A DNA stretch of 64,000 nt from Chloroflexus sp. Y-396-1 (lineage in GTDB: Bacteria > Chloroflexota > Chloroflexia > Chloroflexales > Chloroflexaceae): NCBI RefSeq assembly GCF_000516515.1, contig NZ_KI911784.1, positions 4,316,633-4,380,632 on the forward strand. Reading direction: 5' to 3'. Below the pieces are notes generated by a model, which saw only the letters and a list, made by a program, of their open reading frames with translations, had not been told where the DNA came from and did no database searches. This document shows positions 1 through 64,000 of this stretch, one piece after another. Within the stretch, counting starts at the first letter, position 1, and every line of letters starts with the position of its first letter. A program made the translations under genes and the position numbers.

Positions 1-807
1 CCCGCGGCGACCTCGACGGCGCCCTCGCCCTCTACCGGCAGTCCCTCGCCATCAAGGAACGCCTGGGCGATGTCAAAGGCAAGAGCGCCACCCTCCATAA
101 TATGGCGCACGTGCTGGTCACCCGCGGCGACCTCGACGGCGCCCTCGCCCTCTACCAGCAGTCCCTCGACCTTGATGAACGCCTGGGCGATGTCAAAGGC
201 AAGAGCGCCACCCTCCATAATATGGCGCACGTGCTGGTCACCCGCGGCGACCTCGACGGCGCCCTCGCCCTCTACCAGCAGTCCCTCGACCTTGATGAAC
301 GCCTGGGCGATGTCAAAGGCAAGAGCGCCACCCTCCACGCAATGGCGCACGTGCTGGTCACCCGCGGCGACCTCGACGGCGCCCTCGCCCTCTACCAGCA
401 GTCCCTCGCCATTAAGGAACGCCTGGGCGATGTCCAAGGCAAGAGCGCCACCCTCCACGCAATGGCGCACGTGCTGGTCACCCGCGGCGACCTCGACGGC
501 GCCCTCGCCCTCTACCAGCAGTCCCTCGCCATTAAGGAACGCCTGGGCGATGTCCAAGGCAAGAGCGCCACCCTCCACGCAATGGCGCACGTGCTGGTCA
601 CCCGCGGCGACCTCGACGGCGCCCTCGCCCTCTACCAGCAGTCCCTCGCCATTAAGGAACGCCTGGGCGATGTCAAAGGCAAGAGCGCCACCCTCCATAA
701 TATGGCGCACGTGCTGGTCACCCGCGGCGACCTCGACGGCGCCCTCGCCCTCTACCAGCAGTCCCTCGCCATTAAGGAACGCCTGGGCGATGTCAAAGGC
801 AAGAGCG
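1..807 (+). repeat. 120-bp coding tandem repeat (TPR units)
   Basis: The sequence repeats with an exact 120-bp period from the window edge to about 807. Copies differ at only a few positions: Q/R in the first unit, the DLDE versus AIKE codons, AAA versus CAA in the GDVK/GDVQ codon, and AATATG versus GCAATG at the unit joint. Such near-identity, including at third codon positions, indicates recent expansion or gene conversion. Confidence 0.95.
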
Positions 808-1343
808 TCACCCTGGTCATGATGGCACAGGTCCAGTTTATGCGCGGCGAACACGATCAGGCGCTGTGCAATGCCCGCGAGAGCCTGCGCCTGCTTGAGG
901 CAATGGGAGCGCAGCCTGATGCCGCAAAGGTAGCCGAGATTATTCAGCAGATGGAAGCGATGCGTCGCCAAGCAGTGCTGCCGACGCAGGGAGTTGAGGG
1001 TTCCGCACAGCTTGAGGAAGCGACAACGGCGCTGGCAGCGTTGCTTGAGCAGGTGTCGCCGGCGCAGCGCGCCGAGATGCAGGTGCTGCTTCAGGTTGCA
1101 CCGCTACTGATCGGCGCGGCGGCGCTGTTGAGTCGGGCAGATGCCGATGATGAACGCAAGGCACTCGCCGCAGTGTTAGCACAGGCCGCAGACCAGGCTG
1201 CTGCGGGTGAAGCTGCCGGTTCACCATGGCTAGCAGCAGCGGCGACGTTGCGCACGCTGGCCGGTTGGCTAAGCGGCGCGCCGGTTGATCTCGATGCGCT
1301 CGCTGAGCCATATCGCGGTCTGATGCGGCAGATGATGGAGTAA
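3..1343 (+). CDS. TPR-repeat protein, C-terminal part (5' truncated by window)
   Basis: The open frame runs in from the left edge, so the true start lies outside the window. About 6.7 consecutive 40-residue tetratricopeptide units are visible (key residues ...MAHVLVTRGDLDGALALYQ..., then LGDVKGKSATLH), followed by one diverged unit (MMAQVQFMRGEHDQA) and a helical, Ala-rich C-terminal region of about 140 residues with no recognised domain. TPR arrays of this kind are protein-interaction scaffolds; the partner cannot be read from the sequence. The repeats are nearly identical at DNA level, so the copy number is probably unstable. The frame ends at TAA 1341-1343, 44 nt before a small zinc-ribbon gene on the same strand, so the three genes up to 2010 may form an operon. 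The antisense and shifted frames here are artefacts of the repeat. Confidence 0.85.
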   Translation, partial: RGDLDGALALYRQSLAIKERLGDVKGKSATLHNMAHVLVTRGDLDGALALYQQSLDLDERLGDVKGKSATLHNMAHVLVTRGDLDGALALYQQSLDLDERLGDVKGKSATLHAMAHVLVTRGDLDGALALYQQSLAIKERLGDVQGKSATLHAMAHVLVTRGDLDGALALYQQSLAIKERLGDVQGKSATLHAMAHVLVTRGDLDGALALYQQSLAIKERLGDVKGKSATLHNMAHVLVTRGDLDGALALYQQSLAIKERLGDVKGKSVTLVMMAQVQFMRGEHDQALCNARESLRLLEAMGAQPDAAKVAEIIQQMEAMRRQAVLPTQGVEGSAQLEEATTALAALLEQVSPAQRAEMQVLLQVAPLLIGAAALLSRADADDERKALAAVLAQAADQAAAGEAAGSPWLAAAATLRTLAGWLSGAPVDLDALAEPYRGLMRQMME

Positions 1344-1387
1344 GGCCCAGCCGGGGGATTGGGAGGGGCGCGATAAGGAGAAGTGGC

Positions 1388-1576
1388 ATGAGTGACAGCG
1401 TGCGCTACGAATGTCCGAAATGCAAACACCTCAATATCTGGACCCGCGATGAGTTGTTGCAGCGTGGTCAACGGGTTATTTACCGCGCTGAAGAGACGAA
1501 CGAAGAAATCATCTTTAGCGTCCGTTGCAAAAATCGGTACTGTGACGAGCGGATGCGGATTGTGGTCAAGAAGTGA
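1388..1576 (+). CDS. Small zinc-ribbon protein
   Basis: A 62-residue protein with two cysteine pairs: CPKC near residue 9 and CKNRYC near residue 48. This spacing is typical of a zinc ribbon. The intervening segment is charged and no other domain fits in this length. A purine-rich Shine-Dalgarno (AAGGAGAAG, about 1375-1383) precedes the ATG. The stop codon overlaps the GTG start of the next gene (GTGA at 1573-1576), which suggests translational coupling. The function is unknown. Binding to nucleic acid or to a partner protein is possible, but nothing in the sequence decides between them. Confidence 0.75.
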   Translation: MSDSVRYECPKCKHLNIWTRDELLQRGQRVIYRAEETNEEIIFSVRCKNRYCDERMRIVVKK

Positions 1577-2010
1577 GGGACAGGATGCGGATCGCAGGCC
1601 CCGAGACATCTGAAGAGCGTGAGCTGCGCGAATGGTTTGCCGCTCAGGAGCGAGGAAATGTTGACCGGCTAGAAACCGGCGCTCAAACGATTATTCAGTT
1701 GGTAAGCGGGTTGTACGGTGTCCTGTTTGCCGTGCTGGCGTTGAACGATCAGCCAGCATACCTGCAAAACAGCGTCGTGCGCTGGGTCGGGAGCGCAGGA
1801 GTCTGTGTCTTTTTTGCCTCGCTGATTGCCGCCATGCTGGTGCTGGTGCCGCGACGGATGACCTATCAACACGATAATGTGACCGATATGGCGCGGGTGT
1901 ATCGTCAGTTGCAAGGGCGGAAAGCCACGTTGCTTCAAGTAGCTCAGATGACGTTTCTGCTCGGTATTGGATGTGTGATTACCGTGATCCTGGCGATTTT
2001 GTGGCAGTAG
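1573..2010 (+). CDS. Small membrane protein with three predicted TM segments
   Basis: 145 residues from a GTG that overlaps the preceding stop; an ATG four codons downstream (1585) is an alternative start. After a charged N-terminus come three hydrophobic segments: about residues 37-56 (beginning TIIQLVSGLYG), about 66-90 (beginning WVGSAGVCVFF) and about 115-143 at the C-terminus. I do not recognise a family. The overlap with the zinc-ribbon gene and the short distance to the TPR gene suggest that the three are co-transcribed, perhaps as a membrane-anchored scaffold, which is inference only. The frame ends at 2010, and a TATAAT-like hexamer at 2061-2066 then lies upstream of the next gene. 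Confidence 0.7.
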   Translation: MRDRMRIAGPETSEERELREWFAAQERGNVDRLETGAQTIIQLVSGLYGVLFAVLALNDQPAYLQNSVVRWVGSAGVCVFFASLIAAMLVLVPRRMTYQHDNVTDMARVYRQLQGRKATLLQVAQMTFLLGIGCVITVILAILWQ

Positions 2011-2097
2011 CGTAGCAATCATCTTTTGTGAACGCTCACCGCAGACCTCCGACAGTGTGCTATAATCGCGCCCGGCACCGATTGCCGGACATCGTGT

Positions 2098-5000
2098 ATG
2101 GAACAGATCATTGTCGGGATTCTGCTTTTACCGTTGCTGATCTATGCCCCAGGATGGGCGTTAACCACAGCCGTACTTGCGTCTGGCTGTGATGATGGCC
2201 TTGAATGCCATTTTGAACGTTGTCTGATCAGCGCGCTCTGGAGCGGTTGGCTGGCCCTGGCGCTGGGAAGTCTGGGGATATTTTCGCTCTGGTTACATCT
2301 GGGCATCACATTAGTCGGCACTGCCATGCTGTACTGGCTGGGTCGCCGTCGGTCAGCGCGACCAGCGGCATCGCTGTCTATACCCACGGCGCTAGTCTGG
2401 CTACCGACGCTACTCATCCTCGCCTTACTGGTTTCTCGTCCCTTTGAGGTTATCCTAGGAGTACGTGATGCAGGCGTCTATGCGGTGACGGGCTTTGCAA
2501 TGGCCCGCACCGGTAGCATTGTGCAATACGATGCAGTGGTTGCCGAATTGGGGCAGGCTGTTCAGTCGGCAGAACCGACGATTCGTGAACCGGCAGCGCA
2601 GGCGATCAGTAATCTCATGATCGGGCAGGCACGTGATCGCTACATCGCCACCCGCTTACGCGCCGCCGGTTTTCTCATCAATGAGGGAGATCTGGCACAC
2701 GGCCGGGTTGTACCCCAGGGCTTTCACCTCTTTCCGGCCTGGATCGGCTTGCTCACCGCTGCCGGTGGGCCGTGGTTTGGCTTGTCCGCAACCGGTCTGC
2801 TCGGCATCCTCGGCATGTGGAGTGTCGGTATGATCGGTCGTCGTCTGGCCGGGCCGTGGGTAGGCTGGCTCGGTATGGTGCTACTCGGCCTGAACGCAGT
2901 GCAGGTCTGGTTTGCCCGTTACTCGACTGCCGAGACGACGGCCCAATGCCTGACCTGGGGTGGGTTGTATCTGTTTGCGAAATTTAATGATCGCACGCTC
3001 CCATCCGCTTCACGGCTGACGTATGCAGCGCTGGCCGGAATTGCCTTCGGGCAAGTTGCCCTTACCCGCATCGACTTCTTCTTACTGGCGCCGGCGGTGC
3101 TTTATCTAGCGTATTGTTGGCTTAGCCGACGCTGGCGGGGTGAGCAGACGGCTCTCGCACTAGGCATGGCAGGCATGCTGATACACGCAACGCTGCACAT
3201 TATCTTTATCGCCCGTGCCTACTTTTTCGATACCGGCTTTGCCCGCTTTCAAGACTTTGCCCTGACTTCACTGATTGCCTTACCGTTTCTCACGCCGGCG
3301 GTACGCGATTCCTACTTCAACTCGAAGTTCAGTTCGCTTGACGATCCATGGCGGATTTGGATCGAACTGGCATTGCTGGGAATGGTGCTCGTGGCAATGT
3401 TGGTGATCCGCTCTCGGCGCTGGATTCTGCCGATTGAAAACTGGATTGTCGCGCATCGCTTGGGCTGGCAACGGGCTATCGCCATTGGACTCCTACTGCT
3501 CAGTGGATGGGCGTATTTCGTGCGGCCTCAGATCATCGATGCCGACCTACTCTTTAATACTCGTGGTGGTTGGAATGATCCGTTGGCCCGTGATCCAGAG
3601 TTAGTAGCCGGCGATGTGCGGCGGGGGGTGATGACACCGACCGAGGCCCGTTTGCAGGCCGGAGTTGTATTACGGGGCCGCCCCTGGGAAGCCGAGCCTG
3701 ATTTGACGGCCACTGCGGCACTACGGGCCGAACTGATGGCGAGCCGTGGGCCATGGCAAGGGCCATTTTCAAACCAGACTCTCAACTGGCTGCGGATTCA
3801 GGGATACGTCGGTGCACCGATCCGGCTCCCGTTAGTACTGTACTACCAGGAATACAGTACAATGACCTGGTGGCAACGCTTGATAGCCGACCCCAGCACC
3901 TTCACCAGCGAACCTGCTCCGGTACAACCAAAAGAACTGATCCCGCTGGCCGGTCTGGTACGTGTCGGCTGGTACCTCTCGCCGCTCGGTGTTGTGCTGG
4001 CTGCCATCGGCTTTGCCCTCTGGTGGCGGCGCGATCTGAATGCAGCCAGTTGGCTCATGCTCACCGTTGGCTTGCTCGGCAGTTTCTTCTACCTGCGTCA
4101 GACCTACGGTACCTCGGAACAGACCTACATCTACATTCTGCGCCGCTTCGTTCCGATTGCATATCCAATCTTCGCCCTGAGCGCCGCGTATGCCCTGGCT
4201 GCGCTGGCCGGTGCGTGGCGTCGCCGGCCCACTGCCAGCACCTGGCGTCGGGGTTTGGCAGCCGGGCTAGCCGGATTGCTGGTGCTGTTTCTGGGGTGGA
4301 CGGGACGTTACTACTTTGGTCATACCGAATACGCCGGAGCGCTGCAACAGGTAGCTGCCGTTGCCGACCATTTCACTCCCGAACGCGACATCGTGCTCTT
4401 ACGCGGTGGCGCACCGGTCTACAGCGATGCGCGTGATGTGCCCGACTTGCTGGCAACGCCACTCCGCTTCATGCACGGCATCAATGCGTTTACCGTGAAA
4501 AGCGTGGCGACCGCACCGTATGCCGCTCTGCTGGCCGAACAGGTAAGGCGCTGGCAAGCCGACGGTCGCACCGTTTACCTAATGCTTAGCGCGAGTGGCG
4601 GCAATCTGGCCTTACCCGGCTTTCGGCTCACACCGATTGACAACGTATCGCTCGATCTGGCCGAATTCGAGCAATTAACCGATCAGAAACCGCAGAACGT
4701 CTCACAACTGACTCTCCCCTTCGCCATCTATCGGCTCGACTCCATCACCGAACCACTGATAGCGACCATTGCTCCGCCCTACACTCCGACCGCCTTCGCC
4801 GCCCAGGTAAGTGGTTTTTATCGCCCTGAACAGGATAGGAGTGGTTACCAGTATAGTTGGAGTAACGGCGAAGCGATCATCCGCCTGCCCTGGCGCCATC
4901 CCGCTGCTGCGCAGACCATTTTTATCGAAGCGGCTGGCGGTCTCCGCCCGTCTCATCTTGGGCCGGCAACCCTCTGTGTTAGCGCCCAGGTAGAAGAGAC

Positions 5001-5235
5001 GCTCTGGCCAACGACCAGCACCGCTCACGTCGAATTGGGATGTTTCCAGCTCACCGAGCAACCGACAACCGTGCAGGTTACGCTCGATCCAAACATATTA
5101 CCACCCGCTCCTGGCGGCGCACTCCTGCTTCATCTCACCGGTCCAGCCTGGATTCCGGCTGCTGAAGACCCCCGGCAGAATGACCGGCGGGTACTGCACG
5201 TACAGGTGGGGAGAATATGGAGTACGTCCCCCTGA
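2098..5235 (+). CDS. Large polytopic membrane protein, GT-C glycosyltransferase-like
   Basis: 1045 residues with a dozen or more hydrophobic segments spread over roughly residues 1-740, followed by a soluble C-terminal part of about 300 residues. The overall plan (many TM helices, an Arg/Asp-containing loop after TM3 beginning LGVRDAGVY, and a C-terminal periplasmic domain) resembles GT-C fold, dolichyl-phosphate-mannose-mannosyltransferase-like proteins common in Chloroflexota. I see no unambiguous catalytic signature, so the enzymatic role is inferred. A TATAAT hexamer at 2061-2066 fits a promoter, although no good -35 is visible. The gene is convergent with the ABC ATPase at 5275, 39 nt away, with no obvious terminator between them. 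Confidence 0.7.
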   Translation: MEQIIVGILLLPLLIYAPGWALTTAVLASGCDDGLECHFERCLISALWSGWLALALGSLGIFSLWLHLGITLVGTAMLYWLGRRRSARPAASLSIPTALVWLPTLLILALLVSRPFEVILGVRDAGVYAVTGFAMARTGSIVQYDAVVAELGQAVQSAEPTIREPAAQAISNLMIGQARDRYIATRLRAAGFLINEGDLAHGRVVPQGFHLFPAWIGLLTAAGGPWFGLSATGLLGILGMWSVGMIGRRLAGPWVGWLGMVLLGLNAVQVWFARYSTAETTAQCLTWGGLYLFAKFNDRTLPSASRLTYAALAGIAFGQVALTRIDFFLLAPAVLYLAYCWLSRRWRGEQTALALGMAGMLIHATLHIIFIARAYFFDTGFARFQDFALTSLIALPFLTPAVRDSYFNSKFSSLDDPWRIWIELALLGMVLVAMLVIRSRRWILPIENWIVAHRLGWQRAIAIGLLLLSGWAYFVRPQIIDADLLFNTRGGWNDPLARDPELVAGDVRRGVMTPTEARLQAGVVLRGRPWEAEPDLTATAALRAELMASRGPWQGPFSNQTLNWLRIQGYVGAPIRLPLVLYYQEYSTMTWWQRLIADPSTFTSEPAPVQPKELIPLAGLVRVGWYLSPLGVVLAAIGFALWWRRDLNAASWLMLTVGLLGSFFYLRQTYGTSEQTYIYILRRFVPIAYPIFALSAAYALAALAGAWRRRPTASTWRRGLAAGLAGLLVLFLGWTGRYYFGHTEYAGALQQVAAVADHFTPERDIVLLRGGAPVYSDARDVPDLLATPLRFMHGINAFTVKSVATAPYAALLAEQVRRWQADGRTVYLMLSASGGNLALPGFRLTPIDNVSLDLAEFEQLTDQKPQNVSQLTLPFAIYRLDSITEPLIATIAPPYTPTAFAAQVSGFYRPEQDRSGYQYSWSNGEAIIRLPWRHPAAAQTIFIEAAGGLRPSHLGPATLCVSAQVEETLWPTTSTAHVELGCFQLTEQPTTVQVTLDPNILPPAPGGALLLHLTGPAWIPAAEDPRQNDRRVLHVQVGRIWSTSP

Positions 5236-5274
5236 TCCCTCGCGTTGCCAGCGGTAGATACGCGCAACCCGGCA

Positions 5275-6585
5275 CTACGCCGTCGCTACCGGCGTTTCCA
5301 GGAAGAAGCGACCTTCGGCATCATCGTAGGCAAACAGTTCGGCGTAGCGTCCCCACTCTAGGGCAATATCGAGCTGACGTTCAGCGATTTCGGGCGGAAA
5401 TTCTGGTTCCAACGCCGTTAATAATACTTCCCAACGAAGTGATTGATTATCGGCAGCCGCGATCATACGTAGCATCCAGCGGAAGAAGGGAAGCCGACGT
5501 AAGCGCGAAGCAAAGATTTCCTTACGGGCTTGAATACTCGCTTCGGCAAACGCTTCACCGAGTGGGGTGAGAATGAGATTCCCGTTCTCGATGCGGGCAA
5601 AACCGAGCAACTCAGCCGCCTCGATCAACGGTAAAAGCTGATCGAGGTCTAACCCCAATTCGTCTTGCAACTGCACAATCGGATCACGTTCATATTCAGT
5701 AGCATTCGCTTGTTCAAGCAAACCGGCCAGCGCCGTCACCGATGCAGGTGGCAGTAAGCGGGTCTGGCCATTTTGCCCTGGCTCGGTACCGTACTCAATC
5801 GCCTCGGGCTGAGTCTGCCCGGCCAATACTGCGTAAACCCGTGAGACAATCGCCGCAAATGCATCTGATTTTCGGTCACGCGGATGCGGAAGATTCACCG
5901 GTACCTCGGCGATAATCCGTCCTGGGTTCTTATCCATGACGACAATTCGGTCGGCCATAAAGACCGCCTCTTCAATATGATGACTGACCATCAGGACAGC
6001 GCGAATCTTCAGACTCCCTCCCGTCCACAGTTCTAAGACCTCGCCGCGGAGGGTCTCGGCGCTCAATACGTCAAGCGCGCTAAATGGTTCATCGAGACAG
6101 AGCAGTTCAGGATCAACGGCCAGTGCTCGTGCGATCCCAACTTTCTGGCGCATACCACCAGAAAGCTCGCGGGGATACGCCTGCTCGAAGCCATCAAGCC
6201 CAACCAGATCGATCAACTCGACCGCACGTTTTCGCGCTTCGTCTTGGGAAAATCCTCGTGCCCGGAGGGCGACAGCAACGTTTTCCTCGACGGTCAGCCA
6301 CGGAAAGAGAGCGAAAGTCTGAAAGACAATCGTCGCATACGGATTCACGCCGTTTAACGTTTTGCCACGGTAGCGCACCAAACCCTCAGTTGGCCGATTC
6401 AACCCGGTAATGATCCGCAACAACGTGCTCTTGCCACATCCTGAAGGGCCAAGGAGGGCAACGAACTCGCCTTCAGAAATGACGAGATTCACATCCTGGA
6501 TGGCGGTGAACTGGCGCTCACCGCGTCCGTACCGTTGTGTCACCCCCAAAAGCTCAACCAGTGGTCTCGTTTGTTTATGCTGCAT
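5275..6585 (-). CDS. ABC transporter ATP-binding protein with C-terminal AAA-associated domain
   Basis: 436 residues. The ABC ATPase core occupies residues 1-260: Walker A GPSGCGKST (46-54), Q-loop near 89, signature LSGGMRQ (141-147), Walker B LLCLDEP (161-167), H-loop in VSHHIEEA. It is of the nitrate/sulfonate/taurine (NitT/TauT) import class. The extra 170 residues resemble the C-terminal AAA-associated domain seen in a subset of these ATPases, a region of unknown role. It is the last gene of a minus-strand operon, 17 nt after the two-domain permease and downstream of mgtE. No substrate-binding protein is encoded nearby, so substrate and direction are open; the shared transcript with mgtE points towards Mg2+ or another ion rather than nitrate. 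Confidence 0.88.
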   Translation of the reverse strand: MQHKQTRPLVELLGVTQRYGRGERQFTAIQDVNLVISEGEFVALLGPSGCGKSTLLRIITGLNRPTEGLVRYRGKTLNGVNPYATIVFQTFALFPWLTVEENVAVALRARGFSQDEARKRAVELIDLVGLDGFEQAYPRELSGGMRQKVGIARALAVDPELLCLDEPFSALDVLSAETLRGEVLELWTGGSLKIRAVLMVSHHIEEAVFMADRIVVMDKNPGRIIAEVPVNLPHPRDRKSDAFAAIVSRVYAVLAGQTQPEAIEYGTEPGQNGQTRLLPPASVTALAGLLEQANATEYERDPIVQLQDELGLDLDQLLPLIEAAELLGFARIENGNLILTPLGEAFAEASIQARKEIFASRLRRLPFFRWMLRMIAAADNQSLRWEVLLTALEPEFPPEIAERQLDIALEWGRYAELFAYDDAEGRFFLETPVATA

Positions 6586-6602
6586 AAATTTTCCCTATCA
6601 GA

Positions 6603-8318
6603 CTACTCCATACGATACCGTGTTTCGGCCAGACGATAGAGCCGACGCCAGAAGAGCCGATTAATTGCCACGACAACAATAACCATCACAAGGGTCGCAG
6701 CAAACAAACCGGCGAAATCACCTGCCGCCGTCGCTGCGGCGATCTGTGCCCCAATGCCGATCGTCTGGTACGTTTGCTGATTAAACACAACGTATTCCGC
6801 CACAATACTGGCATTCCAGGCGCCACCACTGGCCGTAATCAGACCGGTGACAAGCGAGGGGAAGAGAGCGGGGAGGATGAGGGTTCGCCATCGTTCCCAG
6901 CCGTGCAACTGCAAAAGTTCCGTAGTGAAGCGCAAATCTTGCGGAATAGCCGAAGCACCGGCAATCACGTTAAACAGAATGTACCATTGTGTTCCTAACA
7001 ACATCAACAACACCGCAGCAATATTCAACCCGCCGGGAATGGTCAGAAAGACCAGAACAAGCACTGGAAAGAGCGCTGTGGCCGGGATCGAAGCGGCAAT
7101 CTGAACAACCGGTTGCAACACGGCAGCAATTGCGGGACGGGTGCCAATCAACACACCAACCGGTACCGTCCAGAGCAATGCCAGGATCATCGCGAATATC
7201 ACCCGCATCATCGTTGCCCCGACACTCAGGGCAATCGTTGCCCACTGTTCTAACGGTACCCTAAGCAACAGTTGGCCACCGCTGAAAACACCCCATCCGA
7301 TCAGCACAACGCTGATCACAAACGCAAGCCATTCCATTGGTGAAGATTTCTCTGTGCCACTCAGGTATGGATCAGCAGCCGGTCGGCGACCAAACCAAGC
7401 GAGCAGGGTATCGTTGAGACGACCGATCATTTGACCAAACCAGGCTGCTAGCTTTGAGCCGCTCAGTAGATCGTACAACCACGACCGGTTTTCATCATCC
7501 CGTTCAACCAACTCAATCCGAAATTGACCGGCCCAGACGAGCAGTGGACGCCAGATGAGCTGATCAAGCAGTACAATCACCACAATGAGCGTCAGCAATC
7601 CCCAGGCGATATTGTATACATCACCAGCATCAGCAGCCGTTTGTAAGAACGCTCCCAGGCCCGGCAAACGAAAGTCACGTTCACCGAGCGTAAAAATTTC
7701 GGCTGCCATTAGGAAAAACCAGCCACCGGCCCAACTCATCATACTGTTCCAGATGAGCGCGAGCGCGCCGAAGGGAAATTCAAGCGTCGTAAAACGCTGC
7801 CAGCGTGAAAAGCGAAAGATACTGCTCGCTTCACGTAACTCACGCGGAATCGTCGTCAATGACTGATACCAGGCGAAGGTCATATTCCAGACCTGGCTGG
7901 TAAAAATGAGGACGATTGCTGTCAGTTCGACTGCCCACGCCTCGGGTAAAATTGCACTCAGACCGAGCAGCACAACCGGTAAAAAGGAGAGAATCGGTAC
8001 ACTTTGCAGAACATCAAGTAACGGTATCAATACACGCTCGGCGCGGGCATTGTAAGCAGCAATGTAGCCATAGACCATCGTAAACAGGAACGACAGACTG
8101 TACGCAACTGCCATGCGCCCAACCGAACGAAGGGCATAAAACGGCAACGCACTAAGCGATAGACTGATGTCCGGCCCCTGTACAGTTGCCGGTGCACGTT
8201 CGGCAATCCCAATCACCAATGCCAGTAGACCAATGATGGTCAACAACAACCAGAGATCGGCGCGTGTCAGTGGTGGTCGCGCCGGTAATTCTGGTGTAAA
8301 TACGCGAGGTTTAAACAT
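6603..8318 (-). CDS. ABC transporter permease, two fused BPD_transp_1 domains
   Basis: 571 residues holding two tandem membrane domains of the binding-protein-dependent permease type: one at about residues 70-260 and the other at about 350-560, each with its EAA-like cytoplasmic loop (RELREASSIFRFSRWQRF in the first, PQDLRFTTELLQLHGWERWR in the second). A single polypeptide therefore supplies both transmembrane halves. It lies 18 nt after mgtE and 17 nt before the ATPase, so the three are one operon. NitT/TauT permeases are the nearest general class. The missing solute-binding protein and the mgtE partner make a nitrate role doubtful. The Shine-Dalgarno before the ATG at 8318 is weak, so translation may be coupled to mgtE. 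Confidence 0.87.
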   Translation of the reverse strand: MFKPRVFTPELPARPPLTRADLWLLLTIIGLLALVIGIAERAPATVQGPDISLSLSALPFYALRSVGRMAVAYSLSFLFTMVYGYIAAYNARAERVLIPLLDVLQSVPILSFLPVVLLGLSAILPEAWAVELTAIVLIFTSQVWNMTFAWYQSLTTIPRELREASSIFRFSRWQRFTTLEFPFGALALIWNSMMSWAGGWFFLMAAEIFTLGERDFRLPGLGAFLQTAADAGDVYNIAWGLLTLIVVIVLLDQLIWRPLLVWAGQFRIELVERDDENRSWLYDLLSGSKLAAWFGQMIGRLNDTLLAWFGRRPAADPYLSGTEKSSPMEWLAFVISVVLIGWGVFSGGQLLLRVPLEQWATIALSVGATMMRVIFAMILALLWTVPVGVLIGTRPAIAAVLQPVVQIAASIPATALFPVLVLVFLTIPGGLNIAAVLLMLLGTQWYILFNVIAGASAIPQDLRFTTELLQLHGWERWRTLILPALFPSLVTGLITASGGAWNASIVAEYVVFNQQTYQTIGIGAQIAAATAAGDFAGLFAATLVMVIVVVAINRLFWRRLYRLAETRYRME

Positions 8319-8336
8319 AGCCGTATTTGTCTTCTG

Positions 8337-9695
8337 TTAATCTATCTCGATGCCAAGCAGCCAGGTTGCCAGTGAAAAGTAGATCAATACCCCACCAATA
8401 TCCGACAGCGAGGTCACTAACGGGCCGCTCGCGGTTGCGGGATCAAGCCTCAGCTGTCGCAGGAGAAATGGGAGTGACATCCCGATCAGACTCCCCATTA
8501 AAACCAGGACCAGCATAGTCAGCGAGACAACACCGGCCACCTGCCAGCCCACGCGAATCACGGCTAAGAAGCCAACGGAAAGCGCCATCGCACTCCCCAG
8601 CAGGAATGCGACCAACAACTCTTTTGCCAACAAACGCCACCAGTCACCCGATTCGACGTCACCAGTTGCTAGAGCGCGCACAGTGAGCGTCGCCGATTGC
8701 GAACCTGCATTCCCTGCACTCCCGATCAGCAATGGCAGAAAAAAGACCAGTGAGACCACAGCGGCGATGGTCTCTTCAAACGCAGCGATAGCTGCACCCG
8801 AAAAGACGTTGACAAAGACGAGTGCTACCAGCCAGGGTACCCGCTTCTGCACCAGTTCGAGAATCGGTGTTTCCAGATAACTACCACGGAGCGGTTCAAC
8901 AGCCGCGCTACGGTAGAAGTCTTCAGTAACTTCTTCTTCGGCCACGTCGATCAGATCGTCGAAGGTCACAATTCCCACCAACACTCCATCTGAATCGACG
9001 ACCGGCAGGGCCGGCAGGCTATAGCGGCGCAACGCTTCAACGGCCCGTTCACGATCATCAAACGCCGACAATACGACATAGCTCTCGTCCATCAGACTCC
9101 GGACGGTTTGGGTCGGCTCAGCCAGAATAAACCGGCGCAATTCAATTGCGTCAAGCAGGCGCCACTTCTCATCGGTGACGTAGATGACATCAATCGTCTC
9201 GCTATCCCTTCCTCGCAACCGAATGTGCTCAAGCGCCTGTGCAATCGTCCAATTCGGGCGCACAGCCACATAGTCCGGGGTCATCAAACGTCCGACACTC
9301 TCCTCAGGATAGCCGAGCAATTGGCGCGCCTCTTTCAAGTCGTGCGGACTGAGCAGGTTGAGCAGCTTCTGCGTCACTTGACCAGGCAACTCCTCGAACA
9401 ACTGCGTGCGATCATCAGGGCTGAGATTGGCGAGGAGCAGCTTGGTCTCTTCCTGGCTCAGACTGGTCAGCAACTCGTACTGATCATCGTGCTCAAGGTA
9501 CGAAAAGACTTCACCGGCCAGAGTACGGGGTAAGACGCGAAACACGAGCATGCGTTCAGCAGCCGAAAGCTCACGGAGAAGATCAGCGACTTCCGGTGCA
9601 GGCCAGCGCGAAAGCTGCTCACGCAGATCGAGCCAGCGCTGTTCGGCAATCAGTGCCTGGACCTCATCAAGGCGGGGAGTTGGGAATGTGGTCAT
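8337..9695 (-). CDS. mgtE: Magnesium transporter MgtE
   Basis: 452 residues with the full MgtE plan. A helical N-terminal domain (about 1-130) contains the superhelical repeat segment VADLLRELSAAERMLVFRVL. A CBS-domain pair follows (about 135-255; MTPDYVAVRPNWTIAQAL and LPVVDSDGVLVGIVTFDDLIDV). A five-helix membrane domain (about 285-450) carries the pore-lining motif region GNAGSQSATLTVRAL. Family knowledge: MgtE is a Mg2+-gated channel that closes when the CBS and N domains bind Mg2+. The ATG has a strong Shine-Dalgarno (GGGGGTG). Upstream lies a roughly 350-nt leader with a consensus promoter and an intrinsic terminator, so expression is probably controlled by transcription attenuation. 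It is the first gene of the mgtE-permease-ATPase operon. Confidence 0.95.
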   Translation of the reverse strand: MTTFPTPRLDEVQALIAEQRWLDLREQLSRWPAPEVADLLRELSAAERMLVFRVLPRTLAGEVFSYLEHDDQYELLTSLSQEETKLLLANLSPDDRTQLFEELPGQVTQKLLNLLSPHDLKEARQLLGYPEESVGRLMTPDYVAVRPNWTIAQALEHIRLRGRDSETIDVIYVTDEKWRLLDAIELRRFILAEPTQTVRSLMDESYVVLSAFDDRERAVEALRRYSLPALPVVDSDGVLVGIVTFDDLIDVAEEEVTEDFYRSAAVEPLRGSYLETPILELVQKRVPWLVALVFVNVFSGAAIAAFEETIAAVVSLVFFLPLLIGSAGNAGSQSATLTVRALATGDVESGDWWRLLAKELLVAFLLGSAMALSVGFLAVIRVGWQVAGVVSLTMLVLVLMGSLIGMSLPFLLRQLRLDPATASGPLVTSLSDIGGVLIYFSLATWLLGIEID

Positions 9696-9752
9696 TATTC
9701 ACCCCCTGTGCATCTTGGCAGCGGCACAAGGGGTGAAGACAGTCAATACAGA

Positions 9753-9787
9753 CACAAAAATAACCCGGTGAGCTACGCCTCACCGGG
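9753..9787 (-). terminator. Intrinsic terminator inside the mgtE leader
   Basis: On the minus strand a perfect 9-bp stem CCCGGTGAG/CTCACCGGG (9764-9787, loop GCGTAG) is followed by TTATTTTTG. It lies about 60 nt upstream of the mgtE start and well downstream of the only promoter seen. It would therefore end transcription before the gene unless an alternative fold prevents it. The loop bases GCGTA can pair with TACGC about 30 nt upstream, a possible antiterminator. Confidence 0.85.
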
Positions 9788-10046
9788 ACATCAATGATAG
9801 ACTAATCGTCTATGCGTACCGGCACAAAGACCCGATGAGGCCGGTGTGTGTATTGGTTGTCATCACCATGCTGTGCCGCTGACGAGAATGACTACTATCC
9901 ATAGCGGTTCCGTTCCTCATCGTGTCCGAAAGAGTGCCTGAAGAGCGCCCCACTTGTTGTCGCATGTACTTTTCTCGCTCTGACCGAGCAAAGGATAAAT
10001 GGGGATGACTTCAAACACACTCTAAACGTTGCCAACAGGCCTCATT
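9788..10046 (-). promoter_or_regulatory. Long structured 5' leader of the mgtE operon (candidate riboswitch)
   Basis: About 260 nt lie between the promoter and the terminator hairpin, with no convincing ORF. Complementary segments on the minus strand include CGATGAGG (9915-9922) with CCTCATCG (9833-9840), GGCACA (9872-9877) with TGTGCC (9821-9826), and a local hairpin ATAGAC-GATTA-GTCTAT just before the terminator. mgtE leaders commonly carry the Mg2+-sensing M-box. I could not find the M-box conserved strings here, so the class is unassigned. The arrangement of promoter, structured aptamer-sized region, possible antiterminator and terminator is that of an attenuation riboswitch. Confidence 0.6.
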
Positions 10047-10075
10047 ACTATACGCCGAAGCCGCTGATTTGTCAA
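10047..10075 (-). promoter_or_regulatory. Sigma-70 type promoter of the mgtE leader
   Basis: On the minus strand: TTGACA (10070-10075), a 17-nt spacer, and TATAGT (10047-10052). It is close to consensus and placed so that the transcript carries the whole leader and the terminator at 9753-9787. Confidence 0.85.
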
Positions 10076-10084
10076 TATGAATCC

Positions 10085-10172
10085 CTGGGTACGCGAGCCT
10101 CCGGCTCGCAAGGGGTAAGCGACAGAAAGGCATCGCCGTCCTGGGTACGCGAGCCTCCGGCTCGCAAGGGGT
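10085..10172 (+). repeat. Two direct copies of a palindromic intergenic repeat
   Basis: A 32-bp sequence starting CTGGGTACGCGAGCC is present at 10085-10116 and again at 10141-10172, 56 bp apart. Each copy holds a hairpin GCGAGCC-TCC-GGCTCGC. A related hairpin with a covarying stem (GCGGGCC-GCT-GGCCCGC) occurs at 60190-60206, so this is a dispersed family. The rest of the 10173-10377 gap is purine-rich, with no gene I can support. Confidence 0.75.
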
Positions 10173-10377
10173 GGTAGGAGACAGGAAGAGGTTTAGGTTT
10201 AGAACCCACCCGCAAGGCGCTGACGGGCAGGGAAGAAAGGAGAGAAACGGAAAGAACAGTGAGAGGGAGGGAAAGCTTCTTCCTCACCCCACCCTCCCCC
10301 TTTGTCTCCCGTGGCGAAGAGTGGAAATGTCGGTCAGAAGATTCGTCCGGTAATCGCTCGCGCCTACCTTCCTGCAC

Positions 10378-12297
10378 TCAGCGAAACAGCAGTAAGCGCA
10401 GCCCGTTCAACACCACGATAATCGTACTACCTTCGTGACCAACAACCCCTAACGGCAACGGCACTCCTACAGTCAACGTTGTCAGCACCAACACCACCAC
10501 GACTGCCAGCGCGAACACAATGTTCTGCCAGACAATACGCTGCGTCTGTCGGCTCAACCGCAACGCATACACGATAGCACCCAGATCATCGCGCATCAAG
10601 ACCAGATCGGCAGTTTCCAATGCCGCATCGGTACCGGCAGCGCCCATCGCAATCCCAACCGTCGCAGCCGCTAATGCCGGAGCATCATTGACTCCATCGC
10701 CGACCATGGCCACGCCACCGTAGCGTTGCCGTAATTGCTCGACCAGCCGTAATTTGTCGGCGGGTAACAACTCGGCGTACACCTCATCGACCCCTAACCG
10801 CTGTGCCATTGCCTCAGCCACCAGCGCATTATCACCGGTCAACATGACAATACGTTCGATGCCGGCGGCCCGCAAGGCGGCAATCTGCTGCGCAGCATCG
10901 GGGCGTTCGCGATCCATCACTGCTACCAGCCCCAACCAACGGCCACCACGCCACACCAGTAACACACTTCCCCGGCCCTGCTTCATCAGCGCATCGGCCT
11001 GCGCAAGGAGCTCCGTTGGAACCGTGATCCCGCTCGCTTCAAACAGGCGGGGTGAGCCAACCAACGTCTCAATCTCATCCCACCTTGCCCGCACCCCCAT
11101 ACCGGTTACCGCAGAAAATTGCTCTGGTGGAACAACATTGATTGACTGCTCTTCAGCAGCACGTAAAATGGCCCGCGCAATCGGATGTTCTGAGGGCTGT
11201 TCGGCCCGGGCAATCGTGGCAAGTAATTCATACTCGCTCACCCCTGTCATCGGTACCAGATCGGTTACCACCGGTTTACCAAAGGTTAGTGTTCCCGTCT
11301 TATCGAAAGCAATCACGCGCACCCGGCTCAGCTCCTCCAAATGAACGCCCCCTTTGAAGAGCACGCCGCGCCGCGCCCCCGACGCAATTGCGCTCAGCAA
11401 CGCCGCCGGTACACTGATAACCAGAGCACACGGTGAGGCAACGGTCAGGAGCACCATCCCCCGATAGAACGTATCGGCGAATGTCATTCCGCTCAGAGGA
11501 ACGAGTAGTATGAAGAGCGCAACCGCTGCAATCACTCCAATCGCATACCGCTGCTCGAACCGCTCAAGAAAACTCTGTGTGCGTGCTTTGCGCGCCTGCG
11601 CCTCACTCACCATTGCAATCACCCGCGCCAGTGTGCTCTCGCTCGCCGGCTTCGTAACCCGTACCTCTAGCGCACCGGTCTGGTTGAGCGTCCCGGCCAG
11701 TACGGTCATACCTGGCCCCTTCTGCACCGGCATCGACTCACCGGTCAGCGCCGACTCATCGAATGTCCCGGCGCCATGTTCGATAACACCGTCAAGCGGC
11801 ACCCGATCACCAGGACGGAGGATAACAATATCCCCAACCTGAACCTGCTCAACGGCCAAATCAAGCTCGCGACCATGACGGCGCACCCGCACCGTATCGG
11901 GCCGCAGTGCCATCAATGAGGTAATCGCTTGTTCGGTACGCCGCAGGGCATACGCCTGCAATACGTTACTCAACGAAAAGAGAAAGAGCAAAATCGCGCC
12001 TTCGGTAAAATCACCCAGATAGGCAGCCCCTAACGCCGCCAGTACCATCAGCAGATCGACTTCAATTGACCACTGGCGTAACGCCTCGATAATTGCCCGT
12101 ACTGCGTAAAATGCACCAAAAAAATAGGTGGCAAGATGAACAAGCAGTGTCAGGGTATCAGGCGCACGGGCTCCCTCTAGCCAGATACCAACGACGATCC
12201 CGACCAGCGTGAGCACCACGAACAGCGGTTCGAGAATCTCATCGTGAAACCATTGCGACAGTTGTCGCCAGGGAGTAGCCTGGGAAAGTGTTGTCAT
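10378..12297 (-). CDS. P1B-4 type heavy-metal-transporting P-type ATPase
   Basis: 639 residues from the ATG at 12297, which has GAGGAGG just upstream. The longer upstream frame overlaps the regulator gene and is unlikely. Motifs: actuator TGES (LTGESMPVQ), membrane metal site SPC at 288-290, phosphorylation site DKTGTLT with D332, hinge GDGVND, and HEGST starting at H621 in the last helices. SPC plus HEG(G/S)T is the signature of the P1B-4 subgroup (CoaT/CtpD-like), known to export Co2+, Zn2+ or Fe2+. No N-terminal CXXC metal-binding domain is present, as usual for that subgroup. The gene follows a TrmB-type regulator by 37 nt. Metal specificity is inferred from family motifs only. Confidence 0.93.
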   Translation of the reverse strand: MTTLSQATPWRQLSQWFHDEILEPLFVVLTLVGIVVGIWLEGARAPDTLTLLVHLATYFFGAFYAVRAIIEALRQWSIEVDLLMVLAALGAAYLGDFTEGAILLFLFSLSNVLQAYALRRTEQAITSLMALRPDTVRVRRHGRELDLAVEQVQVGDIVILRPGDRVPLDGVIEHGAGTFDESALTGESMPVQKGPGMTVLAGTLNQTGALEVRVTKPASESTLARVIAMVSEAQARKARTQSFLERFEQRYAIGVIAAVALFILLVPLSGMTFADTFYRGMVLLTVASPCALVISVPAALLSAIASGARRGVLFKGGVHLEELSRVRVIAFDKTGTLTFGKPVVTDLVPMTGVSEYELLATIARAEQPSEHPIARAILRAAEEQSINVVPPEQFSAVTGMGVRARWDEIETLVGSPRLFEASGITVPTELLAQADALMKQGRGSVLLVWRGGRWLGLVAVMDRERPDAAQQIAALRAAGIERIVMLTGDNALVAEAMAQRLGVDEVYAELLPADKLRLVEQLRQRYGGVAMVGDGVNDAPALAAATVGIAMGAAGTDAALETADLVLMRDDLGAIVYALRLSRQTQRIVWQNIVFALAVVVVLVLTTLTVGVPLPLGVVGHEGSTIIVVLNGLRLLLFR

Positions 12298-12334
12298 GTC
12301 AATGCCTCCTCTTCGGCGCCGAGTGAGTGCCCAG

Positions 12335-13117
12335 TTATGAGTGCAATACCTGTCGGTCTTCAGGATCGAGTCGAGCGAGTAGATCATCACCGAGACGAGC
12401 GAAAATCCGTTGCGCGAACAGTTCCATCCAGATGAACTGACGGGCAATTAAGACCATATTGCGGTTCGTGGTCACGGTTGCGGTTGTTGCCAGATGACCA
12501 GAGGCGATCAGAAATTCACGTTCATCGGCGACCACAATTAAAGTCTCTACCATGCCGTGCAATTCGGTCTCACGCTTGGGATGGCGCACAACCTGCCCGA
12601 ATGAGAAGGGGGCTTCGCCGGTGAGAATAACTCCCAACGCTACCCCACGTTCGTGCGCCGCAGCCAACGGCTGATAAAGAGCCTCGACATCGGCATCGGT
12701 TAGCACCAGCATCAGCTCGCGAGTAGCACTATCGATCAACTCGCGTGCCGCAGCTAGTGCCTCTTTCCGACCGCTAAAGTTCCAGAGGCGATCACTCTCC
12801 TCGTGGTGAAAGAGAGGCATCAATTGATTGCGTAACGCTGCGGCTCGCTCGCGAGCCTCGCGTTCGTAACGGTCGAGCAAAATCGCCGGTGAAATTGGCC
12901 GATAGAGCGTCGCCTTCTCTTCAACCGATTTCAGCACTGCCCCCCGCGCCTCCAGGCGTCCCAGTGCTTCGTACACCATCGACCGTGGGATACCGGCTAA
13001 CTTGCTGATCTGATACCCTGTCGCTGGGTACTCGGTCAACAATGCCAGATAGACTCGCGCTTCGTACTCGGTAAGCCCCAGCGCCGTAAGTTGTTCTAAA
13101 AGGTTCGTTTCTACCAT
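12335..13117 (-). CDS. TrmB-family transcriptional regulator
   Basis: 260 residues. The N-terminal winged helix-turn-helix (about 8-75; LGLTEYEARVYLALL, then YQISKLAGIPRSMVYEALGRLEARGAV) is the TrmB signature, followed by a coiled-coil linker (about 80-110) and a C-terminal effector domain resembling the TrmB phospholipase-D-like fold. Family members bind sugars or other ligands and act as repressors or activators. The gene is first in a two-gene unit with the P1B-4 ATPase, which is an unusual partner for a TrmB protein; metal-linked control of the operon is a reasonable inference. A near-consensus promoter lies directly upstream. The annotated ATG is at 13117. Confidence 0.85.
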   Translation of the reverse strand: MVETNLLEQLTALGLTEYEARVYLALLTEYPATGYQISKLAGIPRSMVYEALGRLEARGAVLKSVEEKATLYRPISPAILLDRYEREARERAAALRNQLMPLFHHEESDRLWNFSGRKEALAAARELIDSATRELMLVLTDADVEALYQPLAAAHERGVALGVILTGEAPFSFGQVVRHPKRETELHGMVETLIVVADEREFLIASGHLATTATVTTNRNMVLIARQFIWMELFAQRIFARLGDDLLARLDPEDRQVLHS

Positions 13118-13142
13118 AGTTGTTTACTTCCGAACTACTAAA

Positions 13143-13171
13143 ATTGTACTCCCCGGCACATAACCTGTCAA
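13143..13171 (-). promoter_or_regulatory. Promoter of the regulator / metal ATPase operon
   Basis: On the minus strand: TTGACA (13166-13171), a 17-nt spacer, and TACAAT (13143-13148), ending 25 nt before the start codon. The short leader and consensus hexamers fit an operon controlled by a repressor bound near the promoter. Confidence 0.85.
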
Positions 13172-13891
13172 GAGGGTCTTTACGGCCAGCCTGCGCTTGT
13201 CAATCAACACGCAACCAGATTTGGCGACCACAGGCGAAGCCAGCACAGCGCCACGTTTAGGGGTAGCGTTTTCGAGGTATCTTGGGCCAGAGTCGAGCAT
13301 CGCGCAGACATGTCACCCTTCTGCGCCGACATCGACGATGCTGTGAACCAGATTGCATTGCATGACCCCTCTATCAGGATTATTGCAATGGTACGATCCG
13401 GTGTCAACTCACCGCTAAGCCGGAGGGAGCTTTTCAACCTTTCCGGATGCCTTGGTCTGGAAGCGCAGGCCGCAGGTTTACATCCTGTGGTGGACGGGGG
13501 AAGCTGCGCGTTGTGGAATGTGAGGAGAGGAGGAAGTGGGAGCTGAAGCGCCAGCCTTAGCTGTCTTTGAAGGAAAAGGGCCAGCGGGAAGGTGAGGGCC
13601 GCCCTCACCCCCAACCCCTCTCCCGCAGTGCGGGAGAGGGGTGAGCTGGTTGGTGGAATCGGTATCGTTGACAGACGTCGGCTCAGAATCGTCCCTGCTC
13701 TGCTCATCTCCCCCTTCCTCTCCCGCAGCGTGGGAGAGGAAGGGGCTGGGGGGAAGGTGCGGGCCGCCCGGCGTATTCCGCAACACCAGCTCTGCAACCG
13801 TCGCAAGCCCGCGTTGTTGATCACGCTCCTTTGTCGTTCTTATGGTATGATCGCGAATCAGTCAGACAGCGTAGTAAGAGGAGAACTGTGC
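13172..13891. repeat. Intergenic region with two long palindromes
   Basis: No credible gene lies in this 0.7-kb gap; the frames in it cross repeat DNA. Two hairpins stand out: a 13-bp perfect stem at 13615-13641 (CCCCTCTCCCGCA, one-base loop, complement) and a 14-bp perfect stem at 13711-13745 (CCCCTTCCTCTCCC, 7-base loop, complement). The same CCTCTCCC...GGGAGAGG module recurs near 20010 and 23940, so it belongs to a dispersed repeat family. A TATGAT hexamer near 13845 could be the -10 of the downstream ppc gene, but I see no matching -35. Confidence 0.7.
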
Positions 13892-16624
13892 ATGACTATG
13901 CGTCCACTTGATCAGGAAAAGGCCGATCAGGATTTTTCTTTCTTGCTTGATTGCTTTGTCAAGGTGTTGCACGACGTTGGTAGCCATGATGTAGCAAAAG
14001 CTATACCCTGGCTTGGTGATACAAAAAGTCATACTGCGGTCTCAACCCGTGAATTAGCCCAAGCGATGATCATCGTTTTTCAGTTGCTCAATATTGCCGA
14101 GGAAAATGCGGCTGTGCAGCAGCGTCGCATCGCCGATCGTGATCCAACCATACGGCCTGAATCGGGACGTTGGCGCGACGCGATTCAGAAACTTCAGTTT
14201 GCCGGTGTCACTGCGGAAGAGATTGCAGCCGCTTTGCCTCAGATTCATGTTGAGCCGGTGTTAACTGCTCATCCGACCGAAACGAAACGGGCAACGGTGC
14301 TTGCGCACTACCGTGAGTTGTATCTATTGCTGGTGCGGCGCGAGAGTCAACGGTGGTCACCGGCCGAGCAGGCCGAAATTAAGGCCGATATTGAGACTCT
14401 GCTGGAGCGCTTGTGGCGCACCGGCGATGTTTTTTTAAGTAAACCAGGCGTACCGGCTGAAGTTCGTAACGTCTTGCACTATTTGGTCAACGTCTTTCCT
14501 GATGTATTGCCGGTGCTCGATAATCAGTTGCGTTACGCCTGGCAGGGCGCAGGGTTCGATCCTGCGCTCCTGCGCGATACCTGGCCACGGCTCCGCTTTG
14601 GCTCTTGGGTTGGCGGGGATCGGGACGGTCACCCGTTAGTAACCGCCGAGATTACCGCTCAAACCTTGCGTGAAATGCGGCTGCAAGCGTTGCGGTTGTT
14701 ACGTCGGCGGCTACGACAGGCAGCTAGTCACCTCAGCATTTCTGACATGCTCGTGCCCACACCACCCGGCCTTACCGATCAGATTCGGCGTATGTCAAGT
14801 GGTCTAGGTGGACGTGGCGTACAGGCAATTGCGCGCAATCCGAATGAGCCGTGGCGTCAGGCGCTTAATCTCATGCGAGCACGATTGCCAATCGATGATG
14901 AGCCGGCTGAGGCGGCCAGCCTGGTAGACGAACCAGATCGATACCGCTGCGCAAGTGAGTTGCTCAACGACCTGCGCGAGTTTGCCGGACATCTCCGGGC
15001 AATCGGCGCCGAGCGACTGGCTGAAGCTGAGATTCGCCCATTGATGCAACTGGTTGACACCTTTGGTTTTCATCTGGCCACGCTCGACATTCGGCAAAAC
15101 AGTCAATTTCATGACCGTGCCCTGGCGCAATTGCTGGAAGTCGCCGGTCTGCCATCCGATGAGCTGTTTGATCCAGAGCGCAGGCGAGACCTGCTCGAAC
15201 GTGAGGTTGCTTCACCACGCCCCTTTGCCCACCCCAATACGCCGCTCGGTCAAGAGGCCGCAGCCGTCGTCGAGTGCTATCGAGTACTGGCTGCACACAT
15301 TGCCCGTTATGGTACAGATGGATTGGGACCACTCATTATCAGCATGACCCGTGATGTCACCGATGTGCTGGTCGTCTATTTACTTGCCCGGGAGGCTGGT
15401 CTGGCGTATGCCACCCCAGAAGGTCTGGTTTGCCGATTGCCGGTGGTACCCCTATTTGAAACCATTGAAGACCTTGAGCATAGCCCAAAGATTCTCGCCG
15501 ACATCCTTGATCACCCGGTGACCCGCCGTAGTCTGGTCGTACAGGCCCAGGGCGGTGAGTTGGTACAGCAAGTCATGATCGGCTACAGCGATAGCAATAA
15601 GGATGGTGGGATTTTAGCCAGCTATTGGGCGTTGTATCAGGCCCAGCGTGCAATGGCCAAGGTAGGACGGGATCGAGGTGTGCGCATCCGCTTTTTCCAT
15701 GGCCGTGGTGGAACGATCAGTCGTGGTGCAGGTCCAACCAATCGTTTTATTGCGATGTTACCGTCAGGTAGTCTCGACGGTGATTTACGCCTCACCGAGC
15801 AAGGCGAGGTTGTTTCACAGAAGTATGCTAATCGACTTACGGCTGCGTACAATTTGGAGCTCCTACTGGCCGGGACGACGATGCACACCTTGCTCCAACG
15901 ACACCATTCGGAAGAACCACATCCCCTGGAACCGGTTATCGGCTGGCTGGCCCAGAAGGCCAGAGTAGCCTATCGCGACTTGATCGAACGTGATGGCTTT
16001 ATCACCTTCTTCCGGCAAGCTACACCTATCGATGTGATCGAACAGAGTCGGATTGGGTCACGGCCCACACGACGTACCGGACAAGCGACGCTGGCAGATT
16101 TACGAGCGATCCCGTGGGTATTTAGCTGGAATCAGGCACGTTTCTATTTGCCGGGATGGTACGGGGTTGGGAGTGCGTTGAGCGCGTTGCAGCAGGAAGA
16201 CCCGGAAACGTGGGAACAATTGCGGGTCGAGCAGTGGCGTTGGCCGCTCCTGCGCTATCTGTTGGCAAATGTTGGTACTAGCCTACAGACGGCAAACCGC
16301 GACATCATGCATGCCTATGCCGGGCTGGTTGAAGATGCCGCGATACGTCGTCAATTCCTTGAACTGATCGATGCTGAATTTGCACGGACTGAGGCAGCAT
16401 TGACGGCGATTTTCGGGATGCCTATCGAACAACGACGACCGCGAGTCACGGCGACTCTCGCCCGACGGCAAATCGGGTTGGCGCCGCTCCACCAGCGCCA
16501 GATCGAACTCTTGGCGCAATGGCGTGCTCAGAAAGCAGCCGGTGATCCGGCAGCCGAAGCAACCCTCATCGATCTATTGCATCTGGTGAATGCTATTGCT
16601 GCCGGTTTACGCACTACCGGTTAG
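13892..16624 (+). CDS. ppc: Phosphoenolpyruvate carboxylase
   Basis: 910 residues from the ATG at 13892, which follows AAGAGGAGAA; the frame is open far upstream through repeat DNA but begins here by Shine-Dalgarno and family length (about 880-960). It converts PEP and bicarbonate to oxaloacetate, an anaplerotic step that also feeds 3-hydroxypropionate-type carbon fixation in Chloroflexus relatives. Visible motifs: VLTAHPTETKR with catalytic H127, GYSDSNKDGGI, FHGRGGT near residue 602, IPWVFSWNQAR, and a C-terminus ending in TTG in place of the usual NTG. The glycine loop reads GRGGTISRGAGP rather than the common GRGGTxGRGGGP, a mild departure. It is convergent with the tct operon, with a shared hairpin between. 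Confidence 0.96.
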   Translation: MTMRPLDQEKADQDFSFLLDCFVKVLHDVGSHDVAKAIPWLGDTKSHTAVSTRELAQAMIIVFQLLNIAEENAAVQQRRIADRDPTIRPESGRWRDAIQKLQFAGVTAEEIAAALPQIHVEPVLTAHPTETKRATVLAHYRELYLLLVRRESQRWSPAEQAEIKADIETLLERLWRTGDVFLSKPGVPAEVRNVLHYLVNVFPDVLPVLDNQLRYAWQGAGFDPALLRDTWPRLRFGSWVGGDRDGHPLVTAEITAQTLREMRLQALRLLRRRLRQAASHLSISDMLVPTPPGLTDQIRRMSSGLGGRGVQAIARNPNEPWRQALNLMRARLPIDDEPAEAASLVDEPDRYRCASELLNDLREFAGHLRAIGAERLAEAEIRPLMQLVDTFGFHLATLDIRQNSQFHDRALAQLLEVAGLPSDELFDPERRRDLLEREVASPRPFAHPNTPLGQEAAAVVECYRVLAAHIARYGTDGLGPLIISMTRDVTDVLVVYLLAREAGLAYATPEGLVCRLPVVPLFETIEDLEHSPKILADILDHPVTRRSLVVQAQGGELVQQVMIGYSDSNKDGGILASYWALYQAQRAMAKVGRDRGVRIRFFHGRGGTISRGAGPTNRFIAMLPSGSLDGDLRLTEQGEVVSQKYANRLTAAYNLELLLAGTTMHTLLQRHHSEEPHPLEPVIGWLAQKARVAYRDLIERDGFITFFRQATPIDVIEQSRIGSRPTRRTGQATLADLRAIPWVFSWNQARFYLPGWYGVGSALSALQQEDPETWEQLRVEQWRWPLLRYLLANVGTSLQTANRDIMHAYAGLVEDAAIRRQFLELIDAEFARTEAALTAIFGMPIEQRRPRVTATLARRQIGLAPLHQRQIELLAQWRAQKAAGDPAAEATLIDLLHLVNAIAAGLRTTG

Positions 16625-16661
16625 GGTAAAAGCGTTCTGTCGAACACAGCAGACTATGGCC

Positions 16662-16682
16662 GGGCGGGTTAGGAACCCGCCC
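16662..16682. terminator. Hairpin between convergent ppc and tctA
   Basis: A perfect 9-bp stem GGGCGGGTT-AGG-AACCCGCCC lies in the 66-nt gap between two convergent stop codons. There is no strong T-tract on either side, so it is a plausible bidirectional terminator but not a textbook one. Confidence 0.55.
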
Positions 16683-16690
16683 TTCCTCAA

Positions 16691-18229
16691 TCAATCCTCT
16701 TCACCCTGACCAAACACAAGACGTCCGGTACGAGTCTGTTTGCCGGTAAGCAGATTGAATAATACCGGCAAATATGGAATAAGCAGAGCAATAAGAGCAG
16801 TCAGTAACAGGCTGAGTGAGAGTGGCCGAGTAACGAAGATACTTATATCACCCTGGCTGATAGCGAGGGCGCGGCGAAACTGAGCTTCAGCTAACGGCAA
16901 CAGGATCAATCCCAGAATGGCGGGACCGACCGGGATGCGAAATCGGCGCATAAAGAAGCCGATAACTCCAATACCGTACATGAGTAAAACATCGATAAAG
17001 CTGTTGGCCATGCTGTAGACGCCCAGGGTTCCGAAGACCAGAATACCGCTATAGAGGAGCGGTCGCGGAATTGTAAGAATCTTGACCCAAATTCGGATCA
17101 GCGGCAGGTTCAAAATTAAGAGCATCACATTGCCGATATACAGGCTAGCGATCAGGGTCCAGACTAGATCGGGCGATTTTTGAAACAAGAGTGGCCCAGG
17201 CTGAAGATTGTAGATTTGGAAAGCGGCCAGCAAGATAGCTGCAGTTGCTGATGTAGGCAAGCCGAGGGTGAGGAGTGGAACCAACACCCCAGAGAAAGCA
17301 GCATTATTTGCCGCTTCAGGTCCGGCCACACCCTCAATTGCCCCTTTCCCCCACTCGTCTTTATGACGCGAAAGATGTTTCTCAACCGTGTAACTGAGAA
17401 ACGTAGGAATCTCAGCACCACCGGCTGGAAGTGCACCGAGTGGAAAGCCGATAAACGCGCCGCGCAGCCAGGCTGGCCACGAACGTCGCCACTCTTCACG
17501 GTTCATCCAGACCGATGAGCGCACGGCCAGAATCTCCTCTTTTTGGTGGCGAAGCTGGGAAGCGACGTAGAGCGCCTCACCGACGGCAAAGAGACCAACC
17601 GCTACCACCACGACATCGATTCCGTCGAGGAGTTCAACAACGCCGAAGGTCAGACGCACCTGACCGGAGAGAATATCAATGCCGATCAGACCGAAGAAGA
17701 GACCGATGAAGAGGCTGATCATCCCCCTGACGACTGAAGAACCGACCAGGGCCGTGACGCTCACGAAGGCCAAAACGGTTAGCGCGAAGTAATCTGCCGG
17801 TTGGAAGAGGAGGGCTACCCTGGCTAAAAGCGGTGCGATAAATGTCAGAAGGATTGTCGAGAGGGTACCGGCGACAAAAGAACCAATAGCCGCTGTTGCC
17901 AGAGCTGCACCAGCCCGTCCTGACTTTGCCATCGCAAAGCCTTCAAAGGTGGTGGCAACTGAGGCCGATTCACCCGGTGTGTTTAAGAGTATCGATGTAG
18001 TTGATCCACCGTACATTCCGCCGTAGTAGATACCGGCGAACATTATCAACGCACCGGTTGGATCAAAGTTGTAGGTTAACGGTAAGAGCAACGCTACCGT
18101 TAGTGCCGGCCCAATACCGGGTAACACACCGACCGCTGTGCCGATAGTCACGCCAACTGCTGCCAGAAGAAGGTATTGTGGGGTGAGTGCGTTGAGAAAA
18201 CCGTTTAACAGATAATTAAAAACGTCCAC
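16691..18229 (-). CDS. tctA: Tripartite tricarboxylate transporter, large membrane subunit TctA
   Basis: 512 residues from a GTG start at 18229, 11 nt after tctB. The TctA signature glycine-rich segments are present: [17 protein letters not shown] near residue 35, [19 protein letters not shown] near 70, and a second half-repeat with [21 protein letters not shown] near 315. There are 10-12 hydrophobic segments. Family knowledge: TctA is the transport channel of a secondary, ion-driven carboxylate importer that works with the small membrane subunit TctB and the periplasmic binding protein TctC. All three are adjacent here (tctC-tctB-tctA), so the system looks complete. Confidence 0.95.
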
Positions 18230-18240
18230 AATGTATACAC

Positions 18241-18732
18241 CTACAGCAAGCCACTCAGAATGCCGGCAGGAAGGCGAACGCCGAGAAGACGGGTAAAGGT
18301 GAGATAAACGATCAGTCCAATCAGAAAACCGATCAGCAAATCACGACGCAATTGATAGCTGCCGAGGATCCGACTGCTCAGTGGGAAGAAGAGCGTTGTT
18401 GCTATCACGTAACCGAGTGGCCACAGAACTGCTGCATACACAATCAGAATCCCCAAGAGTGACAGCGTCGTTGACCAATCAGTGATCTGTTCTTCACCTG
18501 TAACATCGGCGATCAATGCGTGATCTGGTATTGCAGTCACCCGCAGAAAAAACAACAGACCAAAGATGAGACAGCCGATTCCAACAATGATCGGGAAAAC
18601 CCGTGGCCCGACGACTGAGAAACCCGCACTTTCCCTGATCTGAGGGGTCTGGATGAGAATAATCCCCCCCAGACCCATGATCGCTAATGCAGCCAGTCGG
18701 AGTGCGAGCAGGGCGCGTGTCTGTGCATTCAT
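18241..18732 (-). CDS. tctB: Tripartite tricarboxylate transporter, small membrane subunit TctB
   Basis: 163 residues with four predicted TM segments, the usual size and topology of TctB. Its ATG (18730-18732) overlaps the TGA of tctC by 4 nt (ATGA), so translation is likely coupled. Sequence conservation in this family is weak and the assignment rests largely on position between tctC and tctA, plus hydropathy. Confidence 0.9.
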
Positions 18733-19706
18733 TGGACTAACCCAAGATCACGTAAGACACCGCCGATACGAGTAATTTCATTATTTAGAAAGGCACTGAA
18801 CTCGTCGCCGGTACGGAAGAAATCACTCCAACCATTTTTAGCTAACGCATCTTGCCACTCTTTGCTTTTGTGCATCTTCTCAATAGTGGCGATAACCGCA
18901 GCTCGTTGTTCGGCCGTAAGATCAGGTGCGCCGAAGACAGCACGCCAGTTCATCAACGCGACATCAACACCCGCTTCTTTGAGGGTCGGTGCATCGACAC
19001 CTGCAATCCGTTGCTCACTGGAAACGGCCAGCAAGCGCATCTTACCGGCGGCAACTTGTTCGGCAAATTCTGACACGCCGGAAACACCAGCCGTCACCGC
19101 CCCAGAAAGAATGGCTGCGGTTGCTTCACCACCGCCAGAATAGGCAATATAGTTGACGTTTGCCGGTGAAACACCGACCGCCTTCGCAATCAATCCGACC
19201 AGAATGTGATCGGTGCCACCTGCCGAACCGCCACCCCACGAGATAGCCGTTGGATTGGCTTTAAAATCTTCGATCAATTGCTGGAATGTCTGATACTTTG
19301 AATCGGTCGGCACGACAATTGCTTCGGCTTCAGCAGTCAATGACGCAATGGGTGTTACCTGAGACAGATTAACCGGAGCCTTGTTGGTCTGGATTGCTCC
19401 GACCATCACCAGACCACCAACCATCAATTCGTGAGGCTTTCCTTTTGCTTCGTTCACAAACTGCGCTAAGCCAATGGTACCTCCCGCACCGCTGACATTG
19501 TAGACTTGTACCGTTTGACCGGTCGTAGCTGCGAGCGCCGCCTGCATTGCGCGAGCCGTACTGTCCCAACCGCCACCGGGTGAAGCCGGCGCCATAATGT
19601 TGATCGTTTGGGTGGGGTACTCGAATGAACCAGGACTGGCAGCCTGATTTCCACACGCACTGAGCAGCGCTACGATCAGGAGTACGACGGGAAGAACACG
19701 ACGCAT
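18729..19706 (-). CDS. tctC: Tricarboxylate-binding lipoprotein TctC
   Basis: 325 residues from the ATG at 19706, preceded by AAAGGAG; a 12-codon longer frame is open but lacks a good ribosome site. The N-terminus MRRVLPVVLLIVALLSAC is a lipoprotein signal with a lipobox cysteine, so the protein should be tethered to the membrane. The rest is the Bug/TctC fold (IMAPASPGGGWDSTARAM near the N-terminus, GGGSAGGTDH in the middle, a C-terminal region with LKEAGVDVALMNWRAVFGAP). It would capture a carboxylate and deliver it to TctAB. The actual ligand cannot be told from sequence. Confidence 0.93.
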   Translation of the reverse strand: MRRVLPVVLLIVALLSACGNQAASPGSFEYPTQTINIMAPASPGGGWDSTARAMQAALAATTGQTVQVYNVSGAGGTIGLAQFVNEAKGKPHELMVGGLVMVGAIQTNKAPVNLSQVTPIASLTAEAEAIVVPTDSKYQTFQQLIEDFKANPTAISWGGGSAGGTDHILVGLIAKAVGVSPANVNYIAYSGGGEATAAILSGAVTAGVSGVSEFAEQVAAGKMRLLAVSSEQRIAGVDAPTLKEAGVDVALMNWRAVFGAPDLTAEQRAAVIATIEKMHKSKEWQDALAKNGWSDFFRTGDEFSAFLNNEITRIGGVLRDLGLVQ

Positions 19707-19759
19707 GGCAGCTCCTTTCAGCAATTTGTGTTTGTCTTGCAAGGGGAAATTGTTCTTCT

Positions 19760-19788
19760 ATTATATTCAGCCATGTGGAAGGCGTCAA
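19760..19788 (-). promoter_or_regulatory. Promoter of the tctCBA operon
   Basis: On the minus strand: TTGACG (19783-19788), a 17-nt spacer, TATAAT (19760-19765). It lies about 55 nt upstream of the tctC start, leaving a short leader. Confidence 0.85.
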
Positions 19789-19900
19789 TCACAGATGACG
19801 AAGTCCAGAAGTTTTCAACGTTTTCGCCTTTCCCGGCAGTGGTGGCAGAGGAGGTAGCGCATCGAAACCATGCGTGAGACATCGGTACGAGGTAGAGCGT

Positions 19901-20093
19901 GACCAAAAACCTAGATTTCTCATTGGGCACGTACTGTACCCGTGCAACCATTGCGTGAGGGGGGTACCAACATGCTTTCGCGCCAGCCACGCTTCGTTCC
20001 CCTTTCCTCTCCCCGCTTGGGAGAGGAAAGGGGGGCAGGGGGAGGGTGAGGGCACCAGGCGCGCTCCGCGGCACCAGCGCTGAAACCGGTGCC
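19901..20093. repeat. Dispersed intergenic repeat, copy 1
   Basis: About 190 bp made of recognisable modules in order: AAAAACC...GAT, TGGGCACGTAC, ACCATTGCGTGAGGGG, CGCCAGCC, a CCTCTCCCC/GGGAGAGG hairpin with GGTGAGGGC, and a terminal GAAACCGGTG segment. The same order of modules occurs at 23841-24012. No gene is supported between tctC and the oxidoreductase apart from this element. Confidence 0.75.
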
Positions 20094-20234
20094 ACCCGTT
20101 TCCAGCGCGGCAAGAAGACACCTGCGGTGCCCGCCAACGTTCCCCGAACCATGCTGGAGATGCTATCCACCCACAGTCTCCAACGATCCCTTCATATGTT
20201 CACTACTGACAGCCAGGAAAAACTTTGCAAAGCG

Positions 20235-21404
20235 TTACCTTCCAGCGTACTGGCGTACAAGGCGCTCTCCGACATGGCGGGCGCCGATGATATTGCGGGC
20301 CACCGGACCAATTTCCAGTTCTGCCAATGGACCGGTGACGAACAATCCTGGCGCCCATTGCAGATCAGGGCCGATCACAGGGTAACCGCAGGCTGCTACA
20401 GGGAGGTTGTTGGCAGCGATAACGTTGTCGAGCCAGGGTTTCCCAGGGCGTTCAGCGGTAAAACCGGTAGCGAGGATGACTGTTTGCACCGTCAATCGGT
20501 GATGATTGAGTTGTAGCGTGATAACACCGTCTGCATAAGTGGCAGTATGCACTTCATCGATCAAAAGACGTAGTTTGTGTTGTTGGGCAGCGATTGTCAG
20601 GCTCTGCGCCAGTTCAACCGGCATCGTCCCCGGTAAACGAGCAGCAGTAATCAGCGCTCGCCGACGGTTCAGATCGGGTTCGGCATGAAAGCGACGGAGT
20701 TCCTTCGGCCCCATCCAGCCCGGTGGGCTATCGAACGGTGCGATCTGGATTGGTCGTCGCATCACTAGCGTGACCTGGGCAACAGAGCAGAGCGTAAGTG
20801 CAAGATGCGCGGCACTGATGCCACCGCCGATAATGGCAACTGTCTGGCCCTCTTCGATCCGATCTCGCGAAAATGCCGGTTCGTAGAGGTGATACACCGT
20901 TCCCCCTGCGTTCCGCAACGATTGCGCCCACTGCGGCCAGCGTAATTGCTCTGTACAGCTTAACGCCAGAATGACGTTACGTGTCGATAGCACACCTTGA
21001 TCCGTTTCGACCTGCCAGATCAGGTTGCGCCGTTGCAAACCACAGACACGACCATGAATCGTATACTCATGGAGCCGGTAGTGTTCAATCAATGATTGTG
21101 CGTGCGCCCGAAAAATTTCCAGCGATGGACGCTGATAGCGCCCATGGAAATGATGTGATCCGGCACCAGTCTGTTGCGCAAAATTCAGCAGGTCATACGG
21201 ATCAGGGGCCAGGTGGTGAACCAGGGTAGAGCGCAAAAAGCGCATGCCGCACACCGTGGTACAGGCCTCCCAACGGGCCAGCAGACGATTGTGTGGATCG
21301 ATAATGCGCAGGCGGTCGGCTGGAACGCGGCATCGTTTCCGCAAAACAAGCGTGAGATGCACACCATGAATACCGCCGCCAACGATCAGCCAGTCCAGAT
21401 CCAT
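20235..21404 (-). CDS. FAD/NAD(P)-dependent oxidoreductase
   Basis: 389 residues. An N-terminal dinucleotide-binding motif (DWLIVGGGIHGVH, residues 4-16), a second one in the middle (VAIIGGGISAAHLAL), and the late ATGF motif (VILATGFTAERPG) are characteristic of flavin monooxygenase or lysine/ornithine N-hydroxylase-like proteins. The substrate is unknown. The gene starts 12 nt after the rpmB stop and so probably belongs to the same transcript. The neighbours (cysteine-free L28, DsrE-like protein, COG0523 GTPase) suggest a metal-stress context rather than siderophore synthesis, since no other siderophore gene is present. Confidence 0.8.
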   Translation of the reverse strand: MDLDWLIVGGGIHGVHLTLVLRKRCRVPADRLRIIDPHNRLLARWEACTTVCGMRFLRSTLVHHLAPDPYDLLNFAQQTGAGSHHFHGRYQRPSLEIFRAHAQSLIEHYRLHEYTIHGRVCGLQRRNLIWQVETDQGVLSTRNVILALSCTEQLRWPQWAQSLRNAGGTVYHLYEPAFSRDRIEEGQTVAIIGGGISAAHLALTLCSVAQVTLVMRRPIQIAPFDSPPGWMGPKELRRFHAEPDLNRRRALITAARLPGTMPVELAQSLTIAAQQHKLRLLIDEVHTATYADGVITLQLNHHRLTVQTVILATGFTAERPGKPWLDNVIAANNLPVAACGYPVIGPDLQWAPGLFVTGPLAELEIGPVARNIIGARHVGERLVRQYAGR

Positions 21405-21416
21405 AGCAGTAGTATT

Positions 21417-21671
21417 CTAGGAGCGTGAACGGCGCTCAACATCGCGCAGCGTGAGACCCCGATCACGTAATGCCTTAAGCAAACCCTTACGCTCAATTTC
21501 GCGGAGCGCAGCCGCTGAGAGTTTCAAACGAACGAAACGCTGTTCTTCAGGAACCCAAATCCGTCGTTCTTGAACATTGGGAAGCCAACGTCGCTTTGTA
21601 CGTCGTTTTGAGAACGATACATGATGACCAAAAGACGGTTTACGACCGGTTAGATCACAGCGACGAGACAT
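21417..21671 (-). CDS. rpmB: Ribosomal protein bL28, cysteine-poor (C-minus) form
   Basis: 84 residues from the ATG at 21671, preceded by GAGGGAGG; an upstream 14-codon extension is open but unlikely. The L28 signature is clear: CDLTGRKPSFGHHVSFSKRR then TKRRWLPNVQ. Zinc-binding L28 proteins carry two CXXC pairs. Here only one cysteine remains (CDLT), and the second pair site reads as an alanine/leucine stretch (SAAALREIE). This is the C-minus form. Established comparative genomics links C-minus ribosomal paralogs to zinc limitation and Zur control, replacing the zinc-bound copy. A 15-bp palindrome sits 20 nt upstream of the start. Confidence 0.92.
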   Translation of the reverse strand: MSRRCDLTGRKPSFGHHVSFSKRRTKRRWLPNVQERRIWVPEEQRFVRLKLSAAALREIERKGLLKALRDRGLTLRDVERRSRS

Positions 21672-21690
21672 ACAAAAACCTCCCTCGTTA

Positions 21691-21705
21691 TGAGTACGTA
21701 TCTCA
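21691..21705 (-). promoter_or_regulatory. Candidate operator upstream of rpmB
   Basis: On the minus strand the sequence TGAGATACGTACTCA is a 15-bp near-palindrome with TGAG/CTCA arms. It matches 10 of 15 positions with the palindrome in the COG0523 gene promoter (TGATATAGGGTATCA, 23611-23625). A shared Zur-like repressor is inferred. No clear -35/-10 pair is visible around it. Confidence 0.5.
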
Positions 21706-21859
21706 AACGGCAAACGGTGGCACCCGGGCTGGCATCTAGGCCATAGCCGGTATCAATGCAGGTGACCGGCCAGATGCCCAGGCAGTCATTGGCTAGAACG
21801 ATTGGTGACAACAGTCGGCTGGCATCCGCAACGAGACGGCGCGCGAACAGATCACCCGC

Positions 21860-22225
21860 TCAGAGTGTAATCACCTGATCAGGCGGATTTCCGGCTAGTG
21901 CCGCGTAAAGATCGGGGAAGCAACCAACCTGCACACCGGCAACCGTACCGGTGGTTCGACAATTGCCCGGCTCACCGACGGCCAATCCGCGTTCCAGGGC
22001 ACATTGATCGCACATCATCAAGAGAATGCCTTGCTCGGCAGCAACTTTTGCCAACCGTTCCCCCATCGGGTCTCCAGCTCGCAGCAGATAGGTATTATCG
22101 TCGAAGAAAAACATCCCAACGACCTGTGCGCCGTGATTACCGGCTTCCAATTGCGGCAGAATCATCTTACCGAGCTTGTAGCTGGCGGTATGCCCTGAAG
22201 TAGCGAAGATATAAGCAACTTTCAT
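21860..22225 (-). CDS. DsrE-family protein (SaoD-like)
   Basis: 121 residues from the ATG at 22225, preceded by AAAGGA; the upstream 14 codons are unlikely to be translated. The Rossmann-like DsrE fold is suggested by MKVAYIFATSGHTASYKLG and the central MMCDQCALERGLA with a CXXC pair, plus another cysteine in VGCFPDLY. DsrE-like proteins handle sulfur as persulfide carriers, and the CXXC here would suit a thiol role. The closest remembered annotation is the SaoD group; that label is from memory and tentative. It has its own promoter (22270-22299) and lies between the GTPase and rpmB. Confidence 0.75.
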   Translation of the reverse strand: MKVAYIFATSGHTASYKLGKMILPQLEAGNHGAQVVGMFFFDDNTYLLRAGDPMGERLAKVAAEQGILLMMCDQCALERGLAVGEPGNCRTTGTVAGVQVGCFPDLYAALAGNPPDQVITL

Positions 22226-22269
22226 ACGGTTGTCCTTTCGATAGTTATACCTTGCGAAACACGCCATGG

Positions 22270-22299
22270 ATCATAGGCGTAGCATCACCATCCTGTCAA
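22270..22299 (-). promoter_or_regulatory. Promoter upstream of the DsrE-like gene
   Basis: On the minus strand: TTGACA (22294-22299), an 18-nt spacer, TATGAT (22270-22275), about 45 nt before the start codon. It would let the downstream genes be transcribed separately from the GTPase gene. Confidence 0.7.
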
Positions 22300-22324
22300 T
22301 GCTGATGGAGAAAGCTACAGATCG

Positions 22325-23551
22325 TCATTCATCGTCCGTGACCGAGACAATCTCCCATCGACCAAACGGATCGGCGAACGTCGTCCACCCTTCTGGGCCG
22401 AGGGTCATCTCTTCATCGGTCAATAAACATCGTTCAAATCGTGCTCGTAAAGCAAGTTCATCAAAATCTTGACCGATAATCACCAATTCCTGACGGCGAT
22501 CTCCCCACCGTTCATCCCAAATTGCAGCAAGCTCCGCCGATTCAGCGGGATCATCCGGCTGCGCTGCCACTGCTGCCCACCACCAGCCACCCGGTTCGAT
22601 CCGGCAGGATGCACCGGCTTGCGACCAGATACCACACTGTTCCATGCGCGTGGCCAGCCAAAAGATACCCTTCGAGCGCAGCACACCCGGCCATTCCTCA
22701 TGCAGAAGCTCCCACAAGCGCTGCGGATGAAAGGGTCGGCGTGCCCGAAAGACAAAGCTTCTAATACCGTATTCTTCGGTTTCGGGAGTATGCTCACCGC
22801 GCAGTTCCTTCAACCAACCAGGCATTTGAGCGGCGCGCTCGAAGCTAAAGAGACCGGTATTGAGAATCTGGTCAAGCGGCACTTGTCCAAACACACTGCG
22901 AATGATGCGCGCTTCTGGGTTAAGTTTGTGCAGGAGCGCTTCCAGACGCGCCAGATCGTACTCACTTACCAGGTCGGTTTTGTTGAGGACGATCACATCG
23001 GCAAACTCAACCTGATCGATCAGCAGATCAACGACGGTTCGGTCGTCTTCTTCACCGGCAGCCAGATTGCGGTCGCGCAATTCATCGAGCGAGGATAGAT
23101 CACGCGGGAAATTGAAGGCATCAACAACAGTGACCATCGTATCAAGACGGGCTATGTCGCTCAGCGAGGTACCATCGGGGCCGGGAAAGGTAAAGGTTTC
23201 AGCAATTGGGAGCGGTTCGGCGATACCGGTTGACTCGATCAACAAGTAATCGAAGCGACCTTCACAAGCCAGCCGGGCAACTTCGACCAGCAAGTCTTCA
23301 CGGAGGGTACAGCAAATACAACCATTGGTCAGTTCAACCAATTGCTCTTCGGTACGACTGAGGGCTGCTTCGCCAGAGCGGATGAGGTGAGCGTCGACAT
23401 TAACCTCGCTCATATCGTTGACAATGACAGCAACCCGCAGACCGGCCCGATGAGCCAGAACGTGGTTGAGGAGTGTTGTCTTGCCACTACCAAGAAACCC
23501 CGATAGCACGGTAACGGGCAGTGGGTGAGGGCGAGAGTGCGCTTGTTTCAT
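22325..23551 (-). CDS. COG0523 (CobW/ZigA-type) GTP-binding metallochaperone
   Basis: 408 residues from the ATG at 23551; longer TTG or ATG starts at 23608/23596 lie at or before the predicted transcription start and are rejected. Motifs: Walker [10 protein letters not shown] (18-26), the family metal-binding motif CICC at 78-81 ([11 protein letters not shown]), the G-domain motif NKTD (VLNKTDLV), and a C-terminal CobW-C domain ([17 protein letters not shown]). G3E GTPases of this type deliver Zn2+ or other metals to client proteins and are often induced by zinc limitation. The next genes downstream include a cysteine-free L28, which supports the zinc reading over a cobalamin role; no cobalamin gene is near. 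Confidence 0.92.
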
Positions 23552-23609
23552 ATTGATACCATGTATCTGTTTAAGAAGCCAAAAAAGATTCCGCATACGC
23601 GGCTTCAAA

Positions 23610-23638
23610 ATGATACCCTATATCAAAATGCGTGTCAA
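23610..23638 (-). promoter_or_regulatory. Promoter with overlapping palindromic operator, COG0523 gene
   Basis: On the minus strand: TTGACA (23633-23638), a 17-nt spacer, TATCAT (23610-23615). A perfect inverted repeat TGATA-TAGGG-TATCA (23611-23625) overlaps the spacer and the -10 box, exactly where a repressor would block polymerase. This is consistent with a Zur/Fur-family site. Confidence 0.75.
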
Positions 23639-23840
23639 GCCCGTACTCTCTTGCAGATGTAGAAACAGATATGAGCGGAAGGGGCGGGGTCCCACCTCGG
23701 CCCCGCCGGTCTCCTCCTGAGACGAGCATAGGTTCCATCGCTTCTCATCACCGGACGCGACCTCGCCTGGTGGCGCGCCGAGTCAGCGCAGGGTAGGAGC
23801 GGGTTCCCACCCCGGTCCCGCCGCTATGCTCCTAAGCACC

Positions 23841-24012
23841 TGATTAAAAACCCGGATTGCGCAGTGGGCACGTACCTGTGTAACCATTGCGTGAGGGGTT
23901 GCCAACGTTCGTTCTCGCCAGCCCCCACGCCTCCTTCCTCTCCCCGCGGAGGAGAGGAAGGAGGCTGGGTGGAAGGTGAGGGCGCGCCAGGCTTTCTCGA
24001 CAGCACCGGTTT
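23841..24012. repeat. Dispersed intergenic repeat, copy 2, leading into the satellite
   Basis: Same module order as the copy at 19901-20093 (AAAAACCCGGAT, TGGGCACGTAC, ACCATTGCGTGAGGGG, CGCCAGCCCC, a CTCTCCCC-type hairpin, GGTGAGGGCGCG) and again ending in an ACCGGT...ACCGGT segment, which merges into the tandem array that follows. A short relative (TGATCAAAACCCCAGA, GTGCCCATTGTACCAT) is seen near 56186-56236. The 23640-23840 stretch before it holds only GC-rich inverted sequence and no gene. Confidence 0.7.
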
Positions 24013-25852
24013 CAACCGGTACAACCCTGTTCCAGTGCATTGCGGATTGGCGGCTCGCTCAGAAACCAGCGGTACTGCACCGGTTGAAACCGGTGCAACC
24101 CTGTTCCAGTGCATTGCGGATTGGCGGCTCGCTCAGAAACCAGCGGTACTGCACCGGCGTTGAAACCGGTGCAACCCTGTTCCAGTGCATTGCGGATTGG
24201 CGGCTCGCTCAGAAACCAGCGGTACTGCACCGGCGTTGAAACCGGTGCAACTGGTAGAGCACTGAAACTTCGACAACAGAGCACTGAAAACCAGCGGTAC
24301 TGCACCGGTTGAAACCGGTGCAACCCTTTTTTAGTGCATTGCGGATTGGCGGCTCGCTCAGAAACCAGCGGTACTGCACCGGCGTTGAAACCGGTACAAC
24401 CCTGTTCCAGTGCATTGCGGATTGGCGGCTCGCTCAGAAACCAGCGGTACTGCACCGGCGTTGAAACCGGTACAACCCTGTTCCAGTGCATTGCGGATTG
24501 GCGGCTCGCTCAGAAACCAGCGGTACTGCACCGGCGTTGAAACCGGTACAACCCTGTTCCAGTGCATTGCGGATTGGCGGCTCGCTCAGAAACCAGCGGT
24601 ACTGCACCGGTTGAAACCGGTACAACCCTGTTCCAGTGCATTGCGGATTGGCGGCTCGCTCAGAAACCAGCGGTACTGCACCGGCGTTGAAACCGGTGCA
24701 ACCCTGTTCCAGTGCATTGCGGATTGGCGGCTCGCTCAGAAACCAGCGGTACTGCACCGGCGTTGAAACCGGTGCAACTGGTAGAGCACTGAAACTTCGA
24801 CAACAGAGCACTGAAAACCAGCGGTACTGCACCGGTTGAAACCGGTGCAACCCTTTTTTAGTGCATTGCGGATTGGCGGCTCGCTCAGAAACCAGCGGTA
24901 CTGCACCGGCGTTGAAACCGGTGCAACTGGTATAGCACTGAAACTTCGACAACAGAGCACTGAAAACCAGCGGTACTGCACCGGTTGAAACCGGTGCAAC
25001 CCTTTTTTAGTGCATTGCGGATTGGCGGCTCGCTCAGAAACCAGCGGTACTGCACCGGCGTTGAAACCGGTGCAACCCTTTTTTAGTGCATTGCGGATTG
25101 GCGGCTCGCTCAGAAACCAGCGGTACTGCACCGGCGTTGAAACCGGTGCAACCCTGTTCCAGTGCATTGCGGATTGGCGGCTCGCTCAGAAACCAGCGGT
25201 ACTGCACCGGCGTTGAAACCGGTGCAACTGGTAGAGCACTGAAACTTCGACAACAGAGCACTGAAAACCAGCGGTACTGCACCGGTTGAAACCGGTGCAA
25301 CCCTTTTTTAGTGCATTGCGGATTGGCGGCTCGCTCAGAAACCAGCGGTACTGCACCGGTTGAAACCGGTGCAACCCTTTTTTAGCGCATTGCGGATTGG
25401 CGGCTCGCTCAGAAACCAGCGGTACTGCACCGGCGTTGAAACCGGTGCAACCCTGTTCCAGTGCATTGCGGATTGGCGGCTCGCTCAGAAACCAGCGGTA
25501 CTGCACCGGCGTTGAAACCGGTACAACCCTGTTCCAGTGCATTGCGGATTGGCGGCTCGCTCAGAAACCAGCGGTACTGCACCGGCGTTGAAACCGGTGC
25601 AACCCTGTTCCAGTGCATTGCGGATTGGCGGCTCGCTCAGAAACCAGCGGTACTGCACCGGCGTTGAAACCGGTGCAACCCTGTTCCAGTGCATTGCGGA
25701 TTGGCGGCTCGCTCAGAAACCAGCGGTACTGCACCGGCGTTGAAACCGGTGCAACCCTGTTCCAGTGCATTGCGGATTGGCGGCTCGCTCAGAAACCAGC
25801 GGTACTGCACCGGCGTTGAAACCGGTGCAACCCTGTTCCAGTGCATTGCGGA
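24001..25852 (+). repeat. Satellite-like tandem array of about 24 units (73-76 bp)
   Basis: The string CCAGCGGTACTGCACCGG occurs 24 times by hand count. The common unit (about 76 bp) runs TGTTCCAGTGCATTGCGG, ATTGGCGGCTCGCTCAGAAA, then the CCAGCGGTACTGCACCGG core and a (CG)TTGAAACCGGTGC hairpin arm. A variant unit contains GGTAGAGCACTGAAACTTCG and CAACAGAGCACTGAAAA. Both end in CACCGGTTGAAACCGGTG-type inverted repeats. Unit types alternate in blocks, and variants (GCAACC/ACAACC, CTGTTCC/CTTTTTT) are shared between distant units, indicating block duplication. The many apparent ORFs on both strands are periodic by-products. Confidence 0.95.
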
Positions 25853-25885
25853 GACGACGGCATCAGATGATGCCAGACGCAATGA

Positions 25886-28021
25886 TCAAAACTCCCACCA
25901 CACCCAGTGGTACAATGTAACCGGTGTCGGACGAGGCGGTATTGCGCCACCCGGCTTGGGCAACTTATCGTTAATCGGGTTCACCGTTGCACTGCGTGCG
26001 TATATATATGCCGGTTTACCAGCATTCATATCGAATGCCGTTTTGACCCAAGCCTGAGCAATGGTGAGCTGCGCCCAAGGAAGATCGCCTATGATCGGAA
26101 AGCTCGGCATACGCATATTGGCAACCAGTTGCCCACCGAACGCAATGTCGGCCATATTACTGTTGAAACCGAGCAGCATGTGTGCACCCTGGAAGGCGTT
26201 AAACCAGCGTCGGATCGGTTCGCTGCCTGCGGCATACCCCTGGACACGCAGCGTCTGGCATGAGGCAAAGCCGGCCCAGCGTAGATTCTGATAGCGGGCA
26301 TTGCTCCCATCAAACCAGGTGCTATCTTTGTTAGACGCCATCGCAATACCACCCGGCCCACCGTGTCCGGCATAGTACACGAATGCAGCACGATCGACGC
26401 CGAAGGTACAATCGACACCACCCAAGCTACAATCACGCCAGTCCTTTTCCCAGGCGTTGGCATTCGACCAGAAGAAGCGCGATGTATAGCCATATCCAAT
26501 CATACCGCTACTAAAACCGTTGACATCGGGGATAACTCCAGGCAAATCGGAGCCGCCTGGACCTGCTGGTGGATAGTCCCAATTGCCTTCAACACCGAAG
26601 GTATAGCTGGTTTGGGAGAGATCGATCGTGGGCAGCGCACTAGTACCGGCGCCACTGCGCGTCACGACTGGAATGTACAAAAAGCGAAAATCGGGGATCA
26701 AGCTGATCGTGGCATCGCGTTGAATACCGTTATTATCGGTCACCCGTAAGATGACGGTAACAACCGTCGGTGAAGTTTCACGAACACTGGCCGGGAGCGT
26801 CGCGGAAAGATTGACTGAACCGGCTGCGTTTAGCGTCGCTACATTGCTCAACGGTGTCTCATCATCGAGGAGCCACTGATACGTATAAGGGGCAGTACCA
26901 TCGCTGATGTTACCGGTCAGGTTGAGTGGCTGACCGGCATTGAAGAGACTGCCATTAGCCGGTGTGGTAATAGCGACCGTCGGCCCAAAGCCACCCGATC
27001 CGCTTTCGGCCAGTGGCAACGAGAAGGAACGCAGGACGATCACATCACCGTTTGGCAGCGTCACAGTAATGTCTTCAAACACTGCCTCTGGTTCCAGTAC
27101 CGTCTGTTCAACCGCCACATCATCTACGACATACGATAGACGTGGCGCCGGAACATCAACGGTTGCGCCGGGATATGAACGTTCTACCATCTGTTGGACC
27201 TCATCGCGCACAGTATTGAGATCGCGTACCGGCACTTCTCCCAGATAATTCAGGCTCCGCCCGAAAAAGGGCATCGCAATAGCAGCCAGACCGGGTACAT
27301 TGGCATCGAGCGAATCGTTACCAACTTGCTGCGAAATAAGTGTATCGGTATGCGTAAACAACAGCGAGAGGTGACCACCAGCACCACCGATGTTAATGAA
27401 GTTTTGTCCATTAACGAAGCCGAACGGAACTTCAACCACGACTCCAACAACCGACTCGGAAACCTGCCCCAGCCCTGCTCCGCTGGCCGTTGCCTGAGCC
27501 GCCCGAATGAGCGTAGGACGACCAAAATCCTTCGTCGAGTCACAGGCTCCTGGTACAGATTGTAACCGTACCGGGTAATTGCTCTGACCGTTACCGGCCA
27601 GCACACCATCGCGACCGACAAAATTGTTGTTGGTCAAAAAGAGACATGCCAGCCGTTTTGCCGTTTCGACATTAACTGACCCGGCAGGCGTTTCACGTCC
27701 TAACCCATCAATGTCGTAGGCAAAGAACCCACCGGATGCTGCATACTGCGTAAGCACCGTCCGGTTCTGTTCATTCAGGCGAAAGAAACGGTTCCTGCCG
27801 CGAAACTCGTCTTGCCCTGTGGGGGCGCCACGTCCGATCCCTTCGAGTACTCCTCCCAATTGTTGGGTCGTGGTGTCACTGACCGATAGTTTTGTCAAGC
27901 GAAAGACGGGTAAACGATTGTTGGTTTGGGCTGGAGTTGGGACTGCCGGCACGAGCGTGAACGAAAGCAGCACCAGCAGCACCAGACCGAGTAATCGCTG
28001 TGATCGGAGCACTCCTTCCAT
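25886..28021 (-). CDS. Secreted caspase-like (DUF6345-type) protein
   Basis: 711 residues with a clear signal peptide (hydrophobic residues 10-28, then a PTPAQ cleavage region). A long N-terminal region (about 30-340) of unknown fold is followed by an Ig/PKD-like domain (about 345-430; VAITTPANGSLFNAG, then APYTYQWLLDD). The C-terminal domain has the His/Cys dyad layout of clan CD proteases: a hydrophobic strand then YYAGHG with H553, and 35 residues later FASCQTL with C588. DUF6345 is the family I would place this in. The activity is inferred; the substrate is unknown. The start ATG at 28021 has an AAGGAGGAAC ribosome site. It is divergent from the cas operon. Confidence 0.72.
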   Translation of the reverse strand: MEGVLRSQRLLGLVLLVLLSFTLVPAVPTPAQTNNRLPVFRLTKLSVSDTTTQQLGGVLEGIGRGAPTGQDEFRGRNRFFRLNEQNRTVLTQYAASGGFFAYDIDGLGRETPAGSVNVETAKRLACLFLTNNNFVGRDGVLAGNGQSNYPVRLQSVPGACDSTKDFGRPTLIRAAQATASGAGLGQVSESVVGVVVEVPFGFVNGQNFINIGGAGGHLSLLFTHTDTLISQQVGNDSLDANVPGLAAIAMPFFGRSLNYLGEVPVRDLNTVRDEVQQMVERSYPGATVDVPAPRLSYVVDDVAVEQTVLEPEAVFEDITVTLPNGDVIVLRSFSLPLAESGSGGFGPTVAITTPANGSLFNAGQPLNLTGNISDGTAPYTYQWLLDDETPLSNVATLNAAGSVNLSATLPASVRETSPTVVTVILRVTDNNGIQRDATISLIPDFRFLYIPVVTRSGAGTSALPTIDLSQTSYTFGVEGNWDYPPAGPGGSDLPGVIPDVNGFSSGMIGYGYTSRFFWSNANAWEKDWRDCSLGGVDCTFGVDRAAFVYYAGHGGPGGIAMASNKDSTWFDGSNARYQNLRWAGFASCQTLRVQGYAAGSEPIRRWFNAFQGAHMLLGFNSNMADIAFGGQLVANMRMPSFPIIGDLPWAQLTIAQAWVKTAFDMNAGKPAYIYARSATVNPINDKLPKPGGAIPPRPTPVTLYHWVWWEF

Positions 28022-28320
28022 ACGTTCCTCCTTGGATATTCAAACCAGCAGATGTCTGTACCGCAAGCAGGGGAGGAACGATTGCAATGAGTGCTCAGGT
28101 TAGATCATCACGATCTTAAACGTATATCCCGGTAAAAAGTTTCAGCGAGTTTATATAACTTGAATAGACGGAACAGCATAGTGATGAATCGATGAAAAGT
28201 CCCTGGGCGACTCTGGCAATTGCTGCGGTCGTCGTCAGAGGAGAGAAGTGGGTACAGACGAAAGAAGTGAGAGTACTCCTCGACTGTGTGTGGACGTTGT
28301 TGCCTCATGCTCTACCAGCG

Positions 28321-28341
28321 ATGTGACGTTACATGTCACAT
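28321..28341 (+). promoter_or_regulatory. Palindrome 1 upstream of the WYL-Cas3 gene
   Basis: Inverted repeat ATGTGAC-GTTACAT-GTCACAT with 7-bp perfect arms. The central GTTACAT is identical to that of palindrome 2, 97 bp downstream, while the arms differ in a symmetric way. It is probably a binding site for the WYL regulator domain of the operon itself (inference). Confidence 0.6.
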
Positions 28342-28417
28342 TGTATTGCTATATTGGTCACGTAATGTTCATTCGCATAGTCAGGTGAGGTTAAAAAGAT
28401 CGGGTGATTTCATTAAA

Positions 28418-28452
28418 GTGTTGCGTTACATGCAACACCTATACCCTACAAT
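28418..28452 (+). promoter_or_regulatory. Palindrome 2 overlapping the cas operon promoter
   Basis: Inverted repeat GTGTTGC-GTTACAT-GCAACAC (28418-28438, 7-bp perfect arms). A candidate promoter overlaps it: GTTACA (28425-28430), a 16-nt spacer, TACAAT (28447-28452). Occupation of the palindrome would cover the -35. The cas3 start is 81 nt downstream of the -10. The rest of 28022-28533 shows no gene. Confidence 0.6.
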
Positions 28453-28533
28453 TCCAGACATAGCAGGATACCCTGTGTGGCACTTGGTCATCAACAGAGC
28501 CACTGAGTACCATTCGCTTGGAGGAACATATAT

Positions 28534-31500
28534 ATGAAACGAGCTGCGAACAAAGCCGAACGACTCCTACAAATCGAACAGTTACTGCTTGCTCATCCTG
28601 AAGGGTTGACGCAGGCCGAACTAGCGCGTCGTCTAGGTGTAGACCGATCCACCATATTACGCAATCTCGCTGATGCACCTAAGCATATTTATGAAGAACC
28701 AGATGGACGGCTCAAAATTGACCGACGCGCCGACCTGATCAACGTGCGGTTGAACCTGCATGAGGCACTGGCGGTGCACCTGGCGGCGCGCCTGCTGGCA
28801 ACCCGTATGGATCGCCAGAATCGGCATGCAGCCGCTGCGCTGCGCAAATTGGGGCACGCGATAGAACGCTGGGCAGCGCGTCTTAGCCAGCACGTGTTGC
28901 AGGCGGCAGATGTGATGGATGACGCAGCGCGACGTGATGATCCGGTATATCTCAGCGTCCTGGAATGCCTAACCGAAGCCTGGGCAAATGAGCGTAAAGT
29001 GCGCATCTGGCATCAACCTGAAACCGGCGAGGAGGTGCTGGAATACCTGCTCAGTCCGTACTTCATTGAACCGTATGCTATCGGACAAACGACCCACATC
29101 ATCGGGAAGGCACGCCTTCTGGAAGGGCGGGGATGGAGCGTCGAGAAGATGCGTACTTTCAAGATCGAACGCATTCGCCGTGCCGAGCTAACCACTGAAG
29201 CCTATCGGATACCTGACGACTTTGACCCACGCATCTATCTGGCCGATGCGTGGGGCATCTGGACTTCAGAGAAGGATCCGGTGGAAGTTACGCTGCGGTT
29301 CAGCTCGCGTGTAGCTCGACGAGTGCAGGAAAGCCGCTGGCACCGTTCCGAGCGCACTGAGCCACAACCCGACGGATCACTGGTATGGCGGGCAAAGATC
29401 GCTGAGCCGAAAGAGATGCTGCCTTGGATCCGTGGCTGGGGCGCTGATGTGGAAGTACTGGCGCCACCGTGGCTACGCAAGACGCTGGAAGCGGAGGTGA
29501 AGAAGATGGCGAGGGTGTATGGGGTGTGCGAGATGAAGTTGCAGGATGCTCTGATTGCGCATCGACGCGAATGCGATGGTGAAGAACAAGCGTTGGTTGA
29601 TCATCTGAAGGGAACCGCAGAACTGGCGAAGCGTTTTGCCGGAAAAATAGGATTACCGGAACTTGGAGAAGTCATGGGATTAGCACATGACTTCGGAAAA
29701 GCCAGTAAGGAGTTTCAGGATTATCTGAAGTCTGCTACAGGGTTGAAAAATCCAGATGAAGATGACTATATAGATTATGAGTCGCGGAAGGGAAAAATAG
29801 ATCACTCTACAGCAGGTGCACAGCTGGTATATGAGAAATGCAGCCATTTAGGCGAGAAAGGCAAGTTCCTTGCGCAATTTCTGGCTCTAATAATAGCGTC
29901 GCACCACTCCGGACTGATCGATTGTCTGACACCCGCAGGTGAGGATAACTTCGGCCGACGTATCAACAAGGAAGATAGCGCAACGCACTTATCCGAAGCC
30001 AGGGGTAAGTTGTCTGAGATCGAAGATGATATTGATAAGATTCTTACGCCGGATGTGGTAAAACACTTCGTGCAAAAACTTCAAAGCCTAGAAGAATCGA
30101 ATGACTCACGAGAGACCATTGCTTTCAAACTCGGTCTTCTAGCTCGTTTTCTGCTTAGTTGCCTGCTAGATGCGGATCGCCTGAACACTGCTGACTTCGA
30201 GTTTCCTGAAAACAGTGTAATCCGTAGTTATGGCAACTATGTATCCTGGGATATGCTGATTGAGCGACTGGAGAAAACATTTAATGAATTTGCACAGGCA
30301 GTCGCACAAACGAAGGAAGGTAGCCAGGCGCGGGAAGTATATCAACTGCGATCACAGGTGGCGCGGGCATGCCGTGAAGCAGCTACGAAACCAAAGGGCA
30401 TTTACCAACTGACTGTACCGACTGGCGGTGGCAAGACTCTAGCAAGTCTACGCTTTGCGCTACACCATGCAAAGCATCACGGGATGGACAGGGTTTTTTA
30501 CGTGGCGCCATACATTACGATTATTGACCAGAATGCTGACACCCTGCGAACAATTCTTGAGCCTGAAAGTGAACGCGGTCGTGTCGTACTCGAACACCAC
30601 TCCAATTTTGTTCCAGAAGAAGATACGCATCGTCGTCATAGCCTGCTGGCGGAAAACTGGGATGCGCCGATTGTATGCACCACTCAGGTCCAATTCTTGG
30701 AGGCCTTGTTCGGTGCAGGCACGCGCGATACTCGTCGCATGCATCAACTGGCAAAAGCGGTGATTATCTTAGATGAGGTGCAGACAGTTCCAATTAGAAT
30801 CGTCCATATGCTGAACGTGGCTCTGCGTTTTTTAGCGCATAGTTGTGGCTCAACGGTTGTCCTTTGCACGGCTACACAGCCGCCGCTGGATCGACTACCG
30901 GACAATCCATACCGTTCGCTTATTGTTAAGCAGGAACAACGAATCATCCCGAACGAAGTGGAACTGTTCAAGAGCATGCAGCGCGTCGAGGTTCACTATG
31001 CACGTAAAGATGGAGGAATGACGAATGATGAAATCGTCGATCTTGCCGGACGGGCACTGGATTCGGAGGGCAGTGTTCTGATCGTGGTCAATACGCGAGC
31101 GATGGCGCGAACATTGTATGAACAAATCAAAGTCAGGCGTCTGGCGCCAACATATCATCTGAGCACCAATATGTGCCCTGCACACCGAATGGATGTGCTG
31201 AATACCATCAAGGAAAAGTTAGCGGCAAAAGAACCTGTTATCTGCGTGAGTACGCAACTTATCGAGGCAGGTGTAGATATTGATTTCGGCGCAGTTATTC
31301 GCTCGCTCGCAGGGTTGGACTCGGTCGCGCAGTCAGCCGGACGCTGCAACCGCCATGGATTACGTGCGACACCAGGAAAAGTTTGGATTGTCAATCCACA
31401 GGAAGAGGATATCGACCAGCTTCTCGACATTAAGATCGGTCGAGATCAGGCGCAAAGAGTTCTTAGTGAGTTCAAATCCGGGAACGACTTTATCGGATTA

Positions 31501-32004
31501 GAAGCAATCACTACCTATTACAGGTATTACTATTCTTCCAGGAAAGATGAAATGGACTATCTCGTTCGTTCGAGCTCAGCGGTTGGGAGGGATGATACAC
31601 TGTTCAGATTGCTGTCAACAAACGAGCTTTCGGTGGCATCATACCGTTCGAGTCGCGGGGTGAATCCACCGCTCCTCTTGAATCAGTCATTCCAATCCGC
31701 CGCTAGAGAGTTTTGCGTGATTGATTCGCCCACAATCGGGGTCATCGTGCCGTATGGTAATGAGGGCGACACGATTATTAATGCACTATGTAGCGCATCA
31801 GAAATTAACAACCGAGTGAAACTGCTTAGACAGGCTCAGAGATTTTCGGTAAGTTTATTTCAACATCAATTCGAAAAATTACGTCAATCTGGTGCTATCT
31901 ATGAAACGGAAGCAGGGATCTGCTATCTGGATAAGCGATATTATAGTGAGGAGTTTGGCTGGAGTTATGAGCCGGTTAACGGCATGGATGCGCTCATTGT
32001 ATAA
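28534..32004 (+). CDS. cas3: HTH-WYL regulator fused to Cas3 helicase-nuclease (type I-C)
   Basis: 1156 residues in one uninterrupted frame from an ATG with GGAGGAACA. Residues 1-60: winged HTH ([21 protein letters not shown]). About 147-330: WYL domain plus WCX-like extension ([32 protein letters not shown]). From about 345: HD nuclease with H356 (LVDHLKG), H385-D386 (LAHDFGKAS) and HH (ASHHSG), then SF2 helicase with Walker A PTGGGKT (629-635), DEVQ (747-750) and [10 protein letters not shown] near 932, then the Cas3 C-terminal domain. Cas3 unwinds and degrades Cascade-marked target DNA. An in-frame ATG at residue 334 (29533), right at the junction, could yield free Cas3 of 823 residues. 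The regulator part looks GC-richer than the Cas3 part. Confidence 0.95.
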
Positions 32005-32015
32005 GGAGGGTCTTC

Positions 32016-32744
32016 ATGGATCATCGAAACAGTGTGACGTTCAAGGTATGGGGAAGATATGCCCTGTTCACCGATCCGCTCACTCGCATTGGCGGGGAAA
32101 AATACTCATACCAGGTTCCCACGTATGAGGCGTTGAAGGGGATATTAAGCTCGGTCTACTGGAAGCCGACTATTGTCTGGATCATTGACAAAGTGCGGGT
32201 CATGAAGCCTATCCGCACGCAGCCACGTAGCGTAAAGCCCCTCAAGTATCACGCGAGTGGCAACGATCTCGCAATCTACACCTATCTTGCCGATGTCGAG
32301 TATCAGGTTCAGGCGCATTTCGAGTGGAATAAGAATCGTCCCGATTTGGAACATGATCGCAACGAACATAAGCATCATTCCGTGGCCAGGCGAATGATAG
32401 AGCGCGGTGGCAGGCGAGATATATTTCTCGGTACACGCGAATGTCAGGGATATGTTGAACCGTGCGAGTTTGGCGAAGGGGAAGGATTCTATGACAACTA
32501 CGGCGAGTTGTCGCTTGGCGTTATGTTTCACGGCTTTGACTACCCTGATGAGTACAAACCTGGTGAATTTTGGGCGCGGTTCTGGCGCGCAACCATGAAG
32601 GATGGAATCATCACTTTTCCAAGGCCAGATGATCAGAACAAAATCCTGCGCAGATTTGTGCGTCCGATGAATGCTAAACCACCTGCTACGGTGGGATTGC
32701 AAGAGAAAAACTTGCTGGAAGGCGATGAAAAAGGGAGGCAGTAA
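32016..32744 (+). CDS. cas5c: Cas5c (Cas5d), crRNA-processing endoribonuclease of type I-C
   Basis: 242 residues, starting 11 nt after cas3 behind AAGGAGGG. Characteristic Cas5 N-terminus ([18 protein letters not shown]). In type I-C this protein replaces Cas6: it cuts the repeat RNA at the 3' base of the hairpin to leave an 11-nt 5' handle and stays in the Cascade complex. Y48 and the K119-H120 pair (NEHKHHS) sit where the catalytic Tyr, Lys and His of characterised Cas5d proteins are expected. The operon position between cas3 and cas8c is typical. Hairpins resembling its RNA substrate occur at the 5' ends of cas4, cas1 and cas2 in the same operon. Confidence 0.95.
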
Positions 32745-32745
32745 G

Positions 32746-34689
32746 ATGAACTGGATGCAGAGCCTGTATGAGACGTATGAACAGTGTGCCAAGAGAGGAC
32801 TCGTCGGCTACGTTTCCGGTACGAAGCGACCGTTGCTACCGATCTGTCATATCACCATCCAGGCGCATATCGAGGTCGTCATTGACGGCTGTGGTAACTT
32901 TCGTCGCGCCCAGTTGGTTTCAAAAGACGATGCGGTGACGATCATACCTGCAACAGAATCATCCGCCAGTCGCAGCGGTAGCAAACCAGAATGTCATCCA
33001 CTCTGCGATAAATTGCAGTACCTGGCGGGAGATTTTGTCCAGTACGGCGGGAAGGTGACTTCTGGTTTTCAGAGCAATCCTGCGGAGCCGCATCAAAACT
33101 TCGTAACGTTGCTTTCAGATTGGCAGTCCAAACGTCCACATCCAAAAGTTTCAGCGATTCTCAAGTACATCAAAAAAAAGACACTCATGACCAATCTAGT
33201 GAACGCGAACATCTTACTGGTCGATTGTCATGGGCAATTACTTACAAAAGATAACGTTGAACCAGAGAAACGTCGTGGAACTATCTTTGATGTATTGAAT
33301 GATCAGGGTGACGCGGTCGTGCGATGGGTTGTAGAGATACCAGGATATACTGAAAGTCGCGTTTGGCGTGATACGACAGTATGGGACAGTTGGATCGACT
33401 ATTACCTGAATCACAGATCAGGAACAAGCGAAATCTGTTTCGTGATCGGAGAAAGGCAGAGGTTGACCAACAATCACCCAAAATATATTCGCCGTGAAGG
33501 AGACAATGCCAAACTAATCTCATCCAATGATGCCCAAGGTTTTACCTTTCGCGGACGATTTATCACCGACGAGCAGGCTTGCAGCGTCAGTTTAGAAGCG
33601 TCGCATAAAGCACATTACGCACTAATGTGGTTGATCGACCGACAGGGGTACCGTGACGGTGATCTGGCGATTGTTGCCTGGGCAATCTCGGGCGCGACAG
33701 TGACAGTGCCACAACCAACTGATGACCCGATTGCCACTCTCTTCGGCGATCTCCCATCTGATGACAAGAGTATTGACACTGCTCAGGACGTCGCTATTCG
33801 CCTGAAGAAGAAAATCGCTGGCTATCGCCAGGAGATTGGTGATCGAACGGACGTCGTTGTGATTGGGGTTGACTCGGCGACGCCAGGGCGATTGGCGGTT
33901 ATCTATTATCGCACCTTGAAAGGTTCAGATTTTCTTGATCGCATCGAAACATGGCATGACACCTGCGCCTGGCGACACACCTATCGGGTGATTGAAGAAC
34001 GCGATACAAACGGGAAACTTTACAGGCGTAGGATTCCATTTATTGGCGCACCTGCGCCGGCAGACATTGCTGAGGCGGCGTATGGTCGTCGTCTTGATGA
34101 CAGATTGAAGCAGGCAACGATTAAGCGTCTGCTTCCCTGCATTGTGGATGGTCAACCGTTACCGCGTGATCTGGTTGAGTCAGCGGTCAGGCGGGCTTCC
34201 AACCCGGTCGGTTTGAGCGATGACCAGAGGGAGAAAGTCCTTACCATCGCCTGTGCACTCTACCGAAAATATATGTATGGAAAGGAGCAATACGACATGG
34301 CGCTCGATGAAACCAGGAGAACGAGGGATTATCTCTACGGTCGTTTGTTGGCGATTGCTGATGTTATTGAAGAGCGAGCACTCTATAAAGCAGAGCAAAA
34401 TCGTCCAACAAACGCAATCCGCTATATGCAGCAATTTTCACAGCGCCCCTTCCGCACATGGAAGCAAATTCACGATCTGCTCATGCCTTATCTCATGCGT
34501 CTGGGCGGTAGAGCCTACTACTACAAGAACCTGATTGCAGAGGTTGAGAGCATGTTTACACCTGAAGACTTTGTGAGTACAAGATCGCTCAGCGGCGAGT
34601 ATTTGCTCGGTTTCTACTGTCAGCGGCAGAAACTGCTGGAAAAACGGGCTGATGACAGGGAAGATGATAATGATGGCACATCCATCTAA
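32746..34689 (+). CDS. cas8c: Cas8c (Csd1), large subunit of type I-C Cascade
   Basis: 647 residues from the ATG at 32746, one base after the cas5c stop and behind GGGAGGCAG; a longer frame from 32671 overlaps cas5c and is rejected. The N-terminal MQSLYETYEQC and internal EIPGYTESRVWRDTTVWDSW segments fit Csd1. Cas8c recognises the PAM and recruits Cas3; an internal start in family members also gives a small subunit (Cas11c), which should map to the C-terminal third here, although I cannot point to the exact start. Length is within the usual 550-650 range. Confidence 0.94.
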   Translation: MNWMQSLYETYEQCAKRGLVGYVSGTKRPLLPICHITIQAHIEVVIDGCGNFRRAQLVSKDDAVTIIPATESSASRSGSKPECHPLCDKLQYLAGDFVQYGGKVTSGFQSNPAEPHQNFVTLLSDWQSKRPHPKVSAILKYIKKKTLMTNLVNANILLVDCHGQLLTKDNVEPEKRRGTIFDVLNDQGDAVVRWVVEIPGYTESRVWRDTTVWDSWIDYYLNHRSGTSEICFVIGERQRLTNNHPKYIRREGDNAKLISSNDAQGFTFRGRFITDEQACSVSLEASHKAHYALMWLIDRQGYRDGDLAIVAWAISGATVTVPQPTDDPIATLFGDLPSDDKSIDTAQDVAIRLKKKIAGYRQEIGDRTDVVVIGVDSATPGRLAVIYYRTLKGSDFLDRIETWHDTCAWRHTYRVIEERDTNGKLYRRRIPFIGAPAPADIAEAAYGRRLDDRLKQATIKRLLPCIVDGQPLPRDLVESAVRRASNPVGLSDDQREKVLTIACALYRKYMYGKEQYDMALDETRRTRDYLYGRLLAIADVIEERALYKAEQNRPTNAIRYMQQFSQRPFRTWKQIHDLLMPYLMRLGGRAYYYKNLIAEVESMFTPEDFVSTRSLSGEYLLGFYCQRQKLLEKRADDREDDNDGTSI

Positions 34690-34724
34690 ATTGTACACAT
34701 AGCTAAATGCGAGGAGGAACTACC

Positions 34725-35699
34725 ATGACAACAACACTCTCGAAAAAGATCGACTTCGCCGTCATCCTGTGTGTCAGGAATGCCAACCCGAATGGAGATC
34801 CACTCAACGGAAATCGCCCTCGCACCACCTATGAAGGGCTTGGTGAGATTTCCGATGTCGCGATTAAGCGCAAGATTCGCAATCGCGTGATGGAACTGGC
34901 AAAAGAGATAGAAAGGATCAAGGAGGAAGAAAGAACAGAGGCCCAGAAGCAGGCTTACGGACGGCTCAAGGGTGTAGAGCATCCAATATTCGTTCAATCT
35001 GATGATAATCGGAACGATGAATATACCAGTCTACGTGAGCGTGCCGAGGCGTATCTCAAGGATTTCATGAATGACAGATCGGCGTATCAGAAGAAAGCCT
35101 GCGAAATCTGGTTTGATGTCCGTGCCTTTGGGCAGGTGTTTCCTTTCAAGGGGAAGGGAAAAGGCAAGAAGGGCGATAAGAGTAATGAAGGTGAAGAGAG
35201 CGATGGCGTCTCGATTGGGATTCGCGGTCCGGTATCGATCCATCCCGCCTTCTCGGTTGTCCCTGTTCTCGACCGCGTTTCCAGCATTCAGATTACGAAA
35301 AGCGTGAGCAACGAACCTGGTGAAAAGCGCGGTTCTGATACGATGGGCATGAAGCATCGCGTTGATCACGGCGTGTACATCTTCTATGGCAGCATTAACC
35401 CGCAACTTGCGAGTAAAACCGGCTTCTCAGACGATGATGCAGCAGTTATCAAGGAGGCATTGCGGACGCTGTTCCGTAATGACGCTTCCTCTGCCCGTCC
35501 TGAGGGTAGCATGGAAGTTTACAGAGTCTACTGGTGGGAGCACAACAGCCCGAATGGACAGTATTCCTCGGCGAAAGTACATCGTTCGCTGAGAGTTCGG
35601 GTTAGGGATGGGATTGAAGATCCGAAGAGTATTGACGACTACGTGATCGAGCTTCAAGACCTCGACGGTTTGAAGCCCGAAGTTATTGAGGGTGAATAG
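34725..35699 (+). CDS. cas7c: Cas7c (Csd2), backbone subunit of type I-C Cascade
   Basis: 324 residues from the ATG at 34725, behind GAGGAGGA, 35 nt after cas8c. Csd2 signature at the N-terminus (FAVILCVRNANPNGDP, then GNRPRTTYEGLGEISDVAIKR split by the DPLN loop) and late SNEPG...DTMGMKHRVDHGVY. The protein coats the crRNA spacer in the Cascade filament. An unusual low-complexity lysine/glutamate insert (KGKGKGKKGDKSNEGEE) lies near residue 145 just before the conserved IRGPVSIHPAFS segment. Confidence 0.95.
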   Translation: MTTTLSKKIDFAVILCVRNANPNGDPLNGNRPRTTYEGLGEISDVAIKRKIRNRVMELAKEIERIKEEERTEAQKQAYGRLKGVEHPIFVQSDDNRNDEYTSLRERAEAYLKDFMNDRSAYQKKACEIWFDVRAFGQVFPFKGKGKGKKGDKSNEGEESDGVSIGIRGPVSIHPAFSVVPVLDRVSSIQITKSVSNEPGEKRGSDTMGMKHRVDHGVYIFYGSINPQLASKTGFSDDDAAVIKEALRTLFRNDASSARPEGSMEVYRVYWWEHNSPNGQYSSAKVHRSLRVRVRDGIEDPKSIDDYVIELQDLDGLKPEVIEGE

Positions 35700-35922
35700 G
35701 CGGTTTTGAATGTTTGATGACGTTGCCTTTCGTTACAGAAGGGGTGGAATTAGTAATTTACGAGGTAGTGGTCGATATAACAATTGGCTGCGGAGCGCAG
35801 ATTAGAGTTCAAGCCCTGGCCGGATAACCGCGAAGGCTAATAGCGCTGATAGAACTACTCCGTCGGAGGAGAAGAGAGCGCCCTTCGTTTTCGGTCGCTC
35901 TCTTCTCCAAAAACTATGTCAT
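35700..35922 (+). promoter_or_regulatory. Gap between interference and adaptation genes with a strong hairpin
   Basis: A 13-bp perfect stem GGAGAAGAGAGCG (35868-35880) / CGCTCTCTTCTCC (35896-35908) with a 15-nt loop lies 40 nt before cas4. No T-tract follows it, so it is more likely an RNA-processing or attenuation element than a plain terminator. A 31-codon frame (35710-35805, MFDDVAFRYRR...) has no Shine-Dalgarno and is not annotated as a gene. Confidence 0.65.
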
Positions 35923-35955
35923 GTCATCTCCCTCACCGGAGGTGCAGAATGAAAC
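35923..35955 (+). repeat. CRISPR-repeat-like hairpin at the cas4 start
   Basis: A 33-nt segment, the same length as the array repeat, matching it at about 21 of 33 positions. It begins GTC, keeps CTCCC at 6-10 and GG.GG at 16-20, and ends TGAAAC. A 7-bp stem forms in the register of the true repeat (positions 3-9 with 16-22). Pair 4-21 changed from G-C to A-T on both sides. The cas4 ribosome site (GGAGGT) is in the 3' arm and the ATG overlaps the handle. Confidence 0.5.
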
Positions 35956-36644
35956 ATGACACAACCAACAACCCTATGACCCGCGAATACACACCAGACG
36001 AACTACTGCCCCTTTCCGGCATCCAGCACTTTCTCTTCTGCCGCCGCCAGTGGGCATTGATTCACATCGAGATGCAGTGGCAGGACAATGCACTGACGGT
36101 AGAAGGCAAACAGTTGCACGAACGGGTCGATGATCCATTCTTTGTGGAAACGCGCCGCGATGTAATCATTTCCCGTTCAGTTCCGGTTGCGTCGTACACG
36201 CTTGGCCTTTCAGGCATTTGCGATGTGGTAGAGTTCACCAGCAGCACGGAGGGCATCCGATTGCCGGGACGCGAAGGATTCTATCGGCCTACACCCATTG
36301 AGTACAAGCGTGGTCATCCCAAACGCGATCCGGTCGATGAAGCTCAACTATGCGCGCAGGCGATATGTCTTGAGGAAATGCTGGCAATCGATATTCCATT
36401 TGGCTACCTCTACTACGGGGAAACGCGCCGCCGTGAGCCTGTGACGTTCACCAGAGAGTTACGTCAACTGGTTTACCAGGCAGCCACCGAAATGCATGCC
36501 TACATGGCGCGTGGCTATACACCCCGCGTAAAAGTAAGTAAGGCATGTCGTTCTTGCTCACTAGCAGCTATCTGTCTTCCAAATCTTCAGGAAAAAACTT
36601 CTTCTGTTAAGACGTACATTCGCCAACAGATCGAACAAGCCTGA
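35949..36644 (+). CDS. cas4: Cas4 exonuclease of the adaptation module
   Basis: 231 residues from the ATG at 35949, behind CCGGAGGTG. Cas4 is a RecB-like nuclease that trims prespacers and sets PAM and orientation in type I-C. Visible: H57 (KQLHERV), D92 (GICDVVEF), E118 and K120 (PIEYKRGHPK), and the four iron-sulfur cysteines C31 (FLFCRRQ), C200, C203 and C209 (ACRSCSLAAIC). All key residues are present, so it should be active. The start region is folded into a CRISPR-repeat-like hairpin. Confidence 0.95.
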   Translation: MKHDTTNNPMTREYTPDELLPLSGIQHFLFCRRQWALIHIEMQWQDNALTVEGKQLHERVDDPFFVETRRDVIISRSVPVASYTLGLSGICDVVEFTSSTEGIRLPGREGFYRPTPIEYKRGHPKRDPVDEAQLCAQAICLEEMLAIDIPFGYLYYGETRRREPVTFTRELRQLVYQAATEMHAYMARGYTPRVKVSKACRSCSLAAICLPNLQEKTSSVKTYIRQQIEQA

Positions 36645-36653
36645 AGAGTAATG

Positions 36654-36686
36654 GTCGCTTCTCTCACAGGAGGCAGAAATGGAAAC
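36654..36686 (+). repeat. CRISPR-repeat-like hairpin upstream of cas1
   Basis: A 33-nt segment matching the array repeat at about 20 of 33 positions: it begins GTCGC, keeps GG.GGC at 16-21 and ends GAAAC. It forms a 6-bp stem in the repeat register (positions 4-9 with 16-21, two G-U wobbles). It is also clearly related to the segment at the cas4 start (shared TCTC.CTCAC.GGAGG, CAGAA, ATG, AAAC), so one may be a duplicate of the other. Confidence 0.45.
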
Positions 36687-36708
36687 AACGCAACAACAAG
36701 CAAAGTAG
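36679..36708 (+). CDS. Nine-codon upstream ORF before cas1
   Basis: ATG at 36679 with a perfect AGGAGG nine bases upstream encodes METTQQQAK and stops at TAG 36706-36708. The stop overlaps the cas1 Shine-Dalgarno (AGGAGG, 36707-36712), the arrangement expected for translational coupling. By similarity with the cas4 start region it could also be a leftover duplicate of the cas4 5' end. Whether it is translated is unknown. Confidence 0.4.
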   Translation: METTQQQAK

Positions 36709-36718
36709 GAGGCGCATC

Positions 36719-37750
36719 GTGAAACGACTAAATAATACGCTTTATGTTACTACACCCGATGCCTATCTCGCACTCGATGGGGAAACCATCTTTATCAGAA
36801 AAGACAAAAATACATCGACCCATTTACCTCTCCACAACCTGGAAAACATTGTTTGTTTCAACTATCATGGGGTCAGTCCAGCCTTAATGCGCGCCTGTGT
36901 TGAACGCAACATAGGGTTAACATTTCTTGATGCCAACGGACGCTTTCAAGCACGGGTCAGCGGTAAGACACGTGGCAACGTGCTGTTGCGCAAAAAACAA
37001 TACCGCATCTCAGAAGATCGTGAATTGCGCGCATCGATTGCCATTGCATTCGTGCAGGGAAAAGTTTATAACTGTCGCAAAGTGCTTGAACGTGCGCTAC
37101 GCGATCATCCGCTTTTGATCGACGTCGAAGCCGTCAGGAATGCATCGGCGTCACTCAAGGAAGCGCTCACGTCCATTTCCAACTGCAACAGCGTAGAAGC
37201 GCTGCTAGCGGTTGAAGGTAACGCTGCCAGCGTTTATTTTGGCGTCTTCGACCACCTCATCTTGCATCAAAAAGATGAGTTTCGCTTTGAGCAGCGATCA
37301 CGCCGACCGCCGCGCAACAATATGAATGCGCTTCTCTCGTTCCTGTACACGCTGCTGACGAACGAAGCGGTCTCGGCGTTAGAAACAGTCGGTCTCGACC
37401 CATACGTCGGCTTTTTGCACTCTGATCGACCAGGTCGGCCATCGCTAGCTCTTGATCTGATCGAAGAGTTACGGCCAATTTTTGCCGACAGATTAGCCTT
37501 ATCCCTTGTGAATCGTAAGCAAATAACAGCAAAAGGATTTACTGCGAAAGAGAGTGGAGGAGTAATTATGGATGAAGATACTCGCAAGCTCGTCATCAAT
37601 GCATGGCAGGAACGGAAGAAGCAAGACATCGTGCATCCATTCTTAAAGGAAAGAATCCCGTTCGGTCTTATCCCGCATGTACAGGCAATGCTACTGGCAC
37701 GGCATTTGCGAGGTGATCTGGATGCGTATCCGCCATTTTTCTGGAACTGA
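36719..37750 (+). CDS. cas1: Cas1 integrase
   Basis: 343 residues from a GTG at 36719, behind AGGAGG. It has the Cas1 beta-sheet N-terminal domain and an alpha-helical catalytic domain with E166 (VEGNAAS), H234 (GFLHSDRPGR) and D246/E249 (ALDLIEEL), the metal-binding set needed for spacer integration. With Cas2 it inserts new spacers at the leader end of the array just downstream. A GTG start reached via the upstream mini-ORF suggests deliberately limited expression. Confidence 0.96.
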   Translation: MKRLNNTLYVTTPDAYLALDGETIFIRKDKNTSTHLPLHNLENIVCFNYHGVSPALMRACVERNIGLTFLDANGRFQARVSGKTRGNVLLRKKQYRISEDRELRASIAIAFVQGKVYNCRKVLERALRDHPLLIDVEAVRNASASLKEALTSISNCNSVEALLAVEGNAASVYFGVFDHLILHQKDEFRFEQRSRRPPRNNMNALLSFLYTLLTNEAVSALETVGLDPYVGFLHSDRPGRPSLALDLIEELRPIFADRLALSLVNRKQITAKGFTAKESGGVIMDEDTRKLVINAWQERKKQDIVHPFLKERIPFGLIPHVQAMLLARHLRGDLDAYPPFFWN

Positions 37751-37779
37751 CACAAGAAAGGAATGCTGAGCTATCACTG

Positions 37780-37812
37780 GTTGCCTCCCGCGAGAGAGGC
37801 ATGGATCAAAAC
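37780..37812 (+). repeat. Solitary degenerate CRISPR repeat between cas1 and cas2
   Basis: 33 nt starting GTTGCCTCCCGCGAG and ending GGATCAAAAC. Compared with the array repeat it matches 26 of 33 positions without gaps; all seven differences are transitions (positions 3, 12, 16, 18, 22, 28, 29). Stem pair 3-22 changed from C-G to T-A on both sides and 7-18 from T-G to T-A, while 9-16 is now a mismatch. There is no second repeat next to it. It lies on the same strand as the cas genes, 39 nt before the cas2 start, so Cas5c could cut the mRNA here or release a crRNA-like RNA. Confidence 0.85.
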
Positions 37813-37851
37813 AGCGGATATATAACCGAGTTATCACCTAGAAGGACGACT

Positions 37852-38142
37852 ATGCTAGTACTCATTACATACGATGTAAACACAGAAACAGAGATGGGCA
37901 AACGACGCCTACAAAAAGTTGCCAGGATATGTCAGAATTACGGGCAACGAGTGCAGAAGTCTGTATTTGAGTGTATCATTGATGTAGCACAACTCCGGCA
38001 ATTACAAGCACAACTAGAACGCATCATTGACACTGAAACAGACAGCATTCGTTACTACTACCTTGGGAAAGAATGGCGACATCGGGTACAACACATTGGC
38101 GCCAATACTGCTCTTGATATAGAGGGGACAATCATCATGTAA
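37852..38142 (+). CDS. cas2: Cas2
   Basis: 96 residues from the ATG at 37852 (MLVLITYDV with D8, the conserved ferredoxin-fold aspartate), behind AGAAGGAC. An in-frame ATG at 37801, inside the solitary repeat, would add 17 residues that are not part of the Cas2 fold; the shorter start is preferred. Cas2 forms the core dimer of the Cas1-Cas2 integrase. The CRISPR leader follows directly. Confidence 0.95.
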   Translation: MLVLITYDVNTETEMGKRRLQKVARICQNYGQRVQKSVFECIIDVAQLRQLQAQLERIIDTETDSIRYYYLGKEWRHRVQHIGANTALDIEGTIIM

Positions 38143-38147
38143 TCACT

Positions 38148-38186
38148 GCGAACCTGGAGTGCACATAAAAGTGCATGGAGGTTCGC
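38148..38186 (+). terminator. Hairpin just after cas2
   Basis: Stem GCGAACCT (38148-38155) with AGGTTCGC (38179-38186), with inner pairing GTGCAC/GTGCAT around an ATAAAA loop. It begins 6 nt after the cas2 stop. There is no T-tract, so the terminator role is tentative; it could separate the cas mRNA from the leader promoter. Confidence 0.5.
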
Positions 38187-38316
38187 ATTCCCGAAAGTAC
38201 ATTAACAACTACATATGTGAACGTAGAGAATATCTCATATTAAATTGAATACCAATGATCAGGAAATAAAGTACAACATCTAGGGTTGGTGTAATTTTTA
38301 ACCACAAGATATTGCG
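38187..38316 (+). promoter_or_regulatory. CRISPR leader
   Basis: About 130 nt of AT-rich sequence (for example CTCATATTAAATTGAATACC and GTGTAATTTTTAACCACAAG) directly before the first repeat on the cas2 side. It should hold the pre-crRNA promoter and the Cas1-Cas2 integration signals. The conservation of the first repeats and decay of the last repeat agree with this end being the growing end. Confidence 0.75.
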
Positions 38317-41300
38317 GTCGCCTCCCGTGAGGGGGGCGTGGATTGAAACCGAAGGGGGTAGTATGACGATTGGTGACCCGTTGGTCGCCTCCCGTGAGGG
38401 GGGCGTGGATTGAAACCGGTTTGTGCAGGTGGTAGGCCGGTACGGTGGTGGGTCGCCTCCCGTGAGGGGGGCGTGGATTGAAACGGCCTGGCGTGCACCG
38501 AGCGCGAGGATCCGCCCGTGTCGCCTCCCGTGAGGGGGGCGTGGATTGAAACGGAGTAGTAGACGAGGTGAGATGCTGAGCGATGAGGTCGCCTCCCGTG
38601 AGGGGGGCGTGGATTGAAACCGCGAGGTCGTTTGGGTGCTCGCGATGATCGGAGTCGCCTCCCGTGAGGGGGGCGTGGATTGAAACGTTGTTTTATGCGT
38701 CGGCGTATCGGGTTGTTACTGGTCGCCTCCCGTGAGGGGGGCGTGGATTGAAACTTCGGGCCAACCCCCCTCATCGCAAGAGGGGGGGTGTCGCCTCCCG
38801 TGAGGGGGGCGTGGATTGAAACTTGAAGATGGGCCGGTAGTCGTGGTAGTGGTGGGTCGCCTCCCGTGAGGGGGGCGTGGATTGAAACTGGCGATCTTGC
38901 TGCTGGCGTGGATTGCCGGCAGCGCGTCGCCTCCCGTGAGGGGGGCGTGGATTGAAACGTTGCGGGGTCGTTATGGGGGAGGGAAAACATCGCTGTCGCC
39001 TCCCGTGAGGGGGGCGTGGATTGAAACAGGCGTGCGTTGGGCATACCGTTGTGGTGGTATGGTCGCCTCCCGTGAGGGGGGCGTGGATTGAAACACGATC
39101 GTGATGGCCGTGAACTTCAGGCGTGCGTCGCCTCCCGTGAGGGGGGCGTGGATTGAAACGGATCCGCCCGTCGCCGTCACCGCAGGCAACCCACGTCGCC
39201 TCCCGTGAGGGGGGCGTGGATTGAAACGGATCCGCCCGTCGCCGTCACCGCAGGCAACCCGTCGCCTCCCGTGAGGGGGGCGTGGATTGAAACGTACTGC
39301 GTCTCAGGATCACCAGACGCACCCTCGTCGCCTCCCGTGAGGGGGGCGTGGATTGAAACCGCAACCGAGATAGGCGTAGGGAAAAGAACTGGGTCGCCTC
39401 CCGTGAGGGGGGCGTGGATTGAAACGTACTGCGTCTCAGGATCACCAGACGCACCCTCGTCGCCTCCCGTGAGGGGGGCGTGGATTGAAACCTTGCACGG
39501 GCTGGCGTCTGTCAAGGTCTTGCAAGTCGCCTCCCGTGAGGGGGGCGTGGATTGAAACGTTGTTTTATGCTTCGGCGTATCGGGTTTTGGCTGGTCGCCT
39601 CCCGTGAGGGGGGCGTGGATTGAAACATCGAAGCACTTGAAAGATGAGCTTGCGTACTTGTCGCCTCCCGTGAGGGGGGCGTGGATTGAAACGTTGACGG
39701 CGTGGTGCACATGGTCGGCTGGAGCGGGTCGCCTCCCGTGAGGGGGGCGTGGATTGAAACGTTGGCGGTGGATATCCCTCTCCCAGGCTTGGGGTCGCCT
39801 CCCGTGAGGGGGGCGTGGATTGAAACTCATTGCAGGTGCGGCATTCCTTATCCGCACATTGTCGCCTCCCGTGAGGGGGGCGTGGATTGAAACTTTCCAA
39901 CGTGCGTCACACATCACACGTACCCGGTCGCCTCCCGTGAGGGGGGCGTGGATTGAAACAGTCTTGGGTGTTGCGGGGTTGCGGGAATGCTCCTGTCGCC
40001 TCCCGTGAGGGGGGCGTGGATTGAAACTTGAAGATGGGCCGGTAGTCGTGGTAGTGGTGCAGGTCGCCTCCCGTGAGGGGGGCGTGGATTGAAACCGGTT
40101 TGTGCAGGTGGTAGGCCGGTACGGTGGTGGTCGCCTCCCGTGAGGGGGGCGTGGATTGAAACGTTGACGGCGTGGTGCACATGGTCGGCTGGAGCGGGTC
40201 GCCTCCCGTGAGGGGGGCGTGGATTGAAACGTTGGCGGTGGATATCCCTCTCCCAGGCTTGGGGTCGCCTCCCGTGAGGGGGGCGTGGATTGAAACGCCT
40301 CTCGCCGTATATTACGGCTATTGTCGGTGTCGCCTCCCGTGAGGGGGGCGTGGATTGAAACGGATATACCCCGATAACGGCGCGTCTGGTGATCCTGAGT
40401 CGCCTCCCGTGAGGGGGGCGTGGATTGAAACTCCGAACTGGGGAACCCAGGGTACGTAAGCGTGATGTCGCCTCCCGTGAGGGGGGCGTGGATTGAAACG
40501 TGTTATATCGAAGGGGGTAGTATGACGATCGGGTCGCCTCCCGTGAGGGGGGCGTGGATTGAAACGGATATACCCCGATGACGGTGCGTCTGGTGATCCT
40601 GTCGCCTCCCGTGAGGGGGGCGTGGATTGAAACGTGTTATATCGAAGGGGGTAGTATGACGATCGGGGTCGCCTCCCGTGAGGGGGGCGTGGATTGAAAC
40701 GGTCGTGGGTGTTACGAGGTTGTGGAAGTGCACCTCGTCGCCTCCCGTGAGGGGGGCGTGGATTGAAACGCGGATTGTTGGTCTACATTGGTGGATATAC
40801 CACGTCGCCTCCCGTGAGGGGGGCGTGGATTGAAACGCCGGTGGTCGAAGTGTCTGATCCGTCCGGTGTGTCGCCTCCCGTGAGGGGGGCGTGGATTGAA
40901 ACGCAACATACGCCATAAGCTCCCTTGTTCCACCCCGTCGCCTCCCGTGAGGGGGGCGTGGATTGAAACGGGAACGACTGAACATGACGCGAGAGGGGGA
41001 TAACGTCGCCTCCCGTGAGGGGGGCGTGGATTGAAACTCGTATAATCGGGTTGCATTGGTGGATATACCAGTCGCCTCCCGTGAGGGGGGCGTGGATTGA
41101 AACACTGTTAACGTCCCGTCATGGGTTACGCGGATAGAGTCGCCTCCCGTGAGGGGGGCGTGGATTGAAACTTGGGAGTTGTGGGGCTGCGGCAATGCTC
41201 CTCCGAGTCGCCTCCCGTGAGGGGGGCGTGGATTGAAACTCGTATAATCGGGTTGCATTGGTGGATATACCAGTCGCCTCCCGTGAGGGGGGCGTGGATT

Positions 41301-44300
41301 GAAACTCGTACTTGTATGCGCCGAAGGTGGTCTTTATTAGTCGCCTCCCGTGAGGGGGGCGTGGATTGAAACACTGTTAACGTCCCGTCATGGGTTACGC
41401 GGATAGGTCGCCTCCCGTGAGGGGGGCGTGGATTGAAACCCTGGCCGACGTCGGTCGGTTTTAGTGTTGTATGGTCGCCTCCCGTGAGGGGGGCGTGGAT
41501 TGAAACTACGGGGTACTGGTGGTGGTTAGACCCGACGTCGTCGCCTCCCGTGAGGGGGGCGTGGATTGAAACGATGCCTCTTGACGGTGCCGGTGTTGGC
41601 GCTTTGGGTCGCCTCCCGTGAGGGGGGCGTGGATTGAAACTCTTTGGGTTGAGGTTAAGACGTGTAGCCACCCAGGTCGCCTCCCGTGAGGGGGGCGTGG
41701 ATTGAAACGCATTTCTGTGGGTTGTTTTTGTGTTGTTCCGGTCGCCTCCCGTGAGGGGGGCGTGGATTGAAACACGACCGGTAGCACCAACGGCACATTC
41801 GCACACACCCGTCGCCTCCCGTGAGGGGGGCGTGGATTGAAACGATGCCTCTTGACGGTGCCGGTGTTGGCGCTTTGGGTCGCCTCCCGTGAGGGGGGCG
41901 TGGATTGAAACTCTTTGGGTTGAGGTTAAGACGTGTAGCCACCCAGGTCGCCTCCCGTGAGGGGGGCGTGGATTGAAACGCATTTCTGTGGGTTGTTTTT
42001 GTGTTGTTCCGGTCGCCTCCCGTGAGGGGGGCGTGGATTGAAACGCACACACCCAGGCAATCTGGCCAGACTTGGCGTCGCCTCCCGTGAGGGGGGCGTG
42101 GATTGAAACGCGAGACGATGAGGCCATACGACCTTAGCCGCCGAGTCGCCTCCCGTGAGGGGGGCGTGGATTGAAACACGATGGCGTTACGCATCAAACC
42201 GCGTGAAACGGGTCGCCTCCCGTGAGGGGGGCGTGGATTGAAACGGGCTACGGGCCGTTCGGCGTCTCGATCCCGTCGTCGCCTCCCGTGAGGGGGGCGT
42301 GGATTGAAACGGGCTACGGGCCGTTCGGCGTCTCGATCCCGTCGTGTCGCCTCCCGTGAGGGGGGCGTGGATTGAAACTCTCGCTGCGAATCGGCGGCGA
42401 ACTCGATCAACGTCGCCTCCCGTGAGGGGGGCGTGGATTGAAACTCACTTGCCCGTCGCCGCCTCAATCGAGCGCGGAGTCGCCTCCCGTGAGGGGGGCG
42501 TGGATTGAAACCGTGTTGGTGGTACGCATTGGAAACTAGGGACGGCGTCGCCTCCCGTGAGGGGGGCGTGGATTGAAACGAGCGCGTCGTCGTAGAGCGA
42601 CCTGATAACGGCGAGTCGCCTCCCGTGAGGGGGGCGTGGATTGAAACGAGGTATCGGGAAATTGGGATCGGCGTGGTCGGCTCTGTCGCCTCCCGTGAGG
42701 GGGGCGTGGATTGAAACAAAACTCATAATCATCCCCTCCGTAACGCCAGCCGTCGCCTCCCGTGAGGGGGGCGTGGATTGAAACCCTTAAACCTGGCCCA
42801 CTCATCTACCGTACTCCCGTCGCCTCCCGTGAGGGGGGCGTGGATTGAAACAGTCTTGGGTGTTGCGGGGTTGTGGAAGTGCTCGTCGCCTCCCGTGAGG
42901 GGGGCGTGGATTGAAACATCAGGATATATCCGAACCGACGTCCCCTGGGCAGTCGCCTCCCGTGAGGGGGGCGTGGATTGAAACGTCTTGGATGTCGGGG
43001 AGCGAAAGAAATGTAAGGGTCGCCTCCCGTGAGGGGGGCGTGGATTGAAACCGGTTTGTGCAGGTGGTAGGCCGGTACGGTGGTGTCGCCTCCCGTGAGG
43101 GGGGCGTGGATTGAAACACGATCGTGATGGTCGTGAACTTCCGCAAGGCACGTCGCCTCCCGTGAGGGGGGCGTGGATTGAAACCCCCCACCTAACCGCC
43201 CCCTTAACCACACAACCCTGTCGCCTCCCGTGAGGGGGGCGTGGATTGAAACCATCCGATCATATATACCGTCCCGTCCACATAGGTCGCCTCCCGTGAG
43301 GGGGGCGTGGATTGAAACCACGCGAGCCAGAGTACATATAGCCCAACCAACAGGTCGCCTCCCGTGAGGGGGGCGTGGATTGAAACCTCATCCGCACGTT
43401 ACGAAATGGGTAACCCGCCATGGTCGCCTCCCGTGAGGGGGGCGTGGATTGAAACCATAATGATGTTGTGATATGTTATTGTGGTGATGTCGCCTCCCGT
43501 GAGGGGGGCGTGGATTGAAACTACGAATTGGCTGCGGAGTGCGACGTACGTTCGCGTCGCCTCCCGTGAGGGGGGCGTGGATTGAAACTCCACCCCCCAG
43601 CTCGTTGCTGGGGGTGCTTGCATGTCGCCTCCCGTGAGGGGGGCGTGGATTGAAACCATGTCCGTCGTGGATATACCGCGACGGCTACGGGTCGCCTCCC
43701 GTGAGGGGGGCGTGGATTGAAACGCAGGATGGTACGTATCAAAAGGAATATGATCAACGGTCGCCTCCCGTGAGGGGGGCGTGGATTGAAACGTGGGTGG
43801 AATCTCTGAGTGAGGGATGATCGGCAGTCGCCTCCCGTGAGGGGGGCGTGGATTGAAACTGTTGCCATCGCGACGGGGTCGGGCTACGGGCCGGTCGCCT
43901 CCCGTGAGGGGGGCGTGGATTGAAACGACGGAGCCCGTTAACCAGATCATCGCGCCACCTGTCGCCTCCCGTGAGGGGGGCGTGGATTGAAACCCCCCAT
44001 CAACCATCCCACCATCACCCGTTTCCCCCGGTCGCCTCCCGTGAGGGGGGCGTGGATTGAAACCCCGCGGAACGATCCGCAAGACAGCGGTTGCGCGTCG
44101 CCTCCCGTGAGGGGGGCGTGGATTGAAACCCCCCGCAACCATCCCCCCAGCACCCGTTGCCCCGTCGCCTCCCGTGAGGGGGGCGTGGATTGAAACAGTC
44201 GATGCTCGATGAGGCCGCAGCGCTGCTCGAGTCGCCTCCCGTGAGGGGGGCGTGGATTGAAACTTCGTGGGCGGCGGTATGAGGTGTTGTTCGAATACGT

Positions 44301-47300
44301 CGCCTCCCGTGAGGGGGGCGTGGATTGAAACCCCCCCTCAACCTTCCCCCCCGCAACCTTCCCCGTCGCCTCCCGTGAGGGGGGCGTGGATTGAAACCCA
44401 CCCCATGTGGGGGATGCGCCGCACCGCGTTGCGTCGCCTCCCGTGAGGGGGGCGTGGATTGAAACTGATCCTGTCCCTCTTTCCGGGATTGGCGCAGAGG
44501 TCGCCTCCCGTGAGGGGGGCGTGGATTGAAACCGCGCAGATGAGGCCATACGCTAGCCGCCGAGGTCGCCTCCCGTGAGGGGGGCGTGGATTGAAACACC
44601 CTCGCATTGCAGTTGAAGGCAAGAGAAACGGGTCGCCTCCCGTGAGGGGGGCGTGGATTGAAACACCGGCGACGGGTGGATCATCGGCTCCGTCTCCGTG
44701 TCGCCTCCCGTGAGGGGGGCGTGGATTGAAACGTTATTCGCACCGTCATCCGAACTTTTCTCGGGTCGCCTCCCGTGAGGGGGGCGTGGATTGAAACCCC
44801 CGCGCAACCATCCCCGTGCAACCGTCCGCAAGTCGCCTCCCGTGAGGGGGGCGTGGATTGAAACATGACTCGGGGGGTTGTAAAGCACTACGATGAGGTC
44901 GCCTCCCGTGAGGGGGGCGTGGATTGAAACTCGATGCAGGCCTCGTATATCCACGTAGTACGGTCGCCTCCCGTGAGGGGGGCGTGGATTGAAACTTGAT
45001 CGACGAGGCGTGGGAAATATTCTCACCCGAGTCGCCTCCCGTGAGGGGGGCGTGGATTGAAACTGGTGATCATCCTGATCCTCACCCTCACCACCCCGTC
45101 GCCTCCCGTGAGGGGGGCGTGGATTGAAACGGGTTGACTGGGCGGGCACACAACTGCGGGTGTCGTCGCCTCCCGTGAGGGGGGCGTGGATTGAAACGCT
45201 ACAAACGGTAGAAAGACTAGGTGTTGAGGTGGTCGCCTCCCGTGAGGGGGGCGTGGATTGAAACATGGGCGGCTAGCGTCGTATGGCCTCGTCTGCGCGC
45301 AAGTCGCCTCCCGTGAGGGGGGCGTGGATTGAAACCTGAAGATGGGCCGGTAGTCGTGGTAGTGGTGGCGTCGCCTCCCGTGAGGGGGGCGTGGATTGAA
45401 ACTTCCTCAAGCCCGCGTCTGCGCCACTCCGCCGTGTCGCCTCCCGTGAGGGGGGCGTGGATTGAAACCCCAACCGCGTGTTTGCCCTCTACGACACCGC
45501 CGTCGCCTCCCGTGAGGGGGGCGTGGATTGAAACTTGTCATAAGAGCAGTTTGGCGAACGATTGCAGGGTCGCCTCCCGTGAGGGGGGCGTGGATTGAAA
45601 CTGGTTGGGTAAGTTGTTACGGGGAGGTGTAAGCGTGTCGCCTCCCGTGAGGGGGGCGTGGATTGAAACCGCAGAGCACTCGGCGTCCCCGTCTGGTGGT
45701 ACGGTCGCCTCCCGTGAGGGGGGCGTGGATTGAAACTCCACCCCCAGCTCGTTGCTGGGGGTGTTTTGCGTCGCCTCCCGTGAGGGGGGCGTGGATTGAA
45801 ACCCAACTTACGTGGGGAATGCGCCGCACCGCGTGGCGGTCGCCTCCCGTGAGGGGGGCGTGGATTGAAACGAAGATACGCCAACTCGTCTTTCAGGTGC
45901 TTAGGTCGCCTCCCGTGAGGGGGGCGTGGATTGAAACACACTATTACACTCGACATTTTTAGGGAATTGGGTCGCCTCCCGTGAGGGGGGCGTGGATTGA
46001 AACGGACGACCGCCCGCCCGTAAACGTCACCCGCCACGTCGCCTCCCGTGAGGGGGGCGTGGATTGAAACACGGTACGCGGATGCATCACACTGAGCGAT
46101 GGTGTCGCCTCCCGTGAGGGGGGCGTGGATTGAAACACTACAAACGGTAGATACACTTGATACAACGATGAGTCGCCTCCCGTGAGGGGGGCGTGGATTG
46201 AAACTTTATCCAACTCTCTTTGGGGGTTGTGTCAGACGGTCGCCTCCCGTGAGGGGGGCGTGGATTGAAACCGTTCTCGACGTCGGCGAGCGAAAGAAAT
46301 GTAAGGTCGCCTCCCGTGAGGGGGGCGTGGATTGAAACCCCGGAGCGGGTATGATCGATAGCATCTACACCGAGTCGCCTCCCGTGAGGGGGGCGTGGAT
46401 TGAAACTATGAACTCGCTGCGGAGTCGGATGTTCGCTCACTCGTCGCCTCCCGTGAGGGGGGCGTGGATTGAAACCGATATCTCAAAACTCATAACTCCC
46501 ACCATCATCGTCGCCTCCCGTGAGGGGGGCGTGGATTGAAACCCCCATCACCCATTGCCCCCGCAACCGTCCCCCGTCGCCTCCCGTGAGGGGGGCGTGG
46601 ATTGAAACGTTTGCGCGGGTATGCGAGGAAAGCATTGCGGAGGTCGCCTCCCGTGAGGGGGGCGTGGATTGAAACCGCGTAGTGTGGCTGCGAGGGAGGT
46701 ACGGGGGAGGGTCGCCTCCCGTGAGGGGGGCGTGGATTGAAACGCGGCGTATGACGATGCAGTCGAGTACGCCCGATGTCGCCTCCCGTGAGGGGGGCGT
46801 GGATTGAAACGCATTGGCGTGCACGGAGCGCGAGAACTCACCGGGTCGCCTCCCGTGAGGGGGGCGTGGATTGAAACCCTACAAGCCATACCATAGCCGT
46901 TACCTCACTTGTCGCCTCCCGTGAGGGGGGCGTGGATTGAAACTTCGGCTACATGAAGGCGTTGCTCGACACACTCGTCGCCTCCCGTGAGGGGGGCGTG
47001 GATTGAAACTCTCATCCGCACCTTGCGCAACGGGTAGCATATGCGTCGCCTCCCGTGAGGGGGGCGTGGATTGAAACACGTTACCATCCTACACTGGGCG
47101 GTGTTTTGGGGTCGCCTCCCGTGAGGGGGGCGTGGATTGAAACTCAAGGTTATCCGTGGTGGTTAGTCGTGTTGTTGTCGCCTCCCGTGAGGGGGGCGTG
47201 GATTGAAACCTCTGCAACTTTTGCGTGGACATGGCGTATAAGTCGCCTCCCGTGAGGGGGGCGTGGATTGAAACAGGTGTTAGGCCGGTACGGTGGTGGC

Positions 47301-49346
47301 AAGACGGCGTCGCCTCCCGTGAGGGGGGCGTGGATTGAAACTACACCCCCAGCATCTCTGCTGGGGGTGTTTGCGTCGCCTCCCGTGAGGGGGGCGTGGA
47401 TTGAAACCCGGCGCCACCATCGCGATCATCGTCGCGGCAGGTCGCCTCCCGTGAGGGGGGCGTGGATTGAAACAAGTTGCTTACAACCGGTAGATACACT
47501 TGATACAGTCGCCTCCCGTGAGGGGGGCGTGGATTGAAACGGTTCCGCGTATGATGAGTTCGTAGCCGTAGTCGTCGCCTCCCGTGAGGGGGGCGTGGAT
47601 TGAAACAGGCGGTCTACTACAACACGGACGGGGTGATCGGTCGCCTCCCGTGAGGGGGGCGTGGATTGAAACATAGCGAAACGACTTGTGTTGAGATGGG
47701 GAGACTGTCGCCTCCCGTGAGGGGGGCGTGGATTGAAACTGCGTTACACATGACGCGGGCGCGATGACCGAGTCGCCTCCCGTGAGGGGGGCGTGGATTG
47801 AAACGTGATCGACGTAGGTGAGGGACGGCGCTGTCGCGTCTGGGTCGCCTCCCGTGAGGGGGGCGTGGATTGAAACGCCCTGGCCTGCACGGAGCGCGAG
47901 AACCCACCGGTCGCCTCCCGTGAGGGGGGCGTGGATTGAAACTCACCACAACCATCCCCCCCAACAACCGTTGCCCGTCGCCTCCCGTGAGGGGGGCGTG
48001 GATTGAAACTCGTCATAAGGGCAGTTTGGCGAACGATTGCAGGTCGCCTCCCGTGAGGGGGGCGTGGATTGAAACCGCTTCGAGGCGAGCGGCTCTTGGG
48101 ACAAGAAGGGTCGCCTCCCGTGAGGGGGGCGTGGATTGAAACGTTTGTCGTCAGCAGATGCTCGTGCTCTGCAAGGTCGCCTCCCGTGAGGGGGGCGTGG
48201 ATTGAAACCCCAGAAAACTCAACCAATTTTTGATCCTTCCGTGTCGCCTCCCGTGAGGGGGGCGTGGATTGAAACCGGAGAGGTTAATATGACGATTGGT
48301 GATCCGTTGTGTCGCCTCCCGTGAGGGGGGCGTGGATTGAAACAGCTGCTACGGGTTACTGGTGGTGGTTAGATCCGTCGCCTCCCGTGAGGGGGGCGTG
48401 GATTGAAACGACGGCGTCGTCATACGCCGCGAACGGGCCACGGTCGCCTCCCGTGAGGGGGGCGTGGATTGAAACCCGGCCTGTGTACATTACTGCGTGC
48501 TCCCGCCACGTCGCCTCCCGTGAGGGGGGCGTGGATTGAAACCAACACGAGATCGATTGCAGCTTCGCGATCCTCGGTCGCCTCCCGTGAGGGGGGCGTG
48601 GATTGAAACCCGGGCGCAGAGGTTAGTGCTACGGTGGGGTAAGTCGCCTCCCGTGAGGGGGGCGTGGATTGAAACGCTACAAACGGTAGATAAACTTGAA
48701 ACGGTTGCTGCGTCGCCTCCCGTGAGGGGGGCGTGGATTGAAACTCCGTCGCACGTCGCAGATTGAACAGGGCACGGTGTCGCCTCCCGTGAGGGGGGCG
48801 TGGATTGAAACCCCGCGCAACCATCCGCAACAAAACCGTTGCGCGTCGCCTCCCGTGAGGGGGGCGTGGATTGAAACGTGATCGACGTGGGCGAAGGCAA
48901 GCGCTGCCGCGTCGCCTCCCGTGAGGGGGGCGTGGATTGAAACCGCTTGTCGTCGTCGTCTGTAAGTATGCACGGGGTCGCCTCCCGTGAGGGGGGCGTG
49001 GATTGAAACTCGTGTGATAGGGGTGCATTGGTGGATATATCACGTCGCCTCCCGTGAGGGGGGCGTGGATTGAAACGTAGGCATCTCACACCTCCGATGA
49101 AACTACAGAGTCGCCTCCCGTGAGGGGGGCGTGGATTGAAACTCGTGTGATAGGGGTGCATTGGTGGATATATCACGTCGCCTCCCGTGAGGGGGGCGTG
49201 GATTGAAACCAAGTCGCCTGGGCGCGCACGCTCGTCCGGCAGATGTCGCCTCCCGTGAGGGGGGCGTGGATTGAAACCGCATGAGTTATATGTGCAAGCC
49301 GGACTGGCTGTTGGTCGCCTCCCGTGAGGGGGGCGTGGATTGAAAC
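38317..49346 (+). CRISPR. Type I-C CRISPR array, about 165 repeats
   Basis: The 33-bp repeat starts GTCGCCTCCCGTGAGG and ends GGCGTGGATTGAAAC, with an 8-bp stem CGCCTCCC-GTGA-GGGGGGCG (one G-U) and an ATTGAAAC handle. By hand I count 165 copies (first 38317-38349, last 49314-49346) and 164 spacers of about 32-37 nt. Every repeat I read inside the array is canonical. Spacers include exact duplicates, block duplications and families of variants. Long frames on either strand across this region are periodic artefacts of the repeat. Orientation (leader left, transcription rightwards) follows from the cas2 side leader and the decayed last repeat. Confidence 0.99.
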
Positions 49347-49362
49347 CGGTAGGGGCACGGCA

Positions 49363-49395
49363 GCGCCATGCTCCACGGGAGGCTTGGATTAAAAA
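49363..49395 (+). repeat. Decayed terminal repeat of the array
   Basis: After a final 16-nt interval the sequence CACGGGAGGCTTGGATTAAA aligns with the 3' half of the repeat, while the 5' half is no longer recognisable. Decay at the leader-distal end is normal for CRISPR arrays and supports the orientation assigned. Confidence 0.7.
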
Positions 49396-49485
49396 AAACC
49401 ACATCATGACGTAAAACTCTTTGCACTTTTGGGGTTGACACAAGGGGTCTAGCGCGTAAGCGTGCGTTATATTATCAAAAATGTG

Positions 49486-49514
49486 TTGACCGTTGCTGTT
49501 ATCCGTGCTAGAAT
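49486..49514 (+). promoter_or_regulatory. Promoter of the TPR/membrane protein gene after the array
   Basis: TTGACC (49486-49491), a 17-nt spacer, TAGAAT (49509-49514), 67 nt before the ATG at 49582. The remaining 49396-49485 is AT-rich with a further TTGACA at 49434 that lacks a well-spaced -10. Confidence 0.8.
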
Positions 49515-49581
49515 AGGCGCGATTACCACAGAATCCTGATCGTTGAATTAGACAGAAGTAAAGTAAAAGGAAGGATAGGTC

Positions 49582-51045
49582 ATGGCGGATCCCGAAAGCA
49601 TCTTGCAGCTTGGCATTGAAGCCGTGCGTAAGGGGGAGAAGGATGAAGCTCGTAGGCTCTTCCGCCTGCTGACCCGTGAACACCCCAACAATGTCCAGGG
49701 ATGGCTCTGGCTCGCTGGTGTCGCGGCCGATCGTGAAGAGCGCCAGGCAGCGCTCGAACAAGTGTTGCGTCTCGATCCGAACAATGAGATGGCGTTGAAA
49801 GGGTTGCAGGCATTAGGGGTAATGCCAACATCAAGAGGCGCTGAATCGCCACAGCCCGGCCCGCTATCTCCGCCTCCTGCTCCGTCGACACCAGAGGCTG
49901 ATGTACCCGCTAAGCCGTCACCTGCGCCTGCGTCAACTCTACCTGATTTCGATGAAGACGATCCATTTGCCCAGCTCGATGCTTTATCAGAAGCGATGGC
50001 TGCCGATAGTGGACCGGTGCGCCGCGATCCGACCGCTCCGCGCCCAGAAGAAGTTCCGGCTGGTGAACCGGAAGTTGCAGCAACAACACCGCCTCCGCCG
50101 CGGTCTACCCGTGAGCCATCACGCCCCGCTCGCACTGCCGAGCCACCACGCTCCAGTCGTCCTAGTACCAGTTGGGCGCGCGGCAGTAGCAGTAGTAAGC
50201 CTGCCCAAACCGCCAGACCGGCTCGCGGTGGCGGTTTGTTCGGGAATCTTTTTCGCCGCTCGGGACCGCCAGCTCAGCGCGATAACGATTTGGAAGCTGA
50301 GACGGTACCGGCAAAGCGTGGGTTGACGCCGTTGACCGTCATTTTGCTGGCAGTGCTCCTGATCGCTTGTATCGGGTGTATCGGGTTCGGTTTTATTTTT
50401 CTCTCCCGTCGCGACCAGACAGCGACTGTTCCCCCTACACAGGCGACAGCTCAGGCAGCCACATCAATCGCTGCCACAACTGAGGCATCTCTGGCGCCGA
50501 CGACGCCACCGGTACCTGAGCCTGGGCCAACGGCAACCCCGGCGGTCGAGCCAACCCCAGAACCGACTCCCTCTGAGCCGACGCCAACACCACCACCACC
50601 TGCACCTGATCCGGCACTGGCGAATCCGACCCTGGTTAGCCCAGGTACCGAGTTGACCAGTAATGGCTGGGCTTACGACTTTAATCAGCCAACTTACGCT
50701 GCACCGATTATCGGTCCACTGAATGGAATTACTCCCAATAACGGTCGCTTTGTAGTGGTGCTGGCATTCGTGCGCAATACGACCGGTCAAGACCAACCGC
50801 TACCGCCTGATTTCTTTGTCCTGAAGGATGCTCAGGGTCGGGTTTGGTCACCTCGCCTCGATGCGTCGGATGCCTACCTCATTCGCGGTGTGAATGCCGA
50901 CCTGAGCCACAGCGAGGTGGTGCCTGCCGATGGTTTTGTACGGAGTGTTGCCATCTTGTTCGACGTGGCTCCTGATGCTACCGACCTAGTCTTCTTTGCC
51001 CGCAGCAATCCCTCTCAGGGTTGGTTGGTCTTGAGTCGCGTTTGA
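49582..51045 (+). CDS. TPR / proline-rich / single-TM protein
   Basis: 487 residues, with AAAAGGAAGG before the ATG. Residues 1-75 form a small TPR pair (QLGIEAVRKGEKDEARRLF, VLRLDPNNEMALKGL). Residues about 80-250 are a proline/serine-rich disordered linker. One TM helix follows near 255-275 (PLTVILLAVLLIACIGCIGF). Then comes a second Pro/Thr-rich spacer, and finally a C-terminal beta domain (about 350-487; FVVVLAFVRNTTGQDQPLPPDFF, PADGFVRSVAILFDV) resembling DUF4352-like Ig-fold domains. Topology suggests a cytoplasmic TPR and an extracytoplasmic beta domain. The gene downstream is a shorter paralog of the same plan. Function unknown. Confidence 0.8.
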   Translation: MADPESILQLGIEAVRKGEKDEARRLFRLLTREHPNNVQGWLWLAGVAADREERQAALEQVLRLDPNNEMALKGLQALGVMPTSRGAESPQPGPLSPPPAPSTPEADVPAKPSPAPASTLPDFDEDDPFAQLDALSEAMAADSGPVRRDPTAPRPEEVPAGEPEVAATTPPPPRSTREPSRPARTAEPPRSSRPSTSWARGSSSSKPAQTARPARGGGLFGNLFRRSGPPAQRDNDLEAETVPAKRGLTPLTVILLAVLLIACIGCIGFGFIFLSRRDQTATVPPTQATAQAATSIAATTEASLAPTTPPVPEPGPTATPAVEPTPEPTPSEPTPTPPPPAPDPALANPTLVSPGTELTSNGWAYDFNQPTYAAPIIGPLNGITPNNGRFVVVLAFVRNTTGQDQPLPPDFFVLKDAQGRVWSPRLDASDAYLIRGVNADLSHSEVVPADGFVRSVAILFDVAPDATDLVFFARSNPSQGWLVLSRV

Positions 51046-51060
51046 TCTGCGGTTGTTGCA

Positions 51061-52038
51061 GTGAATGTGGGTGACGAAGCGGCGATTGATCTGGAATTAT
51101 GGTTGACCCGCGGCGCGTTGGCAGCGCGCCGCGGTGATCTTGTAACGTCGCGCCGCATTTTTCGAGCGTTATCACGCCTGGCACCTACCGACCGTCGGGT
51201 GTGGATTGGTCTGGCGCGAGTAGCCGAGAGCGTTGCGGAACGTACTGAAGCATTACAGCGCGCCGAATGTACCACGGCACATCTACCTTTACCACCAGTA
51301 TTGCTGCGCACAGAGGATGTTTCAGCGACAACGGTATCTGTTGCGCCCTCTCCCCTGCCTGCGCCGGTTGTCACAGCTACTCAACCCGCTCCTCTGCCCT
51401 ATCGAAGCTGGTGGTGGCTGGCGCTCCTGCTCGTAATACTCGGTCTGCTGGCTGTTTGGTGGTTGACGCGCGTGTCGGTTCCGGAGACAGTATCAGTTGC
51501 TTTACCGACCGTATCGGCAATAGGACCATTGCCTACTCCACCGACAGATGGAGCGGTTGTCGCTGTGCCCGCTATTACTCCTTCACCGCTGCCTCCTACC
51601 CCGTCACCCGTCCCCTCTCCCTCATCGGCGCCCGATGCACGTAACTTCGGCCAATTTGTCATCCACGAAAACTGGCACATTGCGCTCTTGCGACCGGAAG
51701 ATGCAGTGATCGTCGATGGTGAACTGGGAACGATCCGTGCAAGCGGTCATGTGCTGATCGTACTGCTGGCAGTGAGTAATGAAGCGCCGGTAGAACGGGC
51801 ACTTCCTCCCAATCTGTTTGCAGTTGAAGATGAGATGGGACAACGTTATTACCCCTTACCGGGCACATCAACGGATTACCTTGAGCAATTTGGACGTGGG
51901 ATGTATGGCGATCTGGCCCTGGAAGATCGGTTTACGCCGCAGAGTGGCCTACGAAGCGTGCCGGTCTTGTTTGCATTGCCACGCAATCGGATACCATTGC
52001 GCTTATGGGTTGGCGATGATGCCTGGCTACTACGGTAG
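51061..52038 (+). CDS. TPR / single-TM protein, paralog of the preceding gene
   Basis: 325 residues from a GTG at 51061, 15 nt after the previous stop; a second GTG at 51067 is equally possible and the ribosome site is weak, so coupling is likely. The plan repeats that of its neighbour: an N-terminal TPR-like helical pair (RGALAARRGDLVTSRRIFRAL), a proline-rich linker, one TM helix (WWWLALLLVILGLLAVWWL), a Pro/Thr spacer and a C-terminal beta domain (HVLIVLLAVSNEAPVERALPP, LRSVPVLFALP). The pair looks like a tandem duplication followed by divergence. No catalytic motif is visible. Confidence 0.78.
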   Translation: MNVGDEAAIDLELWLTRGALAARRGDLVTSRRIFRALSRLAPTDRRVWIGLARVAESVAERTEALQRAECTTAHLPLPPVLLRTEDVSATTVSVAPSPLPAPVVTATQPAPLPYRSWWWLALLLVILGLLAVWWLTRVSVPETVSVALPTVSAIGPLPTPPTDGAVVAVPAITPSPLPPTPSPVPSPSSAPDARNFGQFVIHENWHIALLRPEDAVIVDGELGTIRASGHVLIVLLAVSNEAPVERALPPNLFAVEDEMGQRYYPLPGTSTDYLEQFGRGMYGDLALEDRFTPQSGLRSVPVLFALPRNRIPLRLWVGDDAWLLR

Positions 52039-52177
52039 AGTGCCAGCCTAGCCGCGCACGGCAATACCGACGCGGACGAGCAGTTTGCAATCCCAGGTAG
52101 GCCGAGGATTGCAGAAAGTGGGTGTCTGACGCTTAAGCAAATCTGTTACAAGCAGAAACTGAAAACGTTGCAACATC

Positions 52178-54058
52178 CTACCTTGTCCATTCGCCCAAGG
52201 CTGGCCCCGTCTCGAAAAAGATTGAGGGCAGCAGATCGAGCCGCCGACTGAGCCAGGGGACAAACGTCTGTACGATGTGGCGACGGATGGGCGAAGGTAA
52301 TAACAAACTCATTAACGCTGCTGAAGGCAATGGACGACGCGACTGCTGATGCGCAACCTGAATCAATCGTGCTGCCAACTGTGCTTTCGCAAATACGATT
52401 TGTGGCGCTCGATTCCACTGATCGAGAAAACGCTTAAGCTCATCGAGTTCGAGCGGTGGAAAATCCGGTTGATTAGCCCAGTGCCTCTGATGCTCACGAA
52501 TAGCTTGCTGCAACGCTGCTGCTTCATCGGTCAACGATGTCCGTTGCCGATTGAACGCCATCTGACCGAGTGGCAAGAAAAATGCACGTGTGCGCCAGGC
52601 AATGGTCAACGCATCGACCAGGTAGCTCAGACTATTGCCGATCATCTGGGCCGGCGGATCATCATCCGGCGCTAGGCGAGATACTCGCGCCAGTAGTTGT
52701 TGTGCATTTTGAACTGCTCTTGCTGACCGTTCAAGGATTGGCGGAGCATCTCGTAAGACCTCAGCGAGATACACCCACACCGGCAGCGCAGCCGTTGGCC
52801 GCATCCACCATACCCAGAGAAGCGGCGGTAGGACAAGACCTCTAACTCGCTTCATACCCGGTGCATGACCAAAATACCAGCCTTGCTCTATCAGACGCTC
52901 CGATAATATATACGCATCAGCAACTGCTTCACCGAATTCAGGACGATAACGAGCCAGACGCTGCGCAAACCAGCTCCGAACGAATGCTCTTCCATCATGC
53001 TCAGGATGGCTTGCTAGCATACCGGTTAACGCACTACTAGCTTCTGTCCAGATATTCCAGCCATCAGGACCAATTGATGCCTTTCCTCCTCCCCAGCCGC
53101 CGGTACTGTTCCACGCCCAGAGGCCAATACACGTTCGCGTAGCCTCGGCGCGGCGAATGGCTGCACTGTGCAGTTCGACCACACCGGCAGGAATCAGACC
53201 AAACAACTCGTACTCACGCCGGTTTTGGACCTCAATGATCTGCCTTGGCCCAGGTAAGCCAATAGTCGGGTTTGGTGGCAGCAAACGGAAGAAATCTGCC
53301 GGTGTGTGTTTGATCGAAACGAGCAGATGTGAATTGTGATAGCCAGCAAAGACGGCAGTATAGCGTTCTGGTGACCAGAGAAGATCGCCCACCTCACCGA
53401 TACCCAGCGTCCAGGTGCGCACAATCAATTGTCGATCAAACGCTGTACATACTGCCAGCAACGTGTCAATCAAACGTCGAACGGTCGCCACACTGTGATA
53501 GAGCAGATGACCGCTATACCCACCGTGATCATGCGCGCCACCGGTTTCGCCGATCCGGATCATCACCCCAGACACCATCGGTAAGGCCATAAACAGGTCA
53601 ATCAGCGCATTGCGGTTTAGCTCATACAACAACGGATTGTCAGCCGCTAGTCGTCCAACGACCTGCCGGAGTTCTGAAGTCAGCCATTGCATATCACTCG
53701 TCACGTAGACCTGCATTCCCCGTGTGGTAGCATCGACAAGCAATGGCATGATTTCCTTGCGATACGCCAGCGCACGTAAGCGATAAGGGCTGTCGGGTGC
53801 GTAATACTGACGAGGCGCCTGATCGAAGGTCACCAGATGCGCCAGATTATCTATCACAATCCCGGTATAACCCTGATCCTGTACCAACGCTAGATAACGC
53901 CTGGCCCGCTCCACACCTTGACGAAAGCGCGCTATATCAAGATACGGCGGGTCGGGTCTATCGAGTTGATGAAACGGAAACGAAGACCAGTTTCTCACCG
54001 GCGCAGACTGATCAACGAACGGGCCATTGATGTCGGCAAGACGGAGCAAGAGTGTCAT
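52178..54058 (-). CDS. Large TIM-barrel-like protein of unknown function
   Basis: 626 residues from the ATG at 54058 (a GTG three codons upstream is possible). Segments such as YLALVQDQGYTGIVIDNL, MQVYVTSDMQWL, GVMIRIGETGGAHDH and LIVRTWTLGIGEVGDLLW look like successive beta strands of a glycoside-hydrolase TIM barrel, with acidic residues at strand ends. GIWAWNST-like text (IGLWAWNSTGGWGGG) also recalls GH67/GH115-type alpha-glucuronidases. The C-terminal 250 residues are helical. There is no signal peptide, so it would act in the cytoplasm. I do not recognise a named family; the hydrolase reading is inference. It stands alone between divergent and convergent neighbours. Confidence 0.6.
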   Translation of the reverse strand: MTLLLRLADINGPFVDQSAPVRNWSSFPFHQLDRPDPPYLDIARFRQGVERARRYLALVQDQGYTGIVIDNLAHLVTFDQAPRQYYAPDSPYRLRALAYRKEIMPLLVDATTRGMQVYVTSDMQWLTSELRQVVGRLAADNPLLYELNRNALIDLFMALPMVSGVMIRIGETGGAHDHGGYSGHLLYHSVATVRRLIDTLLAVCTAFDRQLIVRTWTLGIGEVGDLLWSPERYTAVFAGYHNSHLLVSIKHTPADFFRLLPPNPTIGLPGPRQIIEVQNRREYELFGLIPAGVVELHSAAIRRAEATRTCIGLWAWNSTGGWGGGKASIGPDGWNIWTEASSALTGMLASHPEHDGRAFVRSWFAQRLARYRPEFGEAVADAYILSERLIEQGWYFGHAPGMKRVRGLVLPPLLWVWWMRPTAALPVWVYLAEVLRDAPPILERSARAVQNAQQLLARVSRLAPDDDPPAQMIGNSLSYLVDALTIAWRTRAFFLPLGQMAFNRQRTSLTDEAAALQQAIREHQRHWANQPDFPPLELDELKRFLDQWNRAPQIVFAKAQLAARLIQVAHQQSRRPLPSAALMSLLLPSPIRRHIVQTFVPWLSRRLDLLPSIFFETGPALGEWTR

Positions 54059-54067
54059 TGAAAGCAC

Positions 54068-54533
54068 CCCATTCGTCAGTATCGAGCATTTGTTAAGAGA
54101 ATATTATATCTTGTTGAAGGAATCGTTCAACGAGGTTAAGATTAATTTACCAATAGAATTACCTTACCGAAGAGAAAAAAAGGGGAGAGGAGTGAAGAGA
54201 GCGGGTGATAAATCAAATTATGTCAACTTACACGACCAAACCAATGCACTCATCGAGTGGTTAGTACGGGTGTGCGCCCATCGTGTATCTTCGGCGTCGT
54301 TGGCAAGGACGGGTTTCCAACCGTATTCTCGGTCTGTGTTCAAAGCACTGGCGGGCTATGTGTATCTTCGGCGCCTGTGGCAAGGACGAGTTTCCAACCC
54401 CGGCCGCTCCTGCGCGCACCCGACGCATAGCCACGGTGCGCGCTCATACTTTCCCATCACTGCCGCAGGATAGGTAGCTATCTACCGGCCGAGAAGCCAG
54501 CCCACAAGTGGGGAGCGGCGCTGAAACCTGCTT
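54068..54533. repeat. Intergenic region with an imperfect direct repeat
   Basis: Two copies of a roughly 41-nt sequence (GTGTATCTTCGGCG..., GGCAAGGACG, GTTTCCAACC) lie at about 54282-54321 and 54359-54400, 77 nt apart. The first part (54090-54200) is AT-rich with a GAGAAAAAAAGGGGAGAGGA stretch. No gene is supported. Confidence 0.5.
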
Positions 54534-55358
54534 CTATTCTCCAAATTGCCGTGAACGTGGTACCGGAATATACTCAACCGATGGTCTCCGCTGTGCAGTC
54601 TGTGGGTAAAGTGCCATTATCTGGTAAATCTCTTCCGGCATCTCGGTACTGATTGGCAAACCCAACTCACGCGCTTCGCTCACCGTTATCGGGTAGTCAT
54701 GCGTCCATACACCGCTAGCCAGCGTATGCGCAACTTCTTCAGCCCGCTCAACCGGCATTTTGTCACTCAGCAGCTCGCAGACCGTGCGCTTAACCTGTCG
54801 GATCGCCTTTTCGGCAATATCGGCCATCATCAACGTTTCATCATCAATCTCGCTCAGAGGTTTGCGTTCAAGAACGCGCAAAATCGAGGCCGCCGGATGC
54901 TGACCCAACTGGGGATCAACCGGTCCCAAGACTGCATTTTCGTCCATCACGATTTCATCGGCGGCTAGCGCAATGAGCGTACCACCCGACATTGCATAGT
55001 GTGGAACAAAGACTGTTACCTTCGCTGAATGTCTGATCAATGCACGTGCAATCTGCTCGGCAGCGAGCACCAGGCCACCAGGTGTATGCAAAATGAGGTC
55101 AATCGGAATATCGCGGTCGGTCATTTTAATTGCCCGCAGAACGGCCTCTGAGTCTTCGATATTGATGTACCGTACCAATGGAAAACCGAGCAAACTCATC
55201 GTTTCCTGACGATGGATCAACGCAATAACCCGACTCTTTCGTTTACGCTCCAACTGTTCGAGCAGTCGCTGGCGAGCGGCGTCGAGCATACGCTGGCGAA
55301 GCACTGGTTGCAGGGATGAAATAATGAAAAAAAGCCACAATAATGCGAAAAAGTCCAT
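54534..55358 (-). CDS. SDH_sah-type membrane serine protease (ClpP-like fold)
   Basis: 274 residues. An N-terminal TM anchor (residues 3-20) and a coiled stretch precede a ClpP/crotonase-like domain. The catalytic serine is S124 in HYAMSGGTLIA, with the upstream glycine loop LHTPGGLV (91-97) and the conserved VLGPVDPQLG. This matches the SDH_sah family of signal-peptide-peptidase-like proteases, proposed to clear membrane proteins or signal peptides. It starts 26 nt downstream of the rhomboid gene stop on the same strand, so two membrane proteases are probably co-expressed. Confidence 0.87.
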   Translation of the reverse strand: MDFFALLWLFFIISSLQPVLRQRMLDAARQRLLEQLERKRKSRVIALIHRQETMSLLGFPLVRYINIEDSEAVLRAIKMTDRDIPIDLILHTPGGLVLAAEQIARALIRHSAKVTVFVPHYAMSGGTLIALAADEIVMDENAVLGPVDPQLGQHPAASILRVLERKPLSEIDDETLMMADIAEKAIRQVKRTVCELLSDKMPVERAEEVAHTLASGVWTHDYPITVSEARELGLPISTEMPEEIYQIMALYPQTAQRRPSVEYIPVPRSRQFGE

Positions 55359-55384
55359 ATATTACTCCTCAACTCAACAAAGAC

Positions 55385-56083
55385 TCACCAGGGATAATAC
55401 TCATCAACGTAGTAGCGCCGCCAATAACGTCGTTGGCGGAAGAATGGCGCCAGGATTAAACCGGCCACAAAACCACCGATATGTGCCCACCAGGCCACAC
55501 CACCCATCGCCTGGACATTGACCATAATCGAGAAGAGACCGTTCGCCAGTTGCGAGAGAAACCAAAGCCCAAGATAAACGACGGCTGGCACCTCCACGAG
55601 CCATGGTAAAAAGAAGATGGGAACTAACGTGATCACACGTGCACTGGGAAAAAACAGCAGGTACGCAGCCAGGACACCACTCAACGCACCACTGGCGCCG
55701 ACAGTTGGAATTGGCGAAGTTGGATTAAACATGACATGGACGAGCGCGGCTGCTATGCCACAGATCAGGTAAAACAAGAAGTAACGTTGACTTCCCATCC
55801 GATCTTCGACGTTGTCGCCAAAGATGTAGAGCGCCAACATATTGCTGAAGAGGTGAAACCAACCACCGTGCATGAACATCGAGGTAAAGATCGTGATCAA
55901 CTCAGCCGGATCGGTCGGATTCGCGAGGAACCGTGCCGGTACTAGGGCAAGTGCCGCAATCCATGCCTCGGTCAAACGATTATCACCCACCATTAAGAGA
56001 AAGACGACCACATTTGCCACCAACAACGCCCAGTTCACTATCGGAAATGAGCGCGAAGGGATAGTGTCTTTCAGTGGCAACAT
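55385..56083 (-). CDS. Rhomboid-family intramembrane serine protease
   Basis: 232 residues with six or seven hydrophobic segments. Rhomboid hallmarks: the HxxxN motif in TM2 (GGWFHLFSNMLAL), catalytic S131 in GASGALSG, and catalytic H201 in the last helix (AWWAHIGGFVAG). The dyad is intact, so it should be active against TM substrates. AAAGGAATG precedes the ATG at 56083. It is co-oriented with, and close to, the SDH_sah protease. Confidence 0.93.
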   Translation of the reverse strand: MLPLKDTIPSRSFPIVNWALLVANVVVFLLMVGDNRLTEAWIAALALVPARFLANPTDPAELITIFTSMFMHGGWFHLFSNMLALYIFGDNVEDRMGSQRYFLFYLICGIAAALVHVMFNPTSPIPTVGASGALSGVLAAYLLFFPSARVITLVPIFFLPWLVEVPAVVYLGLWFLSQLANGLFSIMVNVQAMGGVAWWAHIGGFVAGLILAPFFRQRRYWRRYYVDEYYPW

Positions 56084-56682
56084 AGCATTCCTTTCTTAAG
56101 TAGAAATCAGCACAGGCGTATTCTACTATACCTTCTGGCGATAGTCGTGATATGGCTGGTTCGTATGAGAAGGGTTCTCAGCACCTGATCAAAACCCCAG
56201 ACTTCTGATAAGGTTCATTCCGTGCCCATTGTACCATCGTGTAGGTGCAATTCGTGAACTGCACCTACGCCATCGTCGCATATAGGTTCGTCTTCCCACG
56301 GTATTCTACGCCTGGCCTACGGTCGTTTCGTCGATCATGCCTGTCACCACAGCGGTAGCTACACGACGACATCATGCACGGGATGCGCCTGATGAGCTAC
56401 GCAGGTTATTATGTGCACAGGTCATCTGCCAATTGTCGAACACACCTGTAGAGGCACGGCGATGTCTCGCCCCGCTATGTGATGCCGCCAATACCAGAAA
56501 TCAAGAGTATCCTATCAGGCCTGCTTCGGCGACTTCAGTGTGTTCCTACCGTGGCAGTTGCTGAAGCGCAAAGCTGGCGTGGAATTTATGTGATGGGTCT
56601 CATCTATCGTGCAGTGAGGACTAGCTTTTCGGATGGCTCTTGCGCAGTCTTCATCACCTCGAATAAGGGCAAGCATAGTGTT
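56084..56682. other. Intergenic region without a supported gene
   Basis: About 600 bp. A short stretch near 56186-56236 resembles the AAAACC...GGGCAC...ACCAT module of the dispersed repeats at 19901 and 23841. Otherwise I see no ORF with a ribosome site, no tRNA and no clear terminator. Confidence 0.5.
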
Positions 56683-57027
56683 TCAAAACCTCTGAAAGAA
56701 GGACGGCATTGTAGCTACAAACATCATGAAGACACAGAAAAATATAAACCCAAACACAATGCCGACGAGCAGTAGGGCGAAAGTTCGTTTAAAAAGAAAG
56801 ATAACCATTGAGTCAAACCGCATATTAATATCTTCAACCTTTACCCGGGTCATCGATTTTGGGGATTGACGTAGAACTTCTTGAAGTTGTGCAAATTGTT
56901 CGTTCAGTGAACGAAGTAATAGTAATTGCTCTTGTTGTGCTTGGTAAATATGATTCAGAAGTACAATCTGATCCTGCAACATATCCACCGGATTTTTTGG
57001 CGAGGGTCGTGATGGCTGTGATGTCAT
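56683..57027 (-). CDS. Small coiled-coil, single-TM protein
   Basis: 114 residues. A helical region rich in Gln, Leu and Glu (about 18-55; NHIYQAQQEQLLLLRSLNEQ) is a likely short coiled coil. Residues about 78-105 form one TM helix (FALLLVGIVFGFIFFCVFMM). GGAGGACTC lies upstream of the start. No family recognised; perhaps a small membrane-associated structural protein. A MITE copy inserts just upstream (57087-57278). Confidence 0.65.
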   Translation of the reverse strand: MTSQPSRPSPKNPVDMLQDQIVLLNHIYQAQQEQLLLLRSLNEQFAQLQEVLRQSPKSMTRVKVEDINMRFDSMVIFLFKRTFALLLVGIVFGFIFFCVFMMFVATMPSFFQRF

Positions 57028-57086
57028 AGGTGGGAGTCCTCCAATTTGTCATCTTTCTTTGACTGAAAGTACTACTAAGTATTCAT

Positions 57087-57278
<192 letters not shown>

Positions 57279-57331
57279 ATTCACCTATTTCCCACATGAG
57301 AAAGTTGGTGATATGTCTGAACCAGGCTATC

Positions 57332-60139
57332 TTACCGCCGAATCAGCCCAAAAGCTGACCAAATTGCCGGATGCGACCACTCCGGTTCACGGAGGAGTTC
57401 CTGTTGAGTCTGGCGCAGCGCGGCTGTAATCTCTGGTTCGCCGGCCAATATCCGATAAAACCGCGTCATAAACTCAGCCGCCAGTTCGTCGTTGACCGGC
57501 CACAGACTGACCAATAAACGACGTGCACCGGCAATGAGAAATGCTGATTGGAACGCAATTAACGCCCCACCACTCTCCATTCCGTAAGCCGTGGTGCAGC
57601 CGTTAAGCGTAACCAGGTCAGTACCGGTCAGATTAAGACGGTAACATTCCTCGATGGTAAAGATGCGGTCGGCCAGGTGTAAGCCAGCAAAGATAGTAGG
57701 CTCATCATCGAAGACCGTATGGGCGCTGAGGTGAACAATTCGCGGTGGCGGTGTTTGCTGGTGAAGAGCATCGAGTGCGGCTGGTTCGTCGATGTAGACC
57801 TGACAGTCTGGCAAAATATCGGCAATCGCTTTTATTTCTTTCTCGACAGCCTGCAACACCCCTTCAGCCGATGCACCGATCACGAGGGCTGGACCTGATG
57901 GGCCGGTGGGCGTCGGAATTGCAAGAAGCGCACCGGTCGGAATCTGCTCAATAGTATATCGCTCGATCAGATAGTTGCTACCATCCCATAAGGCGGCAAA
58001 CGGCGCCAAATGAAACGGCGGACAGGGAGCAATTAGGAGCTTCCCTTCGCTGGGTAATCCTGGTAATGGTGCGATCAATACCTGATAGAGTCGTTTGAGA
58101 AGCACCTGAGCATCTCGGGTAAGCGCCTGGCCGCGCTGTTGCTGTTGCTCACGACTCAGGCGCAGGAAGCTCACGTTTTTTAGTTCTAACCGCTGTAACA
58201 ATTCGCTAATGTCACTTGCAAAACCCAGAGAGGTAACCGTGCAATTACCATCGCGAGTGACACAAAACGCATGCAGTTCATCACCGAAACAGACGTACTC
58301 GATGAGGCAATCGGCGTCGAACTGTGCCTGCACCGTCTGCCAGCTATGAGCGGCAGGGAATGGACTATGATTACGTTGACTGAGAAGATAGCGTCGTTCG
58401 TGGTACACCTCTTCTTCTAGCCTCCGGAGCTGATCACGCAGCGCTTCAATCTTCTCTACACTCTCGCCATCGCGTTGTTTCCGCTCCAGCTCCCACCGCA
58501 GCTTCGCAATCTGCTTATGCACGGATTCCAGCGCCGGATCGATCTGGACCTGTCCATCATGGCGTTGAATCAGATCGATCAGTGCACCTCCCTTCCATCG
58601 CCAGACGTTCTGCAAGGCTGCGTAGACCTGTTTGGTTTGTAGTTCAAGCTGCGCCAGCAACGGTAGCGCATCGTTGCGACGGGCCTGAAACTCAGCGATA
58701 AGTTCGGCCACACTCAAATCGGCGCGCATAAGGTCATCGATCTGCGCCGCTTCGGCGAGATGCCGGATCGCCTGTTCAGGATGATCAACCGCCAATCTGT
58801 TACCAAGTGCAACCAATGCCTCACGCTGTAACCAGATATGTGAGATTTTACGACTCTGTGCAAGGGCTGTTGTAAATACGGTACGCGCCGTCTCATGATC
58901 ACCCTGCATCTGGCGCAATTCCCCGACCAAGAGAAGATGGCGAATATTGAGCGGGAGCGGTGCATCGGCTTCCCATTCGCCGATGAGCAGCGATTCTGCC
59001 TGTGCAATGTTGCCCATGGTTAACGCAAATCGTGCCTGTTCAAGAATGGTTTCGTTGCGCCAGACAGGCAGATTCAATTGGGTGAACGTACGGTACGCCT
59101 TCGTCAACATCGTCGGCAATTCAGGATCGGCTGGGTTCAAAGCCCGGCGAACTGCGGCGCCTGCCAGAAGAGACTGCGCAGCATATTGTTCCAATTTTTC
59201 ACTGACGAATGTCTGGTATGCCCGATGATAGGTGTTGCGGGCTTCACGTAATGCGCCTAGTCGTCTGAGTAGGTCGGCTTCGTAGAGCAAGACGGAAGCA
59301 TAGTCCATCATTACACCCTGGGCAGAAAACTCATCACGGGCACGGCGAAAACATCGGAGAGCCTCCGACAAATTACCCGTGATACTGTAATAGTCACCCA
59401 GATTTAAATCGATACGAGCGATAGTGAGGGAGGGTTTGGATGGAAACTGCTCCAGAGTGGTCCGTGCTGTAAGCAGTAAAGGTTCGCATTCGTTCAACTG
59501 TCCGGTTGCGGCCAGGGTGAAGGCTTGATTAACCTGAAGTTCAGCCCATTCCTCTTGCATACCGTGCTGTTGGGCCAGCGCACTCGTCTCGGCGTTGACG
59601 GTCAAGGCTTCTTGATACTGGCCAAGCTCGTAAAGCAGGAGTCCATAGTTCATCAAGAATATCACTCGATATCGTACAGTTAATTCATTATCGTGTTCAT
59701 TATCGTGCTGAAGGAGTTGGCGAGCTTGTTTAGCAAAAGTGAGCGCTTCCTCAAAACGACCAAGCGTGCTGTAGACGAAGATCAGATTACTGGAAATGCG
59801 GGCAATCGCTTCGGAGTCTGCGCTGCCCTCGTAGACGGCCAGGGCTTCATGATAACAATGGACAGCCTCTTCAGGTTGGCAGTATGCAGCCCAATTCCCT
59901 CGTGCCCAGAGGGCTAGTGCTCGTGCGACTGAATCGCCAGGGAGCTGATCGGCAACAGTTAGCGCTGCACGAGTGATCCGCTCTGCCAAGACTGTTTCCG
60001 ACTTAATCAGGCGATCACTGCGCCGTTTGAGTGCCGCAATTAGTGCTGGCGATAGCGCCCCGGCATGGGTAACAAACCACATCGGCCATTCGGTCTCTGG
60101 CGTGTGCAAGAGTTCATCGGCGAGTTGTTCGACGTTCAT
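57332..60139 (-). CDS. TPR-CHAT caspase-like protein
   Basis: 935 residues. About residues 90-560 are tetratricopeptide repeats (for example ALTFAKQARQLL, YELGQYQEALTVNAETSALA). A coiled-coil stretch follows (about 530-590), then a CHAT domain (about 620-935) of the caspase/separase-like clan CD. The dyad is present: H807 in VHLSAHTVF and C848 in TLNGCTTAYG, 41 residues apart. CHAT proteins are proteases activated through their TPR partner arm, some in defence (Craspase-like TPR-CHAT). No type III effector gene is next to it. The next gene is a sigma/zinc-finger fusion, a common CHAT neighbour in Chloroflexota and cyanobacteria. Confidence 0.9.
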   Translation of the reverse strand: MNVEQLADELLHTPETEWPMWFVTHAGALSPALIAALKRRSDRLIKSETVLAERITRAALTVADQLPGDSVARALALWARGNWAAYCQPEEAVHCYHEALAVYEGSADSEAIARISSNLIFVYSTLGRFEEALTFAKQARQLLQHDNEHDNELTVRYRVIFLMNYGLLLYELGQYQEALTVNAETSALAQQHGMQEEWAELQVNQAFTLAATGQLNECEPLLLTARTTLEQFPSKPSLTIARIDLNLGDYYSITGNLSEALRCFRRARDEFSAQGVMMDYASVLLYEADLLRRLGALREARNTYHRAYQTFVSEKLEQYAAQSLLAGAAVRRALNPADPELPTMLTKAYRTFTQLNLPVWRNETILEQARFALTMGNIAQAESLLIGEWEADAPLPLNIRHLLLVGELRQMQGDHETARTVFTTALAQSRKISHIWLQREALVALGNRLAVDHPEQAIRHLAEAAQIDDLMRADLSVAELIAEFQARRNDALPLLAQLELQTKQVYAALQNVWRWKGGALIDLIQRHDGQVQIDPALESVHKQIAKLRWELERKQRDGESVEKIEALRDQLRRLEEEVYHERRYLLSQRNHSPFPAAHSWQTVQAQFDADCLIEYVCFGDELHAFCVTRDGNCTVTSLGFASDISELLQRLELKNVSFLRLSREQQQQRGQALTRDAQVLLKRLYQVLIAPLPGLPSEGKLLIAPCPPFHLAPFAALWDGSNYLIERYTIEQIPTGALLAIPTPTGPSGPALVIGASAEGVLQAVEKEIKAIADILPDCQVYIDEPAALDALHQQTPPPRIVHLSAHTVFDDEPTIFAGLHLADRIFTIEECYRLNLTGTDLVTLNGCTTAYGMESGGALIAFQSAFLIAGARRLLVSLWPVNDELAAEFMTRFYRILAGEPEITAALRQTQQELLREPEWSHPAIWSAFGLIRR

Positions 60140-60189
60140 TGCAGAAGCCTTTCTATTACCTGGAAGCGTTTGGCCGTCTGCCTAGGAAC

Positions 60190-60206
60190 GCGGGCCGCTG
60201 GCCCGC
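60190..60206. repeat. Palindromic hairpin of the dispersed family
   Basis: GCGGGCC-GCT-GGCCCGC in the context GGAACGC...GCATCCTGG, related to the two hairpins at 10085-10172 (GCGAGCC-TCC-GGCTCGC). The differing stem bases change in pairs. It lies between the sigma-fusion gene and the CHAT gene and may act as a transcription roadblock. Confidence 0.55.
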
Positions 60207-60266
60207 ATCCTGGTGTGAAAGCGTGGAACTTCGTTCGATAGTGGTATTTCCTCCATCGCAGATAGG

Positions 60267-61751
60267 CTAATCTATACCGATCTTCAGCGAGCGGATTACA
60301 ATATCCTTTTCAGGTGTACAAACCGTGATGCGATAAGTTCCCGGCGCGAGATCGCGTAAGATAAAGGTTCCATCCTCTTCTAGCTCTGCCGTGATCGACT
60401 CCTCATCATCGCGCATTGCCAAAACCTGCTCGATTGGCTGATCAGGCGGTGAGCCATCGGGCATTCGCAATTCGCCAACGATCGTCCAGCGTGGGATACC
60501 CTGCGAGGTTCGTCGCGTGTTGAGGGTCAAAAGCACCTCAGAGGCTGCGTAGATAAGCGCTTGTCCTCGCAACTGCAAGGCCAGCGCCGGTTGCAAGATC
60601 GCCTCAACAATCTGTCGTACCCGTGTGAGGGGCGATGGTTCGATCAATGGAGTCTCGTCCATTATGCGGAGAAGTTCAAGCTCTTCCTGACAAAAGCGGC
60701 AGGTCTCGACATGGCGGTGAATAACCAGATGTTGGGTCGCTTCCAGTTCGCGATGATAATAGGCATGCAAGCTATCAACATCAGGACAGTGCAACCGGTA
60801 TAAACTGGCTTCAATCGCTGCTATTTCTGCTGCCAGGACCTGAGCCTTCCTGACGCAGTCAGGATTAGCTTCCACGACCAACCGTTGCTCTGCTGAGAGT
60901 AAGCCGGCTGCGTAGTTGAGCAATGTTTCTTCATCAAGTGTGCAGGGAGTATCCATAAGCCGCTCTTTCCTTATTTCTAGCGCTGTCTCTAATTCTATTT
61001 TAAGAGACTCAGGTCCCTGCGGTTTTTGGCGGCGATGTTCGTCTTCTTCTATCGCTGAACGACGATGATCGGATTGATCCGAGAGTCCCACGACGTTGCG
61101 AATAACCGGATCGTTACGTAAACGACGGAACACATTCTGCCTGATCTGATAGACTCGATCAACATCAGGGAAACGTTTCGGAAAAAGCTCCGGAAGCTCT
61201 TGTGGTTTATAGCCCTTTTGATAGATATGTTCAATAACAATCGACTCATCCTCAGACAGTACCTTCTCTAATCGCTGAGAAAGTGCGATTCTTGTCTCAG
61301 GATCGGATAGCTCGTTTGAACGATCAGGATATTGTGTATTATCTGCGGGCTGTTCACGCCTGCGACGCTTACGCCGAAACAGACTAAGCGTCGTACGCTC
61401 GGCACACTTCTTTAGGTATGCCAGGGGCTTCTCCAAATCATCGCCTTGCAAGAGATGGGATTGACGATCGACACCTTTTTTCAACTTGAGCCAGGCATCA
61501 TCGGCAGCTTCTGTTCGATCATGCTCGTCAATTAGATCGGGAAACTTGACACACACTCGTTGAATCCATTGACGAATGAGTGGCTGAAAGATTTCGATAA
61601 CGTGATACCAGGCATCTTGATCGCCGGCAAAGGCTCTGCGGAGGAGATTCATGCAACACGGCGATGATCGTTCACCAGATTTGCTAAATGAATCACGTTC
61701 ACGTTGACAACAGCGGACAAGGTCGGCAAGGGAAAGATCTGATTCTGGCAT
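60267..61751 (-). CDS. Sigma factor-like / zinc-finger / carboxypeptidase-regulatory-like fusion
   Basis: 494 residues from the ATG at 61751; a GTG 22 codons upstream is possible. The N-terminal part (about 25-215) looks like an ECF-type sigma factor: a sigma2-like helical region with LLRRAFAGDQDAWYHVIEIF and a C-terminal region-4-like segment (ESIVIEHIYQKGYKPQELPELF). A middle segment carries an anti-sigma zinc-finger signature (HRHVETCRFCQEELELL). The C-terminal 100 residues are a transthyretin-like beta domain (EEDGTFILRDLAPGTYRITV). Sigma, anti-sigma and ligand-type modules on one chain are unusual. It is 127 nt upstream of the TPR-CHAT gene and probably in the same unit. Confidence 0.75.
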   Translation of the reverse strand: MPESDLSLADLVRCCQRERDSFSKSGERSSPCCMNLLRRAFAGDQDAWYHVIEIFQPLIRQWIQRVCVKFPDLIDEHDRTEAADDAWLKLKKGVDRQSHLLQGDDLEKPLAYLKKCAERTTLSLFRRKRRRREQPADNTQYPDRSNELSDPETRIALSQRLEKVLSEDESIVIEHIYQKGYKPQELPELFPKRFPDVDRVYQIRQNVFRRLRNDPVIRNVVGLSDQSDHRRSAIEEDEHRRQKPQGPESLKIELETALEIRKERLMDTPCTLDEETLLNYAAGLLSAEQRLVVEANPDCVRKAQVLAAEIAAIEASLYRLHCPDVDSLHAYYHRELEATQHLVIHRHVETCRFCQEELELLRIMDETPLIEPSPLTRVRQIVEAILQPALALQLRGQALIYAASEVLLTLNTRRTSQGIPRWTIVGELRMPDGSPPDQPIEQVLAMRDDEESITAELEEDGTFILRDLAPGTYRITVCTPEKDIVIRSLKIGID

Positions 61752-61817
61752 GTGATGGCCTCGCGAAGGCAGTGACAGGCAACTGTCGCTTTTACTGAGA
61801 ACAAGCTCCCGCGACAC

Positions 61818-62102
61818 ACAGGCGTAGTCGCATCAGGATTTAGTTTTACGTCCGGTTGTTCCGATTATAGCATGAACGAAGTGTAGAATTATTACCAGAA
61901 ACGCTCTCAAATCTGTCTAAATCAGTTGCTCTTCACAAGCTTTTTTCCTTGGCGCTTCCGTGTGAGCGACGCCAGAGGATAGGCGTGAAAGCGAAGCTCA
62001 CAGGCTGCACCCTATGCAGAACCGCTCTGGGATGGTTGGCAAGTGATGATCGAGCGACCAACACCTGTACTAGTGATCATCACTTTCGGCGAAAAGAATC
62101 AT
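61818..62102. other. Intergenic region upstream of the sigma-fusion gene
   Basis: About 285 bp before the MITE copy. Contains only AT-rich sequence and an imperfect GGCGTGAAAGCG motif; no gene or clear promoter pair was found. Confidence 0.4.
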
Positions 62103-62301
<199 letters not shown>

Positions 62302-62337
62302 ATAGTTAACCCGGTGTGCTGTTGCCATTTTTGAGCA

Positions 62338-62385
62338 GGTATGATGCTATGATAGCAACTAGGTATGACGCTATGATAGCGACAG
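62338..62385 (+). promoter_or_regulatory. Tandem operator upstream of the WYL regulator
   Basis: Two abutting 24-nt direct repeats of pattern GGTATGAYGCTATGATAGCR. Each contains a palindrome: TGCTA-TGA-TAGCA (62345-62357) and CGCTA-TGA-TAGCG (62369-62381). The outer base pair changes from T-A to C-G on both sides, which preserves symmetry. Position directly before the gene suggests autoregulation by the WYL protein. Confidence 0.65.
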
Positions 62386-62419
62386 CGATTGAATACCTCA
62401 ATGCAAACCAGGAGTTGTT

Positions 62420-63451
62420 ATGGGTAAGGGTCGCGGATTATCACGAGCCGAGCGCTTGAACGAGATGAAGCGGCTATATGTGCAACGGGCTTTCAGCGAC
62501 ATCGAAATGGCCGAGCGACTTGGTATCGATCGCTCTACCGCCTATCGCGACCGCATTGCACTGGAACAGGAATATCCCTTCATTGAAGAAGAACCGGGTC
62601 GCTATCGCATTGATCGAAGTCGGTTGATTTCAGAGGTTCGGCTTACCCCTTTCGAAGCACTCTTCCTCTACTTACCGGCCCGCCGTCTGCTGCGCCAAAC
62701 CCACACTGCCAATCTCCATGTTGTCCAAGCTGTCGAAAAGCTGGCTACCTGTCTCCAACAGCCGATGACTGAGCGACTCCTGCAACTGACCACTGCCGTG
62801 CTCAAGCAGCAAAAACAGCCGCAACGACTGAGCATTCTCGAGCAGATTACAATGGCGTGGCTGAATCAGCGGAAGGTGCGTATTACCTATCGTGCGTTGC
62901 GCGCCCGTCGCCCACTTATTCATACCGCCTGCCCGTATCTGATTGAGCCGGCGCTTTGGAGCGATAGCGTGTATGTGATTGCCTATAGTGATGTTGCACG
63001 TGACATTGTACCCTTCAAATTAGAGCGGATTGAAGATGTAGTAACAACGTTAGAGACCTTTGAAATTCCCGAAGATTTCGATGAACAACAACTGCTCCGC
63101 CATACCTGGGGTATCTGGTTGGGCGATGATGAGCCGGTTACAGTACGCCTGCGCTTTGCACCGGGCGACGTGGTGCGACGGGTGCGAGAAACCATCTGGC
63201 ATCCTTCACAACGGATTACCCTGCTCGAAGATGGCGGATGTGAATGGCAGGCTCAGGTTGCCGATTGGCGTGAGATGGTACCCTGGGTGCGCGGCTGGGG
63301 GGCAGCGGTAGAGGTGCTCGAGCCGGTAGAGTTCCGCGAGACGCTGATAGGGGAATCACGCGCACTAGCCGAACGGTACGGCTGGCATGTATCATCTGCA
63401 CCATCCACGACCGGTGAATCAACTACCTTGCAGGACTTTTTCGGAGGTTAG
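62420..63451 (+). CDS. HTH-WYL transcriptional regulator of a second CRISPR-Cas locus
   Basis: 343 residues. Winged HTH near 25-60 (SDIEMAERLGIDRSTAYRDR), WYL domain about 145-235 (LNQRKVRITYR, YVIAYSDV, FKLERIEDV), and WCX-like C-terminal part ending MVPWVRGWGAAVEVLEPV. It is collinear over its full length with residues 1-333 of the WYL-Cas3 fusion at 28534, sharing AEMA/AELA..RLG(I/V)DRST, the WGIW motif, and PW(V/I)RGWGA.VEVL. WYL domains sense nucleic-acid or nucleotide ligands and often repress CRISPR or phage-defence operons. The next gene, a Cas3-type helicase, starts 4 nt after its stop. No effector residues can be assigned with confidence. Confidence 0.88.
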   Translation: MGKGRGLSRAERLNEMKRLYVQRAFSDIEMAERLGIDRSTAYRDRIALEQEYPFIEEEPGRYRIDRSRLISEVRLTPFEALFLYLPARRLLRQTHTANLHVVQAVEKLATCLQQPMTERLLQLTTAVLKQQKQPQRLSILEQITMAWLNQRKVRITYRALRARRPLIHTACPYLIEPALWSDSVYVIAYSDVARDIVPFKLERIEDVVTTLETFEIPEDFDEQQLLRHTWGIWLGDDEPVTVRLRFAPGDVVRRVRETIWHPSQRITLLEDGGCEWQAQVADWREMVPWVRGWGAAVEVLEPVEFRETLIGESRALAERYGWHVSSAPSTTGESTTLQDFFGG

Positions 63452-63455
63452 ATCA

Positions 63456-64000
63456 ATGCAACTGTACCCTTACCAGCAACGGGTTAAAGACCTCATTCTG
63501 AACGGTAAATCTGTTGTCTTACAAGCACCAACCGGGTCTGGTAAAACACGTGCGGCTTTGGCACCGTTTATTGAAGGATTTTTTGATCGGCCTGCCACTG
63601 CACCGCGCAAATGTGTTTACGTTACTCCGATGCGCGTCCTCGCGAATCAGTTTTATGCCGAATATCATCGGCTCGCTGAGAGCTATTACCGACGTCACGG
63701 TAAATTGCTCGATGTTCGGATTCAAACCGGTGAACAGCCGGACGATAGACGATTTGAAGGGAATCTTATCTTCTGTACCGTTGATCAATTTCTCAGTAGC
63801 TATCTCATGATGCCCTACAGTCTGCCGTATCGGCTGGCGAATGTGAATGCCGGCGCATTTACCGGCGCCTACCTGGTCTTCGACGAGTTTCATCTGTTTG
63901 ATCCAGAAGCAGCGTTACCGACAATTCTCTACGTTCTGCAACAGCTTAAAGGTCTGGCGCCGGTGATGTTAATGACGGCGACATTCAGTGGGGATATGCT
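63456..64000 (+). CDS. Cas3-type (Cas3') helicase, 5' part, truncated by window
   Basis: 181 codons visible, starting at the ATG 63456 behind GGAGGT; the gene continues past the window edge. SF2 helicase motif I APTGSGKT (residues about 24-31) and motif II FDEFHLFD, then MTATFSG (motif III), are present. There is no N-terminal HD domain, so the nuclease must lie downstream or in another gene. DEFH rather than DEVQ separates it from the I-C Cas3 at 28534. The subtype cannot be decided from the visible part. Direct coupling to a WYL regulator gene supports a CRISPR role. Confidence 0.82.
   Translation, partial: MQLYPYQQRVKDLILNGKSVVLQAPTGSGKTRAALAPFIEGFFDRPATAPRKCVYVTPMRVLANQFYAEYHRLAESYYRRHGKLLDVRIQTGEQPDDRRFEGNLIFCTVDQFLSSYLMMPYSLPYRLANVNAGAFTGAYLVFDEFHLFDPEAALPTILYVLQQLKGLAPVMLMTATFSGDM

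What the first reader, a model, noticed from the sequence alone, without database searches (positions are those of the whole stretch)
37780..37812. Isolated CRISPR-repeat copy between cas1 and cas2 with a preserved, covarying hairpin
Seen: an ungapped 33-nt match to the array repeat, 26 of 33 identical, all seven changes transitions, in the cas-sense orientation and without any neighbouring repeat. Within the stem, pair 3-22 changed C-G to T-A on both sides and pair 7-18 went from a wobble to Watson-Crick; one mismatch (9-16) exists. The two-sided change argues that the RNA fold, not just the sequence, has been kept. Known: Cas5c cuts repeat hairpins in RNA, and repeat-like RNAs in cas operons (CreA/CreR type) can repress cas genes. 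Inference: Cas5c may cut the cas mRNA here, or release a crRNA-like RNA whose guide would begin AGCGGATATATAACC and overlap the cas2 ribosome site. This would be an internal feedback on spacer acquisition.
Basis: partly seen in the sequence, partly recalled or inferred. Interest (0 to 1): 0.88.

Follow-up and report, generated by a model that had tools for sequence, protein, structure and literature searches.

The report
Degenerate stray CRISPR repeats between cas genes
A worn copy of the CRISPR repeat sits between two genes of a bacterial immune operon, one of three such copies in that operon; it is real, but nothing shows that its fold is kept by selection, so it is more likely a decaying stray repeat than a working switch.

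Summary
In detail: 37780-37812 matches the 165-copy type I-C array repeat at 26 of 33, seven transitions, cas-sense. It is far above chance. Two more repeat-like 33-mers lie in the next junctions upstream: cas4|cas1 (36654) and cas7|cas4 (35923). By a profile of 32 I-C repeats plus pairing the three score 27.4, 22.4 and 18.2; nothing reached 18 in 20 million simulated positions or in a 2.0 Mb sample of this 4.89 Mb genome.

With seven random transitions, 26% of placements give a two-sided pair change and 64% keep at least 7 of 8 pairs. The three relatives with Cas1 above 80% identity lack the element. Two handle bases invariant in the 32 profiled repeats are changed, and no promoter match precedes it. 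Its would-be guide has a partial TTC-PAM match upstream of cas3 (P about 0.007-0.010 per guide, three tried): a hint only.

Best reading: a degenerating ectopic repeat, one of a set confined, as far as sampled, to the cas operon. Cas5c cutting of cas mRNA, or a CreR-like guide, is not excluded.

The parts
37780..37812 (+). degenerate ectopic I-C repeat between cas1 and cas2 (the finding)
   Evidence: 26/33 to the array repeat; profile+pairs 27.4; CM 20.7 bits, E 0.0038 in 13.3 kb; z 13.1 against shuffled repeats
36654..36686 (+). second repeat-like 33-mer, cas4|cas1 junction; 3' arm holds AGGAGG, followed by ATG
   Evidence: profile+pairs 22.4; 25/33 to the repeat of L045; but only 20/33 to the own repeat, CM 7.6 bits E 4 and z 0.8 in the own-repeat test
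35923..35955 (+). third repeat-like 33-mer, cas7|cas4 junction; 3' arm holds GGAGGTG, followed by ATG
   Evidence: profile+pairs 18.2; 26/33 to the repeat of L045; shared with G158, 2 of 33 differ; but CM 9.0 bits E 1.8 and z 2.0 in the own-repeat test
37766..37778 (+). left copy of an imperfect 13-nt direct repeat flanking the element (CTGAGCTATCACT)
   Evidence: shuffle p 0.002-0.003, found after the fact and in 1 of 8 elements clearly
37826..37838 (+). right copy of that direct repeat (CCGAGTTATCACC)
37813..37846 (+). would-be 34-nt guide after the element; reaches the cas2 Shine-Dalgarno-like AGAAGGA
   Evidence: read; guide tests
28144..28177 (+). best TTC-PAM seed match of that guide in the window (8 of 10 CreA-style positions), upstream of cas3
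28534..32004 (+). cas3 with N-terminal HTH-WYL-WCX extension
32016..32744 (+). cas5c (pre-crRNA endonuclease)
   Evidence: TIGR01876 258 bits; PDB 4f3m and 9w6c alignments
32671..34689 (+). cas8c (ORF as listed; profile match begins at residue 29)
34707..35699 (+). cas7
35916..36644 (+). cas4 (ORF as listed; it contains the third element at its 5' end, the true start is probably 35949 or later)
36719..37750 (+). cas1
   Evidence: TIGR03640 494 bits
37852..38142 (+). cas2
   Evidence: TIGR01573
38317..49346 (+). type I-C array, 165 identical 33-nt repeats, 164 spacers (156 distinct)

Best explanation
The element is an ectopic copy of the locus's own I-C repeat family that came to lie in the cas1|cas2 junction of this lineage and is now drifting away from the repeat. 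It is one of three such copies in the successive junctions cas7|cas4, cas4|cas1 and cas1|cas2. How the copies arrive is inferred, not shown: insertion, or recombination that uses array repeats, in or next to the cas operon. On this reading the hairpin survives because 21% divergence, mostly by C-to-T and G-to-A changes that pass through G.U, leaves most pairs intact anyway; any cutting by Cas5c would be weak and incidental.
For: Real repeat copies. Pair retention and the two-sided change are within chance. No copy in the junctions of the three relatives with Cas1 above 80% identity: G158 (88%), G395 (84% over its matched part), G052 (81%). T28 and G29, invariant in the 32 profiled repeats, are both changed. 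Similar single copies turn up sporadically elsewhere, and some are plainly non-functional or at breaks: L102 cas1|cas2 copy with a ruined stem, L103 perfect repeat inside a broken cas1 3' end, G158 copy exactly where homology to the window's WYL-Cas3 starts, i.e. at a truncation joint. An imperfect 13-nt direct repeat flanks the element like an old target duplication (p about 0.003, post hoc).
Against: Three copies in three consecutive junctions, all cas-sense, and none as good in a 2.0 Mb sample of the same genome look more ordered than random scars. In the 94-locus scan all 8 hits of score 14 or more were on the cas-sense strand, although local copying from a sense array would give that too. 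All seven changes are transitions, a pattern also expected if pairing were kept. The other seven elements tested gave no clear flanking duplication.
Confidence: 0.55

Rival explanations
1. The three junction hairpins are Cas5c cutting or binding sites in the cas mRNA. Cas5c cuts 11 nt before the end of each repeat copy, separating the effector genes from cas4, cas1 and cas2 and lowering or insulating adaptation gene expression, as a feedback on Cas5c and crRNA supply.
For: All three gaps of the adaptation half carry a sense repeat-like hairpin; each keeps 6 or 7 of 7 model pairs; a Cas5c with aligned active-site positions is encoded in the operon; in two of them the 3' arm carries a good Shine-Dalgarno sequence followed by ATG. 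The I-C dev locus of Myxococcus is reported to autoregulate its transcript through Cas8c-Cas7-Cas5 by an unknown mechanism (passage of PMC8616872).
Against: Pair retention is not above chance for any of the three. Junctions cas4|cas1 and cas1|cas2 lack the elements in G158. The cas7|cas4 copy is shared with G158 only within a stretch that is 94-100% identical by recent exchange, so that sharing says little. Single-strand parts are changed in each copy.
Confidence: 0.24
2. The element makes a CreA/CreR-like guide RNA that leads Cascade to partly matching DNA upstream of cas3 and represses the cas operon.
For: The best TTC-PAM seed match of the guide among all TTC sites of the window, 8 of 10 CreA-style positions, is at 28144 in the 512-nt region upstream of cas3; chance for one guide 0.0065-0.0096 by three nulls; 0 of 165 array spacers do as well. 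Ectopic repeats of this sort are described for CreTA (passages of PMC9458426 and PMC8501985) and CreR (passage of PMC13131331).
Against: Three guides were tried, so about 0.02-0.03 overall; the other two reach only 6 and 5. The handle is changed at T28 and G29, while the CreA repeat that gives the handle is said to conserve Cas5-binding bases. No promoter-like match precedes the element and no terminator-like match follows it. The target lies about 180-280 nt upstream of the best promoter-like matches of cas3, nearer the divergent gene. The exact CreA-style pattern TTCAGCGGNTATAT occurs once in the genome, inside an open frame. The two upstream guides of G158 reach only 5 of 10.
Confidence: 0.11
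3. The two neighbouring elements are ordinary Shine-Dalgarno hairpins (pyrimidine arm, GGAGG arm, ATG) that resemble the repeat by convergence; only 37780 is a repeat copy.
For: GGAGGTG and AGGAGG plus ATG lie in the matched part; in the test against the own repeat they are not significant (z 2.0 and 0.8; CM E 1.8 and 4).
Against: Profile alone, without the pair bonus, gives 11.2 and 16.4 bits against a maximum of 8.4 in 2.0 Mb of the same genome, both strands; other cas junctions of 94 loci, which also need Shine-Dalgarno sites, give very few such hits. In G158 the ATG is lost but GTCGTCTCC..TGAAAC is kept.
Confidence: 0.08
4. Chance resemblance of 37780-37812 to the repeat.
For: None found.
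Confidence: 0.01

Closest known systems
CreTA ectopic repeats (CreA guide RNAs beside type I cas genes)
   Same: degenerate ectopic repeat in a cas intergenic region; in Haloarcula hispanica it lies between cas6 and cas8 (passages of PMC9458426 and PMC8501985)
   Different: no toxin RNA, promoter or well-matched target shown here; handle changed; one copy per junction rather than a pair around one spacer
CreR cas-regulating RNAs (reported for I-B, I-E, V-A in the passage seen, PMC13131331)
   Same: repeat-derived element near cas genes with a partial match near the cas promoter region
   Different: inside the operon, no own promoter or terminator match, target upstream of the promoter-like sites, subtype I-C not named in that passage
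Solitary repeat units / Racr (PMC10651486, passages)
   Same: single repeat-like hairpin; a I-C Racr is described there
   Different: those are viral and inhibit Cas proteins; this one is in the cas operon of a chromosome
[quoted passage not shown] 2023, NAR gkad495)
   Same: by its title the same general class; only the reference entry was seen, the paper is not held
   Different: cannot be judged without the text; elements like this one may already be listed there
Myxococcus xanthus dev I-C locus autoregulation (PMC8616872, passage)
   Same: I-C effector proteins reported to damp their own transcript
   Different: mechanism unknown there; no repeat-like element is mentioned in the passage seen

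Membership tests
type I-C CRISPR repeat (ectopic copy) | sequence and length of the I-C repeat beyond chance | tested here: met
   26/33 to own repeat, 27.4 by profile+pairs, 0 of 20 million simulated positions at 18 or more
type I-C CRISPR repeat (ectopic copy) | stem of at least seven pairs | tested here: met
   7 of 8 pairs (6 of the 7 model pairs); no more than chance would keep
type I-C CRISPR repeat (ectopic copy) | invariant 3' handle TTGAAA | tested here: not met
   TCAAAA; T28 and G29 are invariant in the 32 repeats of A2; repeats of the ..GAGTAGAAAT group, left out of A2, have A at 28 but keep G29
Cas5c substrate in cas mRNA | active Cas5c in the same locus | tested here: met
   Cas5c present and the Tyr and Lys-His positions align with 4f3m; activity itself not tested
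Cas5c substrate in cas mRNA | cleavage 11 nt before the end of the repeat copy | not testable with these tools
   needs in vitro cleavage or 5'-end sequencing
Cas5c substrate in cas mRNA | fold kept by selection | tested here: not met
   P 0.55, 0.40 and 0.11 for the three elements; two-sided change 26% by chance
CreA/CreR guide RNA | partial guide match (positions 1-5, 7-11) with PAM near a promoter it controls | tested here: inconclusive
   8 of 10 with TTC at 28144, P 0.0065-0.0096 for one guide, three tried; not at the promoter-like sites
CreA/CreR guide RNA | conserved Cas5-binding handle | tested here: not met
   two of the handle bases changed; handle rule from passages of PMC9458426
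CreA/CreR guide RNA | own promoter | tested here: not met
   no sigma-70-like match on + strand before it; other promoter types are not covered
Racr / solitary repeat unit of a virus | carried by a virus or provirus | tested here: not met
   lies between cas1 and cas2; the element's 17-nt tail found only unrelated places in viral contigs

The most novel reading that the evidence does not exclude
The three junction elements are natural intercistronic Cas5c sites: the CRISPR endonuclease cuts its own operon mRNA at degenerate repeat copies before cas4, cas1 and cas2, so that the supply of free Cas5c sets how much of the adaptation machinery is made.
Probability: 0.18. Interest if true: 0.82.

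Novelty: new member of a known kind. Interest (0 to 1): 0.42.

Why it matters
If the elements work, a CRISPR system would be using its own crRNA-processing enzyme to cut its own message and so tie spacer acquisition to crRNA maturation, which can be tested with one purified protein and three short RNAs. If they are scars, they still show that array repeats keep landing in or beside cas operons (window, G158, L102, L103), including at a joint where a WYL-Cas3 fusion was cut, which bears on how cas modules are shuffled.

Tried and rejected
Covariation as evidence of function: rejected. All six nulls gave 7-26% for a two-sided change and 21-71% for pair retention at least as good.

A fourth repeat-like place at 35722 (201 nt before 35923, close to three array periods): dropped; it scored below the cut-off of 3 in the profile scan of that gap and lies in a small open frame.

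Leader, trailer or spacer origin of the flanks of 37780: no similarity to the own leader, trailer or 164 spacers beyond shuffles. In L102 an 11-nt match between the cas1|cas2 gap and its post-cas2 region was seen (p 0.01), not followed.

Phage or plasmid match for the would-be guide: phage search gave only E 2 and 7; the plasmid search with 37400-38300 found cas1 only. Rfam gave nothing at the element.

Conserved counterpart in viral contigs: Cas1 search found none.

Guides of the two neighbouring elements and of the two G158 copies: no seed match of note.

Limits of the survey. A2 holds 32 repeats; L008 (34 nt) and L011 (offset wrong) of the 34 in A1 were dropped before modelling. The 94 loci include three pairs of the same locus (L039/L118, L057/L116, L016/L124), and many have a Cas5 and Cas7 only about 30% identical to the window's, so not all are I-C in the strict sense. 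Only the part up to the end of cas2 was scanned, and most loci do not reach upstream of cas3. L051 (19.1) is inside cas7 coding sequence and I count it as probable chance. Gene ends were extended from tblastn matches. One search printed too much and was cut; one search replaced it. One search listed 100 of its 113 matches; that the other 13 are 11 array repeats and the 2 copies upstream of cas3 follows from the positions.

Full report
What is there. The window carries a complete type I-C operon on the + strand: cas3, cas5c, cas8c, cas7, cas4, cas1, cas2, followed by an array of 165 identical 33-nt repeats, 38317-49346. The genome is a single 4.89 Mb contig; the nearest named Cas1 relatives are Chloroflexota. 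At 37780-37812, 29 nt after the cas1 stop and 39 nt before the cas2 start, lies a 33-mer that matches the array repeat without gaps at 26 positions; all seven differences are transitions.

Is it more than chance. Yes. On the operon's + strand 2,000 shuffled repeats gave at most 23 matches. A position profile of 32 I-C repeats (alignment A2) plus one point per pair gives 27.4; about 20 million positions of Markov-1 sequence with the operon's composition gave none at 18 or more and 2 at 14 or more. A covariance model of the same repeats gives 20.7 bits, E 0.0038 in 13.3 kb. Across 54 cas junctions of 40-600 nt from the surveyed loci, each compared with its own array repeat, this junction stands first (z 13.1).

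It has company. The same profile finds two more elements in the window outside the array, both on the cas-sense strand and both in the next two junctions upstream: 36654-36686 between cas4 and cas1 (22.4) and 35923-35955 between cas7 and cas4 (18.2). The profile alone, without the pair bonus, gives 16.4 and 11.2; the maximum in 2.0 Mb of the same genome on both strands is 8.4, and with pairs and three loop lengths it is 14.2. These two are closer to repeats with a CTCAC loop, such as that of L045 (25 and 26 of 33), than to the own repeat (20 and 21). Tests against the own repeat or with the covariance model do not single them out (z 0.8 and 2.0; E 4 and 1.8), and both contain a Shine-Dalgarno sequence and an ATG, so their case is weaker than that of 37780.

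Is the fold kept. Not demonstrably. If seven transitions are placed at random on the array repeat, 64% of outcomes keep at least 7 of 8 pairs and 26% contain at least one two-sided pair-preserving change. With the base changes kept as observed the figures are 35% and 25%, and with free substitutions 21% and 13%. From an ancestor with T7-A18, as in the repeats of L040, L045, L062 and L120, they are 37-71% and 7-18%. Against the closest known repeats the retention of pairs has P 0.55, 0.40 and 0.11 for the three elements. The seven transitions fit drift through G.U as well as they fit selection.

Is it conserved. Not in what could be seen. Of 82 genomes of the order, 9 have a Cas1 at E 1e-80 or better, and only G158, G052 and G395 besides the window's own exceed 80% identity. 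Their cas1|cas2 gaps hold no repeat-like sequence: 234 nt of unrelated sequence, 17 nt and 9 nt. G158 does have the cas7|cas4 element, two of 33 bases different, but within a stretch (about 32001-36200) that is mostly 93-100% identical between the two genomes, followed by 48-87% further on; the exchange is recent and the sharing says little.

Stray repeats elsewhere. In 94 loci (91 distinct), 663 kb up to the end of cas2 and both strands, eight places score 14 or more: the window's three, G158 cas7|cas4, L102 cas1|cas2 (31.0, stem ruined), L103 in the 3' end of a broken cas1 (21.6, a perfect copy of its own repeat), L107 upstream of cas3 (14.8) and L051 inside the end of cas7 (19.1, probably chance). 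All eight are cas-sense. In L102 the copy starts 29 nt after the cas1 stop, the same distance as here; with two cases this may be coincidence. In G158 two more copies lie upstream of cas3, one of them exactly where homology to the window's WYL-Cas3 begins. With a 17-nt tail pattern and one mismatch the whole G158 genome has 113 matches, all on one strand, which the array and these two copies account for.

Could it be a guide. The 34 nt after the element were compared with all TTC-preceded sites of the window. The best CreA-style seed (8 of 10) is at 28144, in the 512 nt upstream of cas3; three nulls put this at 0.0065-0.0096 for one guide, and none of 165 array spacers does as well. Against this: three guides were tried, the target lies 180-280 nt upstream of the best promoter-like matches, the handle has lost T28 and G29, and there is no promoter-like match before the element. 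L107 shows for comparison what a likely working element looks like: new stem with all seven model pairs possible by eye, handle GTGAGTAGAAAT kept, a terminator-like hairpin and T-run after about 30 nt, and a guide that matches an upstream-of-cas3 site at all 10 seed positions, though in AT-rich DNA, with CTT and not TTC before it, and without a computed null.

Verdict. The sequence is a genuine ectopic I-C repeat, and the operon holds a small set of them. The simplest account that fits the lost handle bases, the chance-level pair retention, the absence in relatives and the sporadic, partly broken copies elsewhere is a degenerating stray repeat. The orderly placement, one per junction, all sense and none elsewhere in the sampled genome, keeps the Cas5c-site reading alive at about one in four or five. 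Shown: identity, position, strand, rarity. Inferred: how it arrived, whether it is transcribed as such, whether Cas5c touches it.

What was read. PMC10651486, PMC9458426, PMC8501985, PMC3727216, PMC5965380, PMC13131331, PMC8616872 and PMC10910872: passages only. Searches for print on such elements in I-C operons brought no paper that, from the listings and passages seen, describes repeat copies between cas1 and cas2; Shmakov et al. 2023, the likeliest place, is not held.

Noticed in passing
window 28534-32004: cas3 is fused at its N-terminus to an HTH_11, WYL and WCX transcription regulator (residues 10-326); similar fusions in L114, L120, L123 and, more distantly, L119.
   Followed up: partly
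L129 (G158), reverse strand, about 8000-8345: two ectopic repeats upstream of cas3, one at the joint where the WYL-Cas3 homology to the window starts (residue 210), close after a TTGAAA-TATATT promoter-like stretch read by eye.
   Followed up: partly
L107 40-72 and after: repeat-like hairpin with a changed stem and kept handle upstream of cas3 in an Oscillospiraceae MAG, followed by a terminator-like hairpin; its guide matches 10 of 10 seed positions at 167 on the other strand: a candidate I-C CreR.
   Followed up: partly
L103 6966-6998: a perfect copy of the locus's own repeat lies inside the 3' end of a broken cas1 in a Lachnoclostridium MAG, just before cas2; assembly error not excluded.
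   Followed up: partly
L102 639-670: degenerate repeat between cas1 and cas2 of a Clostridia MAG, 29 nt after the cas1 stop as in the window, stem ruined.
   Followed up: partly
window about 32001-36200: effector genes and the start of cas4 are mostly 93-100% identical at the DNA level to G158, then identity drops to 48-87%: a recent exchange with its edge inside cas4.
   Followed up: partly
window about 24800-25907: another tandem array with a period of about 76 nt and repeats ending GGTTGAAAC, likely a second CRISPR array of another type.
   Followed up: no
window 28328 and 28425: two palindrome-like stretches around GTTACATG upstream of cas3 (TGTGACGTTACATGTCACA and GTGTTGCGTTACATGCAACAC); the second has a counterpart in G158. 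Possible operators for the WYL regulator.
   Followed up: no
window about 35860-35908: long inverted repeat (GGAGAAGAGAGCG..CGCTCTCTTCTCC) between cas7 and cas4, identical in G158.
   Followed up: no
window 38317-49346: 8 spacers of the array occur twice (164 spacers, 156 distinct) although all repeats are identical.
   Followed up: no
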